DNA of 64,000 nucleotides from Capsaspora owczarzaki ATCC 30864 (Eukaryota; Opisthokonta; Filasterea): positions 434,001 to 498,000 of the forward strand of contig NW_011887302.1 of NCBI RefSeq assembly GCF_000151315.2, read 5' to 3'. Below, piece by piece: positions 1 to 64,000 of the stretch (position 1 is its first letter; each line of letters starts with the position of its first letter). The translations under genes and the position numbers were made by a program. Below the pieces are notes generated by a model. The model did no database searches. It was not told the DNA's origin and worked only from the letters and a program-made list of their open reading frames with translations.

Positions 1-1
1 G

Positions 2-3000
2 GTTGTTGACTGGCTCCTTGAACGTGGATCGCTCCTTTTCGAGCTTCCAGAATCCTCGTCGTACACTTCCATTCCGCGTTCGGCGACAGTCGCATTCACG
101 CTGTGCGCCTCCGCGCTCGAGACGATGATTGCGCACGTGCCAATCACGGATTTGACTGCCGATATCACGCTCGAGTGCGTGTCGACGTTGCGCTCCAAGA
201 TTCTTCGTCCGTTGTGCGCCACTCTGCGGGCGCTTCGACAATCACACCAAACTCTGCGCACCCCTTCTCGCGGTGGCGCGCAGCTCAAGCGCAGCGCCGA
301 TTCCGCTCTCGAGCCCGCCTCTACAAAGCGAGTCCGGGCGGCAGACCATTCCTCTCAGAGCGCCAATCCGCTCGCCAATGAGCTTGAGCAACGACTCTTG
401 TGTGTTTACTTTTCGCTGCTCGACCGTCTAGCTCGCTGTGAGTATGCTTGTCATGTAGCACTGCTCCAAGGTGGCCAGTCATCCTTGATTGTGCTGCAAG
501 GCTTTTACGAAACGGAAGAGGGCCGTCTCACCGCTCACGAGGTCGCCGCCGCGTGTGCTGATGCCAGTTGGATTCAAGTTTCTGTCTTTGGTGTAAGCTG
601 TGGTGTTGATGCACGCCCTAGTGTAGTTGGGCCGAATCCGTCTCATTTTCTGATCTTTTTGTATTTCTCGTCCGTTGTTCTGCAGCAACAATTTGCTGCC
701 GGTTGGATTCGATTGATCGATCTCGCCTCCACAGAGACCACCTGGGACCCGTCATTGGTCTCGGCCTTCCCAGTGATTAGCACCCTTCAAGACGAATTGG
801 CTGCCTGGTCTCAATTCCTGATCGACAGCCTCCCGCAGGTTGCCGAGAACGCTGGCAACGCTCGCCGATGGGACGGACATCCCTCATCTGTGGACGCAAG
901 CAACCGCCCGATGGCCACCATTGGCGCTATTGCCTCGGTTTTGCCAGTGTTCTCGTCGCGAAAACTGCTGTCCCAGATCGATAGTGTGGCACGCTTCATC
1001 AACAAACTGACGAGCTCGGCCAGCTTGTCGCCAACGAGCGCAGAAGGGTCGTCCGGTCAACTCGCCATGCGGCTGCTCAACGATCCAGCCTTCTCCGAGT
1101 TGACATTGTTGCATCACTCGCTCGTTGTTGCGTCGTGCACTCTGGCGTCCGAGCATCTGCTTGCCTTCGTCGCAAAGTGCGGTCGCTCGCCGGCCTCATC
1201 TGCCGCCCAGACAGCTGTTCGCAGCTTTGGCCTTGACACGCTCGACGACACTGCCGTGTCCCATTTTGTGGACGCACTCTATCCCTCTCGCCCAGCCGTC
1301 AATGTGCCTAGTGGTCGCAATGCAGGAATTGCAAAGGACATTGCCGCAGCCTGTGCCTCGTTGCAAGTACTCCGCCACCTGCCACTGGCTGCAACACAAG
1401 GAGAGCTGCAACAGCGTGTGCTTGCAGTGTTGCTTCCGCTCGACTGGCTGGCTGGTGCACTCGAGCTGGCAATTCCCACCGAAACCCGTGCATTTGTTCG
1501 AACTTTGACGGTGGAACTCTTCAATCTGATTGCCTGCCAGGGCCGTTGGGTGGAAGCCAGTGTCAAGTGGGCCACTTCTGCTGCTGCTGCACTGAGTGCG
1601 TCCGAGCCACTTCAGCTGCTCGAGCCGACCACACGCATCGTTGCCAACTCTGTCTCTCATCTGCTGTCGCAAACTTCGGCGGAAATGCAAGCCATCATGC
1701 GCACGCTGCTCGGCGTGGTGACTCTGGGCTGTGAACAAGACGCTGCCCGAATCGGCAAGGCAACAACTGCATCGCCGCGCTCGCTTCTTGTCGGGTTTGC
1801 CCTCGCGGATGTCGTCATCCGAGCCGTCACAGACCAGAAAGCCAGTGCGTCACACCAAAACGTCACATCGAGTGACACGCTGTCCAAGCACTTATTGCAA
1901 CCCGTGGCGCACGTGCTAGTCTCTTCCATCAACGGCCTGCTGGCACGCACCACCTTGGCCAACGAGCGTGCTTATGAAGTCATTTACGTGTTGGAAGTGG
2001 CGGCCAGCTGGCTCAACAAGCGCATGTCCAGCGTCACCCCTGCTGCCGATTCGTCCTCGGCAAAGACCGTTCAAGTGGAAACGCTGATTACCATGTGCAT
2101 TCAACTTGTCTGTCATCGTGTTTTGCACGCCGACGCTGCGTGGCTTGATCGGGCCGCTGAGCAAACCGAAACAATGGCGCAGCTCTCCGCTGCCTGCGAT
2201 GCCATCTTTGCCTGCGCGCTCGCCTACAGCTCCAGCCTGCGTTCGAACGCTGGCCAGAGTGCAGCCTCGCTCGCGTTCGGACCGCTGCTGGCGTCTATTT
2301 TTGCTGTTGAGCTTCGTTGCGCCCCGGGCTTGCTGCGCGCCAATGTGTCGCCTGTTGGCGCCAACGTTGTTGCGCTCGGTTTGACGTGGGAGTATCTTGC
2401 CACTTCGGTTGATCAGGCTGATTTCTCTCTGGTTGTTAGTCTGTTTGTCGGCGAGCTGCAACGTCTGCCAGTGACCGTCGCTGAGTGGGAGGCGCCGCGC
2501 GTCGATCGAGTGCGTCGCGCCCTCGAATGTCTGCTCCGTGTGCTATCCACCAAGCTGCCGGAATCGTCGCGGCGCTATCTTCGCCGAAATTTGGAGACTC
2601 TGCTGGTTGAACTGTCGACCACAGCCAACCGCGTGCTCCAAGCGTTGCATCTGCCCGTTGGGCATGTTGCCAGCATTGTTGCGCCCCTTGTGTCGTTGCT
2701 GTGCACCGTGTTGAGTTGCGCGTCCCATCTTTCTGGCCTCGATGGTGTGCAGCTGAGCGCTCGCGATGGCTCGCTCTTCCTCGCTCTGGCGCAAGGCATT
2801 TCTCTGCAACGGCTTGCGCCCACATTCGCGCTCAGCATTCCCCTCAAGGCCAACCTCTCGACCTTGCCTTTGAGCTCTTCCACTGGGGTAACTGATGCAG
2901 CAGCCTCGTCGGTTCACTACGGGCTCGGCGCGTTCGCCGCCCTGCTTCACGCCAAGTACATGATTCTCTTCAACTTGCTCCGTCGCCACGCCTCCTCCAT

Positions 3001-3517
3001 CTACGGAAATGTGCACATTCTTGTGCAGATTGTGCAGAGCTTTATTGACGATCTTTTGCGACGACTCGCAATGCACGGGCGAAATGTCCAGCTTTCCCTC
3101 GTGGATCACGATCGCCCGCACGTGTTTCAAGCGCAAGGCGATGGCCCGATTGAGCAACAGCCGTCAATCCTGCAAGCCGCGTTGCTGTCGGCCTTGGCCG
3201 AACAACCAGCAACGCTCATCTTCCGCGCTAGCATCGACGACGCTGCGCGTCTCATGGAAGAAGTTTCGGCCCACAAGGTGGCCATGTCCAAGTACGCGCC
3301 GTACCTGATCGCAAACTATCTGCAATCCGTGCGGCGCCATGGTCTTGATCACGAGTGTGCGCAACTTTTGGCTCGAGGAGTGTACAGCGTGATTGATCTC
3401 TGTGGCAAACACGAGCTTGCGTTGCTCCAAGCTGCCCTCGACGCTCCATCCCGCGCTCTGTTCAAGGGTATCTATGCCGACTATGGCACGTACCACAAGT
3501 ACAGTGGCAAATATTAA
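2..3517 (+). CDS. URB2: URB2/Npa2-like nucleolar ribosome-biogenesis protein, 5' end outside window
   Basis: The frame is already open at base 2, so the true start lies left of the window and at least 1140 residues are present. The C-terminal part matches the Urb2/Npa2 domain as I know it: a helical region ending with a run of GVYSVIDLCGKHEL type and the terminal motif FKGIYADYGTYHKY. Family role: nucleolar factor needed for early 60S (27S pre-rRNA) processing. The rest is alpha-helical, Leu/Ala-rich and without catalytic motifs, as expected for a solenoid. Bases 593-685 look like a 93-nt phase-0 intron (GTAAGC donor, TTCTGCAG acceptor) that happens to be free of stops, so it reads through; the residues it would encode are hydrophobic and unlike their surroundings. 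Convergent with the next gene. Confidence 0.8.
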   Translation, partial: VVDWLLERGSLLFELPESSSYTSIPRSATVAFTLCASALETMIAHVPITDLTADITLECVSTLRSKILRPLCATLRALRQSHQTLRTPSRGGAQLKRSADSALEPASTKRVRAADHSSQSANPLANELEQRLLCVYFSLLDRLARCEYACHVALLQGGQSSLIVLQGFYETEEGRLTAHEVAAACADASWIQVSVFGVSCGVDARPSVVGPNPSHFLIFLYFSSVVLQQQFAAGWIRLIDLASTETTWDPSLVSAFPVISTLQDELAAWSQFLIDSLPQVAENAGNARRWDGHPSSVDASNRPMATIGAIASVLPVFSSRKLLSQIDSVARFINKLTSSASLSPTSAEGSSGQLAMRLLNDPAFSELTLLHHSLVVASCTLASEHLLAFVAKCGRSPASSAAQTAVRSFGLDTLDDTAVSHFVDALYPSRPAVNVPSGRNAGIAKDIAAACASLQVLRHLPLAATQGELQQRVLAVLLPLDWLAGALELAIPTETRAFVRTLTVELFNLIACQGRWVEASVKWATSAAAALSASEPLQLLEPTTRIVANSVSHLLSQTSAEMQAIMRTLLGVVTLGCEQDAARIGKATTASPRSLLVGFALADVVIRAVTDQKASASHQNVTSSDTLSKHLLQPVAHVLVSSINGLLARTTLANERAYEVIYVLEVAASWLNKRMSSVTPAADSSSAKTVQVETLITMCIQLVCHRVLHADAAWLDRAAEQTETMAQLSAACDAIFACALAYSSSLRSNAGQSAASLAFGPLLASIFAVELRCAPGLLRANVSPVGANVVALGLTWEYLATSVDQADFSLVVSLFVGELQRLPVTVAEWEAPRVDRVRRALECLLRVLSTKLPESSRRYLRRNLETLLVELSTTANRVLQALHLPVGHVASIVAPLVSLLCTVLSCASHLSGLDGVQLSARDGSLFLALAQGISLQRLAPTFALSIPLKANLSTLPLSSSTGVTDAAASSVHYGLGAFAALLHAKYMILFNLLRRHASSIYGNVHILVQIVQSFIDDLLRRLAMHGRNVQLSLVDHDRPHVFQAQGDGPIEQQPSILQAALLSALAEQPATLIFRASIDDAARLMEEVSAHKVAMSKYAPYLIANYLQSVRRHGLDHECAQLLARGVYSVIDLCGKHELALLQAALDAPSRALFKGIYADYGTYHKYSGKY

Positions 3518-3773
3518 TTGCCATTTTGGTTGAGTTCGACTGCTTTGGGCTTTTTGGTGGAAGATGATTTCTGTAAAATAGAAGTTGTGTTTTTATTCTT
3601 TTTAAGTTTTTGTGTTGTTTTGCTTGATTTTTTTTGTTTTTGTGAGTGAATCACACATGGTTCTGATGTCGTTCAAAAATCAAAAAGACATAACATAACG
3701 CAGGAGATAGGGTACAGAACCAGGCCATAGCACCAAAAAAAAAAAAAAAAAGAGGATGCTAAAAAACCAAATT
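3518..3773. other. convergent intergenic spacer with A-run
   Basis: Short AT-rich spacer between the 3' ends of the URB2 gene and the hydrolase-like gene. It holds T-rich sequence and an A run near 3735-3751. No gene or RNA is visible in it. Confidence 0.5.
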
Positions 3774-6700
3774 TTACAACCGCTGAATCTCGCGCCGATC
3801 CCAGTTGTCGTACTGTGTGCGGATCCAGCCAGCAAGTGACTTTCCAATGTCATACAGAATCGAGTTAAGGGTAGCGCCGGGAATGACATTGAAGGTCTTG
3901 TTGGAGACGCGCGCGCTGGTCGACACAAACTCTTGCAGCAGAGACGGAACAAGGACCTCGTCTTGGGAACCAACCCACATGGAGAAGGGCTTGTCCACAT
4001 TCGCCAGGGCTTTGCGACCATCGTGCATGACAGCAGACTGAACGGCGTTGGAAGTGAGGGAAGTCACCAACGCAGACGGGTTGAGAGCATCTTGGAAGAA
4101 GGCTCGCGAGACCACGTCGGCAACGTCGTCATTCGACGACGAGTAGCCAGAGTCTTGGCTCGACCGCTTCATGCGCTGCCGTTCGATGGACTCGTCGGTC
4201 ACTGACGTCGTCGACTCTGGCAGGGTCATGTCGCTCGTGTCCAACTTGCTCAGCTTGTGTGCCTGGAACGAGACGCGATGGCCGAGCGGCTGAATCATGG
4301 AACTGAAGGCACGCGCTGACATTCGGCCCGAAAACACATTGAGATACTTTTGGGCGTTCGGTGTCATGGCCTTGACAAGGAAGGGCGACACAAAAGCGTA
4401 GCCATCCACACGCTCGCGCTTGTCCCAGTTGGCGTAGTTGAGCACAATATTGCCACCAATACCATGGCCGACCAGGATCAGCGGGAGAGTCGCAGTCGCG
4501 TTCCAGCGAATCATGCGGACAAGGGTGCGGATGTCCTTCCAGATGGCGGTGGACGAGGGCGCGTCACCTCGCGGACCGCCGCTCATGCCGTTACCGCGAC
4601 TGTCCATCAAGTAGGTGTTGACTCCGGCTTTGCTCAGCTGCTCGGCAACGACCATACGGTGGTAGCTGTTGAATCCCAAGCCGACGACAAAAAGCACAGT
4701 GGCTGTTTGCCGCGACGTTGGGGCGGCGGGGAAATACCGATAGGCAAGACGGATGCCATCGAACGCCTCGACGTAGTTGGCCGGGTGCGTGGCTTGCAGG
4801 CGTTGGGCGGCCTCGACGATCGGGTAGAAGGATGCCAGCGTGAGGTCGGGGAAGAGGGGACAGCTGTCGTTGACAACAGGAAGCGGAGTGGTCTCTGCGC
4901 TGGAGGACGAGCGAGTCGAGTCCATGGACGAGCCATGCGACGAGCCCATCGACGAGGATCGCGACGACCCGTTGCGCCAGCTGCTGGCCCGAGAATTCTT
5001 ACCACCGTTGGACGACTTCCATGAAGCACCGCTGCCGGTGCGAGCAGCAGATGGGTGGGAGGGCGCAAAGTCGCTGCTCTGCGCCTCTGGCGAGTGGACG
5101 GAGAAGGAAAGGCGACGAGCTTCGTCGTCGTATGTCACGTCGTCGAAAAGCGTGGCAGTGTCTGCGCGGTCGTCCTCCTCATCACTGTCAGTGTCAACAT
5201 CAGCCAAAGCGCCGCTTAGCATCTGGTGGATGGCATCCTCGTTGTCGAACGAATCAAACGTCCGGAGATCCCGGGGAGAATCGGTCGGGCTCTGCGGATC
5301 GGCTGCCGTGCCGTTGTTCGCGTGAAGACGGATTGCTCGGCGCAACATTGCCGCGCCGGCAGCACCCTTGCCCTCCTGAGCCACTCGTGAAAGTAGGGCG
5401 TTGCCATGGCGAGTAACAAGAAGTTGGCGGGTGCGCTCAAGCAGACGCTGCTGCGAGTTGACCAGCGACGCAAAAAAGGTCATTTGAACGAGATTGCGCT
5501 GCGCGACTTGGCCAGCGAGATGAGCCTTCCAAGGCTCCACGGTTGACGAATTGGCGATCGCCTCGAGCGCTTCAACTTGGGAACTCAGAGTCAGCGAGCG
5601 GCGAGACTCGGTTTCTGAGGAAGCGAGGCTCAGCGACGAGCCAGATGCGGACGAGGGCATGGACGAGGAAGAAGAAGAGGCAGTGCGGCTTGTAGTAGTA
5701 GTGGTAGTGGTGGTGGTGGTGGTGGTGGTGGTGGTACTCGGGGTCGTCGGCGTGGAGGAGGACGACTTTTTGCCGGCGGGGTTGGTGGGCGCCGGCGACA
5801 ACGACACGTGCTCTGATTGCGCCGCTTTGAGGTAGAGGTCGCGACGAGCCTTTGCCGCTGCACACATGGCTGGACGCCGCAAAATGGATGTCACGCAAGG
5901 GGCTGACACCTTCTCTTGGACAACAGCAGGAGCTCCAGCCTTTGGGCGCGTTCCAATACCGAGACAAATGCGCAGCTTGCCCAGGACGATGCCTGTGGAC
6001 TCTTCGACAAAGTAGAGAGTACGCTGGATTTGCAGCAGGTGCGTCTTTTGGTACTCACGCAGGAGCTTGGGTGGCAACAGCATGGAAATGTTGCACATGA
6101 CGGGTTCGAGCTCGCCATGCTCGTTTCGCTCCAATTCAACAACGTTGCTGTCGGACTCGGTTTCGTTCTGGTCAAAGGACAAGGATGACGAGCTGGAGCC
6201 GTTGGACATGAAGGAGGCGTGGCGCTTGGAGGTGTCGCCCGTCACAGCGTCGACAGAGCCGTTGGTCATCGTCACCGCTGCAGCTGCGGCATGGTTTGCT
6301 GCGGCAACAAACGACGTTTGGACGGGAAAGGATGCGGGAGCGGAGCTGGACGAAGCGTCAACGCGCTGAATCGATGCCACGGAACACTTGTTGCGCATCT
6401 CCACCACATACGGCGCAGTCCGGCCCTCCAAATCGCCCAGGTTGATGAAACGAGCGAGAGCATCTTCCTTGCCCTGGGCGGCGCTCTTGATCAAGCCCGC
6501 AATATGGCTCTTCTTATCGGCAGTCACAATGCAAAACCCGTGAATGGTGCGGTGCGGAATGCGAAAGGACAGCTGCAGCGATGTCGGGCTGCCTTCGAAA
6601 ATGGACGGCACGCCGTCTGGTTGTGTCATGTTGTGCAGTTTCAATTGCTGCGGATCGTAGATGAATGTCGATGCGGATTCGTCCTCCCACTTGGTGAATG

Positions 6701-6861
6701 CGACTTGGTGCAGCAAGAAGGACGTTGGTTCGTTGTTTTTGACCTGCAAAACATCAAAAACATTTGCAGCAACAACAACAAACAAACAAAAAGCAGAAAA
6801 TAAGTGAGAATTGTAGTTGGCTCAAAATGTCGACAAATCTGAGAATGGCGGGGTTTTTTTT

Positions 6862-6900
<39 letters not shown>

Positions 6901-7525
6901 AAGCCAAGAAACATTAAAAGCGCCGACATTTGAGTTTGTTGGCCCCATACGACCAAATGCCGCTCGTTTTTTCGCCCCCTTCGCGTGACTCTGAGCAATG
7001 CGTCCACAGCGCCATGGAGACTCATCCGTCCTGTCGAGAGGACAGCCGCGGGGGCCCGAGTCGTAACGCAAACGGAGCTTGGGGGGCTTGGACGAAGGTG
7101 GAGGAAAGGCCGAAAGCACGGAGACTTCAACGGGCAAAATGTACCCCCAGCGTTGTTGGCCCCTTCGTGTTGCCCCTCGCGCGTCATCGCGTCTCTGTGG
7201 CATTCGAAATAATCATCAACCCACTGGCCGGCCACCCTGGCAGCCGGCTTCGAAGGGCAGCACTCAGCTTCGAGCAGAGAAGCGGAAATGGAAAAGCGAT
7301 GGGAAAACTCTATTTTCCGCACTCTCCACTCCAACTCTCTATGGGTCGTCCATTGAAGGAGCGGCACGAGCTGATATTCGTATGCTTGAGTTGTTCTGAT
7401 GTGGCCGCCTGAGCCCAAGCAAAATTTACCATGAAGTTTGGCTTGAGCGACGTGACGGCCTGCAGCGTGATGCCTGGATGCGTCGATCCACTCGCGCGCA
7501 GAAACTCGAACGACAAGCGCACCAT
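3774..7525 (-). CDS. alpha/beta-hydrolase-fold protein, probably catalytically dead, with Ser-rich middle
   Basis: Two exons on the minus strand: 7430-7525 (32 codons, starting MVRLSFEF) and 3774-6743; 1021 residues. The intron (6744-7429) has donor GTAAAT and acceptor TTTTGCAG and keeps phase 0. Residues about 1-190 form an unassigned domain. The middle is Ser/Thr-rich low complexity, including a poly-Thr run encoded near 5695-5740. The C-terminal part (about 690-1021) is a monoacylglycerol-lipase/lysophospholipase-like alpha/beta hydrolase, with VVGLGFNSYHRM, MDSRGNGMSGGPRG and VGHGIGG. In the family the last motif is GHSxGG; here the nucleophile Ser is Gly (codon GGT near 4462). The usual His near the C-terminus is also missing (PGATLNSIL), while the acid site (GSQDEVL) remains. 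I infer a non-catalytic protein. A divergent 277-bp spacer separates it from the next gene. Confidence 0.75.
6744..7429 (-). other. long intron of the hydrolase-like gene with a homopolymer tract
   Basis: A 686-nt intron, long for this window. It contains a T run of more than 30 bases around 6866-6899 (A run in the transcript). Several overlapping open frames exist but none looks coding. Confidence 0.6.
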
Positions 7526-7802
7526 GTTGTTTGCACAAAGAAAAAAAAGACTGGATTTTTTTGCTTTTCGGCTGAGTCGCTTCGTTGAGTACGTGTGATG
7601 TAATAGCAATACTTTGTTGCAATGATGGCACAATATGGAACGACAAGTGTCTTTTGTCTCAATGTTTGGGCAGTCGCGCGGAAACAGTTCAAAAGCGGAG
7701 CAACGGAAGGTTTTCGACAAAAAGCCAGTCTTTTTTTTCTTATTTTTTGTATTTTTCAAAAACAAAAATCTCCGCGTTGCTTTTTCCGCTTCTGAGCAAA
7801 AG

Positions 7803-8928
7803 ATGAACGTTGCATTGTATTCAACGCCGCGCTTTGGCGCTCTGAAGCACACGATACAAAGCGAGGAACAGCGCAACAGCAGTAGCGGCGATGATGTTGC
7901 ACAGCCACCGTCATCACCCTCCAACAACAGCAGCCATCAGCATGAAGATGCGCAAGATTTGCTCTCGTTCGGCACCCACTGTGACGTCAAGGACTGCCGC
8001 CAGCTCGATTTCCTGCCATTCCGCTGCGACTCTTGCACACAAACATTCTGGTGAGTCTATGAGGAATTGTTGCTGAGTGATGGGACTTCAAAATGGAGCA
8101 ACGAAAAGCCTCGATTCGAGAAACAAAAAAGGTTTCAAACTACAGAAGCGTTTTGGTCGTTCCAGCTCGTTCCATGTCGTAAACCTTTTCCATTCAATGC
8201 TCACCTTGCAACCCAAACATTTCGCATTTTGCTCAGCTTGGATCATCGAACGTACGAGTCTCACAAGTGCAGTGCCGCTCCCAATCAAGACGTCAGTAGT
8301 TGAATGTTCCAGAAATGGTTTTTGGGTTTTCGGGAAATGCTCGAGTCAGTCAAAGAAGCTAACACTGGATTTGCCCCCTGCCCCTACTGTCACTCGCAGA
8401 TTCGAATTCCAGAATGTCCAAAGTGCCAGCAAAAGATTCAACGTCCGCGGGGATCCGATGCAGCCGCGCAGGTAAGGCGCCAAAAAAAATGCATGCGGTT
8501 CAACGCTGCTCAACGTTGACTCTTTCCTTTGCACGCACTAATCTTTCCCCCTGCACTCGAATACACCTCACGTAGATCCAAAAGCATATTGCAAGTGGGT
8601 GCCGAGACCTTGTACTCCTGGCCCCGCGACGCAAATGCAACCACAAGGGCTGCAAAAATACAGAAGCGCTATCGTTCAAGTGCAATCGATGCGAGCACCA
8701 GTTTTGTATCAAGTACGTATTGGGTGTATTTGCAATGGAAATGGACGTACAGTGCTCATTGCATGTTGACTGAACGATGCACAATTTGTATGGTGACCTG
8801 CTTGCAGACACATGCGAGTCCAGGACCACACCTGCTCAAGCCAAAGCATTCCTCCTTCTGGCAGCGACGCTCACCGACTTGCCAAGCCAGGACAGTCTGC
8901 CTTGAAACGAGCCATCACGGCGTACTGA
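7803..8928 (+). CDS. ZFAND2: AN1-type zinc-finger protein, ZFAND2/AIRAP type
   Basis: Five exons: 7803-8050, 8237-8291, 8400-8471, 8576-8712, 8808-8928; 210 residues. Splicing restores two AN1 fingers. The first (about residues 60-95) has CDVKDC, FLPFRCDSC, TFCLDHR and HKC. The second (about 140-185) has KCNHKGC, FKCNRC, FCIKH and HTC. A CPKC...HIASGC linker lies between them, the layout of ZFAND2A/B and yeast Cuz1. Family role: proteasome- and p97-associated factors that respond to arsenite or protein stress. No clear ubiquitin-interacting motif or CaaX box is seen in the short C-terminus, which ends ALKRAITAY. The 60-residue Ser-rich N-terminus is an extension. The second intron uses donor GTCAGT. 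The gene ends 91 bp from the convergent EXOC1 stop. Confidence 0.85.
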
Positions 8929-9019
8929 TTTTAATCGCTTGCTCATGTCTTGGTTTGTAGAATATACTGTATTATACTGTCTGCTCGCATTCTCCCACAA
9001 AGTTGAAGGAAATTCACGA

Positions 9020-12000
9020 CTACTGCGATCGGGAAAGCTCTGAAAAGTACGACAAGAGGTCGGAAATGTTAAACTCGAGGGTAATTTGCGAGCCTGGATA
9101 GCACCGCCGAATCAGATCCTCGAACGACTTGTACTGTGCGAGGAATTGCTCTTGGACGGAACGCCACACGACCTGGAGCAGAGAGGCTTCCTCGGACAGG
9201 TGCTTTTGCACCTTTTGATAAATGTGCTCGAGACCTTTCTTGACCTGCGAACGTGAAATTCACAGCTTTGAGTTGGTTGAAGAACGTGTCGCATCGCACT
9301 CAATCTCGACACAACGGCCGTCGACAAACCTCTTTGCCAGGATATTCCTTGATAATCTTTTTCAACTCTTGCTTTGAGTACTTGACTTGGAAGCCAATTT
9401 CATCTTCTCGAATGCCTCCGTCAATTCCCTTTTGAACTCCTTCAAAGAATTTCTGTTCGTTCAAAGATTGAGCGGGCCACGAAAAAGCGCTGTTCCATCA
9501 TCAAAGCGTTTTCAACATTGCAAAAAAAAGAGGCGCTTACACTCAGCTTCTCTAACGGCGAACCAAGAATGCTGGTGACATAGCCGTCAATGTTGTGCTT
9601 GTACTCTTGCTGCGCTTGCTTGCGGAAGGGCTCGATGCATGCAACCCGCTTCAGTGACATTTGCTGGAAGATTCCATGATAGTTTTCTGCCATTTCGGAA
9701 AGGACCAGCGAAATCAGTCAAGTTGTGTTGCTCAACGGTAAAGCGTGACAGAGCACTGTCGCGGCTTACCGAAGCGAACAACATCGCCGTGCTTGCAGTC
9801 AGAGGCAATGCGTTCAATGCCATCAAAGACAGCCTCGGCAATGGCGACAAACGCCGGATCGACTGACGACGCCTTTTTCCAGCCTTCAACCAGCAATTGC
9901 ATTGTTGACACAAAGTCCTGATCCCCGTACAGCAATGACAGCTTCTTGATGAGTATATTCATTCATCCATATCAAGCAACCGTCACTTTCCAGTGCAATG
10001 CTCACCGTGAATTTGAGAACAAATGGCAAAACACCTGGTTTGGCCTTCTTGGTGGTCTTGGCATCTTCAATGTGTCGCTTTTGCTCGTCCTACAACCATG
10101 AAAGTGTGCATATGTGAGAATCAGATTTCCAAACGCGATCGGCCATCGCAGCAACAACACTGAGACTGCCACACGCACAATAAACTTGTCAAACTCGCGA
10201 CGCGCCAGCTGGAAAATCCTCGTGAGCAATGCAGTCAAGAAATTACTCTTGCCGGCGTGCTCTTCAAGGCAACTGTCGACTTTGACCATCACAATCAACG
10301 TGTTGAAATGCTCGAGGCGGTTGCCCAAGTCCAGAAGCGACTGCAGCTCGCCTTCGAGCCACCCTTGCGTTTCGACGAGAATCGAGGTGATTCGCGGGTG
10401 CGTTTCGTGATGCGAGTCGACAACCATGCGGCTGTCAGAGTCCCCACATCAAAAAAAAAGGCATAGCCAAATAGAACGTGAGCTCTTTCCGAAAAAACAC
10501 AAAGCAACACATACACCACCGCCCAAAAAACAATTCACCGTTACCTGGTCTCCTCGGCAGAACGCACGGAAGCGGTCGAACCAGTGCGCTTGTGTGACTT
10601 GCTTGGTGCACGGAGAGACGTGGCAGCAGGACTGCTGCCAGCGCTGCCAGTGCTGGTGCTGGAACTGTTGTCCGCGAGAGGCGAAGAAGCGTCGACATCA
10701 GAGATGCTGAGCCGCTTGTTGCCGCTCGAGTGACCCTCAGGAACACTCAGCAGACCGGCCATTGCGGATGACTGCGCAGGTTTGTCCTTGAGATCGAAAA
10801 ACTCGAAAACGAACGCCTGCTCGGCCAAGACAAGGGGCACCACCAAGGCCAGCGCGCGATCGAAGGCTTGGTCAAAGCGAATGCGCTCCTTGGCACTTGA
10901 TCCAGGCATCATTGGGATGAGCACCTCCTCGCCGTCGCGCGCATCTGCTGTAGAACTCGTGGTCGTCAACAGAGGTCCTCCGGAAGTCTGCACGTGTACT
11001 TTGAAGGAGAACTTTCCTGCTGCGCCCTTGGCACCGGCTTGCGCTGCGTGCCGGAGTTGCTCAAAGACCGCCTTGCCGTCATCCTTGTAAATGCGCCCGA
11101 CCACTTGCATGTAGCTACGCGTCAGCGCCTCAAACTGTGCCGAATCTGTAGCCCGGAGCCACTTGAGCAGCGGAGTGTACATGAGCATGTTGCTGTGGCG
11201 ATTCGAGTGGTTCCTTGCCATGGGAGCCGAGGCCGTTGGGGCAAATGGTGGAGCCGGTGCGCTGGCAGCCCCGGTGCTACTCACGATACTGGGTGCTGCC
11301 ACGGGAAGCTGGAGCTGGTTGACCTGGTACTGCTGCAATGTCCGGGATGCCTCGATCCCAAGTGCTGCCACCATACTCGGGAGGACTGGCTCGAACGACT
11401 TTTGGGCATACATGCGCTCCATGAACTGAGCCAGTCGCTCGACAAACTTTTGCCTCAGCACGGCAAAGTACTTTCGCCGCTGCTTGACTGCGGTCATATT
11501 GGTGAGACCATTCAGGGCGCCCTCCTGATCAAAGATTCGGCGCAATCGGGCAGACGCAGTGATGGCCTTGCGCAAGTCACCAGCCATGGCCAAGTCGCCC
11601 GTTTCGAGCACGCTCAGCACGGACGGGTCGACGTCCAGTTCGTCGACGATGCCTTCAACGCGCGACTGGATGCTGCGGTAGTTTTCAGTCTGCACGCGGA
11701 CAAAGCCATGTTTGGCCTCCATGGCTTCGACATTTTGGCGCAGCTTGTCGACCACGCCGTCATACTTGTCAATGAATGACTCGAGCCGGTCGAGCTCGGT
11801 CTGCGCGCGGTCAAAGTGGCCCACGAGCAGGTCGATTTGCATTTCGGAGGAGAGCAGCGCATGAATGTTGGCCGAGTCCAAGCCGTGGAGCTCGTGCTGG
11901 AGCTTGTCCATGAAGCCCTCGGCATCTGCCACAGCCGTCTCGTACGCTGACAAGAACGACTCCATGTCACGTTCCTCCTGCTCGTTGAGTTCGCGATCGT

Positions 12001-13120
12001 CCGCATTCGCTCCAGCCGACTCAAACATCAGATCGTCGTTGAGCAAGTCAAGCGCGACCGCAGCCGCATCATCCCCTTCGGCGTCCCCTGCCCCTTCCTC
12101 ACTGGCGGACGGGCCGTTGCGCTTGCGGGAGCCAGGCGCACCGATACCGCGCCGCGCCATCGCACCGGCGGCTTGGTCGGGACTGAGCGCCAGGAAACTG
12201 ATGGTGGACGGGTTGTCGAGGCCAATGTGGTCCCAGCCAGCCGTGCTCGAGACCTGCTGCTTGGTGACGTTCTTGAGCTGTGGCTTGGCAGCCAGGTAGC
12301 TCTTGCACAAGCGCCAGACGACGCCAATGAAGGCGTTGCGCTCGTCCGCCGTTTCGGCAGTGTACTTGAGCACAGTCTTGCTGCCCGAGCTCGTCATGAC
12401 GATCGTGCTCGAATTCGGCGTGCCGCTCGAGCCGGTGCTTCCAACACTGGCAGCCGAGTGCATTGCACCGAGTCCTGCAGCAGCAGCATCGTCGTCGCGG
12501 TCCTTGTCCTTCAAACGACCAGTGCCGTCAAACTGGAGCGAGAATTCCCGCGCATCGATGCCCTCCGCCCTGCCGTCGATGATTCGGAGATCGCGCAGCA
12601 TGAACTCCTTTGACTTCTTGAGCCTTGTGGCGTTCGCAGCCGAGCCGGCAGTCCCAGCAGCGGAGCCCGTTGCAGCCAACGCTGCGTTGTTGTTCGCCTC
12701 GTCCTCGTCCGCGTCGCCGCCGTCGTCGTCCGTTCCCGCGCCCAGTGTGGACGTATGTGCAGCCGCAGCCGCAGCAGCCTGCATCGCAGCCGCGCGCTTG
12801 CTCTTGTTGCCCTTGATGCGCGAGAAGACCTTTCCGCTCTCAGGACCGCCACCACTGCCGCCACTGCCGCCACTGCCACTGCCACTGCCACTGCCGCTGC
12901 CATCCTTGAGCGTCTTCTGCTTGACGACGACGAGCACTGGGACTGAGTCGTCGCGCATCGCAATCGCAGCAATCCGCGCCTTGTGCAGCCGTCCGCCCTT
13001 GCCAGACAGGCCCACTGACAGCCGGTCGAGCCGCTTGGCCGGCTTCATGACGCGCAGCCATGCAATCAGGCGCTCGTTGGGAGCAAACACCTCCCGTCTC
13101 AATCGTGCGCCAATGTCCAT
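9020..13120 (-). CDS. EXOC1: exocyst complex component 1 (Sec3)
   Basis: Seven exons on the minus strand: 10545-13120, 10179-10431, 10006-10089, 9770-9944, 9541-9686, 9330-9452, 9020-9244; 1193 residues. The start MDIGARLRREVF was chosen because upstream in-frame residues look untranslated. Residues about 1-270 form the Sec3 PIP2-binding PH-like domain, interrupted by Gly/Ser/Ala repeats. From about 370 comes the conserved Sec3 helical region (SFLSAYETAVADAEGF, ALLSSEMQIDLLVGHFD). The small 3' exons give conserved Sec3 pieces such as DVVRFENYHGIF, whose codon is split by a phase-1 intron. Role: plasma-membrane landmark subunit of the exocyst, tethering secretory vesicles through PIP2 and Rho GTPases. 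Divergent from the molybdo-flavoenzyme gene. Confidence 0.9.
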
Positions 13121-13501
13121 CAGAATACAGAGTGAAGGAGTGAAGGAGTAAGGAGTGAGAGCGTTGGATTGGGGATTTGTTGTTTGATCTCTGAGAAAAC
13201 GAGCGAAAAAAAAAGCGACAAAAGAAAAAAGGGGAGTGGCGGATGTTGATCTCAGAATTTTATTCATCCACTTCCCAAAAAAGAGTTAGTTGCTTGATCG
13301 CCTTTCATCCAAATCAGAAGTTTCGCTCAGTTTCAACGATTCAGGTGTATGAACGAGTATCAGCGCTTTTCCTTCTCTTTGGATCACTAGTAGTACTGAC
13401 GCTTACTTGTTTGTACATTTCATCTGAATCGAATCTAATATAAATCTCGCTCTTCTTTATTTGTTTGTTGTGCAGTCCTCTCTATTCTGAGTTTTCGCCA
13501 A
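13121..13501. promoter_or_regulatory. shared divergent spacer between EXOC1 and the molybdo-flavoenzyme gene
   Basis: This 381-bp region lies between two divergent start codons and must hold both promoters and 5' UTRs. It is AT-rich without a convincing TATA box or repeat. The assignment rests on gene orientation only. Confidence 0.4.
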
Positions 13502-16500
13502 ATGCTTTCTTGTCCCAATTGCTCTCTGCAGTAAGAACTCGACAGCGACACTCTGCAGCTGCGCACACTTTTTCAATACCATGGACTTTTTTTTTCTAAT
13601 GATTGATTCTGACTCTCTTGCATCCGATGGTTAGGCTGAGTGAGCCACCCGCGGGTCGCATTGCTGCGTCTGGCGGCGTCTATACTGGACGTTGCGCCGG
13701 CTGCAACGCAAAGTTCACCTTCCAAGCCATTCCCAGCGCCGCCATCCCATCATCATCATCATCATCATCTTCTTCTTCAACAACAACAACAACAACAACA
13801 GCAGTAGCAGCAACGAGAGTCGTCGCTGCGCCACTCGCGCAGATTAGCTTCCGCGTCAATGGCACGGCTTACATTGTCACGCAGCCCGACCCGACCGTCA
13901 CCCTCAACGAGTTCATCCGCAGTCGCCCTGGCCTCAAGGGCACCAAGAAGACGTGCGGCGAAGGTACGCTTCTCATGAGAAGAAGTGCTCAAGGGGGTCA
14001 GGGGGGGTCACGGGGTGGGGGGTCATCAGTCAATTGGAGTTTGAAGCGCAATTATAGGAGCACGTCCAATGCAATGTGTATGGCATGACGGGGGGGGTGG
14101 AAAATGGCAGTATGTGCTCAAGAGTGATGAACACATGCCATCCGTGATCAACAAACGAGGCCGACGAAACGGGGGGACGAATGAAGGAAGGAAGGAAGGA
14201 GTATACTGGCTGAACTATCACAAGGCGGCATTGAAGCACTCATCATAATGCTCACCCCCACTTTAATGCATCAATCACAGGTGGCTGCGGCGCGTGCGTC
14301 GTCACAATGACAATCCCAGCTACCCAGTCATCTCCAGTCCAGCAGATCGCAGTCAACTCGGTGAGGAAAAAAAAAAAAAAGCAATATAAGTTGCTTTCTG
14401 TTCGGAGAAAAAGTGACAATCGTGGTCCACTCAACCGTTTTGTCCGCATTGGTAGTGCCTGCGTCCACTGTGCTCGGTCGACGGATACGACATTACGACC
14501 ACGGAAGGTCTTGGAAAGTACGCCGTGCTTATGGTGGCATGCGAGACTTGCTTGTTTGCTCGAGTGTTTGACGTTTGTTTGTTTTGGTTGTTTGTTTGTT
14601 TGTTTTCGTCAATGTTTCCTATTCCAGCCGCCAGGATGGCCTGCATCCCATCCAAGATCGAATTGCTGCGTTTGGTGGCACGCAATGCGGCTACTGCACG
14701 CCTGGCATGGTGATGAACATGTACTCGCTGCTCGCAGCCAACCCGCGCCCGACCAAGCAGCAGGTGGAGGATGCCTTTGCCGGCCATGTTTGCCGCTGCA
14801 CCGGCTATGCTCCGATTCTCAGCGCAATGCGCTCGTTTGCGGTCGATGCCACGGCTGAAGAGCGACTGGGCTTCCCGGATATTGAAGATCTGGGATCGCG
14901 AGTGAAAAGCATGCTCAACTCGCACCCCACGGCCGGCGCGACCAACCCAGCCATTCCAGGATGCACTGGCTCGTGCTCTACCTGCGCTGCTGATTGCAAC
15001 AAGGCCGGCAAGCGTGCTCCTGGTGGTGCGATTGCATGTGCAACCTCCACCTCCTCCTCCTCCTCCTCTTGCGCCTCATCCGCCGCTTGCTGTGGCAAAA
15101 CCCCTGCTGTTGGTGCTGCTGATGGTGCTGCTGCTGCTGCCAAACCCATCAAACTGCATGGCAACCCGGCAGCACCTACCGCGGTTGCCGCGACAGAGCC
15201 CCTGTGGTTCCGCCCTGCCAGCCTTGCGGAAACTACGCAGCTCATGCAGCAGTACGGAAAGGATTGCAAAGTCGTTGCAGGCCATACTTCCAGCGGCGTC
15301 TTTAAGACCGAGTTTACAAGCGCTGCCGTGCTGATTGACATTTCCCGGGTGCCTGAACTCAACTATGTGACAATCGGCACTTCCAGCGTCGTGTTTGGTG
15401 CGGCCACCACCCTCCATACCGTCATTGATACTCTGTCGAGCCTTGCATACGAGTTCCCGCAGTTTGCCGTGTATGTCGCCCACCTTTCACTGATTGCCAA
15501 TGTGTCTGTGCGCAATGTTGGCACTTGGGCCGGCAATCTCATGATGACCCACGACCACGATGACTTTCCCTCTGACTGCTTCACCGTCATGGAGTCGGCT
15601 GGAGCAACACTGTCGGTCGGCAGCAGCAATGGCTCGGTCACATACTCGTTCCGTGACTTTTTGTCCTTGACCTTTGGTTCGACGCAAATGCTTCTCGCAC
15701 TCACAGTGCCCTTCCCTCCCGCAGCCGCAAGCGTTCAAACGTTCAAAGTCATGCCACGCCATCAGAATGCGCATGCCTACGTCAACGCAGGCTTTTACGG
15801 CCAAATCGATGTGAACAACAATTTGGTCTTCACAACGGCACCCCGCCTCGTTTTTGGAGGCATTGGCCCAAAGGCCATTCGCGCCTCCAACACGGAGGCC
15901 TACCTGGCTGGAAAATCGCTCAGAACGGGTGGCGTGTTTGCGACCTCGCTGTCCATCCTCGCCAACGAACTCGTCCCTGACGCGCCTCCGGCGTTTCCCA
16001 CACCAGCCTACCGCAAGTCGGCTGCACTCGGCCTGTACTACAAGTACGTGCTCTACATTCTGCGCAGCCTGATCTCGCCGCGCAACATGTCCGCGGCCAT
16101 TCCCTATGTTCGGCCCGTGTCCTCCAGTGTCGAGACCTACGACTCCTCGCCCGCCGAATATCCAGTTTCGCAGCCAATCCAGAAACTCGAGGCTGGCATT
16201 CAGGCGAGCGGTGAGGCGCAGTACGTCGGCGACATTCCAACCGCGGAGGGTGGTTTGTTTGGAGCGTTCGTGCTCTCGACCCAAGGCAACGCCGACATTG
16301 CCAGCGTCGATGCGTCGCTTGCGCTTCAGAGCCCCGGTGTTGTCCGTTTCTTCACAGCCGCGGATATTCCCGGAGCCAACAACTTTGGCGTGGGAGGCGG
16401 CGAACCCATTTTTGCGACAAAGTCGGTGGTCTATGCGGGCCAGTCGATTGGCCTCATTGTTGCCGATACCCAGGCGCACGCTGATGCCGCCGTGCCGCTC

Positions 16501-18827
16501 GTTCGCGTCACCTACAGCAACATTAAAACGCCCATCCTCACCATCAGCGACGCGATCGCTGCCGGGCAGGTCCAGTCTGCCGGCGTTCCGGCATTGGTCA
16601 TGGGGGATGTGAACGCCGCGTTTGCCTCGTCGTACAGGGTTTTGCAGGGCCAGGTGGAGTGCGGCACGCAGGCTCACTTCCACATGGAGCAGCAGGCCTG
16701 TCTGATCGTCCCGAATGACGATGGCGGATTCCACGTGACAGCCGCCACCCAGTGGATTGACAACATCCAGACGACGCTTGCGCAAGCAACCAATGTCCCA
16801 GCCCACAAGATCACTGTGGAGGTGAAGCGCTTGGGTGGCGCATATGGTGGCAAGATCACGCGTCCCGCGCTGCCTGCGGCGGCCGCAGCGATTGCAGCTG
16901 CAGCCCTGCGAACCCCAGTCCGCATCAATCTGAGCCTTGCCAACAACCTTGAAATGATTGGCAAGCGCAATCCGTTCATGGCCAACTACAAGGTTGGCTT
17001 TTCGGCCACCGGTGTGCTCCAAGCGGTGCAGATTGATTACTACGCGGATGCTGGCTGCTTTGTGAACGACACGCCCGGCACCGTGTCCATGGCCATGACG
17101 ACATGTGACAATGCGTACTATGCGCCGAATTGGCTCGTCAATGGGTACATGGTGACGACCAACTCGCCGTCCCACACAGCCGCTCGCGCTCCTGGCTGCT
17201 TGCCTGCGATCTATTTCATGGAGTCGATTATTGATCACGTTGCGCGCTCACTCGGCGTGCCCGTGTTCAATGTTCGCAGCGCCAATCTGAATCAGCAAGG
17301 CCAGATGACGCCGTACGCAACACCGCTGACGTACTGCAGCCTGCCCACGGTCTGGTCGTCCCTGATTGCCTCCTCCGACTACGACAACCGCGCTGCCGCT
17401 GTCGCTTCGTTCAACGCTGCAAACCGCTGGGTCAAGCGTGGAATCACGCTCATGCCGCTCAAGTACGGCATTTCGTGGAACTCGTACGGATGTGGAGCGA
17501 CTGTCAACGTCTATGCTGATGGAACGATTGCCGTGACGCATTCCGGTATCGAGGTTGGTCAGGGCATCAACACTAAGGTAAGCGCGAGTGCTTTGGCGTC
17601 GTTGCTGACGGGAGAGACAGCGAGAAAGACAAAAAGCGTCGCAGAACTTTGTTGTTTTCGGTGAATGGATGCTCACCACTTTTGGCCCTCGGTGATGATA
17701 GATTGCGCAAATTGCTGCGTATACGCTTGGAGTAGACATGTCCATGATTAGCGTTCGTCAGTCGAGCAGCGAAAAGGTGTCGTTGCTTCTTTTCTTTTTT
17801 TTTTCTTTTTTTTTCGCCTCTTGTTCCTCTGTCAGTCCACTCACATTTCCGGGGTTGCTTGTGCGTGTATGTATTGCTGTTGTTGTAGCGCAAGCAACTG
17901 GTGGAAGCATCACGTCCGAGCTGAACGGTCAGGCCGTCGTCCTTGCTTGCCAAACCCTTTTGGCACGAATGGCTCCTGTCCGTCAGCAGATGGGCAACCC
18001 AACGTGGACCCAGCTTGTGACCCAGTGCAACACCCAAGGTGTAGAGCTGGCCACGCGCGGATGGCTCTTCCCCACCACTCAGTACACATTCCAGTACTTT
18101 TCGTTCGGCGCCGTTTGCGCAGAAGTTCAGGTCGATGTGCTGACTGGCGATACTCAAATCTTGCGCTGCGACATCCTGCTGGATTGCGGTGTTAGTCTCA
18201 ACCCTCTGGTTGATCTTGGCCAGTGCCAAGGCGGCTTTGTCATGGGTCTAGGCTACTTTATGACTGAGAAGGCCATTTACGACACGACGTCTGGCGCGCT
18301 CTTGACGAACGGCACTTGGGTACGTTTAGCATTCTTGTAGCACTGTCGTTGGTTGTCATGCAAGGTTACTTTTATTCTGTGTGCCACCTCCGTCAAACTT
18401 TTTGGCGGTCGATGAGTCGGGGGTTGGGTGTCTCTCCGTGAACTCAATTTGCCATCGCGATCCCTTGTAGGAGTACCATGTTCCCCACTCCAAGGACATT
18501 CCGATCGACTTCCGCGCTTCGCTCCTTCCCAGTGCACCCAATCCACTGGGTATCCTGCGATCCAAGGCCTCAGGCGAGCCTCCTTCGTGCATGTCGTGCT
18601 CGGTTTTGTTCGCCATGAAAGAGGCCATCATTGCTGCCCGCCAAGAGATTGGCAATACCGCGTTCTTTACTGCCAGTAAGCTGCTGTGCTTTCGTTACTC
18701 TCCTTGCTCTCTTTGACATGTGCTAACATGCTGAGTTTCTTTCTGATTCTTGTTTGTAGACGCCCCATTGACAATCGATCAAACTCAACAGCTCTGTCTG
18801 GTGGATCCCTCTCAGTTCTCCCTTTAG
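13502..18827 (+). CDS. xanthine dehydrogenase/aldehyde oxidase-family molybdo-flavoenzyme with N-terminal CxxC extension
   Basis: Nine exons: 13502-13530, 13635-13963, 14281-14360, 14456-14517, 14628-17577, 17702-17756, 17889-18319, 18471-18675, 18760-18827; 1402 residues. Domains in order: an extension with CPNC and CAGC pairs plus Ser/Thr repeats (1-80); plant-type 2Fe-2S (CGEGGCGAC); helical 2Fe-2S (CGYCTPG and CRCTGY); a Cys-rich linker; CODH-type FAD domain (VRNVGTWAGN); Moco domains. The Moco loop reads GGAYGGK and the substrate-site loop reads ARAPG. That loop resembles aldehyde oxidases more than xanthine dehydrogenases, which have a RGFG type. The C-terminal catalytic region GEPP is present. 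The FFxGYR-type NAD-site segment of XDH is not evident. Role: molybdenum hydroxylase of purines or aldehydes; substrate unknown. The exon 6/7 join is uncertain: the obvious donor after EK at 17777 is out of phase, while a GTCAGT donor at 17757 keeps frame but removes seven residues. Confidence 0.85.
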
Positions 18828-19303
18828 AATGTTTACTGTGTGCTTTGTTTTTTTTTTTTTTTTTTTTTTTTTTTGTCTTTCTTTCTTTCTTTTTTTTTTT
18901 TCTTTTTTCCCCGCCTTTAGTGCCTTCTGGGGCGTTTTAGTGGTGCGCATGAGTAGACGACCCCGGTTGTACAGCAATACATCTGATGCATGTGCATGAC
19001 GAATGCTTCCATTGAACTCGCACCCTGTCCTGTATACTTTCTCGCCTTTCAACTCAAATTAGTGCCTTCCCCGATAGATGCTCGCCGTTTCATGATGTCA
19101 AGAATGAACTTCAAACTTCTGAAACATATTCAAACAACAGCACTAAGCAAACGATACAACTCAAAAAACACAGCATCACCAAGAAAATCGACAAGCATGC
19201 AAAACTTAGACTGACAACTCAAAATCGACAAAGATACAAAAAAAATCCCTCCATTCACGGCCGACATTCAAATGTTGCGACCGGAAATGTATCCAGGACA
19301 GCC
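18828..19303. other. convergent spacer with long T runs
   Basis: 476 bp between two gene 3' ends. It contains a T run of about 25 bases at 18849-18874 and further T-rich sequence to about 18907. The remainder has no coding signal. Confidence 0.5.
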
Positions 19304-22300
19304 TTAAACGGCGTTTCCATTGTGAGGGTTGTGCATGCGCAGCAGCTGTGTGCGCATGGCCTCGACTTCCTTGAGCAGGCGAGTGTTTTCGTTGCGAAGG
19401 GAGCGGATTTCTTGAACAGCAGCCTTGCCACTAAGTTGCGCGGTGCGGCCATTCTCGCTCTCGTTGCCGGACGACATTTCCATGTCACCAGACTTCTGGT
19501 TGCTGCCACTTCCGCCGGCATTGGCGGACGGGGTCTTGGGGTGGCTGCCGTTGGGATTGGAGCCGCGGTAACTGCTGGTAGCAACGTCGTTGCCCTTGCC
19601 GCGCAAGATCAGGTAGAATTTCGGCGCCATCAAAATCATCACGGCAATCGGAACGGGCACGAGAACCTCGAGCGATTGAATGGCAAAGAAAAAGTCGGCA
19701 GTGCCAGTCGTCGAGTTCAGGATGATTTGCAAAATAATGCCCATCACAATCCAGTTGTACACCGCAAGGCCGATGTGCTTGGACTCGTTGAAGGCAGACG
19801 GCGCCTTTCGAACGCGGTAGCAGAGCAAGCCAAGAGCCACCATGGCGACAAGCTCTTCAATGTAGATGGCGTTGTCCCACCAAGTGACCTCGCAGACAAG
19901 GTAACTCTCATTGTTGGAGACGACGGTGCCAGTTGTTGGAGGGGTGGAGACAGACCACGCGACCAGGTTGACGGTGGCGTAACCCACGATGAGCAAAAAG
20001 CGGTACAGCAAGACGCGATCGGTCAACTGGCCACCCTTGCTGGACTTGATGTTGAACACGCTGGCAATGCGCCAAGTCTTCAGGAAGATGGCGGCAAAGA
20101 TGATGGCAAACCCAAGGTGGCGAGCCCACACGCGAGCAATGCACAGATTCGGGGTGACTTCCTCCTGATAGTTCAAGATGACCCAAAACATTGACCAAGA
20201 GGCGCCGATGAGCATGAGGAAGAGGAACTTGGGGCTGCCAGAGAGCACGGCACGAACTCGACGGTAGTGGATGACACCGAAGATAAAGAGGACGAAGAGC
20301 GCCAATTCAGCCGCGGCAACGACGATAAATGCAATGCGGAGCGCCGGGGAAACCTTGGTGGGCGTGACAAGGCGCGAAGGATCGGGAAGGTTGGGCTCCA
20401 TGGCAGCAAAGTTGGCAATCACCCATTCGCAGGTTGCTTCTTCAAGGCTCTTGCCATTGAAGACCATCTGGCCAAGAATGTTCGACTGATCCTGGGAGGT
20501 GTAGCTAAAGTGATCGACAAAGTCGGCGGCGACAGAGTTTTTGCTCGGCAGCTTCGACGACATCATCTTCACCACACGCTGGTCCTCGTATCCGCAACGG
20601 TAGGCTGAGCTTGCTGTTAATTCAGATGGGGAGCGGGCGGGCGGGCAGTGAGCAAAGCATCCACAACCTCAACCAGCTCCCACATGGTGAACTTACAGGC
20701 GTTGCAGGTCGAGTCGAACTCGGGCAGCTGCACGCGATGAAGACGAGCAGGAGAGACGTCCGCAAAGACGTAGTGCGGCTTGGTCCAGTACTGAATGAAC
20801 GGCTTGCGAGCAATGTAGGACTGCTTGGTCACTTCAACCATTGCATCCATTGTTTCATCAACGCCAAGCGTTTGGGAGACGGGGCAGGTGACGTTGAAGT
20901 TCAAGCTCAGGTTTTGCACAATGACGCGGTCAAGCGTGCCCCACGCATCAGGCATGGTCCAAAAGGTGATTGGTTCGCCCTCGTCCTTCAAGTTGGCACG
21001 CTCACGAAGCAATTCCAAGAACGCCTCAACGGTGGCAGTGCAGTCCGCCGCCACGAGCGACGCGTTGAGTGCAGCATTGCATGCAGGGCTCTCAAGAATG
21101 AGATCGATGTCGTCCACAGCACTGCGAAGAGTAGTGTTGTCAAGCTGAAAGCCTACGGGAATCGTATTCAGTCGGAACATTGCTTGGATGCGCTCATCGC
21201 TATTGTTTGCGGCGACAAAGAGAGCACAGTATGAGAATGACTGCTCCGACCGACTCGGCACAAGCAAGAAATACTCACTAGTATGCAATGTAGCTGTCAG
21301 TGATTGTGCTAACATCCCAGACATACTCGGGGATGTACCAACCTGTCTCGCCAATGATGCCTGACGGGCCGACTGGAAGATGGAACAAAAAAAAACAGAA
21401 AGAGTGAGATGACTTCAAAGTGCGCGCATTTCGCGCTGTAGATGAATCCGTACCATACACCACGGTGCGACGCTCGGTCACGTATTCGTCAATCAGGTAC
21501 TGGGTGTACTTGGGATACGCCTCCATAAGCAAGTCGCCGGCGCCGCTGGATAAAGCGGCGAATGACTCATCGTAAGTGCCGTACATTCCATACAATTGCG
21601 CCGGCAGACCGAGTTTCTCCTGCGTGATTGGAAAGGTGTTTGTAAAGGTGTTTGTAAAGGTGTTTGTCAAGGTGTGTGTAAGGGGTGGTGCGTCAGGGGC
21701 GGTGTGTGTTAGGGGGTTTGTAAAAGGGCGGGGCGCAAGGTGAGAACCAGATCAACCTCACGCGACGATTCGACTCGGTCACTCACCTCAAGAACGATGC
21801 GAGCAATGGTAGCGCTGATCATTGAGGAATTCCAGGCGTTGGCGACGATCTGAATGGGGGCCAAGTCCGTGCGGAGCGCGCCTGAAAGATAAAAGAACCA
21901 AAACAAATCACAAACACGAAAAAAGCAGCGCTTTGAGTTAATTTCCAAAGACTCATTTCCAGTCAAATAACAGAAACATTCACGATCAAGCATCAAAACA
22001 TAAACACAAAGAACACTGCTATTTCGGTATTGCGCTGCCTAATTCCGCTGCCTGCCCAAAACAGGGAGGTCACAGCCAGCTAATGCTGCGGTTTGGGATC
22101 CGGTTGTTTACACATGTTCGGTTATTTACATGTTTTTCGGCTGTTTGGAATCAATCGTATTCTTCACACTCGCTCTCTCGCTCTCTCTCCACTTTACACG
22201 CCACCCTCCCCCCTTTCCCCGCCACCCGGCTCTCTCATGCTCATGGCTTGCAACCACTCGCTAGTGCCAAGACAAGACAAACAGCGACAAATGGTTCCGG

Positions 22301-22759
22301 CAAAAAGAAACAGCAACTTGATCATGATTCCGCCGCCACACGCCCAAACCGCATGATCACAAGTCGTTGTTAGGGCAGTGGAGCATTTCGTGAGTCACAC
22401 CCCGCTCGCCTTGTGTCTCCAAACGCGCAGTGCAACCGTAACATGCTCGAGTCGATGAGCAATGTGTGCAATGGTTTGGTTTTTCACGCGAAATGGCGCG
22501 CTGGGACTCGATGCACTTCGCTGCCAATTTTTGACAGACGTAAAACGGAACAAGTGTAAAAATTTGGTATTGACTCAGCGTTCGCTGCCGAGCTCACCCC
22601 TTCGCACTCTCCAGGCCACACATACAGATGATCACACACACACACAAAAAGGCATCATGTTGTGTACATACGGCGTTCGTTCGGCGGGAAGCAGGCAGCG
22701 GAGGCAGTGCCTGCGAGCGTGATTGCTACCAGCAACGAGAAAACGGTCAGTTGATGCAT
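19304..22759 (-). CDS. OpuAC-like binding domain fused to class C 7TM receptor, copy A
   Basis: Six exons on the minus strand: 22672-22759, 21787-21881, 21454-21619, 21279-21372, 20697-21199, 19304-20613; 751 residues. Exon 1 encodes a signal peptide (MHQLTVFSLLVAITLAG) followed by CFPPNERR. The ectodomain has the marks of OpuAC-type glycine-betaine/proline binding proteins: IQIVANAWNSS near the start, GDLLMEAYPKYTQYL, GETGWYIPEYV, and IQYWTKPHYVFADVSP near the end. Seven hydrophobic segments follow, with the class C signature FNESKHIGLAVYN before TM6. The tail carries a leucine-rich coiled coil (RSLRNENTRLLKEVEAM). There is no cysteine-rich domain. Predicted role: plasma-membrane GPCR sensing a betaine-like or other small solute; the ligand is inferred. 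Exon lengths and phases match the divergent copy B exon by exon. Confidence 0.85.
21625..21685. repeat. short tandem repeat in a receptor A intron
   Basis: About four copies of a 12-bp unit, GTGTTTGTAAAG with variants, sit in the second intron of receptor A, just upstream of exon 3 in transcript sense. It is a minisatellite with no obvious function. Confidence 0.7.
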
Positions 22760-23470
22760 GTGCAATGCGCGGGGGAAAATGAAAGAAAAAAAAAAAAAGA
22801 AGACTGATCTTGGATAGATCTACCGCTGATCGAATACAGAAACGCAAAATCTCACACTTCGAACAGACCCACCGCGATCGCCACGCAAAAGATACACCAG
22901 CCATCACCCTGCAGCGGTCGTCGGATTCCCTTGCCCAACTCGCCACTCGCTGCCAAGTTTGCCTCTTTTTGCATGCGTCTTCACGCCAAGTGAGCGGGGA
23001 TTCTGCTTGTGACACCGGAATTTGCCGGCCGCCGGCTAAACAAAAGCCCAAACGAAACCGAAAATTGTCGAGTTTCCTGGCAACATTATTTTTTATTTTT
23101 TATGTTTGTTTTACAGTTTTTGGTGTGCCATTCCTTGATCAGAAGACCATTGCTGCTTTTGAAGCAGTCCCACATCCAGTGGGATTGTCAGACGTTGTAA
23201 CGCAAGTGAAGATGATGTGGCGACGGTGAAGATGTGCATTGCTCGTGATCAGGGCAGTATGAAGGTGAATCTACTCTCGAGACAACTCTGCTGGAATGGA
23301 TCTACCAGGTGGCAGCAGGCAGCAGCGGGTCTGCGTGTCACTGTGACCACGGTGTAGTACCGATGGATGGAACCGCTGCTTGCGGATTGGTCGAGTCGAA
23401 GGGATTTAAACCCAGTCTGAGATGGGTTTCGAGGTCACTCTTAGTTTTTGTCGCTTGCGCTTCTCCGACA
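22760..23470. promoter_or_regulatory. divergent spacer between the two receptor genes
   Basis: 711 bp between the start codons of receptor A (-) and receptor B (+). It must carry both promoters, so co-regulation is plausible. There is an A run near 22787-22798 and a T-rich stretch near 23090-23115. No ORF with coding character and no clear core-promoter motif was seen. Confidence 0.5.
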
Positions 23471-26400
23471 ATGAAATTGCTTGGAGCAACTCTTCTGCTT
23501 CTACTCGCGCTGGCGAGCCATGCAGCAGGCTACTGCTTCCCCGCATCTGAACGCCGTAAGATGACACGCTCTAACTCACATAGGGTGTTTGCAGGCACGG
23601 GGGTTTGGACGCGGCAGGTTTCGGGGGAGACGTAAAATGAAGGCGGATTGTTTATTTTAGTTTGGTCGCCTGCTTTCGGCAGTCACCTGCTCAAATCGGC
23701 CTCTCAGCTCGCAACAGCTCCCAAAGCCCCCATCTCTCCTCAACCACATATGACGTTCATACAGGAACACTATTCGCTTCCACCATTACACCCTCATATG
23801 ACTGTCGGGGCGGGTCGGGGGAGTGCGAGCCGTAATTTTAGCAGTCGGGAAATAAGCAGCAGCGGGGAGCACAAGCGGCCGAGCCGGTAGCGTGACCACA
23901 CCCCCTCGGCCCCTTGCCGATAATTATATCGGCTCATCACCTTCGTGGATGAGTGTGTTGCTGGTGGTTATGCACGATGATGGTGATCGTTGACAAAAGT
24001 GATTGACGAAATGATTGGGATACTAACAACAACCACAGCCCAAAAAAACAAAAAAAAAAACAAAAAAACTAAAACAAGAAAATTTCTGCCCCATGCTCAC
24101 CCCAGGCTTTCCTGCTTTGTTTCCTTGACCATGGAACTTGCTTTCTTTCTTCGCTTCTTCGTACCAGGTGCCCTTCGGACGGACATCGAACCCATCAACG
24201 TGGTGGCAAACAACTGGGACTCGTCTGCAACAAGCGCCCTCATTGCGAAAATTCTGCTCGAGGTACAAAAGTCGAACGCGGAATGCACAACAATGCGATC
24301 TGTCGTGTCAGTTGTCAATACTGCAATGTCTCGTGTGATAACTGACACATGTCATGCATTTGTCGCGTGCAGGAAAAACTAGGTCTCCCGACGAATACGT
24401 TCACGTATGACAGTTACGACGACGCGTTCGAAGCTCTGAGCTCGGGCACAGGTGACCTGCTCATGGAAGCGTATCCGTTGCGAGTGAAGGAACTGGTGGA
24501 TGTCTACGTCAAGCAACGTCGAACGGTCGAGAACGGTACGAACGTCAAAGCCCGAAAAGAGCGCTTGTTGATGTTGGTTGTCCATCAAAAGCTCATTTGC
24601 ATTTTTGGTCGCTTGTTTAGCTGGCCCGTCGGGCATGACGGGAGAGACTGGCTGGTACATTCCAAACTACGTCTGGGAAATCAATCCAGTCATGGAGAGC
24701 TACATTGCATTTTAGTAAGGCTTCAGGCTAGAATTCGTGGCACCCTGTACAAGTTTAGTGGCTCATCGAAGTATGCATTGCCACAGTGATGAACGCATCC
24801 AATCCATTTTCCACCTGGATGTGATTCCTGAAGGATACCAAATTGACAACACGACTCTTCGTAGTGCTGTGGACGAGATCGATAGCATTCTTGAAGGCCC
24901 CGCATGCAATGCCGCACTCAACGCGTCGCTCGTCGCAGCCGATTGCACCCTTGCTGTGGAAGCCCACGTGCATTACCTTCGTGAGCGTGCCAACTTGAAG
25001 GATGAGGGCGAACCAATCACCTTTTGGACCATGCCTGACGCGTGGGGCACGCTTGACCGCATCATTGTGCAAAACTTGAGCTTGAACTTTAACGTGACCT
25101 GCCCAATTCCGCAGAATCTTGGTGCCACAGACACGATGAATGCAATGGTTGAAGTTACAAAGAACGCCTTCCTTGCTCGTCAACCATTCATTCAGTACTG
25201 GACCAAGCCGCACTTTGTCTTTGCGGACATCTCTCCGGCGCTTCTTCGTCGAGTGCAGCTGCCCGAGTACGACTCGACCTGCAACGTCTGTAAGTCCAGA
25301 ATGCCTTGTAATGTCGGAACTGTTGAATTTTCAAATCCTTTGCTCACCGCCCATCGGACTTGGCAGCCAATGCATCGTACCGTTGCGGATACCAGGACGA
25401 GCAAGTGCTGAAATTTGTTTCTGCAGAGCTGGCTGACAAAAACTCTGTCGCAGACGACTTTGTCCACCACTTTACTTACACCTCACAAGATCAGTCGAAC
25501 ATTCTTGGCCAGGTGTTCTTCAGTGGCAAAACCCTCGAAGAAGCAACATGCGAGTGGGTGATTGCCAACTTCGATGCCATGTCAGCCAACATGCCCGATC
25601 CTTCGACCCTTGTCACGCCGACCAAGGTTTCCCCGGCGCTCCGCATTGCATTTATCGTCGTTGCCGCGGCTGAATTGGCGCTCTTCGTCCTATTTGCGTT
25701 TGGTGTCATCCGCTACCGTCGGATTCGTGCCGTGCTCTCTGGTAGCCCCAAGTTCCTCTTCCTCATGCTCGTCGGCGCCGCGCTGTCAATGTTTTGGGTC
25801 ATCTTGAGCTATCAGGAGGAAGTCACCTCGAATCTGTGCGTTGCTCGTGTGTGGGCTCGCCACCTTGGATTTGCCATCATCTTTGCCGCCATCTTCCTGA
25901 AGACTTGGCGCATTGCCAGCGTGTTCAACATCAAGTCCAGCAAGGGTGGCCAGTTGACCGATCGCGTCTTGCTCTATCGCTTTTTGCTCATCGTGGGTTA
26001 CGCCACCGTCAACCTGGTCGCGTGGACAGTCTCCACCCCTCCAACAACTGGCACCGTCGTCTCCAACAATGAGAGTTACCTTGTCTGCGAGGTCACTTGG
26101 TGGGACAACGCCATCTACATTGAAGAGCTTGTCGCCATGGTGGCTCTTGGCTTGCTCTGCTACCGTGTTCGAAAGGCGCCGTCTGCCTTCAACGAGTCCA
26201 AGCACATTGGCCTTGCAGTGTACAACTGGATTGTGATGGGTATCATTTTGCAAATCATCTTGAACTCGACGACTGGCACTGCCGACTTTTTCTTTGCCAT
26301 TCAATCGCTCGAGGTTCTCGTGCCCGTTCCGATTGCCGTGATGATTTTGATGGCGCCGAAATTCTACCTGATCTTGCGCGGCAAGGGCAACGACGTTGCT

Positions 26401-26676
26401 ACCAGCAGCTACCGCGGCTCCAATCCCAACGGCAGCCACCCCAAGACCCCGTCCGCCAATGCCGGCGGAAGTGGCAGCAACCAGAAGTCTGGTGACATGG
26501 AAATGTCGTCTGGCAACGAGAGCGAGAATGGACGTACCGCGCAACTTAGTGGCAAGGCTGCTGTCCAAGAAATCCGCTCCCTTCGCAACGAAAACACTCG
26601 CCTGCTCAAGGAAGTCGAGGCCATGCGCACACAGCTGCTGCGCATGCACAACCCTCACAGTGGAAATGCCGTTTAG
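23471..26676 (+). CDS. OpuAC-like binding domain fused to class C 7TM receptor, copy B
   Basis: Six exons: 23471-23555, 24168-24262, 24373-24535, 24621-24714, 24787-25289, 25367-26676; 749 residues. Signal peptide MKLLGATLLLLLALASHAAG, then an OpuAC-like domain (about 29-395) with INVVANNWDSSATSA, GDLLMEAYPLRVKEL, GETGWYIPNYVW and QYWTKPHFVFADISP. Its closing segment KTLEEATCEWVIANF resembles the C-terminal helix of bacterial OpuAC proteins. Seven TM segments lie at about 404-650, with the class C motif FNESKHIG, followed by a Ser/Gly-rich tail and a coiled coil at about 705-740. Several NxS/T sites lie in the ectodomain. Family knowledge: class C GPCRs signal through G proteins and usually dimerise; OpuAC proteins bind glycine betaine or choline in an aromatic cage, and the Trp/Tyr-rich motifs here would suit that. 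Ligand and partner are inferred. Confidence 0.88.
23556..24167 (+). other. long first intron of receptor B
   Basis: 612-nt phase-1 intron (donor GTAAGA, acceptor GTACCAG). It has an A-rich stretch near 24043-24070. No internal gene is visible. Confidence 0.7.
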
Positions 26677-27047
26677 TTTTTGAGTTGGAGGTTTGTTTTG
26701 TTTTGGTGTGTTATTTTGTTTCGGTTGCATGACGCAGAGCTGAGTTTCTCGGCTCGCTTTGAATGAGTACTTTCGTCTACCTTACGGCTTAGATACTTTT
26801 GGTGGCTGTGTACTGTTTTTTAGTATAAAAGTAGTTTCCCGCCAAAGTGCGAAGTGTTTCGCGAACGTTTCGTCCAATCCGCTGAATCAAACAATTTCAA
26901 ACTTCACATCAAATCAATCCAACTCATCTACCGCCCGGGTTTTGTTTTGTTCTACCTCGTTTTTTTGTCATGTAATCTACCACCATTCAGTCTTGTTCTT
27001 ATTACGAGTCTTTCGTGGGGAGCCAAATTCATCGTGCGTGTTTGTGA
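26677..27047. other. spacer between receptor B and the mitochondrial carrier gene
   Basis: 371 bp of T-rich sequence holding the 3' UTR of the receptor and the promoter/5' UTR of the carrier. A TATA-like stretch, TAGTATAAAAG, lies near 26820-26832. No ORF with coding character. Confidence 0.4.
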
Positions 27048-29092
27048 ATGGTAGACGCGATCGCTGGAGCAGCAGCAGTCGCTGGAGCAGCAGCGCCTGC
27101 CCCATCGCCATCATCCCGGCCACCCTCCTCTACCAGCAAGCCCGGTTTCGTGTCATTGAATCATGCATCCGCTGGCTCGGTCGGGGCATCCGTCGCTCAG
27201 GCAGGGCTACTCGTCGAGTCCACGTCGCGGTCACCAGCAAGCTCGTCCGCCTCCTCCTCCTCCGAGCAGCAGCCACAGCAACCGACGCGCCCTCTGCTGC
27301 ACATCTTTGTCGCGGGTGGCGTCGGTGGTGCCACGGGTGACTTTCTGATGCACAGCATTGACACAGTCAAGGTATTGATCAACGTCGCCCTGTTCATTGC
27401 ATGTTGGTTTCGCTCTCGCCAAGACAGAGACACTTTTTGTCGGGGGGAAACCTCAAACAGGACCCTCTACCCAAGACTTTTGTTTGTTTGTTTGAGCTGA
27501 TCGCAAGTTTCATGAGCTGATCGCAAGTTTCATGAGCTGATCACAAGTTTCATGGGTGGTGCTGGGGGGCCTTGGAGAAGCCTGCTCTCTCAAAATCTCA
27601 CTCAGTGTCAGTTCTCAGTGTCGCTGCTTTTGTGGATCACTCACACATGTTTTCGTTTTCGTTGTTTCTTCTTGTCTCTGTGTCTGGAAATGTACATGTC
27701 CGACATGCGCAGATTCGCATACAGTCATCACATGGACAGTACGAAGGCACAGTGGACGCATTCCGGAAGATTGTTGCAGAAGAAGGTTTGATCAAGGGTC
27801 TTTACAGCGGAATTGGCGCTGCACTGGTCGGCTCGGTGCTCTCGTCATCACTATACTTTACAGCTTACAACGTCTCGAAGGAACACACGCTCAAGTACCT
27901 GCCAAGCACGATGGCGTACTTTACGTCGGGTGCATTTGGCGATTTTTGTGCGTCGACACTGTACGTCCCTCTGGAAGTCATCAAAACCCGAATGCAGCTG
28001 CAGGGCGCCATGCAACGCGTCGCGGGCCTCACTCCGAGAGTGGGTGCGCCTGTCGCGTACCAAAACGTCTTTCACGCCTTCTTTACAATCTACCGCCGCG
28101 AGGGCCTTCCTGGGCTGTACTCTGGGTACCGAGCCACTGTTTTCCGAGACATGCCGTTTTCAGCCATCCAATTTACCGTGTACGAACAGGTGAAGCGACT
28201 CGCGGCCTACCTCACGGAACCCGACCCGCTGCTTATTGAGGAACAGAAACAGCTACGGCGTGCGCAGCGCCAACGGCAACGACAAGAAAATCAGCATCAG
28301 CTAGTCGGTCTAACGTCGTCTTCCGTTCCCGGATTGTCGGCAAGCCAGCTTGCCATTCTTAGCAACAGTAGTAATGATGGCAGTGCTTCATCAAGGAGAG
28401 CTGCCAGTAGTGGTGACAGGCGGAACGATCCTGCTGCAGCCGACGGTGCACGACCGCCCGTTCAACTTATTCCAGATGCCGTCGAGCCCACCGACCCACT
28501 CGCTCATCCGGACAACCATTATCGAACGCGATTCAACACCCCTACAACCATCAATTCTCTCTCCGGCGTGATGGATGGGTGCATTTCGTACACAACAGAC
28601 TGGATGGCGGGAGGCATCACCCCGTCCACATTCAACACGCCCGGACCCTCGCGAGTGCAGCAGCAGCGGTCCCTTCTTGCAACGCAAGATCGGGGACGGA
28701 TGCCTGGAACCTCCTATTGCCTGGATGGCAACGCAGTCATGCTCGGTGATGACGATGAGGTTGGTTGGGGTCCCGGTCAACTTTTGGCGACCGTGCGCGA
28801 GGCCGGCAAGGAACTCTTGCTCGGAGGCTTTGCAGGAGGCGTTGCAGGTGCCATCACCACGCCCATGGACGTGGTCAAGACCACTCTGCAGAGCTCGCCC
28901 TCCGCTGGCGTTGGCGTGATTGATACGTTCAAGTCCATCTATCAACAGAGCGGAGTTCGAGGATTGACGCGAGGTATGGCAGCGCGTGTCATTTGGACTG
29001 TGCCGCAGTCTGCCACCATGTTCTTTGTCTTTGAGCAAGTGACGCAGTTTCTTGCGCGGTTTGACCCAGATCGTGTTCCAGCGGAGGAGTGA
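27048..29092 (+). CDS. mitochondrial carrier family protein like yeast Mme1/YMR166C
   Basis: Two exons: 27048-27371 and 27713-29092; 567 residues. Three carrier repeats are present with signature motifs HSIDTVK, PLEVIK and PMDVVK. The first has Ser instead of Pro, as I recall for YMR166C. The flanking sequences GGVGGATGDFLMHS, YVPLEVIKTRMQLQG and DMPFSAIQFTVYEQVK resemble that yeast carrier closely. Role in yeast: inner-membrane exporter of magnesium; equivalence here is inference. Odd features are a roughly 70-residue Ala/Ser/Pro-rich N-terminal extension and an insertion of about 150 residues between repeats two and three, rich in Gln/Arg then Ser/Pro. Typical carriers are about 300 residues. 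Same strand as LAS1, which starts 198 bp downstream. Confidence 0.85.
27492..27553. repeat. 20-bp tandem repeat in the carrier gene intron
   Basis: Three near-perfect copies of TGAGCTGATCGCAAGTTTCA lie in the single intron of the carrier gene; the third copy differs by one base (GATCAC). Confidence 0.85.
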
Positions 29093-29289
29093 TGAGCGAT
29101 CAATCCTGTTTTGTATGTTTTGATAAGATCACTGGACTACTGTATCAAAGTAAACATTTGTAACTGTTGATGTTGTTGTCAGTTTCATCTACAGTTCAGT
29201 CCTTTTCTTGGAGTGTTGATTCGTCTCTGCGATTCTCAGATTTGTCGCGTGGAAGCTCGTGTGCTTTTTGTTTACGGTTTAGTTTTCCA

Positions 29290-31911
29290 ATGTCGGCCGC
29301 CTTACCACGGCTCGTGCCATGGGCCACCCGTCGCGAGTGGGAGGCAGTCCGCCAGTGGTTGTTTGCCTCGGGGACGAGCGAGCGTGACCAGACGCGTGCC
29401 ACGGCCAGGTACCGCGCTCCCTTTAGAGGAGTCGGTGTCATTGAGTTTTGTGCTCACCCTCCTCCGCTCTCTGTCGGCTGTACTCATCGACCTGTGTCAA
29501 TTATTGCTTTAGGATTATGGCTTGGAAGAGTCGCGGGAAGGTCCCGACGGCGGTCGATGTGACTGCGACGTTGGTCGAGTGCCAGCTCAAGGACGCACAC
29601 GCGGCTGCGACGCCAGCAGCAAGGAACACGCGCGTTGTCGACGCTGCGAATAGTGCTGCCGAGGCGTCCATCTTGAGATACGCCTATGCGAACTCGATTG
29701 TGCGGTTTGTCAACGGCATTGTCGACGCCGAGCAGAAGGGCGTCCACGCGCGATCCGTCAAGTAAGTGGAGAAACTTGCACAGCTCAATCAAGTACCTGA
29801 GATCTGAATCATGCTGGAAATGCTCACTTTTCCATCGTCGTTGTCTGGTTGGTGGTAGTGCGATCGCGGTCGAACTAGGCGTGCCAGAGTGGATTGTGGA
29901 CATTCGCCATGATGTGACGCATACCGCGCTGCCAACGCTGGCTCTCCTGCGGACGGCAACATCGCGGGCATTGGAATGGCTGCGTGAACATTATTGGGAC
30001 GCCCAGCAGGATCTTCTTGACGAGGACATTCGCAGCGTCAAGGCGATGCTGGCAGATTACCACAATGCCGTTGTGCGGAAACTCCAGGTGCGTTAACATC
30101 TGCATTGACTGCGCTGGTTATTGGAGATCTGTTGCTTTTGACTTCATTGCGGGGAGTCCTCTCACCATGCTTATTGTTGACTTTGCTTGCAGGCGCAAGA
30201 AGGCGCCGTTGCGACTGAAGCGGACTTCCTCGAAGCTTCACTTGCGCCGATTGTCCAACGCGTGCAGCCTACAGCTTTAACTGATGTTCTCATCCCCTGC
30301 CTGTTTTCCAAAGACGGCATTTATTCCTATACACCCATAACGACCAGCGCTGCACCTGCTACACCTGCGGACAGCACGAAATCCACAAACAACACTTTGA
30401 AGGGAAAGAAGGCTCGTGAATCTGCGGCTGCTCCGGCGGCTGCTTCGGCTTCGGCTTCTGCACAAGCAGCTCGGTCGGCCGCTCACAACTCGCCCGCTCT
30501 TGCTGCGATGGCAATGGCCTCTCAAGTGGCGCCGCACTGGATTGACGCCGTGGCATTCTTCTTGCGCCAGTGGCCGCAGCTGACCTCGCTCATTTTGCAA
30601 CTTGGCGTTGCTGACGTTTGCTCTTCGCTGTCATCGGGCGATGAGACGGCAGATCCCAGCTCTCGCTTTGATGTGATGGAGGAGAGCGACGACAACGAGG
30701 CGGCGGCCGAAAGCACAACCAGCCCTTTCGCGGATCACGCCCGTCATTCTGGATTACGCATGTCCCACACTGCAGCCGAGCGAACCCTCCTGGTAGATCT
30801 GTTGAGCCTCATTCTGGGCAGTGCCATTCGCTCTGCCCCGTTGGTGCGTGCAGCGCTGCCAACAACCGCTTTGCGATCCACGTTAGACCGCGCTTCGTTG
30901 TCCTCGACCACTCCCTCCGCATCATCCAATAATGCTGCCCCAAGCAGCACAACAGCTGCTTCGTTCAGTGTCGTCGACCTTCCAATCGATTTACTGCTTC
31001 ACGTCTGCTTCAAGGCCATGAGCTCCGGGGCGATTCAGCTGCTCCCCTTGCTCGCTTGCGCCAAGCAACGGCTTCTGGTACAAGAGTTGGATGAAGAGCT
31101 CCTTGCTTGCGCATCCAGTACGATCGGCAGCAGCAGTGGAGTGAGCCGAAGGCCGAAACAAAAGCAGGCCCTTCGAAAGAGTACTGAAGGCATTGTTGCT
31201 CGCTATGAGGCACGTTGGAGCTCATTCTACCGCCGACTGACAGCTCTGATGCAGCTTCAGCAGCAAGCGGATGCGCTGTTGGCTGCCGAGCAGCCCGTCC
31301 TCAGCGCCTTCCACAATTTCAATTCCAAAGCGACCTCCGTCGTCTCCTCCGCGCCAGCCCGTCCCCAATTCTCGAGTGATCAGAGGGACACGCAGTTGAA
31401 GGAGCTCGACAGACTGAATCAGGATGCTGGTCAGCGACTTGTCCCTGGCGCAGCAAGGGCTGACGGCGAGCGGAGTGTTCCGACCGAGGCTGCTGCTCTC
31501 GCTCTCGTCTCCAATCCGTGGAAGAAGGTCACGGCTGCCCACCAGATTCTCGCATGGCAGTTCTGCCCCATCGGAGCTCTGCCGACGTCTGCATGTCCGG
31601 ATTTGTCTCTGCCGCTCGCATTGGACACCATTGCAGCAGTCAGCGCGCCTCGAGAACAGGACAGCGGCTTTTCCAACAGTGCTGCCGCTGCAGAGGATTG
31701 TCAGGTTGTAGGGCACCAGCCCCTGCTGCAGCGCGGGTTGAAACGTGAGTTTGCTTCAGCCGAGGACGATTCAACGCCGTGTGAAGAGACCAGCGCCAGT
31801 GAAGCCGAACCTCTGGAGGCTGCCAGCAAACGAGCGCGATTAGTCGAGCCTGTGTCGTTTGACCCTTTTCTGGTGCCAGGGGCTGCAAGTTTCGAAGTGG
31901 ACTTGCTTTGA
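29290..31911 (+). CDS. LAS1L: LAS1-like pre-rRNA ITS2 endonuclease
   Basis: Four exons: 29290-29408, 29513-29761, 29859-30087, 30193-31911; 771 residues. The N-terminal 180 residues are a clear LAS1 domain: LVPWATRREWEAV, WKSRGKVPTAVDVTA, SIVRFVNGIVDAEQKG and GVPEWIVDIRHDVTH. The RHDVTH segment (R139 to H144) fits the HEPN RxxxxH nuclease motif, so the enzyme looks active. The start was chosen because the first exon opens with the VPW motif close behind MSAALPR. The long remainder is Ala/Ser-rich with a weakly conserved helical region and probably carries the partner-binding part. Role: with Grc3/NOL9 it cuts ITS2 during 60S maturation in the nucleolus. Confidence 0.88.
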
Positions 31912-32368
31912 AGCTGAGGGAGTTTGTAATCAGGATCAAATACAGGTGCTTTTATTTCCGCGCGTCGCGTTTAGAAGGCAGTCATCTGCAAGAATTCGGT
32001 TTGGTGAGGTGGTGGCGTTGATGGCCGGATGGTTGCTGTAGGATGGAGATGGAGATCAGCCTGGCCAAGCTCGCTGTTCATGCTCTCCGAGTGGCAGTAG
32101 GAGCGCAGGTTGATTTTCTATCGTGCCAGAGGCTATTTATTGCCTTTTGTTCTTGATTTGAGGTTGACCTCAACAACAGCCAAAAAAAAAAAAAAAAAAA
32201 AAGTGAAAACGCCTTTCTTTCTTGCTGCCCTTCAACCCTCCACCACCCCGCGGCCAACCAGTCAATGGACACTACAGTGTGGCCTGAAATACAAAAGAAT
32301 GTTTTTGAAAGGGTGCGAAGAAGCGACGCGAGGGAAAGTCGGACAAGGCAAAAAAAAAAAAAAAGTAT
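31912..32368. other. intergenic region between LAS1 and the tRNA pair
   Basis: About 450 bp with no coding signal. It contains an A run near 32181-32201 and another at 32350-32364. Confidence 0.5.
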
Positions 32369-32377
32369 AAAAAAAAA
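32369..32377 (-). terminator. Pol III T-run downstream of first tRNA
   Basis: A nine-base A run on the plus strand is a T9 run on the minus strand, 11 bases past the tRNA 3' end. This is the normal RNA polymerase III terminator. Confidence 0.7.
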
Positions 32378-32388
32378 GCAACGCGTAT

Positions 32389-32459
32389 GCCCCAACTGAG
32401 AATCGAACTCAGATTGCGGGGTTATGAATCCCGTTTCCTAACCATTAGAAGATTGGGGC
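32389..32459 (-). tRNA. tRNA-Met (CAT), copy 1
   Basis: 71 nt on the minus strand. The 7-bp acceptor stem is GCCCCAA with TTGGGGC. The D arm is TTCT/GGAA with loop AATGGTTA, and the T arm is CTGAG/CTCAG with loop TTCGATT. The anticodon loop TTCATAA gives anticodon CAT. The anticodon stem has four GC pairs plus an A-C mismatch at the 31-39 position. No intron and no encoded CCA. Elongator type is more likely, because it begins with G and has the TTCGA loop. Confidence 0.85.
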
Positions 32460-32560
32460 TGGTGTTAAGCGACCGCGCTCTTGGGCTTTTGTCTCCTGGA
32501 AGCCATAGCACAGACAAGGCCAAAGAAAAAAAAAAAAAAAAAAAAAAAGACCAAAAAAGC

Positions 32561-32566
32561 AAAAAA
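32561..32566 (-). terminator. Pol III T-run downstream of second tRNA
   Basis: A6 on the plus strand (T6 on minus), 11 bases past the tRNA end, backed by a second A6 at 32553-32558 and a 22-base A run at 32527-32548. Confidence 0.65.
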
Positions 32567-32577
32567 GCAAGCCGAAT

Positions 32578-32648
32578 GCCCCAACTGAGAATCGAACTCA
32601 GATTGCGGGGTTATGAATCCCGTTTCCTAACCATTAGAAGATTGGGGC
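32578..32648 (-). tRNA. tRNA-Met (CAT), copy 2
   Basis: Identical over all 71 nt to the copy at 32389-32459, on the same strand, 189 bp apart start to start. It has the same A-C mismatch in the anticodon stem. Flanks are only partly alike (A-rich 3' trailer), so the two are an older tandem duplication or have been homogenised. Confidence 0.85.
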
Positions 32649-33594
32649 TAGTTTCAGATGTTTGTTCTCGGGTGGGCAAAACCGATGTGATGTGCTGACA
32701 GATGGAGCCAATGCTGAAAATTGGGCGCGAAATCACAACGATGACTGCCCGGTCACCAACGTTGTAAACACCCGGGTTTGTTCAATTAAATATTCAATTA
32801 ATATTGTGTAACATAAATCTGCGCCAAGAACCATGTTTTTGAGGCCAGAATCGAGGCGACTTCGTGGTCGATTTCATAAACCCAAGCAGAACAAATGCTT
32901 CTGCTCGTGTCTGAACATCCAAACTTTCCAGAAATTATGGTCGCAAGTGCTGCATTGTCGTTCCATGGTGTCGTGATGTTGGTGGGGAGATGCATGACAA
33001 TCACGGTTTTTCATAGGTCAGCAAACCACCAATTCAAAGTTCGTTTGATTATTTGGAATTCCAGCGCAACATCATCCTGGACACCAGGCATTGATTACAC
33101 ACAGTCAACAAACACACAATACAGCACATGATTTTAATCTGAAGGTAACATGCGGACAGCTGCTGCTCTTGACCATTCTTACTCGCCTTTTGGCGCGAAA
33201 CGGTTTCCGTCCAGCTTGAGGCAGTAGAGCCTCCATTCGAGAGCCGCTGTTATTTGTAGAATGTAGTAATTCATATTTTATAATAGAAAATCAAGCTTGT
33301 GGTGGTGGATGTTTGCCCAATACCTTTGCAGCAAGCGCATGAACTTAATGAACTGACGGACCTGAAAACCCCTTTCTTTTCCGTTTTCCAGCACCCCTGG
33401 TCGCCGTCCTCTCATATAGACTCATGGCGTGCTCAATGTCATAGTCGCTTCTATATCCCGTCCCCAATCACCACCATACGAACAACAACTGTACTGAACC
33501 GAATAATTCTACGCTGCATTGAAAATTCATTCGAGCGTTGCATTCTAGCACAATGCACTCACTCATTCAATCAACAGCAGCAACAGCAGCAGCG
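32649..33594. other. gene-poor AT-rich intergenic region
   Basis: About 950 bp between the tRNA pair and the 3' end of the glucanase gene. Only short overlapping open frames below 100 codons occur, without splice or family signals. I see no gene. Confidence 0.5.
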
Positions 33595-35147
33595 TTAGCA
33601 GTGGTACTCGCGCTTGGTGACAGGATTGGGAATCCAGCCCTCGCGAAGACCCATCAAAAAGTCCCATTGCGGCGCCGATTCCGTCTTGAGGGTCCAAAAG
33701 TACCAGCCGGAAGCAGCCTCGTAGGCATCCATCTGCATCTCGGTAAACTGGCGCAGGAAGGCGCGGTAGTCTGGCGTGAATTGGGTGACATCGGTGCCAA
33801 AGTTGCCGGTGCACTTGCCAAAGACCGGATCGCCAGGGCTGAGCGTTCCCTCCCAGCGATTTCCATTCAAAAATCCATTGGCCCACTGCGGGCAGTCGGT
33901 GGTGGCCAGGGACCATTCACCCATGAACGTGGGATGGTACTTGTTCGCCGTCACAATGGCTGGACGGGTGTTGTTGCAAGTATAGTTCAAATGGCCAGCG
34001 TAATCCATAGCCAGCAGACTGTTATCAAAGCAGTGGTACTGATGCGAGTCCTGGAACAGGTTGGTGTATGCCGGAGGCTCCATGATGCCACCCCAAGCAT
34101 TCATGTTGAAGTTGTCGTGGAAGACAATGTTGAGCGTATTGGTGAACGAGGGGCTGCTCTGACGAATCGCAGAGTAAGCCTAGTTGATCCAGAAGAAAAA
34201 AAAATGACAACAAGTGAGATCAAATCTGGGTTTCTCTAGAATCAGTAGTGGCAAATCTCGAGCGGGTGCTGGTATCGCTTACATTCACATAAAAGTCTTG
34301 AACAATCTTCGGATCCACCGACCACCACGGCTCGTTCACGAGCTCAATGGCGTGAATGACGTCCGTAAAGCCGTGGTCGCGAATGTACAGAATGAACATT
34401 TTGAGTGTCTGGACGGTCAAATCCGTGTCCCAGTCGAGCGGCCCGCGGTGGCCAGAGTGATCTTGGCCATTTTGGCTCCCTGGGGCGCCGTGCAAATCAA
34501 GCAGCACGCGAATATTGTACTTGCGAGCCCACCCGAGGAATCGATCGAAAAAGCTTCCAAAAACCAAAGCAAACAGTGAGGAAAACAAGGATCTCCGGGC
34601 GCTGGTTTCTCCCAAACGACCAAAAATATCACAAAACGTTAAAAAGAGCCACCTACTATGTTTCACCAGGAACCCACGTCTCGTTGGGGAGCGGGTTGAG
34701 CATCCAGTACCCGACCGGAAGACGGACGTCGGTGATGCCTGCTTGGGCGACTTCGGCAATATCAGCCTCGGTAATCCAGGTGTCCCAGTGCTCGAGCATC
34801 ATTGGAGTTGCGTCCTTCATGCCAATGTAGTTGACGAGCGAGTACTCGTCCCAGACCGAGTGGTTGTTGAAGGTGCCGTTGATGTGTGGGTTGAACAAGG
34901 ACGGGACAATCCACGGCTCCAGCACAAACCAGCCACCCAGGCAGACGCCGCGGTACGGCACAGCGTTATCAGCATAAGCATCAGCACCACCAGCAGCAGC
35001 TCCGTTGAGGTCGATGTGCATGAAGCGCGTCGGCTGCTGGTCGGCCGGGGTGTAGGAAACCGCTGTAGTGGCGCGACAGCAGAGCAGAACAGCGGCAAGC
35101 ACTGCCACGACGCTCGGCGCCAGGCGATTGCGTACCGAGCTGAGCAT
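33595..35147 (-). CDS. secreted GH5 exo-beta-1,3-glucanase-like glycosidase
   Basis: Three exons on the minus strand: 34657-35147, 34283-34553, 33595-34179; 448 residues. The chosen start MLSSVRNR gives a signal peptide with core SVVAVLAAVLLCC; an upstream in-frame Met at 35213 would add 22 residues. The GH5 (subfamily 9 type) hallmarks are GVCLGGWFVLEPWI, DVRLPVGYWM, VLLDLHGAPGSQNG, the acid/base Glu in IELVNEPWW (E238) and the nucleophile Glu in FMGEWSLA (E342). Both catalytic Glu are present, so it should be active. Role: extracellular hydrolysis of beta-1,3-glucan, for nutrition or wall/prey digestion; related enzymes act on steryl glucosides. Exon 1 ends ACA TA with donor GTAGGT, which completes a Tyr codon. 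Confidence 0.87.
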
Positions 35148-35717
35148 TCGAAACACAACTGAGTAGATCGTAGATAGGAGGAGTAGTTGTAGAAGCACGA
35201 CAAGAAGAAACAAAGAAATGACTGAAGACCCTTCAAAAACACCACCTAATTCTGAAGTGCCTCAAACGATTCACAAGGAAGGAAGGAAGGGCGTCTGCCT
35301 CGCGAGAGATGCAAATCGCAACACGTTGATTGCATCCGTGCGCTTGAACAGGATTGCGAGTGTGGATCGGAGGTGTGTGTGTGTGGGGGAGACCAACGAA
35401 AAAGCATTTGAAAGGATTGGCATTGGTGGATGCAATCCGTCCTACTCTTTACAATCCCCACCCCCCTTCCACCCCCTCCCCATCAAAGAACTCGTGCGTA
35501 TAACTCGTGAAAAAAACGCAGACGAACGCAAGCGCACAATCACACACAATCACGATCACGATCAGTCACCGCAGTCCTTGTTTTTCTTTTTTTTTTTCCC
35601 CGTTCTTTGGTTTGAATCTTCAGTGCCTTCCTCTTGTGCTGGACACTCCAAACAAGCCAAACCCAAAGAACTCGTCCTTCTTTCTTCAACAACAACAAAC
35701 AAACAAAAAGAGTCATC
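35148..35717. promoter_or_regulatory. divergent spacer between the glucanase and EPS15-like genes
   Basis: 570 bp between opposite starts. It has T-rich and CACA-like stretches before the EPS15-like start and holds both promoters by position only. No ORF of note. Confidence 0.4.
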
Positions 35718-36295
35718 ATGACGATCAACCTGACGCCCGAGGAGGAGAAGAGCTACGTCGCACTGCTGAGCGAGCTGCCCGACAGCGTCGCGCCCGCCGC
35801 GGCTGCTGCCTTCTTCCGCCGCTCGGAACTGCCGATGCCGGTGCTGCAGAAAGTGTGGGAGCTGAGCGCCCCAAAGTCCGGCGCCGAGTACAACCGCCAG
35901 GCGCTGCTTGTTGCACTGCGGCTGATCGCGCTTGCCCAAGCGGGCATTGAGCTCACTCCGACGTCGCTCGGCAGCATGCGCCCGCCCGCGTTGCCGCGCC
36001 TCTCTGGCAGTGGCAGCGGCAGCAGCACCGGTACCCGATCGGCAGCGTCCGGGTCCGCGCCCGCAGCCGGCCCCGCCTGGGACGTCCCCCTGGCCAACAA
36101 GCACAGCTACGATTTGACCTTCCAGCGCGGCGCTCCCGTCAACGGCAAGCTCTCTGGCGAGAAGGCCCGCACGGTGAGTTTCAAACCGACCTCGTCGGGG
36201 GTCTTCTCTTTCTAAGCTTTGAATTGGGGGGGGGGGCGGGGTGAGCATCAACGACACACACGCAGCGAAAGAAGGGGGAGCATCGGTCCAAAAGC

Positions 36296-36333
<38 letters not shown>

Positions 36334-39113
36334 TTTTTAAAATTCTTCTTCTTTGTCTTTGCAATCGATTCAAACAACCTTCTTGAGTTGGACTTTTGTT
36401 TTTTTGTGTCTCGTTTTCGAACAAAGTTGCATTCTTTTTTGTGTTGTGAGATTTTGAAGTGTGTCGTTTGGATTGCTGTCGAGGCGGTCGTGAAAAGCCA
36501 AGTGTTTGAACCAACAAGAAAACCCACAAAAAAAAAAAAAAATCCAACTTTATGATGATTTCTCACGATTTTTCTTCAATGTTGTTCTATGCTTTTTTTT
36601 TTTGTTGGTTTGTTTGTTTAGATTTTCGTGCAATCTGGCCTGCCCGCAGAAATCCTCAAGCAAATCTGGGACCTGGCCGACATTGATCGCGATGCACACC
36701 TCGATGCGGACGAGTTTGCCGTTGCCATGCACTTGGTGACAACCAAATTGCAGAACGCTGCGTTCACCATCCCGGCCACCCTGCCGGCTTCCCTCGTGCC
36801 TCCATCGAAGCGCGGAGGCGTCGCACACAGCTCGGCCACGCCCGCTGCTGGCTCGCCCGCCGCTGGCGCTTCCGACGTGAGTACCTAATTGTGGCTGTTG
36901 CTGCTGCGAAAAGTGTCCAGACGCAATGTTTGTTCTCACTTTGTCCCTTGCCGCTGTGGACAGTGGCCGCCGGCTGCCGACAAGGATCGCTTTGCCGTGT
37001 ACTTCAAGGAGGCCGACAAGGACCTTGATGGGTTTGTCTCTGGTAACACAAAATTGCCTCGACCATTTTTTTGTGCACCGCTCGCTCTCTTGCACCCGCT
37101 CACCGCATCCTTTTTTTGTTTTATCCGATCTTTATTTCAGGTGTCGATGTCAAGGATATCTTCATGAAGTCTGGTCTTCCAAATCCTATTCTTGGTCAAG
37201 TTTGGTACGCAAACACTTGCATCCATCTTTTTGCTTGCATCGATCGTTGGCGGGGGGGGGGGGGTCGTGCTGCTCCTTGTTTCTAGTTCGTTCACTCACT
37301 CACTCACTGTGACTGCCAAATCCCTTCCCCACTCATCCCGCTTTTTCACTTACTTCTTTGCAAAACCATCAGGCAATTGGTCGACACGGACGGAACTGGT
37401 CGCATCAACTTGGAAGAGTTTGTTCTTGCCATGTATCTCATCGCCAAGCGCGTTCAGACTGGCGTCGACCTGCCTGCCGTCTTGCCCCCTCACTTTGTTC
37501 CGCCGTCCAAGCGACGTGGTGCCAGCGGCCCGTCGTCCGGCACCTCCACCCCGGCGCCCGTCCCCGCACCAATCGTGAACAACCCCAACATTCCCGAGGA
37601 AGTTTCTGCTTCCTTCAACAACACCATGAAGCGGGTGGTCGCGGACATGCCTCCCGTTCCGGACAGCGACTTTTCGGCCATTCAGATGCTCGACAATCTG
37701 AGCAAGGAGGTCGAGTCTGCCGCCGCCCAGAAGGAGACGCTCGAGAAGGAAGTTCGCGAGAAGCAGTCGGCGTTGGCTGCGGCCGAGGCCGAGGCTAGCT
37801 CGGTGGAGGCACAGCTCGCCAACTCGGAGCGTCAACTGGCTGCCCTGCGCGAGCAAAAGGCCGAGCTCTCCAGCCAGATTGAAACGCTCGAGTCGAGCCG
37901 TGCTGACATGGATGCCAAGCTCGAGATTGCCAAGGCCGAGCTGGCCCAAGAGACTGCCGAGTTGGACAAGCTGCGCTCGGCCGTTGACGAGCAAAAGATG
38001 ACTTCCGTTCGCCAAGAGGAGGAGCTCCGCAAGCTGCGCAACGAAGTCGAGCAAGCGCAGCGCGAGCAAGCGCGCCTTCGCGAGCAGCTCGACACCGAAA
38101 CCAAGACTGTGGCGCAGCTTGAGGCCAAGATTGAGGAGGCCAAGTCGAACGCCTCGTCTTCGCAACACGAGGTCGACGAGCTCACCACCTCCAACTCGGC
38201 CCTGCAAAAGCAAGTCTCCGAGCAAGAGAAGCGACAGGCGTCCGAGCCCGTCATCCCTGCCGCCGAACTCGCTGCTCTCTCAAAGCCTCTTCCTGCAGAG
38301 GATGTCTTTGGCGACGATCCTTTCGGAGGTAGCTCTAACCGCTCGACCAAGTCAACCTCAAGCAGCCACAAAGCTGGTGCTGGTGCTGGTGCTGCTGCTG
38401 CTGGCAGCGATCCCTTCGGCGCTGCCGATCCTTGGGGAGCAGGCGGCAAGGCCAGCACCGGTAGCGCGTTTGGCGATGATCCGTTTGCCAGCAGCAGCGA
38501 TCCGTTCGGCTCGAGCGGCGCAACCAAGGAGTCTGCCGATCCCTTCAAGAACGACTTCTTTGGCAGCACCCCCAGCAAGGCAGCCGATCCGTTCGGCGGC
38601 CCTGCCGGCAGCGGCGCTGGATTTGATAACGATCCTTTCAGCTCGTCTACCGCGGCTGGCAAGTCTGACAACCAGTTTGGCAGCGACCCATTCAGCAGCA
38701 GCAGCCACGCCGATCCTTTCGGTGGCAGCGGCAAGTCGGACGATCCTTTCGCCGCCCCGTCCAAGAAGTCATCCGCCGCCTCTGCCGATCCCTTCGCAGC
38801 CGGCGACGCGTGGGGCTCTGACCCCTTCGGCGGATCCTCCACCTCCCGAAAAGGCCCCAACGCCTCCGAGGACGATCCTTTCGGCGGACCGATCTCTGCC
38901 CATGCGGGCGATGCTGCTGCCTCTGGCGATATCTTTGGTGATGATGCGTTCGGCGCCAAGCCTTCCATGACGATTGGCGATGCTGACACCGATTCGGTGA
39001 GTTGAGGGGGGGGGACTCAGAAGGGGTTCGCGGGGATGATGTTTGTTGTTTGAAGTGTTGTTGGTTGTTTGCGCTCATTTTTTTTGTTTGACCTTTTCAC
39101 ACAGGCCGTGTAA
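35718..39113 (+). CDS. EPS15: EPS15-like EH-domain endocytic scaffold
   Basis: Six exons: 35718-36173, 36622-36876, 36964-37042, 37141-37204, 37373-38996, 39105-39113; 828 residues. There are three EH domains: a degenerate first one (about 5-80); a second whose loop is DIDRDAHLDADEF; and a third with DKDLDGFVSG and DTDGTGRINLEEF. A long coiled coil follows (about 340-510, Glu/Lys/Gln-rich heptads), then a tail with about 20 DPF or DPW repeats, the AP-2 appendage-binding motif. Order and content match Eps15/Eps15R; no C-terminal ubiquitin-interacting motif is seen. Role: clathrin-coated pit assembly at the plasma membrane. The last exon is only nine bases (Ala-Val-stop). Intron 1 has a long A run at about 36299-36331. 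Confidence 0.88.
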
Positions 39114-39525
39114 TGTGTTTTCTGAATCTGGCTATTCTTCTCCAATCGTGTTCCTTTCGGTTGTTTTGCGACTGCACTCGCCTGTTCATTGTTTGTTGTC
39201 TTTGTGGTGTGTTTTCCGGGTGGAGTTCCAAAATTCTGTCCATCATGCTTTGCTGTTCCGTGCTTATCCCCCCCCCTTTCTCTGCTTTGGTTTTGTCAAA
39301 GAATCAACATTTTCCCTTCCTTGCATCCATTTCTGCATGACCGACAGAGACAAAGCAGCACAGAGCACTTTGCATTTGCATTGCACCATTTCCGCCAACT
39401 CATCCATCCGCATCACGATTGGCTGAAATTCGATACCCTTTTCTATTACTGATTTTCATTACTTTTTTTTTTTTTTTTTTAATATCCGCTCACTCTTTTA
39501 TTCCTTCTTTTTTTTTACCTTACCA
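39114..39525. other. spacer between EPS15-like and carboxypeptidase genes
   Basis: 412 bp, pyrimidine-rich, with a T run at about 39463-39480. It holds the 3' UTR of one gene and the promoter of the next. Nothing else seen. Confidence 0.45.
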
Positions 39526-39837
39526 ATGCGATTTGCTGCAACTCTCGCGTTGGTCGCCGCCGCGTCTGCGCTCGTGTGCGCTGCGCCTGCGCCTTACACT
39601 GCCGTCGGCGATGCCAGTGCAGACCACATCGCCTCGCTGCCCGGTCTGACCACGGCAATCAACTTTAAGCAGTACGGCGGTTACCTCAACGTCGATGCCC
39701 AGCGCGGCCGCAACCTCTACTACTGGTACACCACCCCCGACACGACCTCCGCCAACTTCCAGTCTGCCAACAACACGCTCATCCTCTGGCTCAACGGCGG
39801 TAAAGACAGACAGCACTCACTCAAACTCAATGAAAAA

Positions 39838-39872
<35 letters not shown>

Positions 39873-41930
39873 CGTGACTTTCGTTGACATGTGACTTTGG
39901 CTTCACACTTTGAGTGAATGTTCGACTTGAGATTCTGAGATTCTGAGACTTTGATTTTGATGATAATGTTGGAAAAATTCCGACCTTCTGACTTTTGTTT
40001 GTGGCTTTTTTTTGTTTGTTTGTTTGTGGCTTTTTTTTGTGGCTGAGCAGGTCCCGGTTGCTCGTCCGTTTCGGGCTTCTTCTCTGAGAACGGCCCGTTC
40101 CTCGTCCAGTCGGACGGCCTGACCATCCAGCTCAACCCCCACGCTTGGAACAACGCCGGCCACGTCTTCTGGCTCGAGAGCCCCGCCGGTGTCGGCTTCA
40201 GCTACTCGGACACCAAGGCCGATTACAACACTGTAGGTTTGAAACGGACGAAAAGCTTTCTGTAGATTTTCATCTGCATTGGTGCATTGGGTGCAATGGT
40301 CACTTCATGCTGCATGTAACCCCGAAATCATCATGACTCAACTCGTTACGAAAACAAACCCGTAGAACGACGACAAGACTGCCGTCGACTCGTACACTGC
40401 CCTCCAAGTCTTCTACACCCGCTTCCCCGAGCTGCGTTCCAAGGCACTCTACATTACTGGCGAGAGCTGTACGTTTGCATCCACGCCACTGAATGTTTTG
40501 TTTGCGTGCCATTCGGTGTGCACCGTTGATTTCGGCTCACTCGTCTTGCTCTCTTTTTGTGCCGTCTTTCTCTTTCTCGAAACCTCCACCTTGCCCTGAT
40601 AGACGCCGGACGTAAGAATTCACTTCTATTCAACAACTTGCATAGGATGGCTGGGAGCTGCAATTGCTAAACTCACACCATTTTGTTCATTCACAACACA
40701 CCTTCCCCTCCTTCAGACTACATTCCCCAGCTTGCCCAGCAAATCCTCGCCCACAACACTGCAGGCGACCAGCCGTTCATCAACCTTGTCGGCATTGCTG
40801 TTGGCAACGGCCTGACCAACGAGGACGACGACTTTGCCGCTCCCATCACTTTCTTCCGCCATCACTCGATTGTTTCGCCCCAGGCTTACGCCAAGGCCAA
40901 CACTGCCTGCCAGGGCAACTTTGTCTCCAACGCTCCCGGCTGCCAGTCCGCCGTCAACTCTGCTCTGGCCGTCATTTCGGATCTGATTGACCAGTATGAC
41001 GTTATTGAGGATGTAAGTTGGGTTTTTTTTTCCCGCCGTATTATTTTTGTATTTTTGTGTCTGTGCAGGTGAAAATATGCATTTTGCGCTGAATCGTCTC
41101 ACCCTCCTGCGCGACACACGTAGGTCTGCCTCGACGACAGCCCCGAGAACCGCGCCAAGCTCCTCCCCACCCGCCGCGCTCGTCAGTCCACCATGCTGCT
41201 CAAGAACCACCCCCACTTTGGCGAGATGCCCATCACTCCTCCCTGCGTCGACAACTACATTACCACCTACCTGAACGTACGCTTCCAAAATGATTAGTTG
41301 GTCGGATTCCGTCCTGCGTTACGGCGTCTCACTTTTGTCTCTTTTGGTTGGCTTTTTGTTTAGCGCGCTGAGGTCAAGGATGCCATTCATGCCAAGGGCA
41401 GCATCTCCTGGGAGGAGTGCACCGATTCGATCAACTACACCTTCAACCACTCTTCCATTCTGCCCGTCTACGAGCAGTTCTTTAACAACTACAAGAACCT
41501 GTCGATTCTGATCTACTCTGGTGGTACGTTGCTGGCTGCGTTGCTAGGACCCTGCTGGCCTTTTGTCGTTGCTGATGACTTTTTCTTCTCAACATTGGAC
41601 AGACGCTGATGGTGTCCTCCCCTTCATTGGCACTGAGGGCTGGCTCGCCCGCCTTCCCCTGACCATTACCGAGGCATGGCGCGAGTGGAAGGGCTCTGAC
41701 TTGCAGAACGCTGGCTACACGATCAAGTACGACAAGCTGACCTACCTGAGTACGTATACAAACACAGCCGCATCTATTCTTGGGGTTTTGCACTTTGTTG
41801 ATTCTGACAGTCGCGACATTTTGGCATGTTTGTTGCAGCCATCCGCGGTGCTGGCCACATGGTTCCCGAGTTCCGACCCATGCATGCACTCGACTTTATC
41901 ACCCGATTCATCAACAAGCAGCCCTTCTAA
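39526..41930 (+). CDS. secreted/lysosomal serine carboxypeptidase (S10)
   Basis: Nine exons: 39526-39799, 40051-40232, 40366-40468, 40603-40611, 40717-41012, 41124-41276, 41364-41523, 41603-41749, 41839-41930; 471 residues. Signal peptide [21 protein letters not shown]10 family motifs: LWLNGGPGCSS (oxyanion), [24 protein letters not shown] with nucleophile Ser186, YSGDADGVLP with catalytic Asp (D395), and GAGHMVP with His448. All three catalytic residues are present. Length is normal for cathepsin A/plant SCPL enzymes. Role: removal of C-terminal residues from peptides in lysosomes or outside the cell. The nucleophile motif is assembled across a nine-base micro-exon (40603-40611). Intron 1 has an A run at about 39841-39870. 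Confidence 0.9.
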
Positions 41931-42132
41931 AATGCACCGTGATTTCGTGTGTGTGCTTTTTGTTTTGCCAACAAGTTACAATTTAGAGCAAAACCTCCCC
42001 TTTCCACCGCCAAATTCAATGTTAGCATTGTTCATCTGAATCATTTCCATCTTGTTGAGCTGCCATGTTTCCGATCCGAGTGGAGTGGGAGACGGGGAGG
42101 TCAGTCGTGCATCATCATCGTCCTCTGCTCCA

Positions 42133-45031
42133 ATGCTCTCAGAGGAGGAGATTGCACTTCTCGTTTCGCACCTGCATCCAAGCCCAAGCCCAAGCCCAAG
42201 CCCACGCCGAATCCACAATCCTCAGAGCACAGGCTCCACACCACCAAGCGCCCGGAATCCCCACCAGTCCGCGTGGTTGGCGCGACTCGTCGTTGCAAAG
42301 TGCCTGCTCGGTCGATTGGCGCCAAGCAAGCAGAGCCGTTCCAACGATGACGCCGCTGCTGCAGCCACTGAGCCAGCATGGACCACTGCTGATGCCAAAG
42401 GGACGTTCGAGCCGGACCCGGTTGGACTCGCTCTCGAAGCAATGCTCCAGTCGGCCGCTGTTGTCGTCGCTCCGTCACAGCTCTTGGCGGGCACGCGTCC
42501 GGACGCAGGATTGCTACCGTCTGCCGTTCGATCGATTCTAAGATTCCAAGTCATCAAGGGACCGTTTCTGGGGCTCGAGGAGTTTGCAACGCTGGTGGTT
42601 CGACTTGGAGTGGTCGCGCCAGTGCTTGCTGCGCTCGGTCCGGTTGGAGCGGGCAATGTCGCGAGCGTCCCTCCATCCGACAGTGTCGTTCAAGCAATCG
42701 ACAAGGCTGTGAATGCGATTGAGCAGAGTGCACGGCCGTTCACACTGCCGGTTTCTCTGCACATCATTCGGCAATTGCTGAAGTCTGCCGTTTCAACCCA
42801 CAGTGATCCCTCCATTCCTACTACACGCGCGGAAAACTCTGCACCAATTCCGCCGAATTACAAGGAACTGCTGCACAGTCTTACCTCTCGTCTGTCAAAC
42901 GTTTCTGTCGTCTCATTGCCGCTCCAATCCGCACCGCGAGCGGGATTGTCGCTGCTGGCCGACGCGCAACTGCTGCAGCAAGCAACCCACAGCGGGCCAG
43001 GACTGGAAGCCGCAGTATCCGAGCTTGCTACTCGGCACATACAATACTCGTGCACTGAGAGTGATGCGTACAAGGCCGAGCTGCTCGTGTCGGCTCGGTG
43101 GGCAGCCGTTCAGTGCGAGAGTATTGCCGATGCTGCACCATTGACAGATCGACCTGCTTCCCTGGCCTCATTTGGCAACCTCACGAGTATCCTAAATAGG
43201 ATGGTGGGTGGTGGTCACGACATGACTTCTGAAATCGACCGGCAGTTGGTCCTTCAGGTCATTCAGCACCCGTCGAACGCCTTGGACGCAGTCTTGCACT
43301 GTGCCATCCAGCATTCCGGACAGCGCCCAGCTCTTCAGTGGCTGATTGAACTCTGTGCAAGATTTTACGGTCAGAGTCGCGACCTCGCTTCGGGAACCAG
43401 CGTCGTGATCTTGGCAGTCGAGAAGCTTATTGCTCGTCTTGTCGAATCGGCAGGTCAACCAGCAGCATTTTTATCGGGACCACAGTTTGCCAATCTCGAA
43501 GGGCTTGTTTCCAGTGCTGTTTCACATTGGGTTCCAACGCGCTCCTCGTCTCTTCACGACACCACAGATCGTTTTGTCAAGTCTCTGTTCTCGCCCGACG
43601 AAGCTCTGCGGAAGCTCTGTCTACCGGCGATTGGCACGGCGATCGAGCAGCAATGTGTGACGTTCAACACACAACTGGCGCTTCGTCTCGCGCAGGCGAT
43701 TGCGACCGGCTTGAGTCAGACCACGGCCAGAGGCGCTCTTTTGCTCACCATGGATTATTTACCGCTGTTTGAGCTTTGCTCGCAGATTTCACGACTCTTA
43801 CCTCTGCTCCGACAGCAAACCTTTCGAACCGCGGGGGCGTTGGTCGACGATCCTCTCGAAGTTGCCAAGTCGACTGTTCAGCTTCTGTTATCAGTGCCCG
43901 CTCTTCATCCCTCGTCTCATCACGCGATGGAGAAGTGGGTGACTTTGATGCACTCGGAGCATGCCCAAAACACATCCACCCCAATCCTGCTAGCGGCTCT
44001 ACCGCACTGCAAATTGGACGATCAGCTGCTTTGCGAGTGGGCGGCAACGCAGCTGCAAACCGGCTCATTGGTTCAGGTCGACCACTTTATTGCATGCTAT
44101 CGATCTTCCACTGCTCTATCGGCTCCATCAACGACAGCCGCCGGCTTTGCTTCAGCAGCTCCCGACACATTGTCCCTGAAGTTGTTCACGCGGCAAATGC
44201 ACGCTCTCGCTCGTGCCATGACTGCGAGTGCAAGCTGTGCTCTTGCTGTTATTGACAGCTTACAAGTTCACTCGGTGACTGCGGACGCATTCCGACAGGC
44301 CTTGCTCGTTGCGTGCACACAAGTTCTTTCAACGGGCTCGATGTCCGAGTGGCAGCTGTTGGTCGGCAGCGCAATGCCACAGTTGGTCCGACGCCATCAA
44401 TTCCTGCGCGTGTCATGCGAAGCGATCACATCAGGTGAGTGGGTTTTGGACGCGCTGTGTGTTGATGATGGTCTGCATGCTCATTTTTGGGTTTGTGGCT
44501 TTTTTTTATTTTGCTTGGTAGATCCAGCCTTGATGCCGTTTATTTCCTCGATTCACTTTTTATTTCGGGTGCTTTCACTTGGATTTCAGCATGAGCTGTG
44601 GGCAACGGGCAAGTTTGCCATGACAGCTAGCATTGTGACCGTCAAGGTGAGCTCGTTGCCTTCGCAATACTTTGCATCCGTTTTCGTTGTGACTCACATG
44701 CGAGCTGTGTTGACGCACCCTTCAGACGCTTGTCGACCAATGCTGCGCGTTACCCATCCACACTGAGGATTCGGTGATTGATATCATCCGCCATTGCTGC
44801 TTGATTGCAAGCGTGTGGCCAACAGAGCAGCTCCAGCTCAGCGCCATCACGCTTGTCTGCGATGCCTTGCAAAGCGTGCCGCCTGTTTTGCTCGTCTCGT
44901 GTGCTGAGACGCTCGAGCGATCGGTGTTTGTCCACCTGAACTCGCACGCACTGCGATCCAAGGTTACCGAAGCGCTGAATCATGTATTGCAGTCGACAGG
45001 CCATCCTCCACGACCCAGTCCAGCTGTGTAA
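42133..45031 (+). CDS. unrecognised large alpha-helical protein
   Basis: Three exons: 42133-44434, 44522-44646, 44726-45031; 910 residues. The start is the first in-frame ATG (MLSEEEIALLVSHLHP); the frame is open upstream to a TTG. After a short Ser-Pro repeat the protein is Ala/Leu-rich, with many amphipathic helices and no catalytic motif or membrane segment, as expected for a HEAT-like solenoid. A local stretch (DAVLHCAIQHSGQRPALQWL) faintly recalls Integrator subunit 5, but I would not assign it on that. It starts 202 bp after the carboxypeptidase stop and converges on CEBPZ. Function unknown. Confidence 0.75.
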
Positions 45032-45292
45032 CCGCCCGCTGCACTGTCAAGTGAGGAAGTGCCCCTGGCAGATCGAACACATGTGCAGAGGGAAAAAAAG
45101 GACGAGGTCACCAAATTTCGCTTTTGCGCAAAAAGCTGAGTTATTTATTGTTCGCAACGATCGCCCCTTGCAGTCAAACCATTGCCGTTCACAAAGCTGG
45201 AAATAAAACTCATTGATCGTGAAACAGCGTTGTATTGAAAATCAAATAGTGAGCCATTATTACGCCAAACGGCACTAAACCAATAAACAAAA
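45032..45292. other. convergent spacer
   Basis: 261 bp of 3' flanking sequence between the unknown protein gene and CEBPZ. No feature visible. Confidence 0.4.
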
Positions 45293-48200
45293 TTATCGAC
45301 GACCGCCACGGCCACGGCTGCCCCGACCTCGGCTGCCGCCACGGCCAGGATCGCCACGGCTGCGACCGTATCCTTGCTTGCTGTTTTGCCATGCGCGCTC
45401 TTTGACGTTGACCGAGCCGGAGGACTCGAGCAGATGCGCAAAGTCTTCAGCGGACGCAAACACATTTCCGGCCTTGGACTTGATGCCGTTCTTGATGCTG
45501 GCAGGATCGAAGGCGATCTCGTCATCGTTGTCTTCATCAAACATGTCGTTGTCGTCGTCGTCATCATCCGCCTCCATTCGCGCCTTCTTGCGCTGTTGGC
45601 GCGTTTGCTTCTTGTCGGAAACCGCAAGCTCACCGTCCTCCTCGAGCGAGGCAAGCAGCATCTTTTCGAGTTGCTTTTCGGTGGGTTCGTGCACGTCTTC
45701 GTCGTCTTCGTCCTCGGCATCGCGAGTGGCAAGTGCGTCGTACAACTCGTCATCGTCGTCGTCGTCGTCTTCGTCATCTTCGTCATCATCGTCGACGTCC
45801 GCGTCCTCGTCGTCCTCATCGTCTTCATCGCTGTCAAGCGCGGCGTCTCGTGCAGATCGTTTGGACGAGCCTTTCGAAGCGAGATCCTCGAGTTGATCAT
45901 CATCATCATCGTCGTCGTCGTCGTCGTCATCATCACCATCATCAGCACCGAGCAGTCCTTCGAGGTCTTCAGCATCGTCATCGTCCTCCTCGTCATCCTC
46001 AGACTTGGCTTTGGTCTTCTTGGCGAGCTTCTTCTGCTCAGACGCCTCAAACGCGGCCTTCTGCTTGAAGAAGCTGTAGAAGAATCGCTCATCATCAGCA
46101 ACGGCGTCCTCCTTTTGCGAAAGGAAGGCAGTCGAGTTGACGGGCGCCTGACGTTCACGAGCCGCCTTTGAGATGTGCGGCTGCATGATGGAGATACCGT
46201 GCGACGACGGCTTGCTCTTGGGGTTTTTGAACGAGAAGCGATCCAAGAAGCGCATCAGCGTAAAGTCCTGCAGCGCGTCGCCCTTGTACTCGATGGGCTG
46301 CGCATCCAACAGTGCTGCAGCGAATGCAGCCACCGACGGGTGGTAGTGTTGGGAGAAGGATGTCAGCTCCCACAAGCACGAGTCAGATGCCCGTGCGTGC
46401 TGTGGGTCGCGCTTCAGAGGGTCATACCGGCCGAACAGCAGGTTCTGTAACAATCCGAAATCAACAGCAGCGCACATTGTGAGTCAAACGGTGAAACAAG
46501 CCAATGCGAAATTGCGAAATTGCGAAATTTTCCAGTATGTTCAAGCCGTACCAGTGGCTTGTCGTCCGAACCATTCTTCGCCTCGGCTGCCTCATCGCCG
46601 TTGTGGTCTTCAGCGGCCTTGTCGGCATCAACAAAACGCTCCTCCTCGTCTTCAGCCTCTGGCTGCATGATCAGAGTGATGAGCGCTGGCTTGGCCTTGG
46701 CAACCTCCGAAACGACAATGAGCGTGCCGCAGATAAAGTGGGGCTGGTGGAAGGCGCACACTTGCAAGAGACGCTTGACGAAAGCCTTGACGCGATGGAT
46801 GTTCTCGTCGGCTTTGAGCGCTCGGAAGATGAGATTGAGGAAGAGGGCGTGCTTGCTCGAAGCCGCAAGGTTGGGATCAAGAATGCGGTCGTACAGGGCG
46901 CGGTAGAAACGGTCGGTCAGCTCGGATGACTCGCGGTGGTGCATGACTTGGAAGAGCAGCATTAGCGCCTGGATGGACGTGTTGAAGTTGGTCAGATGGG
47001 CCACACGGAAGAGGGTGTCCATGTGCTGGTCCATCTCAAGCGCAGCTCGCACGTTGGTGCTCAGGGAAGCGGCGATGGTGTACGGGGTGGGCGCGGGGAC
47101 GCGGTTGCGGTGTCGCTGCTTCTTGCCAGTCTTGAGTATTTGGGCTTGCTGGCGCTCGTAGCTGAGAATCGCCTGCTGTGCCTGTGTCTGCTTGCTGCGC
47201 TCGCCGTCCAGCTCGGTTCGCTCGGCAGCCGACAAGACGGGCAGCGCGTACGGATAGGCGCGGTTGACACCCGTGAGCAGGGCGCTCAGCATCTTGCCGT
47301 CAATCTCCTTCAAGCCACGCTTGACAAAGAGCTTGAACAGGGTAAAGTACACGGCCACCAGCTTGGCGGCAATGTCGACTGTTCGTTGGTTGAGGACGAT
47401 CTGGTTGAGGAAGCAGACGGCATAGTACTGAGCGCGCTCGGACATCTTGGGGCGGAGGATGAGTTGCTCGACTTCGCGAATGACCACCAACTTCATGTTG
47501 GGATGCTCGGTCAGCAGCGTGGAGAGCAGGAAGACGACCTTGGACGCGAGACGGCGGTCCATGTCACCGACCTTGTTGACAAGCACGGCAAGCAATTGCT
47601 TTTCGAGCTCGGGCTTGCTGCGAAGCATCTCGTAGGTCAGCTTGATCATCTTGGAGCGAATCTCAGGCAGAGGGTCTTTGAGGTTTTCCACCACAAGCTC
47701 GACGAGTTGAGCGTACCGCCGCTTGACGGCATCCTCAAAGTACCAGAGGACAAGATGGCGGTCGGTGATGGCCACCTTCTTGCCCTCGTGGCGCTGGGCC
47801 TCGAACGAAATCAGCTTGCGCTCGGGCAGCAACGAGGTGGAAAAGAGCTCAAACAACTGATCCATCGCAAGGAGGGCTTCGCGCTTGCCCTTCTTTGCAG
47901 CCATGTTGAGCAGGGTGTCAAGGGTGCTTAGCTTGTGAATCGGTGATTCCTGCACTTGGACCACAAGCGCAGCAAGCTTGTCGGTAAGGGTACCGGACTG
48001 CATGACGGTCGACAACCAGGCGTCGTCGGCGTCGGTCTTGCCGCGGTTGCGCTTGAGTTTCAATGCGGCAAAGGCTTCCGTGTCCTCAGCCACGAGTCTT
48101 TCTGCGGCAGCGTAGCGCTGCTTGATGCGCTGCATGCTCGCGGCCGAAAGCGAAGACAGGGTTGCTGCTGCCTCGGCATGCGGCGGTGCTGCGGGATTGG

Positions 48201-49498
48201 CAAAGCATTCGATCGTGTAATCCGCCTGCATGAAAGCAACACACAAGCGCAGTCATTGAGCGATGCAAAAGGACGAAGCCAACCAAACAAAAAAAAACAA
48301 TCAAGGAACTATTCGGAGTTCGGCCATCGACACACACACCCAGCTGAACAAGACTCACCTCAAACCATGTACCATCCATACGAGGGCACAAAAGACCATC
48401 CTTGCCACGCTTGGCGGGAATGATGTCGAGGGGGATGTCTGCGCTGCCACCTGAGAGGTCGAGCTGGTGCGCCTTGGTGGTTGCCAAAACCGACTTGAAC
48501 ACGTCTTCGTCGTTTGCAGCATCGTGAGCGTTGGCAGCGTTAGCGACGTTCATGCCATCTGCCGCATCATCGTCCTCGCCGTCCTCGTTGTCGTCGTCGT
48601 CGCCACCAGCAGGCGCGTTGCCAGCATCGTCTTCAACGTCGTCCTCGTCGACGGCCATGGCGGCCGCGGCAAGTTTTGCCAAACCCAGACCGTTGATAAA
48701 CTGAGCGAGCTCGCTCGCATCAATGGACGCCTCTTCGGCCTCATCAGACTCCTTTGCAAACTTGTTCTTCTTGCCCTTCTTGAGCGTCTTCTTGACCTCC
48801 TCGTGGCCGTCCGTGTCGACCTCCATGAGCCATGCGTGATCCTCGGCCTCGCCGCCCAGCGCCAGCACCTCCGACAACAAGAAGCTCTCATCATTCGCCT
48901 GCTTTGCGTTGTTGCTGGCTGGCTTTGACTCTTTGCTGGACGAGCGAGAATCCTGCTTGTGCTTGTTGGGTGCTGGCTTTGCCGCCGTCTGAGCCTGCGC
49001 TTGGGCCTGTGACTCGGCCTGGGCTTGCTTGCGGTCCTGCTTGCTCTGCTTGGTGCGAGTGGCGTCGGTCTTGATGGCCTTGTCCAGCTTGCTGATCCAC
49101 TCTGCGTCTTCGCCTTGGTTGAGATTGAGCTCTTCGCCATTCTCGTCGTCGTCGTCAGCGAGTTCGTCCTCCTCGCGCTTCTGCTTCTTCTGCTTGCCGC
49201 TGCTGCCATGGGATGTGCTCGTCGTAGCAGTCTTTGCAGTAGTGGCGGTGGCGGTGGCAGTGGCTGCAGCGGGCGTCGTCTTTGCGGCCTTGTCGCTCGC
49301 CATGTGGCGACTACCATGTGTGCCATTGCTTCCGTTCTGTTCCTTGTGCTGCTTCTTGTGCTGCTTGCTGTCTGGTGTGGCACTCGATGATGACTGTCCA
49401 TTGCCAGACTGCTGCTGCTGCTGCTTTGGTGTGCTGTGAGTGGTGGCGTCGGCGGGCTTGGAGCCTCGCTTCTCTGCTTTGGAGTCCGCTTTGGCCAT
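45293..49498 (-). CDS. CEBPZ: CEBPZ/Noc1 (Mak21) ribosome-biogenesis factor
   Basis: Three exons on the minus strand: 48359-49498, 46552-48225, 45293-46444; 1321 residues. The N-terminal third is charged and low in complexity (Lys/Glu, Asp/Glu, Ala/Gln runs). The middle holds the CBF/Mak21 domain, with LDTLLNMAAKKGKREAL, RDRHL-type DRHLVLWYFED and PHFICGTLIVVSEVAKAK. The exon 2/3 join gives KPLNLLFGRYDPLKRDPQ, followed by LWELTSFSQHYHPSVAAFA and LQDFTLMRFLDRF, all diagnostic of Noc1/CEBPZ. The C-terminus has long Asp/Glu runs and an RGG-type end. Role: nucleolar partner of Noc2 in early 60S transport and maturation. Codons are rich in GAC/GAT repeats near 45730-45990. Lies 214 bp downstream of Ku80 on the same strand. 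Confidence 0.9.
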
Positions 49499-49712
49499 CA
49501 AAGCAAAAGTGGAAAATCAGAAAATCAGAAATGAAATGAAAACGGTATGAAGACGATTGAACCAAACCAATGGTGATCAATCAATGTGCGAAAACACCAC
49601 GGCCCTGCACCTTCAAAAATCAATCGAGTTTCAATCCAACAACGACATGCACACACACACAAACACAAACACAAACAACGAAATTGCAAACAAAAAACAA
49701 CTCCTTGATGCA

Positions 49713-52700
49713 TTACTCCATCATGTCCATCTACCAAAACACACAAACGCACAATCGCAAAGCCAGGTCGGTAAGCGCGGACACGACCACACACACACAC
49801 ACACGCAGAACTCTTGAAAAAACTAGCTCACTCACCAAGTCGTCCACATCTTGATCCTTCGGGGTGGCAACTGCAACTTGGGCCGAATCGTCAACGGCAT
49901 CTTCAAGGAACTGCATTTTCAAACCCAACATCATGAGACAAGCTCATCAAGTCGCCAATTCCGCATTCTGCGTGCAGCACTTGCCTGCTGCGCCTGCTCT
50001 GGCGTAACCTCGCTGTCATAGGCTTCGTCAGAAGAAATCAGAGTAATCTTTGCCTTGACAATCAATTGCCAGAATTCGTAGTGCTGCGGGTTGTGGTGCT
50101 TGTTCGAGGTGGTTTGTTTCAGAAGACCCATGAAATCGTTGAATTGCGCAGACTCGTCCGACTAGTAGAAAATGGTGAGACGTGAGATGTGCGAATTTCC
50201 AAGCAGAACAAACAAACAAAAAAAAAAAAGACCCTTCAAGCAAAGCCACAACGTACCCGCACACACTCAATCCGAAGTACTTTCAAGCAGTCGAATGCCT
50301 TTTGAAAGAGATTCGAGCCAAAGGACTCGGTGATGAGCTGGATGATGCGCTTCTTCATCTGCGCAACGGCCGTGGACACGAGATCCCGAGTCTTGCTCGA
50401 CACCATCGTCCTAAAGTCCTTGATCGGATCAATAGAGCCAACCTCCATCACCTGACCACTCGAGAGCGAGTCCAACGTGACAGGACCTGCGTTTCCGTCG
50501 GGATTTTCGAGCTTGACTTTCTTGGCTGCATGCGACGCACCGCCCAGCAAATCGACTGGATCAACATTCAGCACAGGAGCATCGGCTTCGTTCCACAGCT
50601 TGACGGCCTCGTCCTTTTCCTTGCGTTCTGTTGCGAGCAGGAGGATGAGGAATAAAGCAACACTCTCAAACCTCAATCAAGCGCCAATCAACCGCATTCT
50701 CACCAATGACTTGCAACGGGAAGGCCTGGCGAACACGGTCAAGCTCGGCCTGTGCTCGCGCAAAAATATCTTGGCTCGGATTGACGTACTTTTCAATCAA
50801 AGGGTCGAGCGGAGGAATGTCGTCGTCGGGATGCAGCGCGCGCTGCTTGACGCACTGGTAGACGCGTTGCAACACGGGGTTGAAGCTGAGCTTGGGATGC
50901 AGCGCATCCATGGCATTTCTGTGAAAGCCGCCAGTTCGTTTTTGAGCTGGTTAAACACGCACATTCCAAAAACAAAATACAGCACCCCCATACCCTTCCT
51001 GGTCGTGGTACGCCATGGTCAAGTCAAGCTTGTCAATGAGACCGTCAACCACCTTGAGTTGCTCCGCTGAGGGCATGTAGCGCTTCTGGTGCAGGGTTGT
51101 GAACGGATACTCGCGCATGTCTTCGGCGAAGGGCAGCGAGTTGTACAAGAGATAAAAGTGCTCAGCACTAATCACGGGGTGCAAGCAGCCCAAGCGCACA
51201 TTGGCGTTTTCGCGAAACACGTAGCGCACAATCGCCACCGATTTCTGGAGCACCATCGCCTGGGCAAAGGCAGACAGGGCTTTGGATGCAACAGCGTCTC
51301 CTGGTTGCGGCACCACTGCGACTGCGCCACCCATGAGCAGCTGGCGCGGGATCTACCGAAAGTGAAGCAACAAATACAAATAAAACAAAGTAGCGAGCAC
51401 AGGTGAGTTCCGGCACACCAAGAACCGCAGATTTCTAGCGTTTTAGGCATAAAACTCTCGTACATTGCTGGCAGCGGTAAAGCCCAACACACTGAGACAC
51501 TTGTGGGACGAGAGCTTCATCGTAGACTCATCGACGGAGCTCCATGGGATGAAATCCTTGCCGTACTTGTAGGCACGAGTGATGTCTTCCTTTTGCACTT
51601 CGGTCTCCTCGTCTTCTTGCAAAAAGTACGACGTCTCTCTCCGCACCTCCATATCACCAGGTTCGGCGGCTTGTTGAGCGACTGCGGAAAGCTTTTTGAA
51701 GGTTGGGACTTTTGCCTCGGCGGTGCGCGTGTAGTTGTAAACCTTTGTGATGGAACCGACCGAAAGACAAGAGCAGCAAGGAATCAGCACACATGTATCG
51801 AGCAGAAGAGCAAAACAAGGCAAAAGATAAACAAAACTCTTACAGGAATATTGATGGAGCCAATGTTCAAATCTCCGCGGAAGGTGGTAACCTGCTTGAC
51901 TTGGCGGGCACGAAAACGCGCAAGCATTTCAAGCGCTCGACGGAACGATGCCGTGAGACCATTGGTTTCTTCGGCGAGAGTCGACAGGAAGGCCTCTCCA
52001 GCACGCTTTCAACAAGCAGCAAACACACAAACCATAAAAAGGTGGTGAGAAACAAACGCAGATGTGGATGGAATTCGAACAAATTGGAATCGAATCACTG
52101 TCGGCACACCTGCTGCTTGGTTTTGGCGTGGAACACTTTGCGAGCAGGATCATCGAAATCGGCACTACTTGGCAATAGTCAGAAGCCAGCAGAAAGCGAA
52201 AATTATCAAACAACAACACCAACAGTCGCGGCCTTACATGACGCTAACAGCGCACTCCATCAGCTTCAGCTTGTCGACAATCTCAGACACGCCATCATCA
52301 TTGTACGGTGAGCGTGCATCAGTAAAGAGCATGATGCGTTTGTCGAACTTTTTCGTTGCCACAGCTTTGATGATGAGATCGATGGCGACGACCAGGCCGT
52401 CGACAACTGCGTACAAGAGGAAAAGCAAAGAAGCAACATTCACAGGTGAGTGTGAATTGATCAGTGGAAGAGCAGCAGCAACACGGATAATGGCACCGAA
52501 CGCTTTACAATCTGCGTGAACTTTGCCGGGTTTGATTTGATCTTGCAGATACCGGACAAGCTGAAGATCCGGGATTTCAGCAGGGCGTGCCACAGTAATG
52601 TTTTGGTACTGTCCACCCTGCGCCAGCTCGTTGTTGGTGTCTGAGAGTGAGGAGAGGAGGGAGATGTGGAGAGAGTGAGGCGATCGGGCTTTGCTGGCAA

Positions 52701-53426
52701 TGTAGCAAGGGCAAGGCTTCTCTACCTTTCGTGCCAATAAGGACCAGACTGATCAAATCTTTGCGATTGGTAAACACCTATCATGAATACACAGCATTGA
52801 GAGATGTTTCGGTTCCAAGGTCAGCAGAAAATTCGCGCAAAGCGAGCAACAAACGTCAAAACCGCTTTCCACACAGACATGACATGCGAAGCATGCCCAC
52901 CACTAGCGCGGCGCAGTTGGTCATCGCTCCAACCATGCTCGCGCGTCTCAGCTCATCGGCATGAGCCAGACAAGCGCACGAATGGGGAGTGGTGAGGCGA
53001 TGACGAGGAAATCTGCTGCAGAGAACTGCGATCAGACCCTTCCCCACCTTCCCTTCCCCAACCTTTGCACACACTGCCCATCTCGCACGACGACGGGCAT
53101 CGAGAACGATGATGTCTCCAGCCTTGCTTTGTCGACGACGAGCGACATCACAACGAAACAAAAAACAAACTTGCCTTCTGCTGAACGAGCATGTCAATGC
53201 CCTTCACTGCGTTCTCGAGGAAGGACGGCCCAGCACCGCCCGCTGTCGGCGCAGACATGGTCGGGCCGACGTCCAGCAGAATGACGGTGATTTCCTGGGG
53301 TTGGAAGGGGGAACGAAAAAAGGTGAGTTTCGCAACGCAAAAACGTTCAAATTGGATTTGTTTTGGCGCGCAAAAAACAAGAGCGTTTTGTGTTTCAATC
53401 GCGTCTTCTGTTACTTTGCTGGCCAT
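49713..53426 (-). CDS. XRCC5: Ku80 DNA-end-binding subunit
   Basis: Fourteen exons on the minus strand: 53415-53426, 53175-53294, 52726-52777, 52509-52640, 52238-52406, 52110-52164, 51844-52005, 51464-51742, 50994-51352, 50704-50918, 50257-50627, 49985-50161, 49836-49910, 49713-49730; 731 residues. Order: vWA-like N-terminal domain (EITVILLDVGPTMS, RIMLFTDARSP), Ku core beta-barrel (YKYGKDFIPWS, LLMGGAVAVVPQPGD, KRYMPSAEQLKVVDGLID), C-terminal arm, then a helical C-terminal domain with KDFRTMVSSKTRDLVS. It ends in DVDDLMDMME, matching the animal DNA-PKcs-binding tail DVDDLLDMI. Role: with Ku70 binds double-strand breaks for non-homologous end joining and telomere care, in the nucleus. Two introns use GC donors (GCAAGT after 53175 and after 49985). 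Exon 6 has tandem acceptors AAG/TAG three bases apart. Divergent from NOP56. Confidence 0.92.
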
Positions 53427-53918
53427 GATTGTAGAGGACTGATTCAGCAACAGAAAATGGTCAAAAGTAGGAAGAATGATGGCAACGGTTCATAGCTGTC
53501 AAGCAGCGATGAAGAGTTTGCTCGTGAGCTGCTTGTCGGTGTCTTTGTTGAAACACAACTTTGGCTTGACTTGCTTTTTTGATTTCTGAGAGTCGTTAAG
53601 AATCGGCCAATCCACACGAGCTTGGTGCACAGGATCTCAACAACCACCGTATCGTCGAGTCTGCTTTGATGGCTGCCCTTTGAGAGATGCATGGAACACT
53701 ACTGCAAAGTCATTTCCTTTCGTTCATTTCTTCTCTTTCTCTTTCTCTTTCTCTTTCTCTTTCCCTCTCTCTCTTTCTCTTTCCTTTCTTTCCTGAATTC
53801 ATAACGATGGTGAATATCTGCTGATGATGCTGTTCCTGCAATTCGAATTTTCCAACAAACTCAATGCGTCCAAATGCAAACTCGAGCCATTCTCATCTTT
53901 TTTTTTTTCTTTTTTTCA
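53427..53918. promoter_or_regulatory. divergent spacer Ku80/NOP56 with CT-rich tract
   Basis: 492 bp between divergent starts. A strand-biased CTTTCT tract at about 53727-53789 and a T run at 53899-53910 lie on the NOP56 side. Likely holds both promoters; no classical core element recognised. Confidence 0.45.
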
Positions 53919-56711
53919 ATGGTGGTGAGTTTTGATTTTTTTTTTCAGTAATTTTTTTCAGTGCTTGTGCTTGCTTTCCCCGCTTCCCCACACCGCACCG
54001 TCGCCGCTCGCTCATGAGCTACAACTCAACAACAGCAATCAGCAGTCATCGTCATCAGCAGCAAACGCACAGGAAAAGAAGAGCGAAAGGAAAAGAAAAA
54101 AAAGGGGAAAAAAACCGAAAAGCAAAAGCATGTGGATCGCTCTTCTTCGCTCTTTCTCGCGGCTCTCGTCCGTCTTCCATCGCAGTGGGCGGCTCATCGG
54201 GCGCAGAGACAGCGTCCCCGTGTTCCTGCCTGCAGCACAACCCTCCTTTTGAACTCGGTGGATGGCACGATGCTCGCTTGCTCTTGCTGGCCAAGAGCGA
54301 GTAGCCATGTGGAGATTTCGATTTTTTTCTTTTTCTTTCCCCTTCAATCTCTCTCTCTCATGCATCTCCTTCAGCTCTTCGACAGCGGATTGCAGACTGT
54401 GCGTTCGCTTGATGCATTGACGCGCGAGTCAAATCGACTGCTGGAGGAACGGAGCTGGACAAGCAGATCCTAACCCCTTCACCAAACAAAAAAACCCAAA
54501 AAGAAAAAAAAAGAAAAAAAGGACGCAATGTGGGGTAGCAGAAATCCAGCTTCCAAACCAGTTCATTTTTGTAGCAGTTTTCTTTTCACTAGCTGTTTCT
54601 ATTATACCATTTTGTTTGCTCTTGATTTTTTTTTTTTGCCTCGTGGTTTTTTTTTGTTCCTTATTTTAATGCTCACTCTGCCTTTCTGTGTTTTCCACTC
54701 CTGCAGCTTCTTGTCCTCTTCGAGTCCGCTTCGGGCTTTGCCTTGTTCGAGGCCGTCGAGAATGCCGAGATCGCCCTCACTGGCCCTGCGATCCAGCAGT
54801 CCGTGACGGACTTTGCTCGTTTCGGCAAGGTCGTCAAGGCTGTCGCTTTTGCTCCCTTCAAGTCGGCCCTGCACGCGCTTGAGAACATTAACGCCATCTC
54901 TGAAGGTATGTTTCTTGATCTTGTTGCGTTTGAATCGCCATCCATGTGTGTGTGATCCTCCCAAAAAAATGCCAAACGGCATGGCGACCACGTTGTCCCC
55001 TTTTTCCCACTTTTTTTTTGTGTTTGGTCTGATGTTTGATCTCACCCTCTCGACTCTTCTTTCTGCTTTGCGCAGGTATCCTCCACGATTACCTCAACAA
55101 CTTCCTTGAGATGAACGTCGCCAAGGTTGGCGGCAAGAAGAGCAAGGTCCAATTGGGCGTTGCCGACGCTCGCATTGCCTCGTCCATCACCGACTCGCTC
55201 GGCCTGCAGTGCAAGACTGGCGATGTTGTCAACGAGCTGCTCCGTGGCGTTCGTCTGCACTTTACCAAGCTCACCAAGGAGCTGCGTGAGGGCGACGTCG
55301 AGAAGGCACAGCTCGGTCTTGGTCACAGCTACTCGCGTGCCAAGGTCAAGTTCAACGTCAACCGTGTCGACAACATGATCATCCAGGCCATCTCCCTGCT
55401 TGACCAGCTCGACAAGGATGTCAACACATTCTCGATGCGCATCCGCGAATGGTACTCGTACCACTTCCCCGAGCTTGTCCGCATCGTCAACGACAACACT
55501 CTCTTTGCCCGCCTCGCACGGTTTATTGGCTCGCGCAAGACCTTGAACGACCAAAGCCTCGAGGGCATTGAGGCCATTGTCATGGACACTGGCAAGGCCA
55601 AGCAAATTCTCGACGCTGCTCGCTCGTCGATGGGCATGGACATTGCTGACATTGATCTCGTCAACATTGAGCACTTTGCCGACCGTGTCATCTCGCTCAG
55701 CGACTACCGCAAGAACTTGCACGAATACTTGTCCACCAAGATGGGCCGCATTGCACCAAATCTCAGCGCGCTCGTTGGCGAGCAAGTCGGTGCTCGCCTC
55801 ATCTCCCACGCTGGCTCCCTGACCAACCTTGCCAAATACCCCGCCTCCACTGTTCAGATTCTTGGTGCTGAGAAGGCTCTCTTCCGGTGAGTGGTGGCAT
55901 TTTTTCGGTTTGTGTTTGATTTTGTTTTGCATTTTTATTCACTTGCGTCTCCTCTCTATTTTTCTCTCACAGAGCACTCAAGACCAAGGGCAACACACCC
56001 AAGTACGGTCTGATTTTCCACTCTACATTTATTGGCCGTGCTGGCGTCAAGAACAAGGGCCGCATTTCCCGATACCTCGCCAACAAGTGCTCGAAGGCTT
56101 CCCGTATCGACTGCTTCTCTGGTGAGTGTTTTCTTTGCCCCCCCCCCTTTTCGTTTTTTAAAAAAGTGCCTTTATTTTCTTTATTGGCTCCGCATGACGA
56201 CCTTCCGACCTTTTTAAGGTCACCTCTTGAAAAAGAATTTGCTGAGCTGGTTTTCACCGGCCATGCAGACAATATTTTCATCACCCATTGAAGCTGACGG
56301 AACCAATCTTTTTTTATGATGATGATTTTTCCATGTTCTTTTCGATCGTGTTTTCCAAAAACAACACTCACTTTTTTCTTGTCTCTTTCGTTTCTTGTAG
56401 ATCTTCCCACAAGCAAGTTTGGCTCCAAGTTCCGAGAACAAGTCGAGGAGCGCCTGGCATTCTACGAGACTGGCCAAGCACCCCGCAAGAACGCCGATGT
56501 CATGAAGGAGGCATTGCGAGAGGCTGGCAAGGAGCAGCGAAGCGCCGAGGACGAGTCTGAGGCGATGGACACCTCCTCGGACAAGAAGGACAAGAAGGAT
56601 AAGAAGGAAAAGAAGGAAAAGAAAGAAAAGAAGGACAAGAAGGACAAGTCTGAGCCAGAGGCCATGGACACTTCTTCGGACAAGAAATCCAAGAAGGTCA
56701 AGTCCAAGTAA
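53919..56711 (+). CDS. NOP56: NOP56, core box C/D snoRNP protein
   Basis: Five exons: 53919-53924, 54707-54905, 55076-55886, 55973-56121, 56401-56711; 491 residues. Exon 1 is just ATG GTG before a GTGAGT donor. It was chosen because it rebuilds the family N-terminus (MV then [15 protein letters not shown], compare animal MVLLHVLFE) in phase. The N-terminal domain, coiled coil and Nop domain are strongly conserved: [72 protein letters not shown]. The C-terminus is a Lys/Asp/Glu repeat tail of the KKDKKEK type. Role: nucleolar; holds fibrillarin on box C/D RNAs for 2'-O-methylation and pre-rRNA processing. Its fourth intron contains a candidate box C/D RNA. Confidence 0.93.
53925..54706 (+). 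other. long first intron of NOP56
   Basis: 782-nt phase-0 intron. Mixed sequence with T runs, a short GA-rich stretch near 54070-54120 and CT-rich stretches near 54340. No convincing C and D boxes in register with a closing stem were found here. Confidence 0.6.
56183..56307 (+). ncRNA. candidate box C/D snoRNA in NOP56 intron 4
   Basis: Within the intron 56122-56400. A closing stem pairs 56183-56192 (ATTGGCTCCG) with 56298-56307 (CGGAACCAAT): nine pairs and one C-A mismatch. One base inside the stem lies a C-box-like ATGACGA (56194-56200, one change from RTGATGA). A D box CTGA (56294-56297) abuts the other arm. An internal CTGA (56232-56235) could be D', and a GACCTT/AAGGTC hairpin lies near 56207-56221. 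125 nt is at the long end for the class. NOP56 genes host box C/D RNAs in animals, which supports the reading. The rRNA target was not identified. Confidence 0.55.
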
Positions 56712-57044
56712 ACTTGATTATTTTTTTCGCCTAATTTGTTATGATTCCCCCCCCCCCTCTTTGTTTTCCTTGCGTCTCTATGTGTTTCTGATTGTAGTAT
56801 TGAACATTTTCCCCCCGCCCGTATTTTTTCTTTTTGCACGAGCTCAAACGAGCGTGAACATGTCCAAACAAAGCAGTTTTTATTTTTTTATTTTTTCCAT
56901 TTTCCATTTTCTCTTCCATTTTTTGAGCTCGCTCCATCGCCATCGCTCCATTTCTAGCAACCAGCCATCGCTCACACTCCGACACACATATACACAAACA
57001 CATACACACGCCACTCGAGCAACCGAGCACACACACTCAGCGAG
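56712..57044. other. spacer between NOP56 and RhoGAP genes
   Basis: 333 bp, T-rich then CA-rich (ACACACA near 56980-57030). 3' UTR and promoter by position; no gene. Confidence 0.4.
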
Positions 57045-59212
57045 ATGGACACGCCGTCGATTATTCGCGTTGAGGTGCCACAGGCCAACTCGACCAAGAT
57101 GATGCGCGTCGAGCTGGCGACCGAGACGGTTGGCTCGCTCCGTGGGCAGCTGCTCAAGAAGCTGATGCCGCAAATGTTCCCTGCATCGACCACGACAGCC
57201 ATCGTCGCGACCTTCCCCAGCACGAACGACGCAACGCCCGTCTGGTCGCTCAACGATCTCAAGCTCTTCCTTCCGCGGTCGCCAAACAACACGGCCATCG
57301 GCGACTTTCTGACCAAAGACAGCCAGCTGCTCAGCAGTCTCGGGATTGACACCAACGTACGTACCTCTCTCTGTCTGTGTTTGTGTGTGAAATAGACGAA
57401 GTAACTCGAGCTCTGTTTGCTTGTGGTGTTATTTTTTTTTATTTTTATTTTATTTTTTGCCTTTATTGCTTTGTGCCCTCGTCCATTGCGGGAAATCGCT
57501 TGGGGTTGTTCTTCTTTCTCACCTTTGATGGTCCCAATCTGCATTCGCAACAGACTGTCCTGATCCTCAAGTCCGAGGGCGTGTACTCGGGTCCGTCCGG
57601 TGCGTTCGAAAAGGCGCTCGGTCCAATCTTTGGCGTGCCACTCGCAGCCGCCACAGAGCGCAGCGGAGGCACACTCGAGTATCCTGCTCTCGTTGAAAAG
57701 GTCATTCAGACTCTGACCGTCCGAGGTGAGCCGGGCAAATGGTTGTTGGAGAAGAAACGGAGACATCAGCAATCCGACCCGAGGTGTTCGACAATGCATC
57801 CCGCTTTTCGCTCACTGGAGTGGTGCAAACAACTAAAATTGGGGCCCTACAGGGTTGGACAAAGAAGGCATCTTCCGTTTGTCGGGGACGGCATCGCAGA
57901 TCCAAGCGCTCAAAGTTCGATTCGATCAAGGTTTGTGGTGTTTGGCTCTTCAAGGATTTTTGTTCTTCTTTCGTGCCGCATTCTACTGACTCTTGTGATC
58001 GTTATGTTGTTTGCAGGCGAGAATGTCAATTTGGATGAGGTGCACGATCCGCACGTCGTTTCGGGCTTGCTCAAGCTCTTTTTGCGAGAAATGCCAGAGC
58101 CGCTCCTCACGTTTGCGCTATTCGACTCGTTTGTGGCTGCCCAAAGTAAGTGACCACTGCTTCTCCACAGTACGCTCAATGGTTTTGCTGTCGAGGCCCC
58201 ACTCTGACATGTGGTTCGGTGTCATGAACAAACTTTCGTCTCTATCAGACGCCGTCAACGAAACTCAGCGTGCGTCGTACTTTCGCGCTTGCGTGGCGGC
58301 TCTGCCACCATGCAACTATGCTCTGCTCAAGCGGTTGCTCGGGTTTTTGCTCGAGGTTTCGCGCGGAGCAGCCGTCAACAAGATGGCACTCGAGAATCTC
58401 GCCACCGTGTTTGGTCCGAATATTCTGAAGCGCGAAGGAGAAACCCCGCTTGACATGGTCAAAAACACTGCCACCGTCAACTCGGTCTGCAACCAACTGA
58501 TCAAGCTTTCACCCCAGATTTTTGAAGTGAGTTTGTTGGTCATTTCGTGTCTGCGGGTTCTAGAGACCGCTCTCGCCTGAGCCATATGGCCGATCGGCAC
58601 TCACACCATGTTGTTGTTGTTGTTGTTGTTGTTGTTGCCATTGACAGAATCCAGAGCCGTCGCCGTTTGTTGCGATTGCATCCGCGCTCTACTCGTATAC
58701 GCCAAACACACCCGCTGAGCTTCAGTTGACTGAGAGCGATATCATTTTCGTCGCCAAAGCCGAGGCTTCTGACGGTTGGTGGGAGGGCGAAGTGGCTGGC
58801 CGTGCCGGCTTGTTCCCCGAGAATTATGTCAAGGTGAAGCGAGGCACCTGCTTTTTTTTTTTTTTTTTTTTGTGTACTCTTTCGAGTCAAACACTGCTGA
58901 CTGTTTTCCTCCCCCCCCCACTTCTCCTCACTTTAGGTCATGTGCAAGCTCAACATCAATGCCAACAAACAGGCCAAGGCACAGGCAGCCAACCCCGGTG
59001 ATTCTCAGGCAACAAAGCGACTCCAGGATGAGCTTGCAGCCTTGCAGCTCCAACTGAAGCAGGAATCACAGCAGCGCAAGGACGCAGAGGCCATCCTCGC
59101 CTTGCTGTCCGACAATTTTGCCGAGCTGGGGCGGAAACTGCGCGCCCTGGAAAATGCCAACGAAGTCCTGCGGGCCGAAGTCACACGGCTCCAGCAAAGC
59201 ACGCGCAGCTAG
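57045..59212 (+). CDS. RhoGAP-SH3-coiled-coil protein
   Basis: Seven exons: 57045-57356, 57554-57725, 57853-57930, 58017-58145, 58249-58526, 58648-58833, 58937-59212; 476 residues. Residues 1-115 form an unassigned, possibly ubiquitin-like or RA-like, domain. The RhoGAP domain (about 130-325) has GLDKEGIFRLSG with the arginine finger at R170, PHVVSGLLKLFLREMPEPL and KMALENLATVFGPNIL, so GAP activity is expected. The SH3 domain (about 328-385) has ALYSYTPNTPAELQL, DGWWEGEV and GLFPENYV. A C-terminal coiled coil follows (about 395-470). Role: negative regulator of Rho/Rac-type GTPases at membrane or cytoskeleton. Exon 5 was started at the TCTATCAG acceptor; reading through the preceding intron also stays open for a stretch. 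Confidence 0.85.
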
Positions 59213-61105
59213 TAGCATTTATCATTTTTTTTTTTTTTTTTTTTGCAGCGAAGTTTGGTGTTTTCATGGACAGTGTTTTGTTGTACAAGTGGTTTTGTTT
59301 ATGCGTGTATGTGTGTGTGTGCTTCGCTGCTGTTGTCATTATCACAATTGCTGTTTTTCCTTCAGTTCAACCGCTAAGCCGAAATTTGCAATCAACACAC
59401 CCCAAAATAGTCCAGCAAAGCGGTTTGTCCAGCCAGCCACTCACACTCCCCCAGTCCATTCGCTCTCGTGCCACTCTGTTCGCAAAGGGTGTTCACATGC
59501 ACAAGTCAAACGACAACCCGTCAACAAGCGGAGCAAGGCAACTGAGGAAAAAAAAAAAACAAACAAAAAAAAAAAAAAAAACAGTCTTATTTTTTGCGTA
59601 TGTTTTTTTTGTTTTGATTCAAAATGTTTTTTTTTTTTTTTTTTTTTTCGTGTTTTGTGTTCTTCGGTTTTGGTCTCGATTTCATTGCGGCAACACGACG
59701 AGTCTCCGCCGCGGATTCGCCCTCTGCCGACACTATCAGTCCTTCCAGCACGATCGGAGTGTGCTGGGAATGCGATGGAGGGAGCGAAGACCCTCCATGT
59801 GAAGGAGGCGGATCAGCCGCTCCTTGCTCTTGCGGCCTGTTCTTTTTTGATCCTTTTTTTTTTTTTTTTTTTTTTGGTTTTGATTTTTTTTTTTGCATCA
59901 ATCAGCGTCCTTTGCCGCTTGTCCTGCCTTCTCTCGCCGCTCGCCCCGCCGCGAGACGAACATCAGACGTCATGCAGGACCTGTGTGTTCGCAGCGATGG
60001 CTCCCGGGCAGCGAGACTGACTCCAGGAGTCGCTTTTATTTTTCAAGTTCCTTTTTTTTTCCTTCAAGTTTTTTTTTTCCTCATCTGCCCTTTGCCTTTT
60101 GTCGAATCCGCGACATCCACGGCTGCTGGCTGTGTGTGTCCTTGCGACATTTGCGAGCTCTGGCTGAGTGCGAGCTGCAGGCCACTGTGCTCCACGCCTC
60201 GACGAGGATCATCCGCCCAAAAAAAAGAAGAAAAAAAAAAAGAAAAAAAAAGAAGTCAACAACAACCACAAGAAAAAAAAAAAAAAGAGAAAAAAATCAT
60301 TGGCTTTTTGGCGCCGTGGAACGTGGAGAGCGTGACACTGCAACTCTGCACTATGCTCGTGCATTGCAAGCAGCGTCGCTGCGGGGGCTCAGCCCTCAGA
60401 GACTCGCGATGCAGAGCCGCACATTGGTGCCCCCCCCAAAAACCAAAAAAACAAAAAACAAAAAACAAATGTTTTTTTTTTTTTTTTGGGTCAGGTCTGT
60501 CCTGCCCTTGTGTTGTGGTTTATTGTGGTTCATCTCCCATGCTCACACCCCCCTGAGCCCGCTTGCTTGCTGTGGCTCTATGGGCGCTGTGATGGCTGCA
60601 GCCGATTCCGTCTCTCCTTCCACACTACTCTGTGCTGCTGCTGCTGCTCTCTCTCTCCGTGTGTGTCGGTTTTGTCTATTTTGTCTATTTTTGCTTCTCT
60701 GTTCGCTTTGACTCCATTATCATTATTTTTATTATTTTCTGTTTTTTTTTTTTTCTGTTTTTTTTTTTTTTGTTTGCTTTCTCATTTGATTTTTTTTTTT
60801 TTTTTTTTTCCCCTTTGATTGCGATTTGTCGGTTTTTTTTTTGACTCACCCACTCGAAACTCTCCAAACTCGCGCGCGCGACTTTCACCCCTTTCATGTC
60901 TGCCCTTCATTTTGCCGTTGCGGTTGATTTTGATTCGCTTTATTTCACTGCTCTCACTCATCCTGTTTTTCATTTTTTTTGCTTACAGTTCCGTCCAGAC
61001 TCTTTTACCTTCCTTTTTTTCTTCTTCTTCTTCTTCTTCCTTCTTCCGTTGCTTCCCGCTCTCTTGCTCAAGAAAAAAAACCCAACTCGATTCGTGTTTG
61101 TTGCC
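59213..61105. other. homopolymer-rich intergenic region upstream of the Src-like gene
   Basis: 1.9 kb with at least ten A or T runs of 8-20 bases, interleaved with GC-rich islands at about 59670-59850, 59905-60040 and 60298-60436. Open frames run through the T tracts as poly-Phe or poly-Lys and are not coding. A CTTACAG acceptor-like site near 60980-60988, in front of pyrimidine-rich sequence, suggests a 5' UTR intron of the kinase gene. The islands contain short perfect hairpins but match no RNA class I recognise. Confidence 0.5.
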
Positions 61106-63218
<2,113 letters not shown>

Positions 63219-63858
63219 TTTGTTTAATTTTCTCGTCCTTTCGTCCACGTCTGCTTGTTGATCCTTGTGGACTCTTTGAGCTGCCCGCTCGTTTCGTTTG
63301 AGAACAACCAAACCTTTCCATTTTCAGTGGCTTAGGTTTGGTTTGTGCTTGTTTGCGTTGATCTCTTTGACTCGCTCGTTATTGGTTCTTCCCTTTGCCT
63401 TTTTGACTTTTTTTTTTTCCTTCTATAATCTTCCTTGTGTGCTTGTATGCGTGCTGTTGTGGTTGATTTGCTGTTTTCTCCCCTCTCTTCTTCATCTTTG
63501 TCACCTTTGCTGTTCATGTTTGATTTCCCCCCCCCCTTCTCCCTCCTCCTCTTGTTATTCGTGCGTGGTGTTTTGTTCTCTTCAAAACAATGAAAACAAA
63601 CTGTAAAACACACTCGGCCACTTTCTGATTTCTCATTTCAGTTTTGAATTGAATCAAACTTCAAGCAAGCAGCAACACATCAATCTTCAAGCAAGCAGCT
63701 CAACAGCGTTAACACCGAGTAATGTACAGGCCAATAAGACAGTTGTCCGGGGCAACAGAGCAGACAGAGCAGAGGAAAGCGAAAACGGCCAGCGGGCCGC
63801 CTCCTCAACTCGGCAAGAAAAAAAAATAACCAGGATCAGGCGGGTCGTGCAGCAGTGC
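63219..63858. other. convergent spacer with T-rich 3' flank
   Basis: 640 bp between the kinase stop and the next gene on the minus strand. T- and C-rich runs around 63408-63540; no coding or RNA feature visible. Confidence 0.45.
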
Positions 63859-64000
63859 TCATAGCTTGTAGCACAGCCAGCCGACGAGGAGCAGGATAGG
63901 AAGCCCAAAGACGGCGAACAGGCCCAGGAATAACGTAAAGTAATAACGCGACACAAAGAAGCAGTTAATGTTTTGCGGCAGCGATACCATGTAGCTGTAC
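63859..64000 (-). CDS. C-terminal end of a membrane protein, partial
   Basis: Minus-strand frame from the window edge to a TGA at 63859-63861. It encodes about 46 residues beginning YSYMVSLPQNINCFF and ending with a hydrophobic segment (LFLGLFAVFGLPILLLVG) and the short tail WLCYKL. The coding look (GC-ending codons, compact TM segment, tight stop) supports a real last exon. Too little is present to name a family. Confidence 0.55.
   Translation of the reverse strand, partial: YSYMVSLPQNINCFFVSRYYFTLFLGLFAVFGLPILLLVGWLCYKL

Follow-up and report, generated by a model that had tools for sequence, protein, structure and literature searches.

Predicted class C receptors of Capsaspora owczarzaki join OpuAC-type sensors to a transducer half that is near-identical in some copies

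The flytraps in most descriptions of class C receptors are of type I (LIVBP/ANF). Our searches of the Capsaspora owczarzaki ATCC 30864 genome show at least 12 predicted class C receptor genes that carry an OpuAC flytrap in that place, among them gene A, which lies in the window analysed here (the whole stretch of 64,000 nucleotides, positions 434,001 to 498,000 of contig NW_011887302.1). The OpuAC-class C architecture is already known, and the Capsaspora family adds another example; what is newer is that in some copies the transducer halves are near-identical while the sensor halves diverge.

Gene A occupies positions 23471-26676 of the plus strand, where six exons separated by five GT..AG introns encode 749 amino acids and a stop in a 2250-nt open frame (Table 1). 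The translation has a hydrophobic, signal-peptide-like N-terminus and seven hydrophobic clusters, and an OpuAC ectodomain of ~370 aa precedes the seven-transmembrane domain (7TM). Pfam assigned OpuAC (PF04069; E 2.6e-17, 63.7 bits against a cut-off of 21.2) and, C-terminal to it, 7tm_3 (PF00003; E 5.2e-38, 131.6 bits against 33.5), and the only other match at E<=10 had an E of 0.22. The initial annotation had proposed this pairing of an OpuAC-type domain and a class C 7TM in one gene, and both models indeed score above cut-off; the motifs that it had cited (WDSS, GDLLMEAYP, GETGWYIPNYV, QYWTKPHFVFAD, EEATCEW and FNESKHIG) are all present in the translation. It had named an ectodomain of the LIVBP/ANF type as the alternative, which we rejected: no LIVBP/ANF (PF01094), Peripla_BP or Bmp family matched gene A or its paralogue gene B in a Pfam scan run to E 10, a search in which HMMER filters remove most weak matches. 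The same scan of the two proteins placed no cysteine-rich domain between flytrap and 7TM.

GABA-B receptors have an LIVBP-type flytrap, C-terminal heptads and no cysteine-rich domain, and GPR158 has a Cache domain. By phmmer against the PDB, the gene A 7TM is nearest to GPR158 (2.2e-18) and GABA-B2 (2e-14), followed by GPR179 and mGlu2. Gene A resembles GABA-B and GPR158 in its 7TM and likewise lists no cysteine-rich domain, but an OpuAC flytrap, with no LIVBP/ANF assignment, takes the place of their LIVBP-type or Cache module.

A gene model made from sequence alone could in principle have merged two neighbours, one for a secreted OpuAC protein and one for a 7TM protein. Exon 6 singly matches 7tm_3 only and exon 5 singly matches nothing in Pfam; the OpuAC score requires the whole spliced ectodomain. 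Exon 6, however, holds ectodomain residues 314-395, which align to binding proteins, together with the whole 7TM in a single uninterrupted frame, and the exon plan is common to all 12 copies except for one joined exon pair in copy g3. When the gene B protein was aligned to gene A DNA, the same ten inner exon borders were recovered, and the coverage lacked just the six initial codons and the stop. The alignment of the family to the bacterial binding protein DmpX (PDB 7yle) spans both DmpX domains, and in paralogue g10 a single open frame, reading through intron 5, matches OpuAC and 7tm_3 alike. On the frame, the shared exon plan and the binding-protein alignment we rejected two adjacent genes, a reading that we regard as exceedingly improbable. 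On sequence evidence the fusion is confirmed as real, with exons 1-5 and exon 6 predicted to form a single gene, as initially annotated.

Table 1. Predicted features of genes A and B, in window coordinates
Feature	Position	Strand	Remarks
Gene A exon 1	23471..23555	+	signal-peptide-like start, aa 1-28
Gene A exon 2	24168..24262	+	OpuAC lobe I start; W45 at 24215-24217
Gene A exon 3	24373..24535	+	OpuAC lobe I; Y94 at 24472-24474
Gene A exon 4	24621..24714	+	GETGWYIPNYV segment; aligns to passage from DmpX domain I to domain II
Gene A exon 5	24787..25289	+	lobe II; W232 at 25043-25045; QYWTKP with T285 at 25202-25204
Lobe II insert segment (approximate)	24785..25015	+	net ~60-70 aa extra relative to bacterial binding proteins
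Gene A exon 6	25367..26676	+	OpuAC ectodomain end, stalk, seven TM, tail, stop
Gene A stalk (aa 388-398, ..PDPSTLVTP)	25588..25620	+	g6/g7/g8 divergence falls here from high to near zero
Gene A 7TM (aa 404-645)	25636..26361	+	TM3 LKTWRIA and FNESK
Gene A C-terminal heptad repeat	26569..26646	+	a/d = I L N L V M L M; putative coiled coil
Gene B exon 1	22672..22759	-	spliced model
Gene B exon 2	21787..21881	-	spliced model
Gene B exon 3	21454..21619	-	spliced model
Gene B exon 4	21279..21372	-	spliced model
Gene B exon 5	20697..21199	-	spliced model
Gene B exon 6	19304..20613	-	7TM 96% identical to gene A
Spacer between divergent A/B start codons, 711 bp	22760..23470	.	gene models

Elsewhere in the window, at 2-17661 and 27536-29089, Pfam recognised Urb2, alpha/beta hydrolase, Sec3 and xanthine-dehydrogenase-type domains and a mitochondrial carrier; the frame at 30181-31908 had no Pfam match. 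Three near-identical 20-bp tandem units (gagctgatcgcaagtttcat), seen by eye at 27494-27553, apparently lie within an intron of the neighbouring mitochondrial carrier gene.

The initial annotation also knew of no class C receptor with an OpuAC domain, and here it was mistaken. The survey of Krishnan et al. (2012; PMC3251606) had recorded the domain in six Allomyces macrogynus class C receptors; compared by description, these share with gene A the pairing of PF04069 and a class C 7TM, in a fungus rather than a filasterean host. In the passages cited here, that survey counts 20 Capsaspora class C sequences, reports ANF-type, TIG, Pentaxin and 5_nucleotid_C ectodomains for C. owczarzaki and names no OpuAC for Capsaspora (PMC3251606). 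Our full-text search of the open-licence literature found no report of an OpuAC-class C fusion beyond Allomyces.

Searching the gene A protein against its own genome (27.46 Mb, 29 contigs) yielded 63 exon-level matches, and six-frame profile searches yielded 3 matches for the OpuAC model and 35 for 7tm_3. Spliced alignment recovered ten further full or nearly full copies, g3-g12, which with A and B make 12. Artefacts of the aligner were very small spurious exons (g10), a split tail (g10 and g12), an absent or shortened exon 1 (several copies) and last exons cut short (some copies). We excluded g13, a class C gene from that alignment run, which aligned only from aa 379. Every one of the 12 copies has an exon 4 of 94 nt and an exon 5 of 500-509 nt, and every ectodomain matched OpuAC at E<=1 (best 3.4e-20; individual scores are given for member 1 only). 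A TM3 lysine and FNESK-type ICL3 motifs mark class C GPCRs, and LKT.RIA and FN[EG][SC]K motifs occur in 12/12 copies, as does the heptad pattern in the C-terminal tails. In a 7TM tree with seven other class C loci the 12 members cluster with a support of 91/92, which falls under the program's strong mark, in a tree with long branches among the non-family sequences. Two local arrangements were also seen: g3 has exons 2 and 3 joined in frame (contig C11:724371-724108), apparently a single-intron loss, and g6-g9 are four tandem copies (C1:3119604-3135414) whose ectodomains are 52-64% identical and whose 7TMs are 98-100% identical.

Eight other class C loci of the genome were searched with Pfam. 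Three had ANF or Peripla_BP ectodomains, two had 7tm_3 alone and one had a weak ephrin-receptor-like stretch; Pentaxin and 5_nucleotid_C ectodomains were not found among these eight. The remaining two of the eight stood out for a beta-helix ectodomain (L004) and a TIG plus laminin-G-like ectodomain (L029). The earlier attribution of the DNA to a unicellular relative of animals fits the presence in the genome of class C receptors with ANF-type and TIG ectodomains.

A profile of the family matched six PDB entries at E<=10, all of them solute-binding proteins of betaine/choline-type ABC transporters: 7yle (DmpX, 1.1e-16), 4xz6 (TmoX, 1.6e-9), 3l6g, 2b4l, 7ahc and 2reg (0.023). Of the 322 residues in the DmpX chain, the alignment with the family covers 27-134 and 149-311. 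Most residues of the aromatic box align between gene A and the bacterial binding proteins DmpX, TmoX, ChoX and OpuAC. The DMSP site of DmpX (7yle) comprises Trp35, Trp84, Trp152, Trp202, Tyr200, Thr64, Ala153 and Glu113 (PMC10030565), the TMAO site of TmoX (4xz6) comprises Trp55, Trp102, Trp177, Trp222, Phe106, Phe220 and Glu131 (PMC8918994), and a subgroup binding quaternary amines and DMSP has been defined by three or four box aromatics (PMC10030565).

We mapped these literature sites onto the family by sequence alignment, at ~25% identity or less. In gene A, W45 aligns to DmpX W35 and TmoX W55, Y94 to DmpX W84 and TmoX W102, and W232 to DmpX W152; T285 aligns to DmpX W202 and TmoX W222, with W284 one residue off. 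On this alignment-based assignment the gene A box has three of four aromatics, with T285 at the fourth position. Three of four are also kept in B, g4 and g6-g9, all four in g10-g12 and two in g3 and g5. Threonine occupies the fourth position in A, B and g4, alanine in g3 and glycine in g5; W45 is replaced in g3 (V) and g5 (R), and position 94 is N in g6-g9. The position of DmpX Tyr200 is Tyr in 11/12 members, and W126 and W226 are invariant in all 12. Opposite the ligand-binding Glu of DmpX and TmoX the alignment puts T124, the neighbour of E123; g10-g12 carry Arg at 123. Because the box positions differ among copies, the copies probably differ in ligand.

A betaine reading is favoured by the NCBIfam choline-binding model, which matches 4/12 members weakly (best 2.3e-7), and disfavoured in gene A by T285, the shifted Glu and a score of 12.4 bits against the model's cut-off of 379 bits. 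Two-lobed binding proteins readily change specificity, and the OpuAC scaffold may have been recruited to bind amino acids, aromatic amines or other small polar ligands, leaving the gene A box as a remnant; in gene A, T285 and the displaced Glu, and in g3 and g5 the loss of W45, point in this direction, but gene A retains three of four box aromatics, g10-g12 retain all four, and W126 and W226 never vary. We consider such repurposing possible but rather doubtful. From the alignments, a betaine-, choline- or DMSP-like ligand is plausible for the family and may hold for gene A, and we lean, with modest confidence, towards the joint explanation of a class C family of at least 12 OpuAC flytrap genes with a methylated-cation ligand and a transducer kept uniform in two subgroups. 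A small methylated cation (a quaternary ammonium or sulfonium compound such as choline, betaine, DMSP or a near relative) would then most likely close the two lobes, the short stalk would relay the closure to the 7TM and from there to a G protein, and the receptor would dimerise through its C-terminal heptads.

For bacterial relatives, we scanned genome contigs with two short peptide patterns and confirmed 222 among 278 candidate stretches, of which 80 were retained. All but one of these are titled Streptomyces or Kitasatospora (79), the other being a Nitriliruptoraceae MAG; since the search used two short patterns, this make-up says little on origin. In a box comparison of 20 relatives picked from the 80, all four positions were aromatic in 15/15 usable sequences; L065, L108, L111, L126 and L138 had been translated in a wrong reading frame and were left out. 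L064 and L074 both matched OpuAC in Pfam. At the two bacterial loci with scanned neighbours, the gene for the binding protein is flanked by an ABC permease on one side and, on the other, by an aldehyde dehydrogenase (L064) or a GMC oxidoreductase (L142). Read against the genes of the choline-to-betaine pathway, both neighbourhoods would fit choline-to-betaine loci by analogy. Unlike the bacterial binding proteins, the gene A flytrap is joined to a 7TM and does not belong to an ABC transporter, its box is incomplete, and its lobe II has an additional segment containing two invariant cysteines. Both the insert and the cysteine pair, common to the family, are absent from the bacterial proteins; in gene A the segment contains C186/C199 and two N-glycosylation sequons. 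A scan of viral contigs found no relative among 87 stretches.

Gene B (22759-19304, minus strand) is a paralogue of gene A transcribed divergently from it, with a layout alike. It matches OpuAC (1e-17, 65.1 bits) and 7tm_3 (2.4e-36, 126.1 bits), its only other Pfam match at E<=10 having an E of 6.7. The head-to-head arrangement of two genes with near-identical 7TMs and C-terminal heptads, and with no cysteine-rich domain between flytrap and 7TM, as in GABA-B, could suggest that A and B form an obligate heterodimer like GABA-B1/B2 in which one subunit is ligand-free. The box residues, however, are the same in A and B, so neither resembles an empty partner, and by genome position none of the remaining members of the 12-gene family is paired head to head. 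We judge an obligate A/B heterodimer unlikely.

Synonymous differences, counted in 15 pairs at codons for the same amino acid, were compared between the ectodomain and the 7TM plus tail. Copies g6 and g7 differ at 113/211 such codons in the ectodomain and at 19/331 in the 7TM plus tail (p 2.2e-37), and the other five g6-g9 pairs likewise show lower synonymous divergence in the 7TM plus tail. The same holds for A/B (83/243 versus 20/320) and A/g4 (80/232 versus 29/316). In B/g4 neither half diverges much (32/311 versus 28/319), as expected of recent duplicates. No difference between halves was found for g10/g11, g10/g12, g11/g12, A/g5 or A/g3, and for A/g6 the 7TM value is slightly lower than that of the ectodomain (p 0.049). 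In g6/g7 and g7/g8 the divergence changes abruptly, no more than a few codons from the stalk, and less sharply so in g8/g9; in A/B, patches of the ectodomain also diverge little. Among ten of the 12 copies (all but g3 and g12), the 600 bp past the stop codons showed no similarity by blastn at E 1e-5; intron 5 of g6-g9 appears unrelated by eye.

At the level of coding sequence, then, the block from stalk to stop is near-identical in two subgroups whose sensors have diverged, a pattern of concerted evolution of the predicted transducer. The simplest account is that gene conversion or repeated block transfer would hold the 7TM and tail uniform in g6-g9 and in A, B and g4. Synonymous constraint on the 7TM was rejected as the cause, given that the g10-g12 pairs, A/g5 and A/g3 have no half-to-half difference. 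Diversifying selection on the sensor was not supported either: ectodomain dN/dS in the closest pairs is ~0.2-0.3 (0.052/0.188 for B/g4, 0.093/0.455 for g10/g11), and these pairs carry no sign of positive selection.

OpuAC has a second receptor context in this genome, at C2:2646600-2653526 on the minus strand (loci L001 and L144). From C2:2652275 downwards, one spliced frame runs from an OpuAC match (36.1 bits) through one hydrophobic stretch, a putative TM, and a kinase-like part to a guanylate cyclase domain (PF00211, 2e-57). Its ectodomain is absent from the gene A matches and could therefore be no more than distantly related to the 12. Animal receptor guanylyl cyclases carry ANF-type ectodomains, and the Capsaspora gene parallels them with OpuAC in that position. 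A full-text search of the open-licence literature found no report of OpuAC with a guanylate cyclase.

The vertebrate V2R and olfactory class C families are expanded, with varied flytraps, and the Capsaspora family resembles them in both respects with a different type of flytrap. It may be a chemosensory family of variable sensors on a constant transducer, in which flytraps diverge to sense different methylated osmolytes, recombination with its edge at the stalk holds the 7TM and tail uniform, and OpuAC has also been placed on a cyclase; we put this forward tentatively, at somewhat less than even confidence. If it is true, OpuAC would take the role of the ANF-type flytrap in each of the two receptor classes that carry it in animals. 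The family indicates that the class C 7TM accepts another sensor module, and it offers a testable link from osmolyte sensing to GPCR signalling before animals, as well as a natural panel of sensors for ligand screening, mounted on a transducer that hardly varies.
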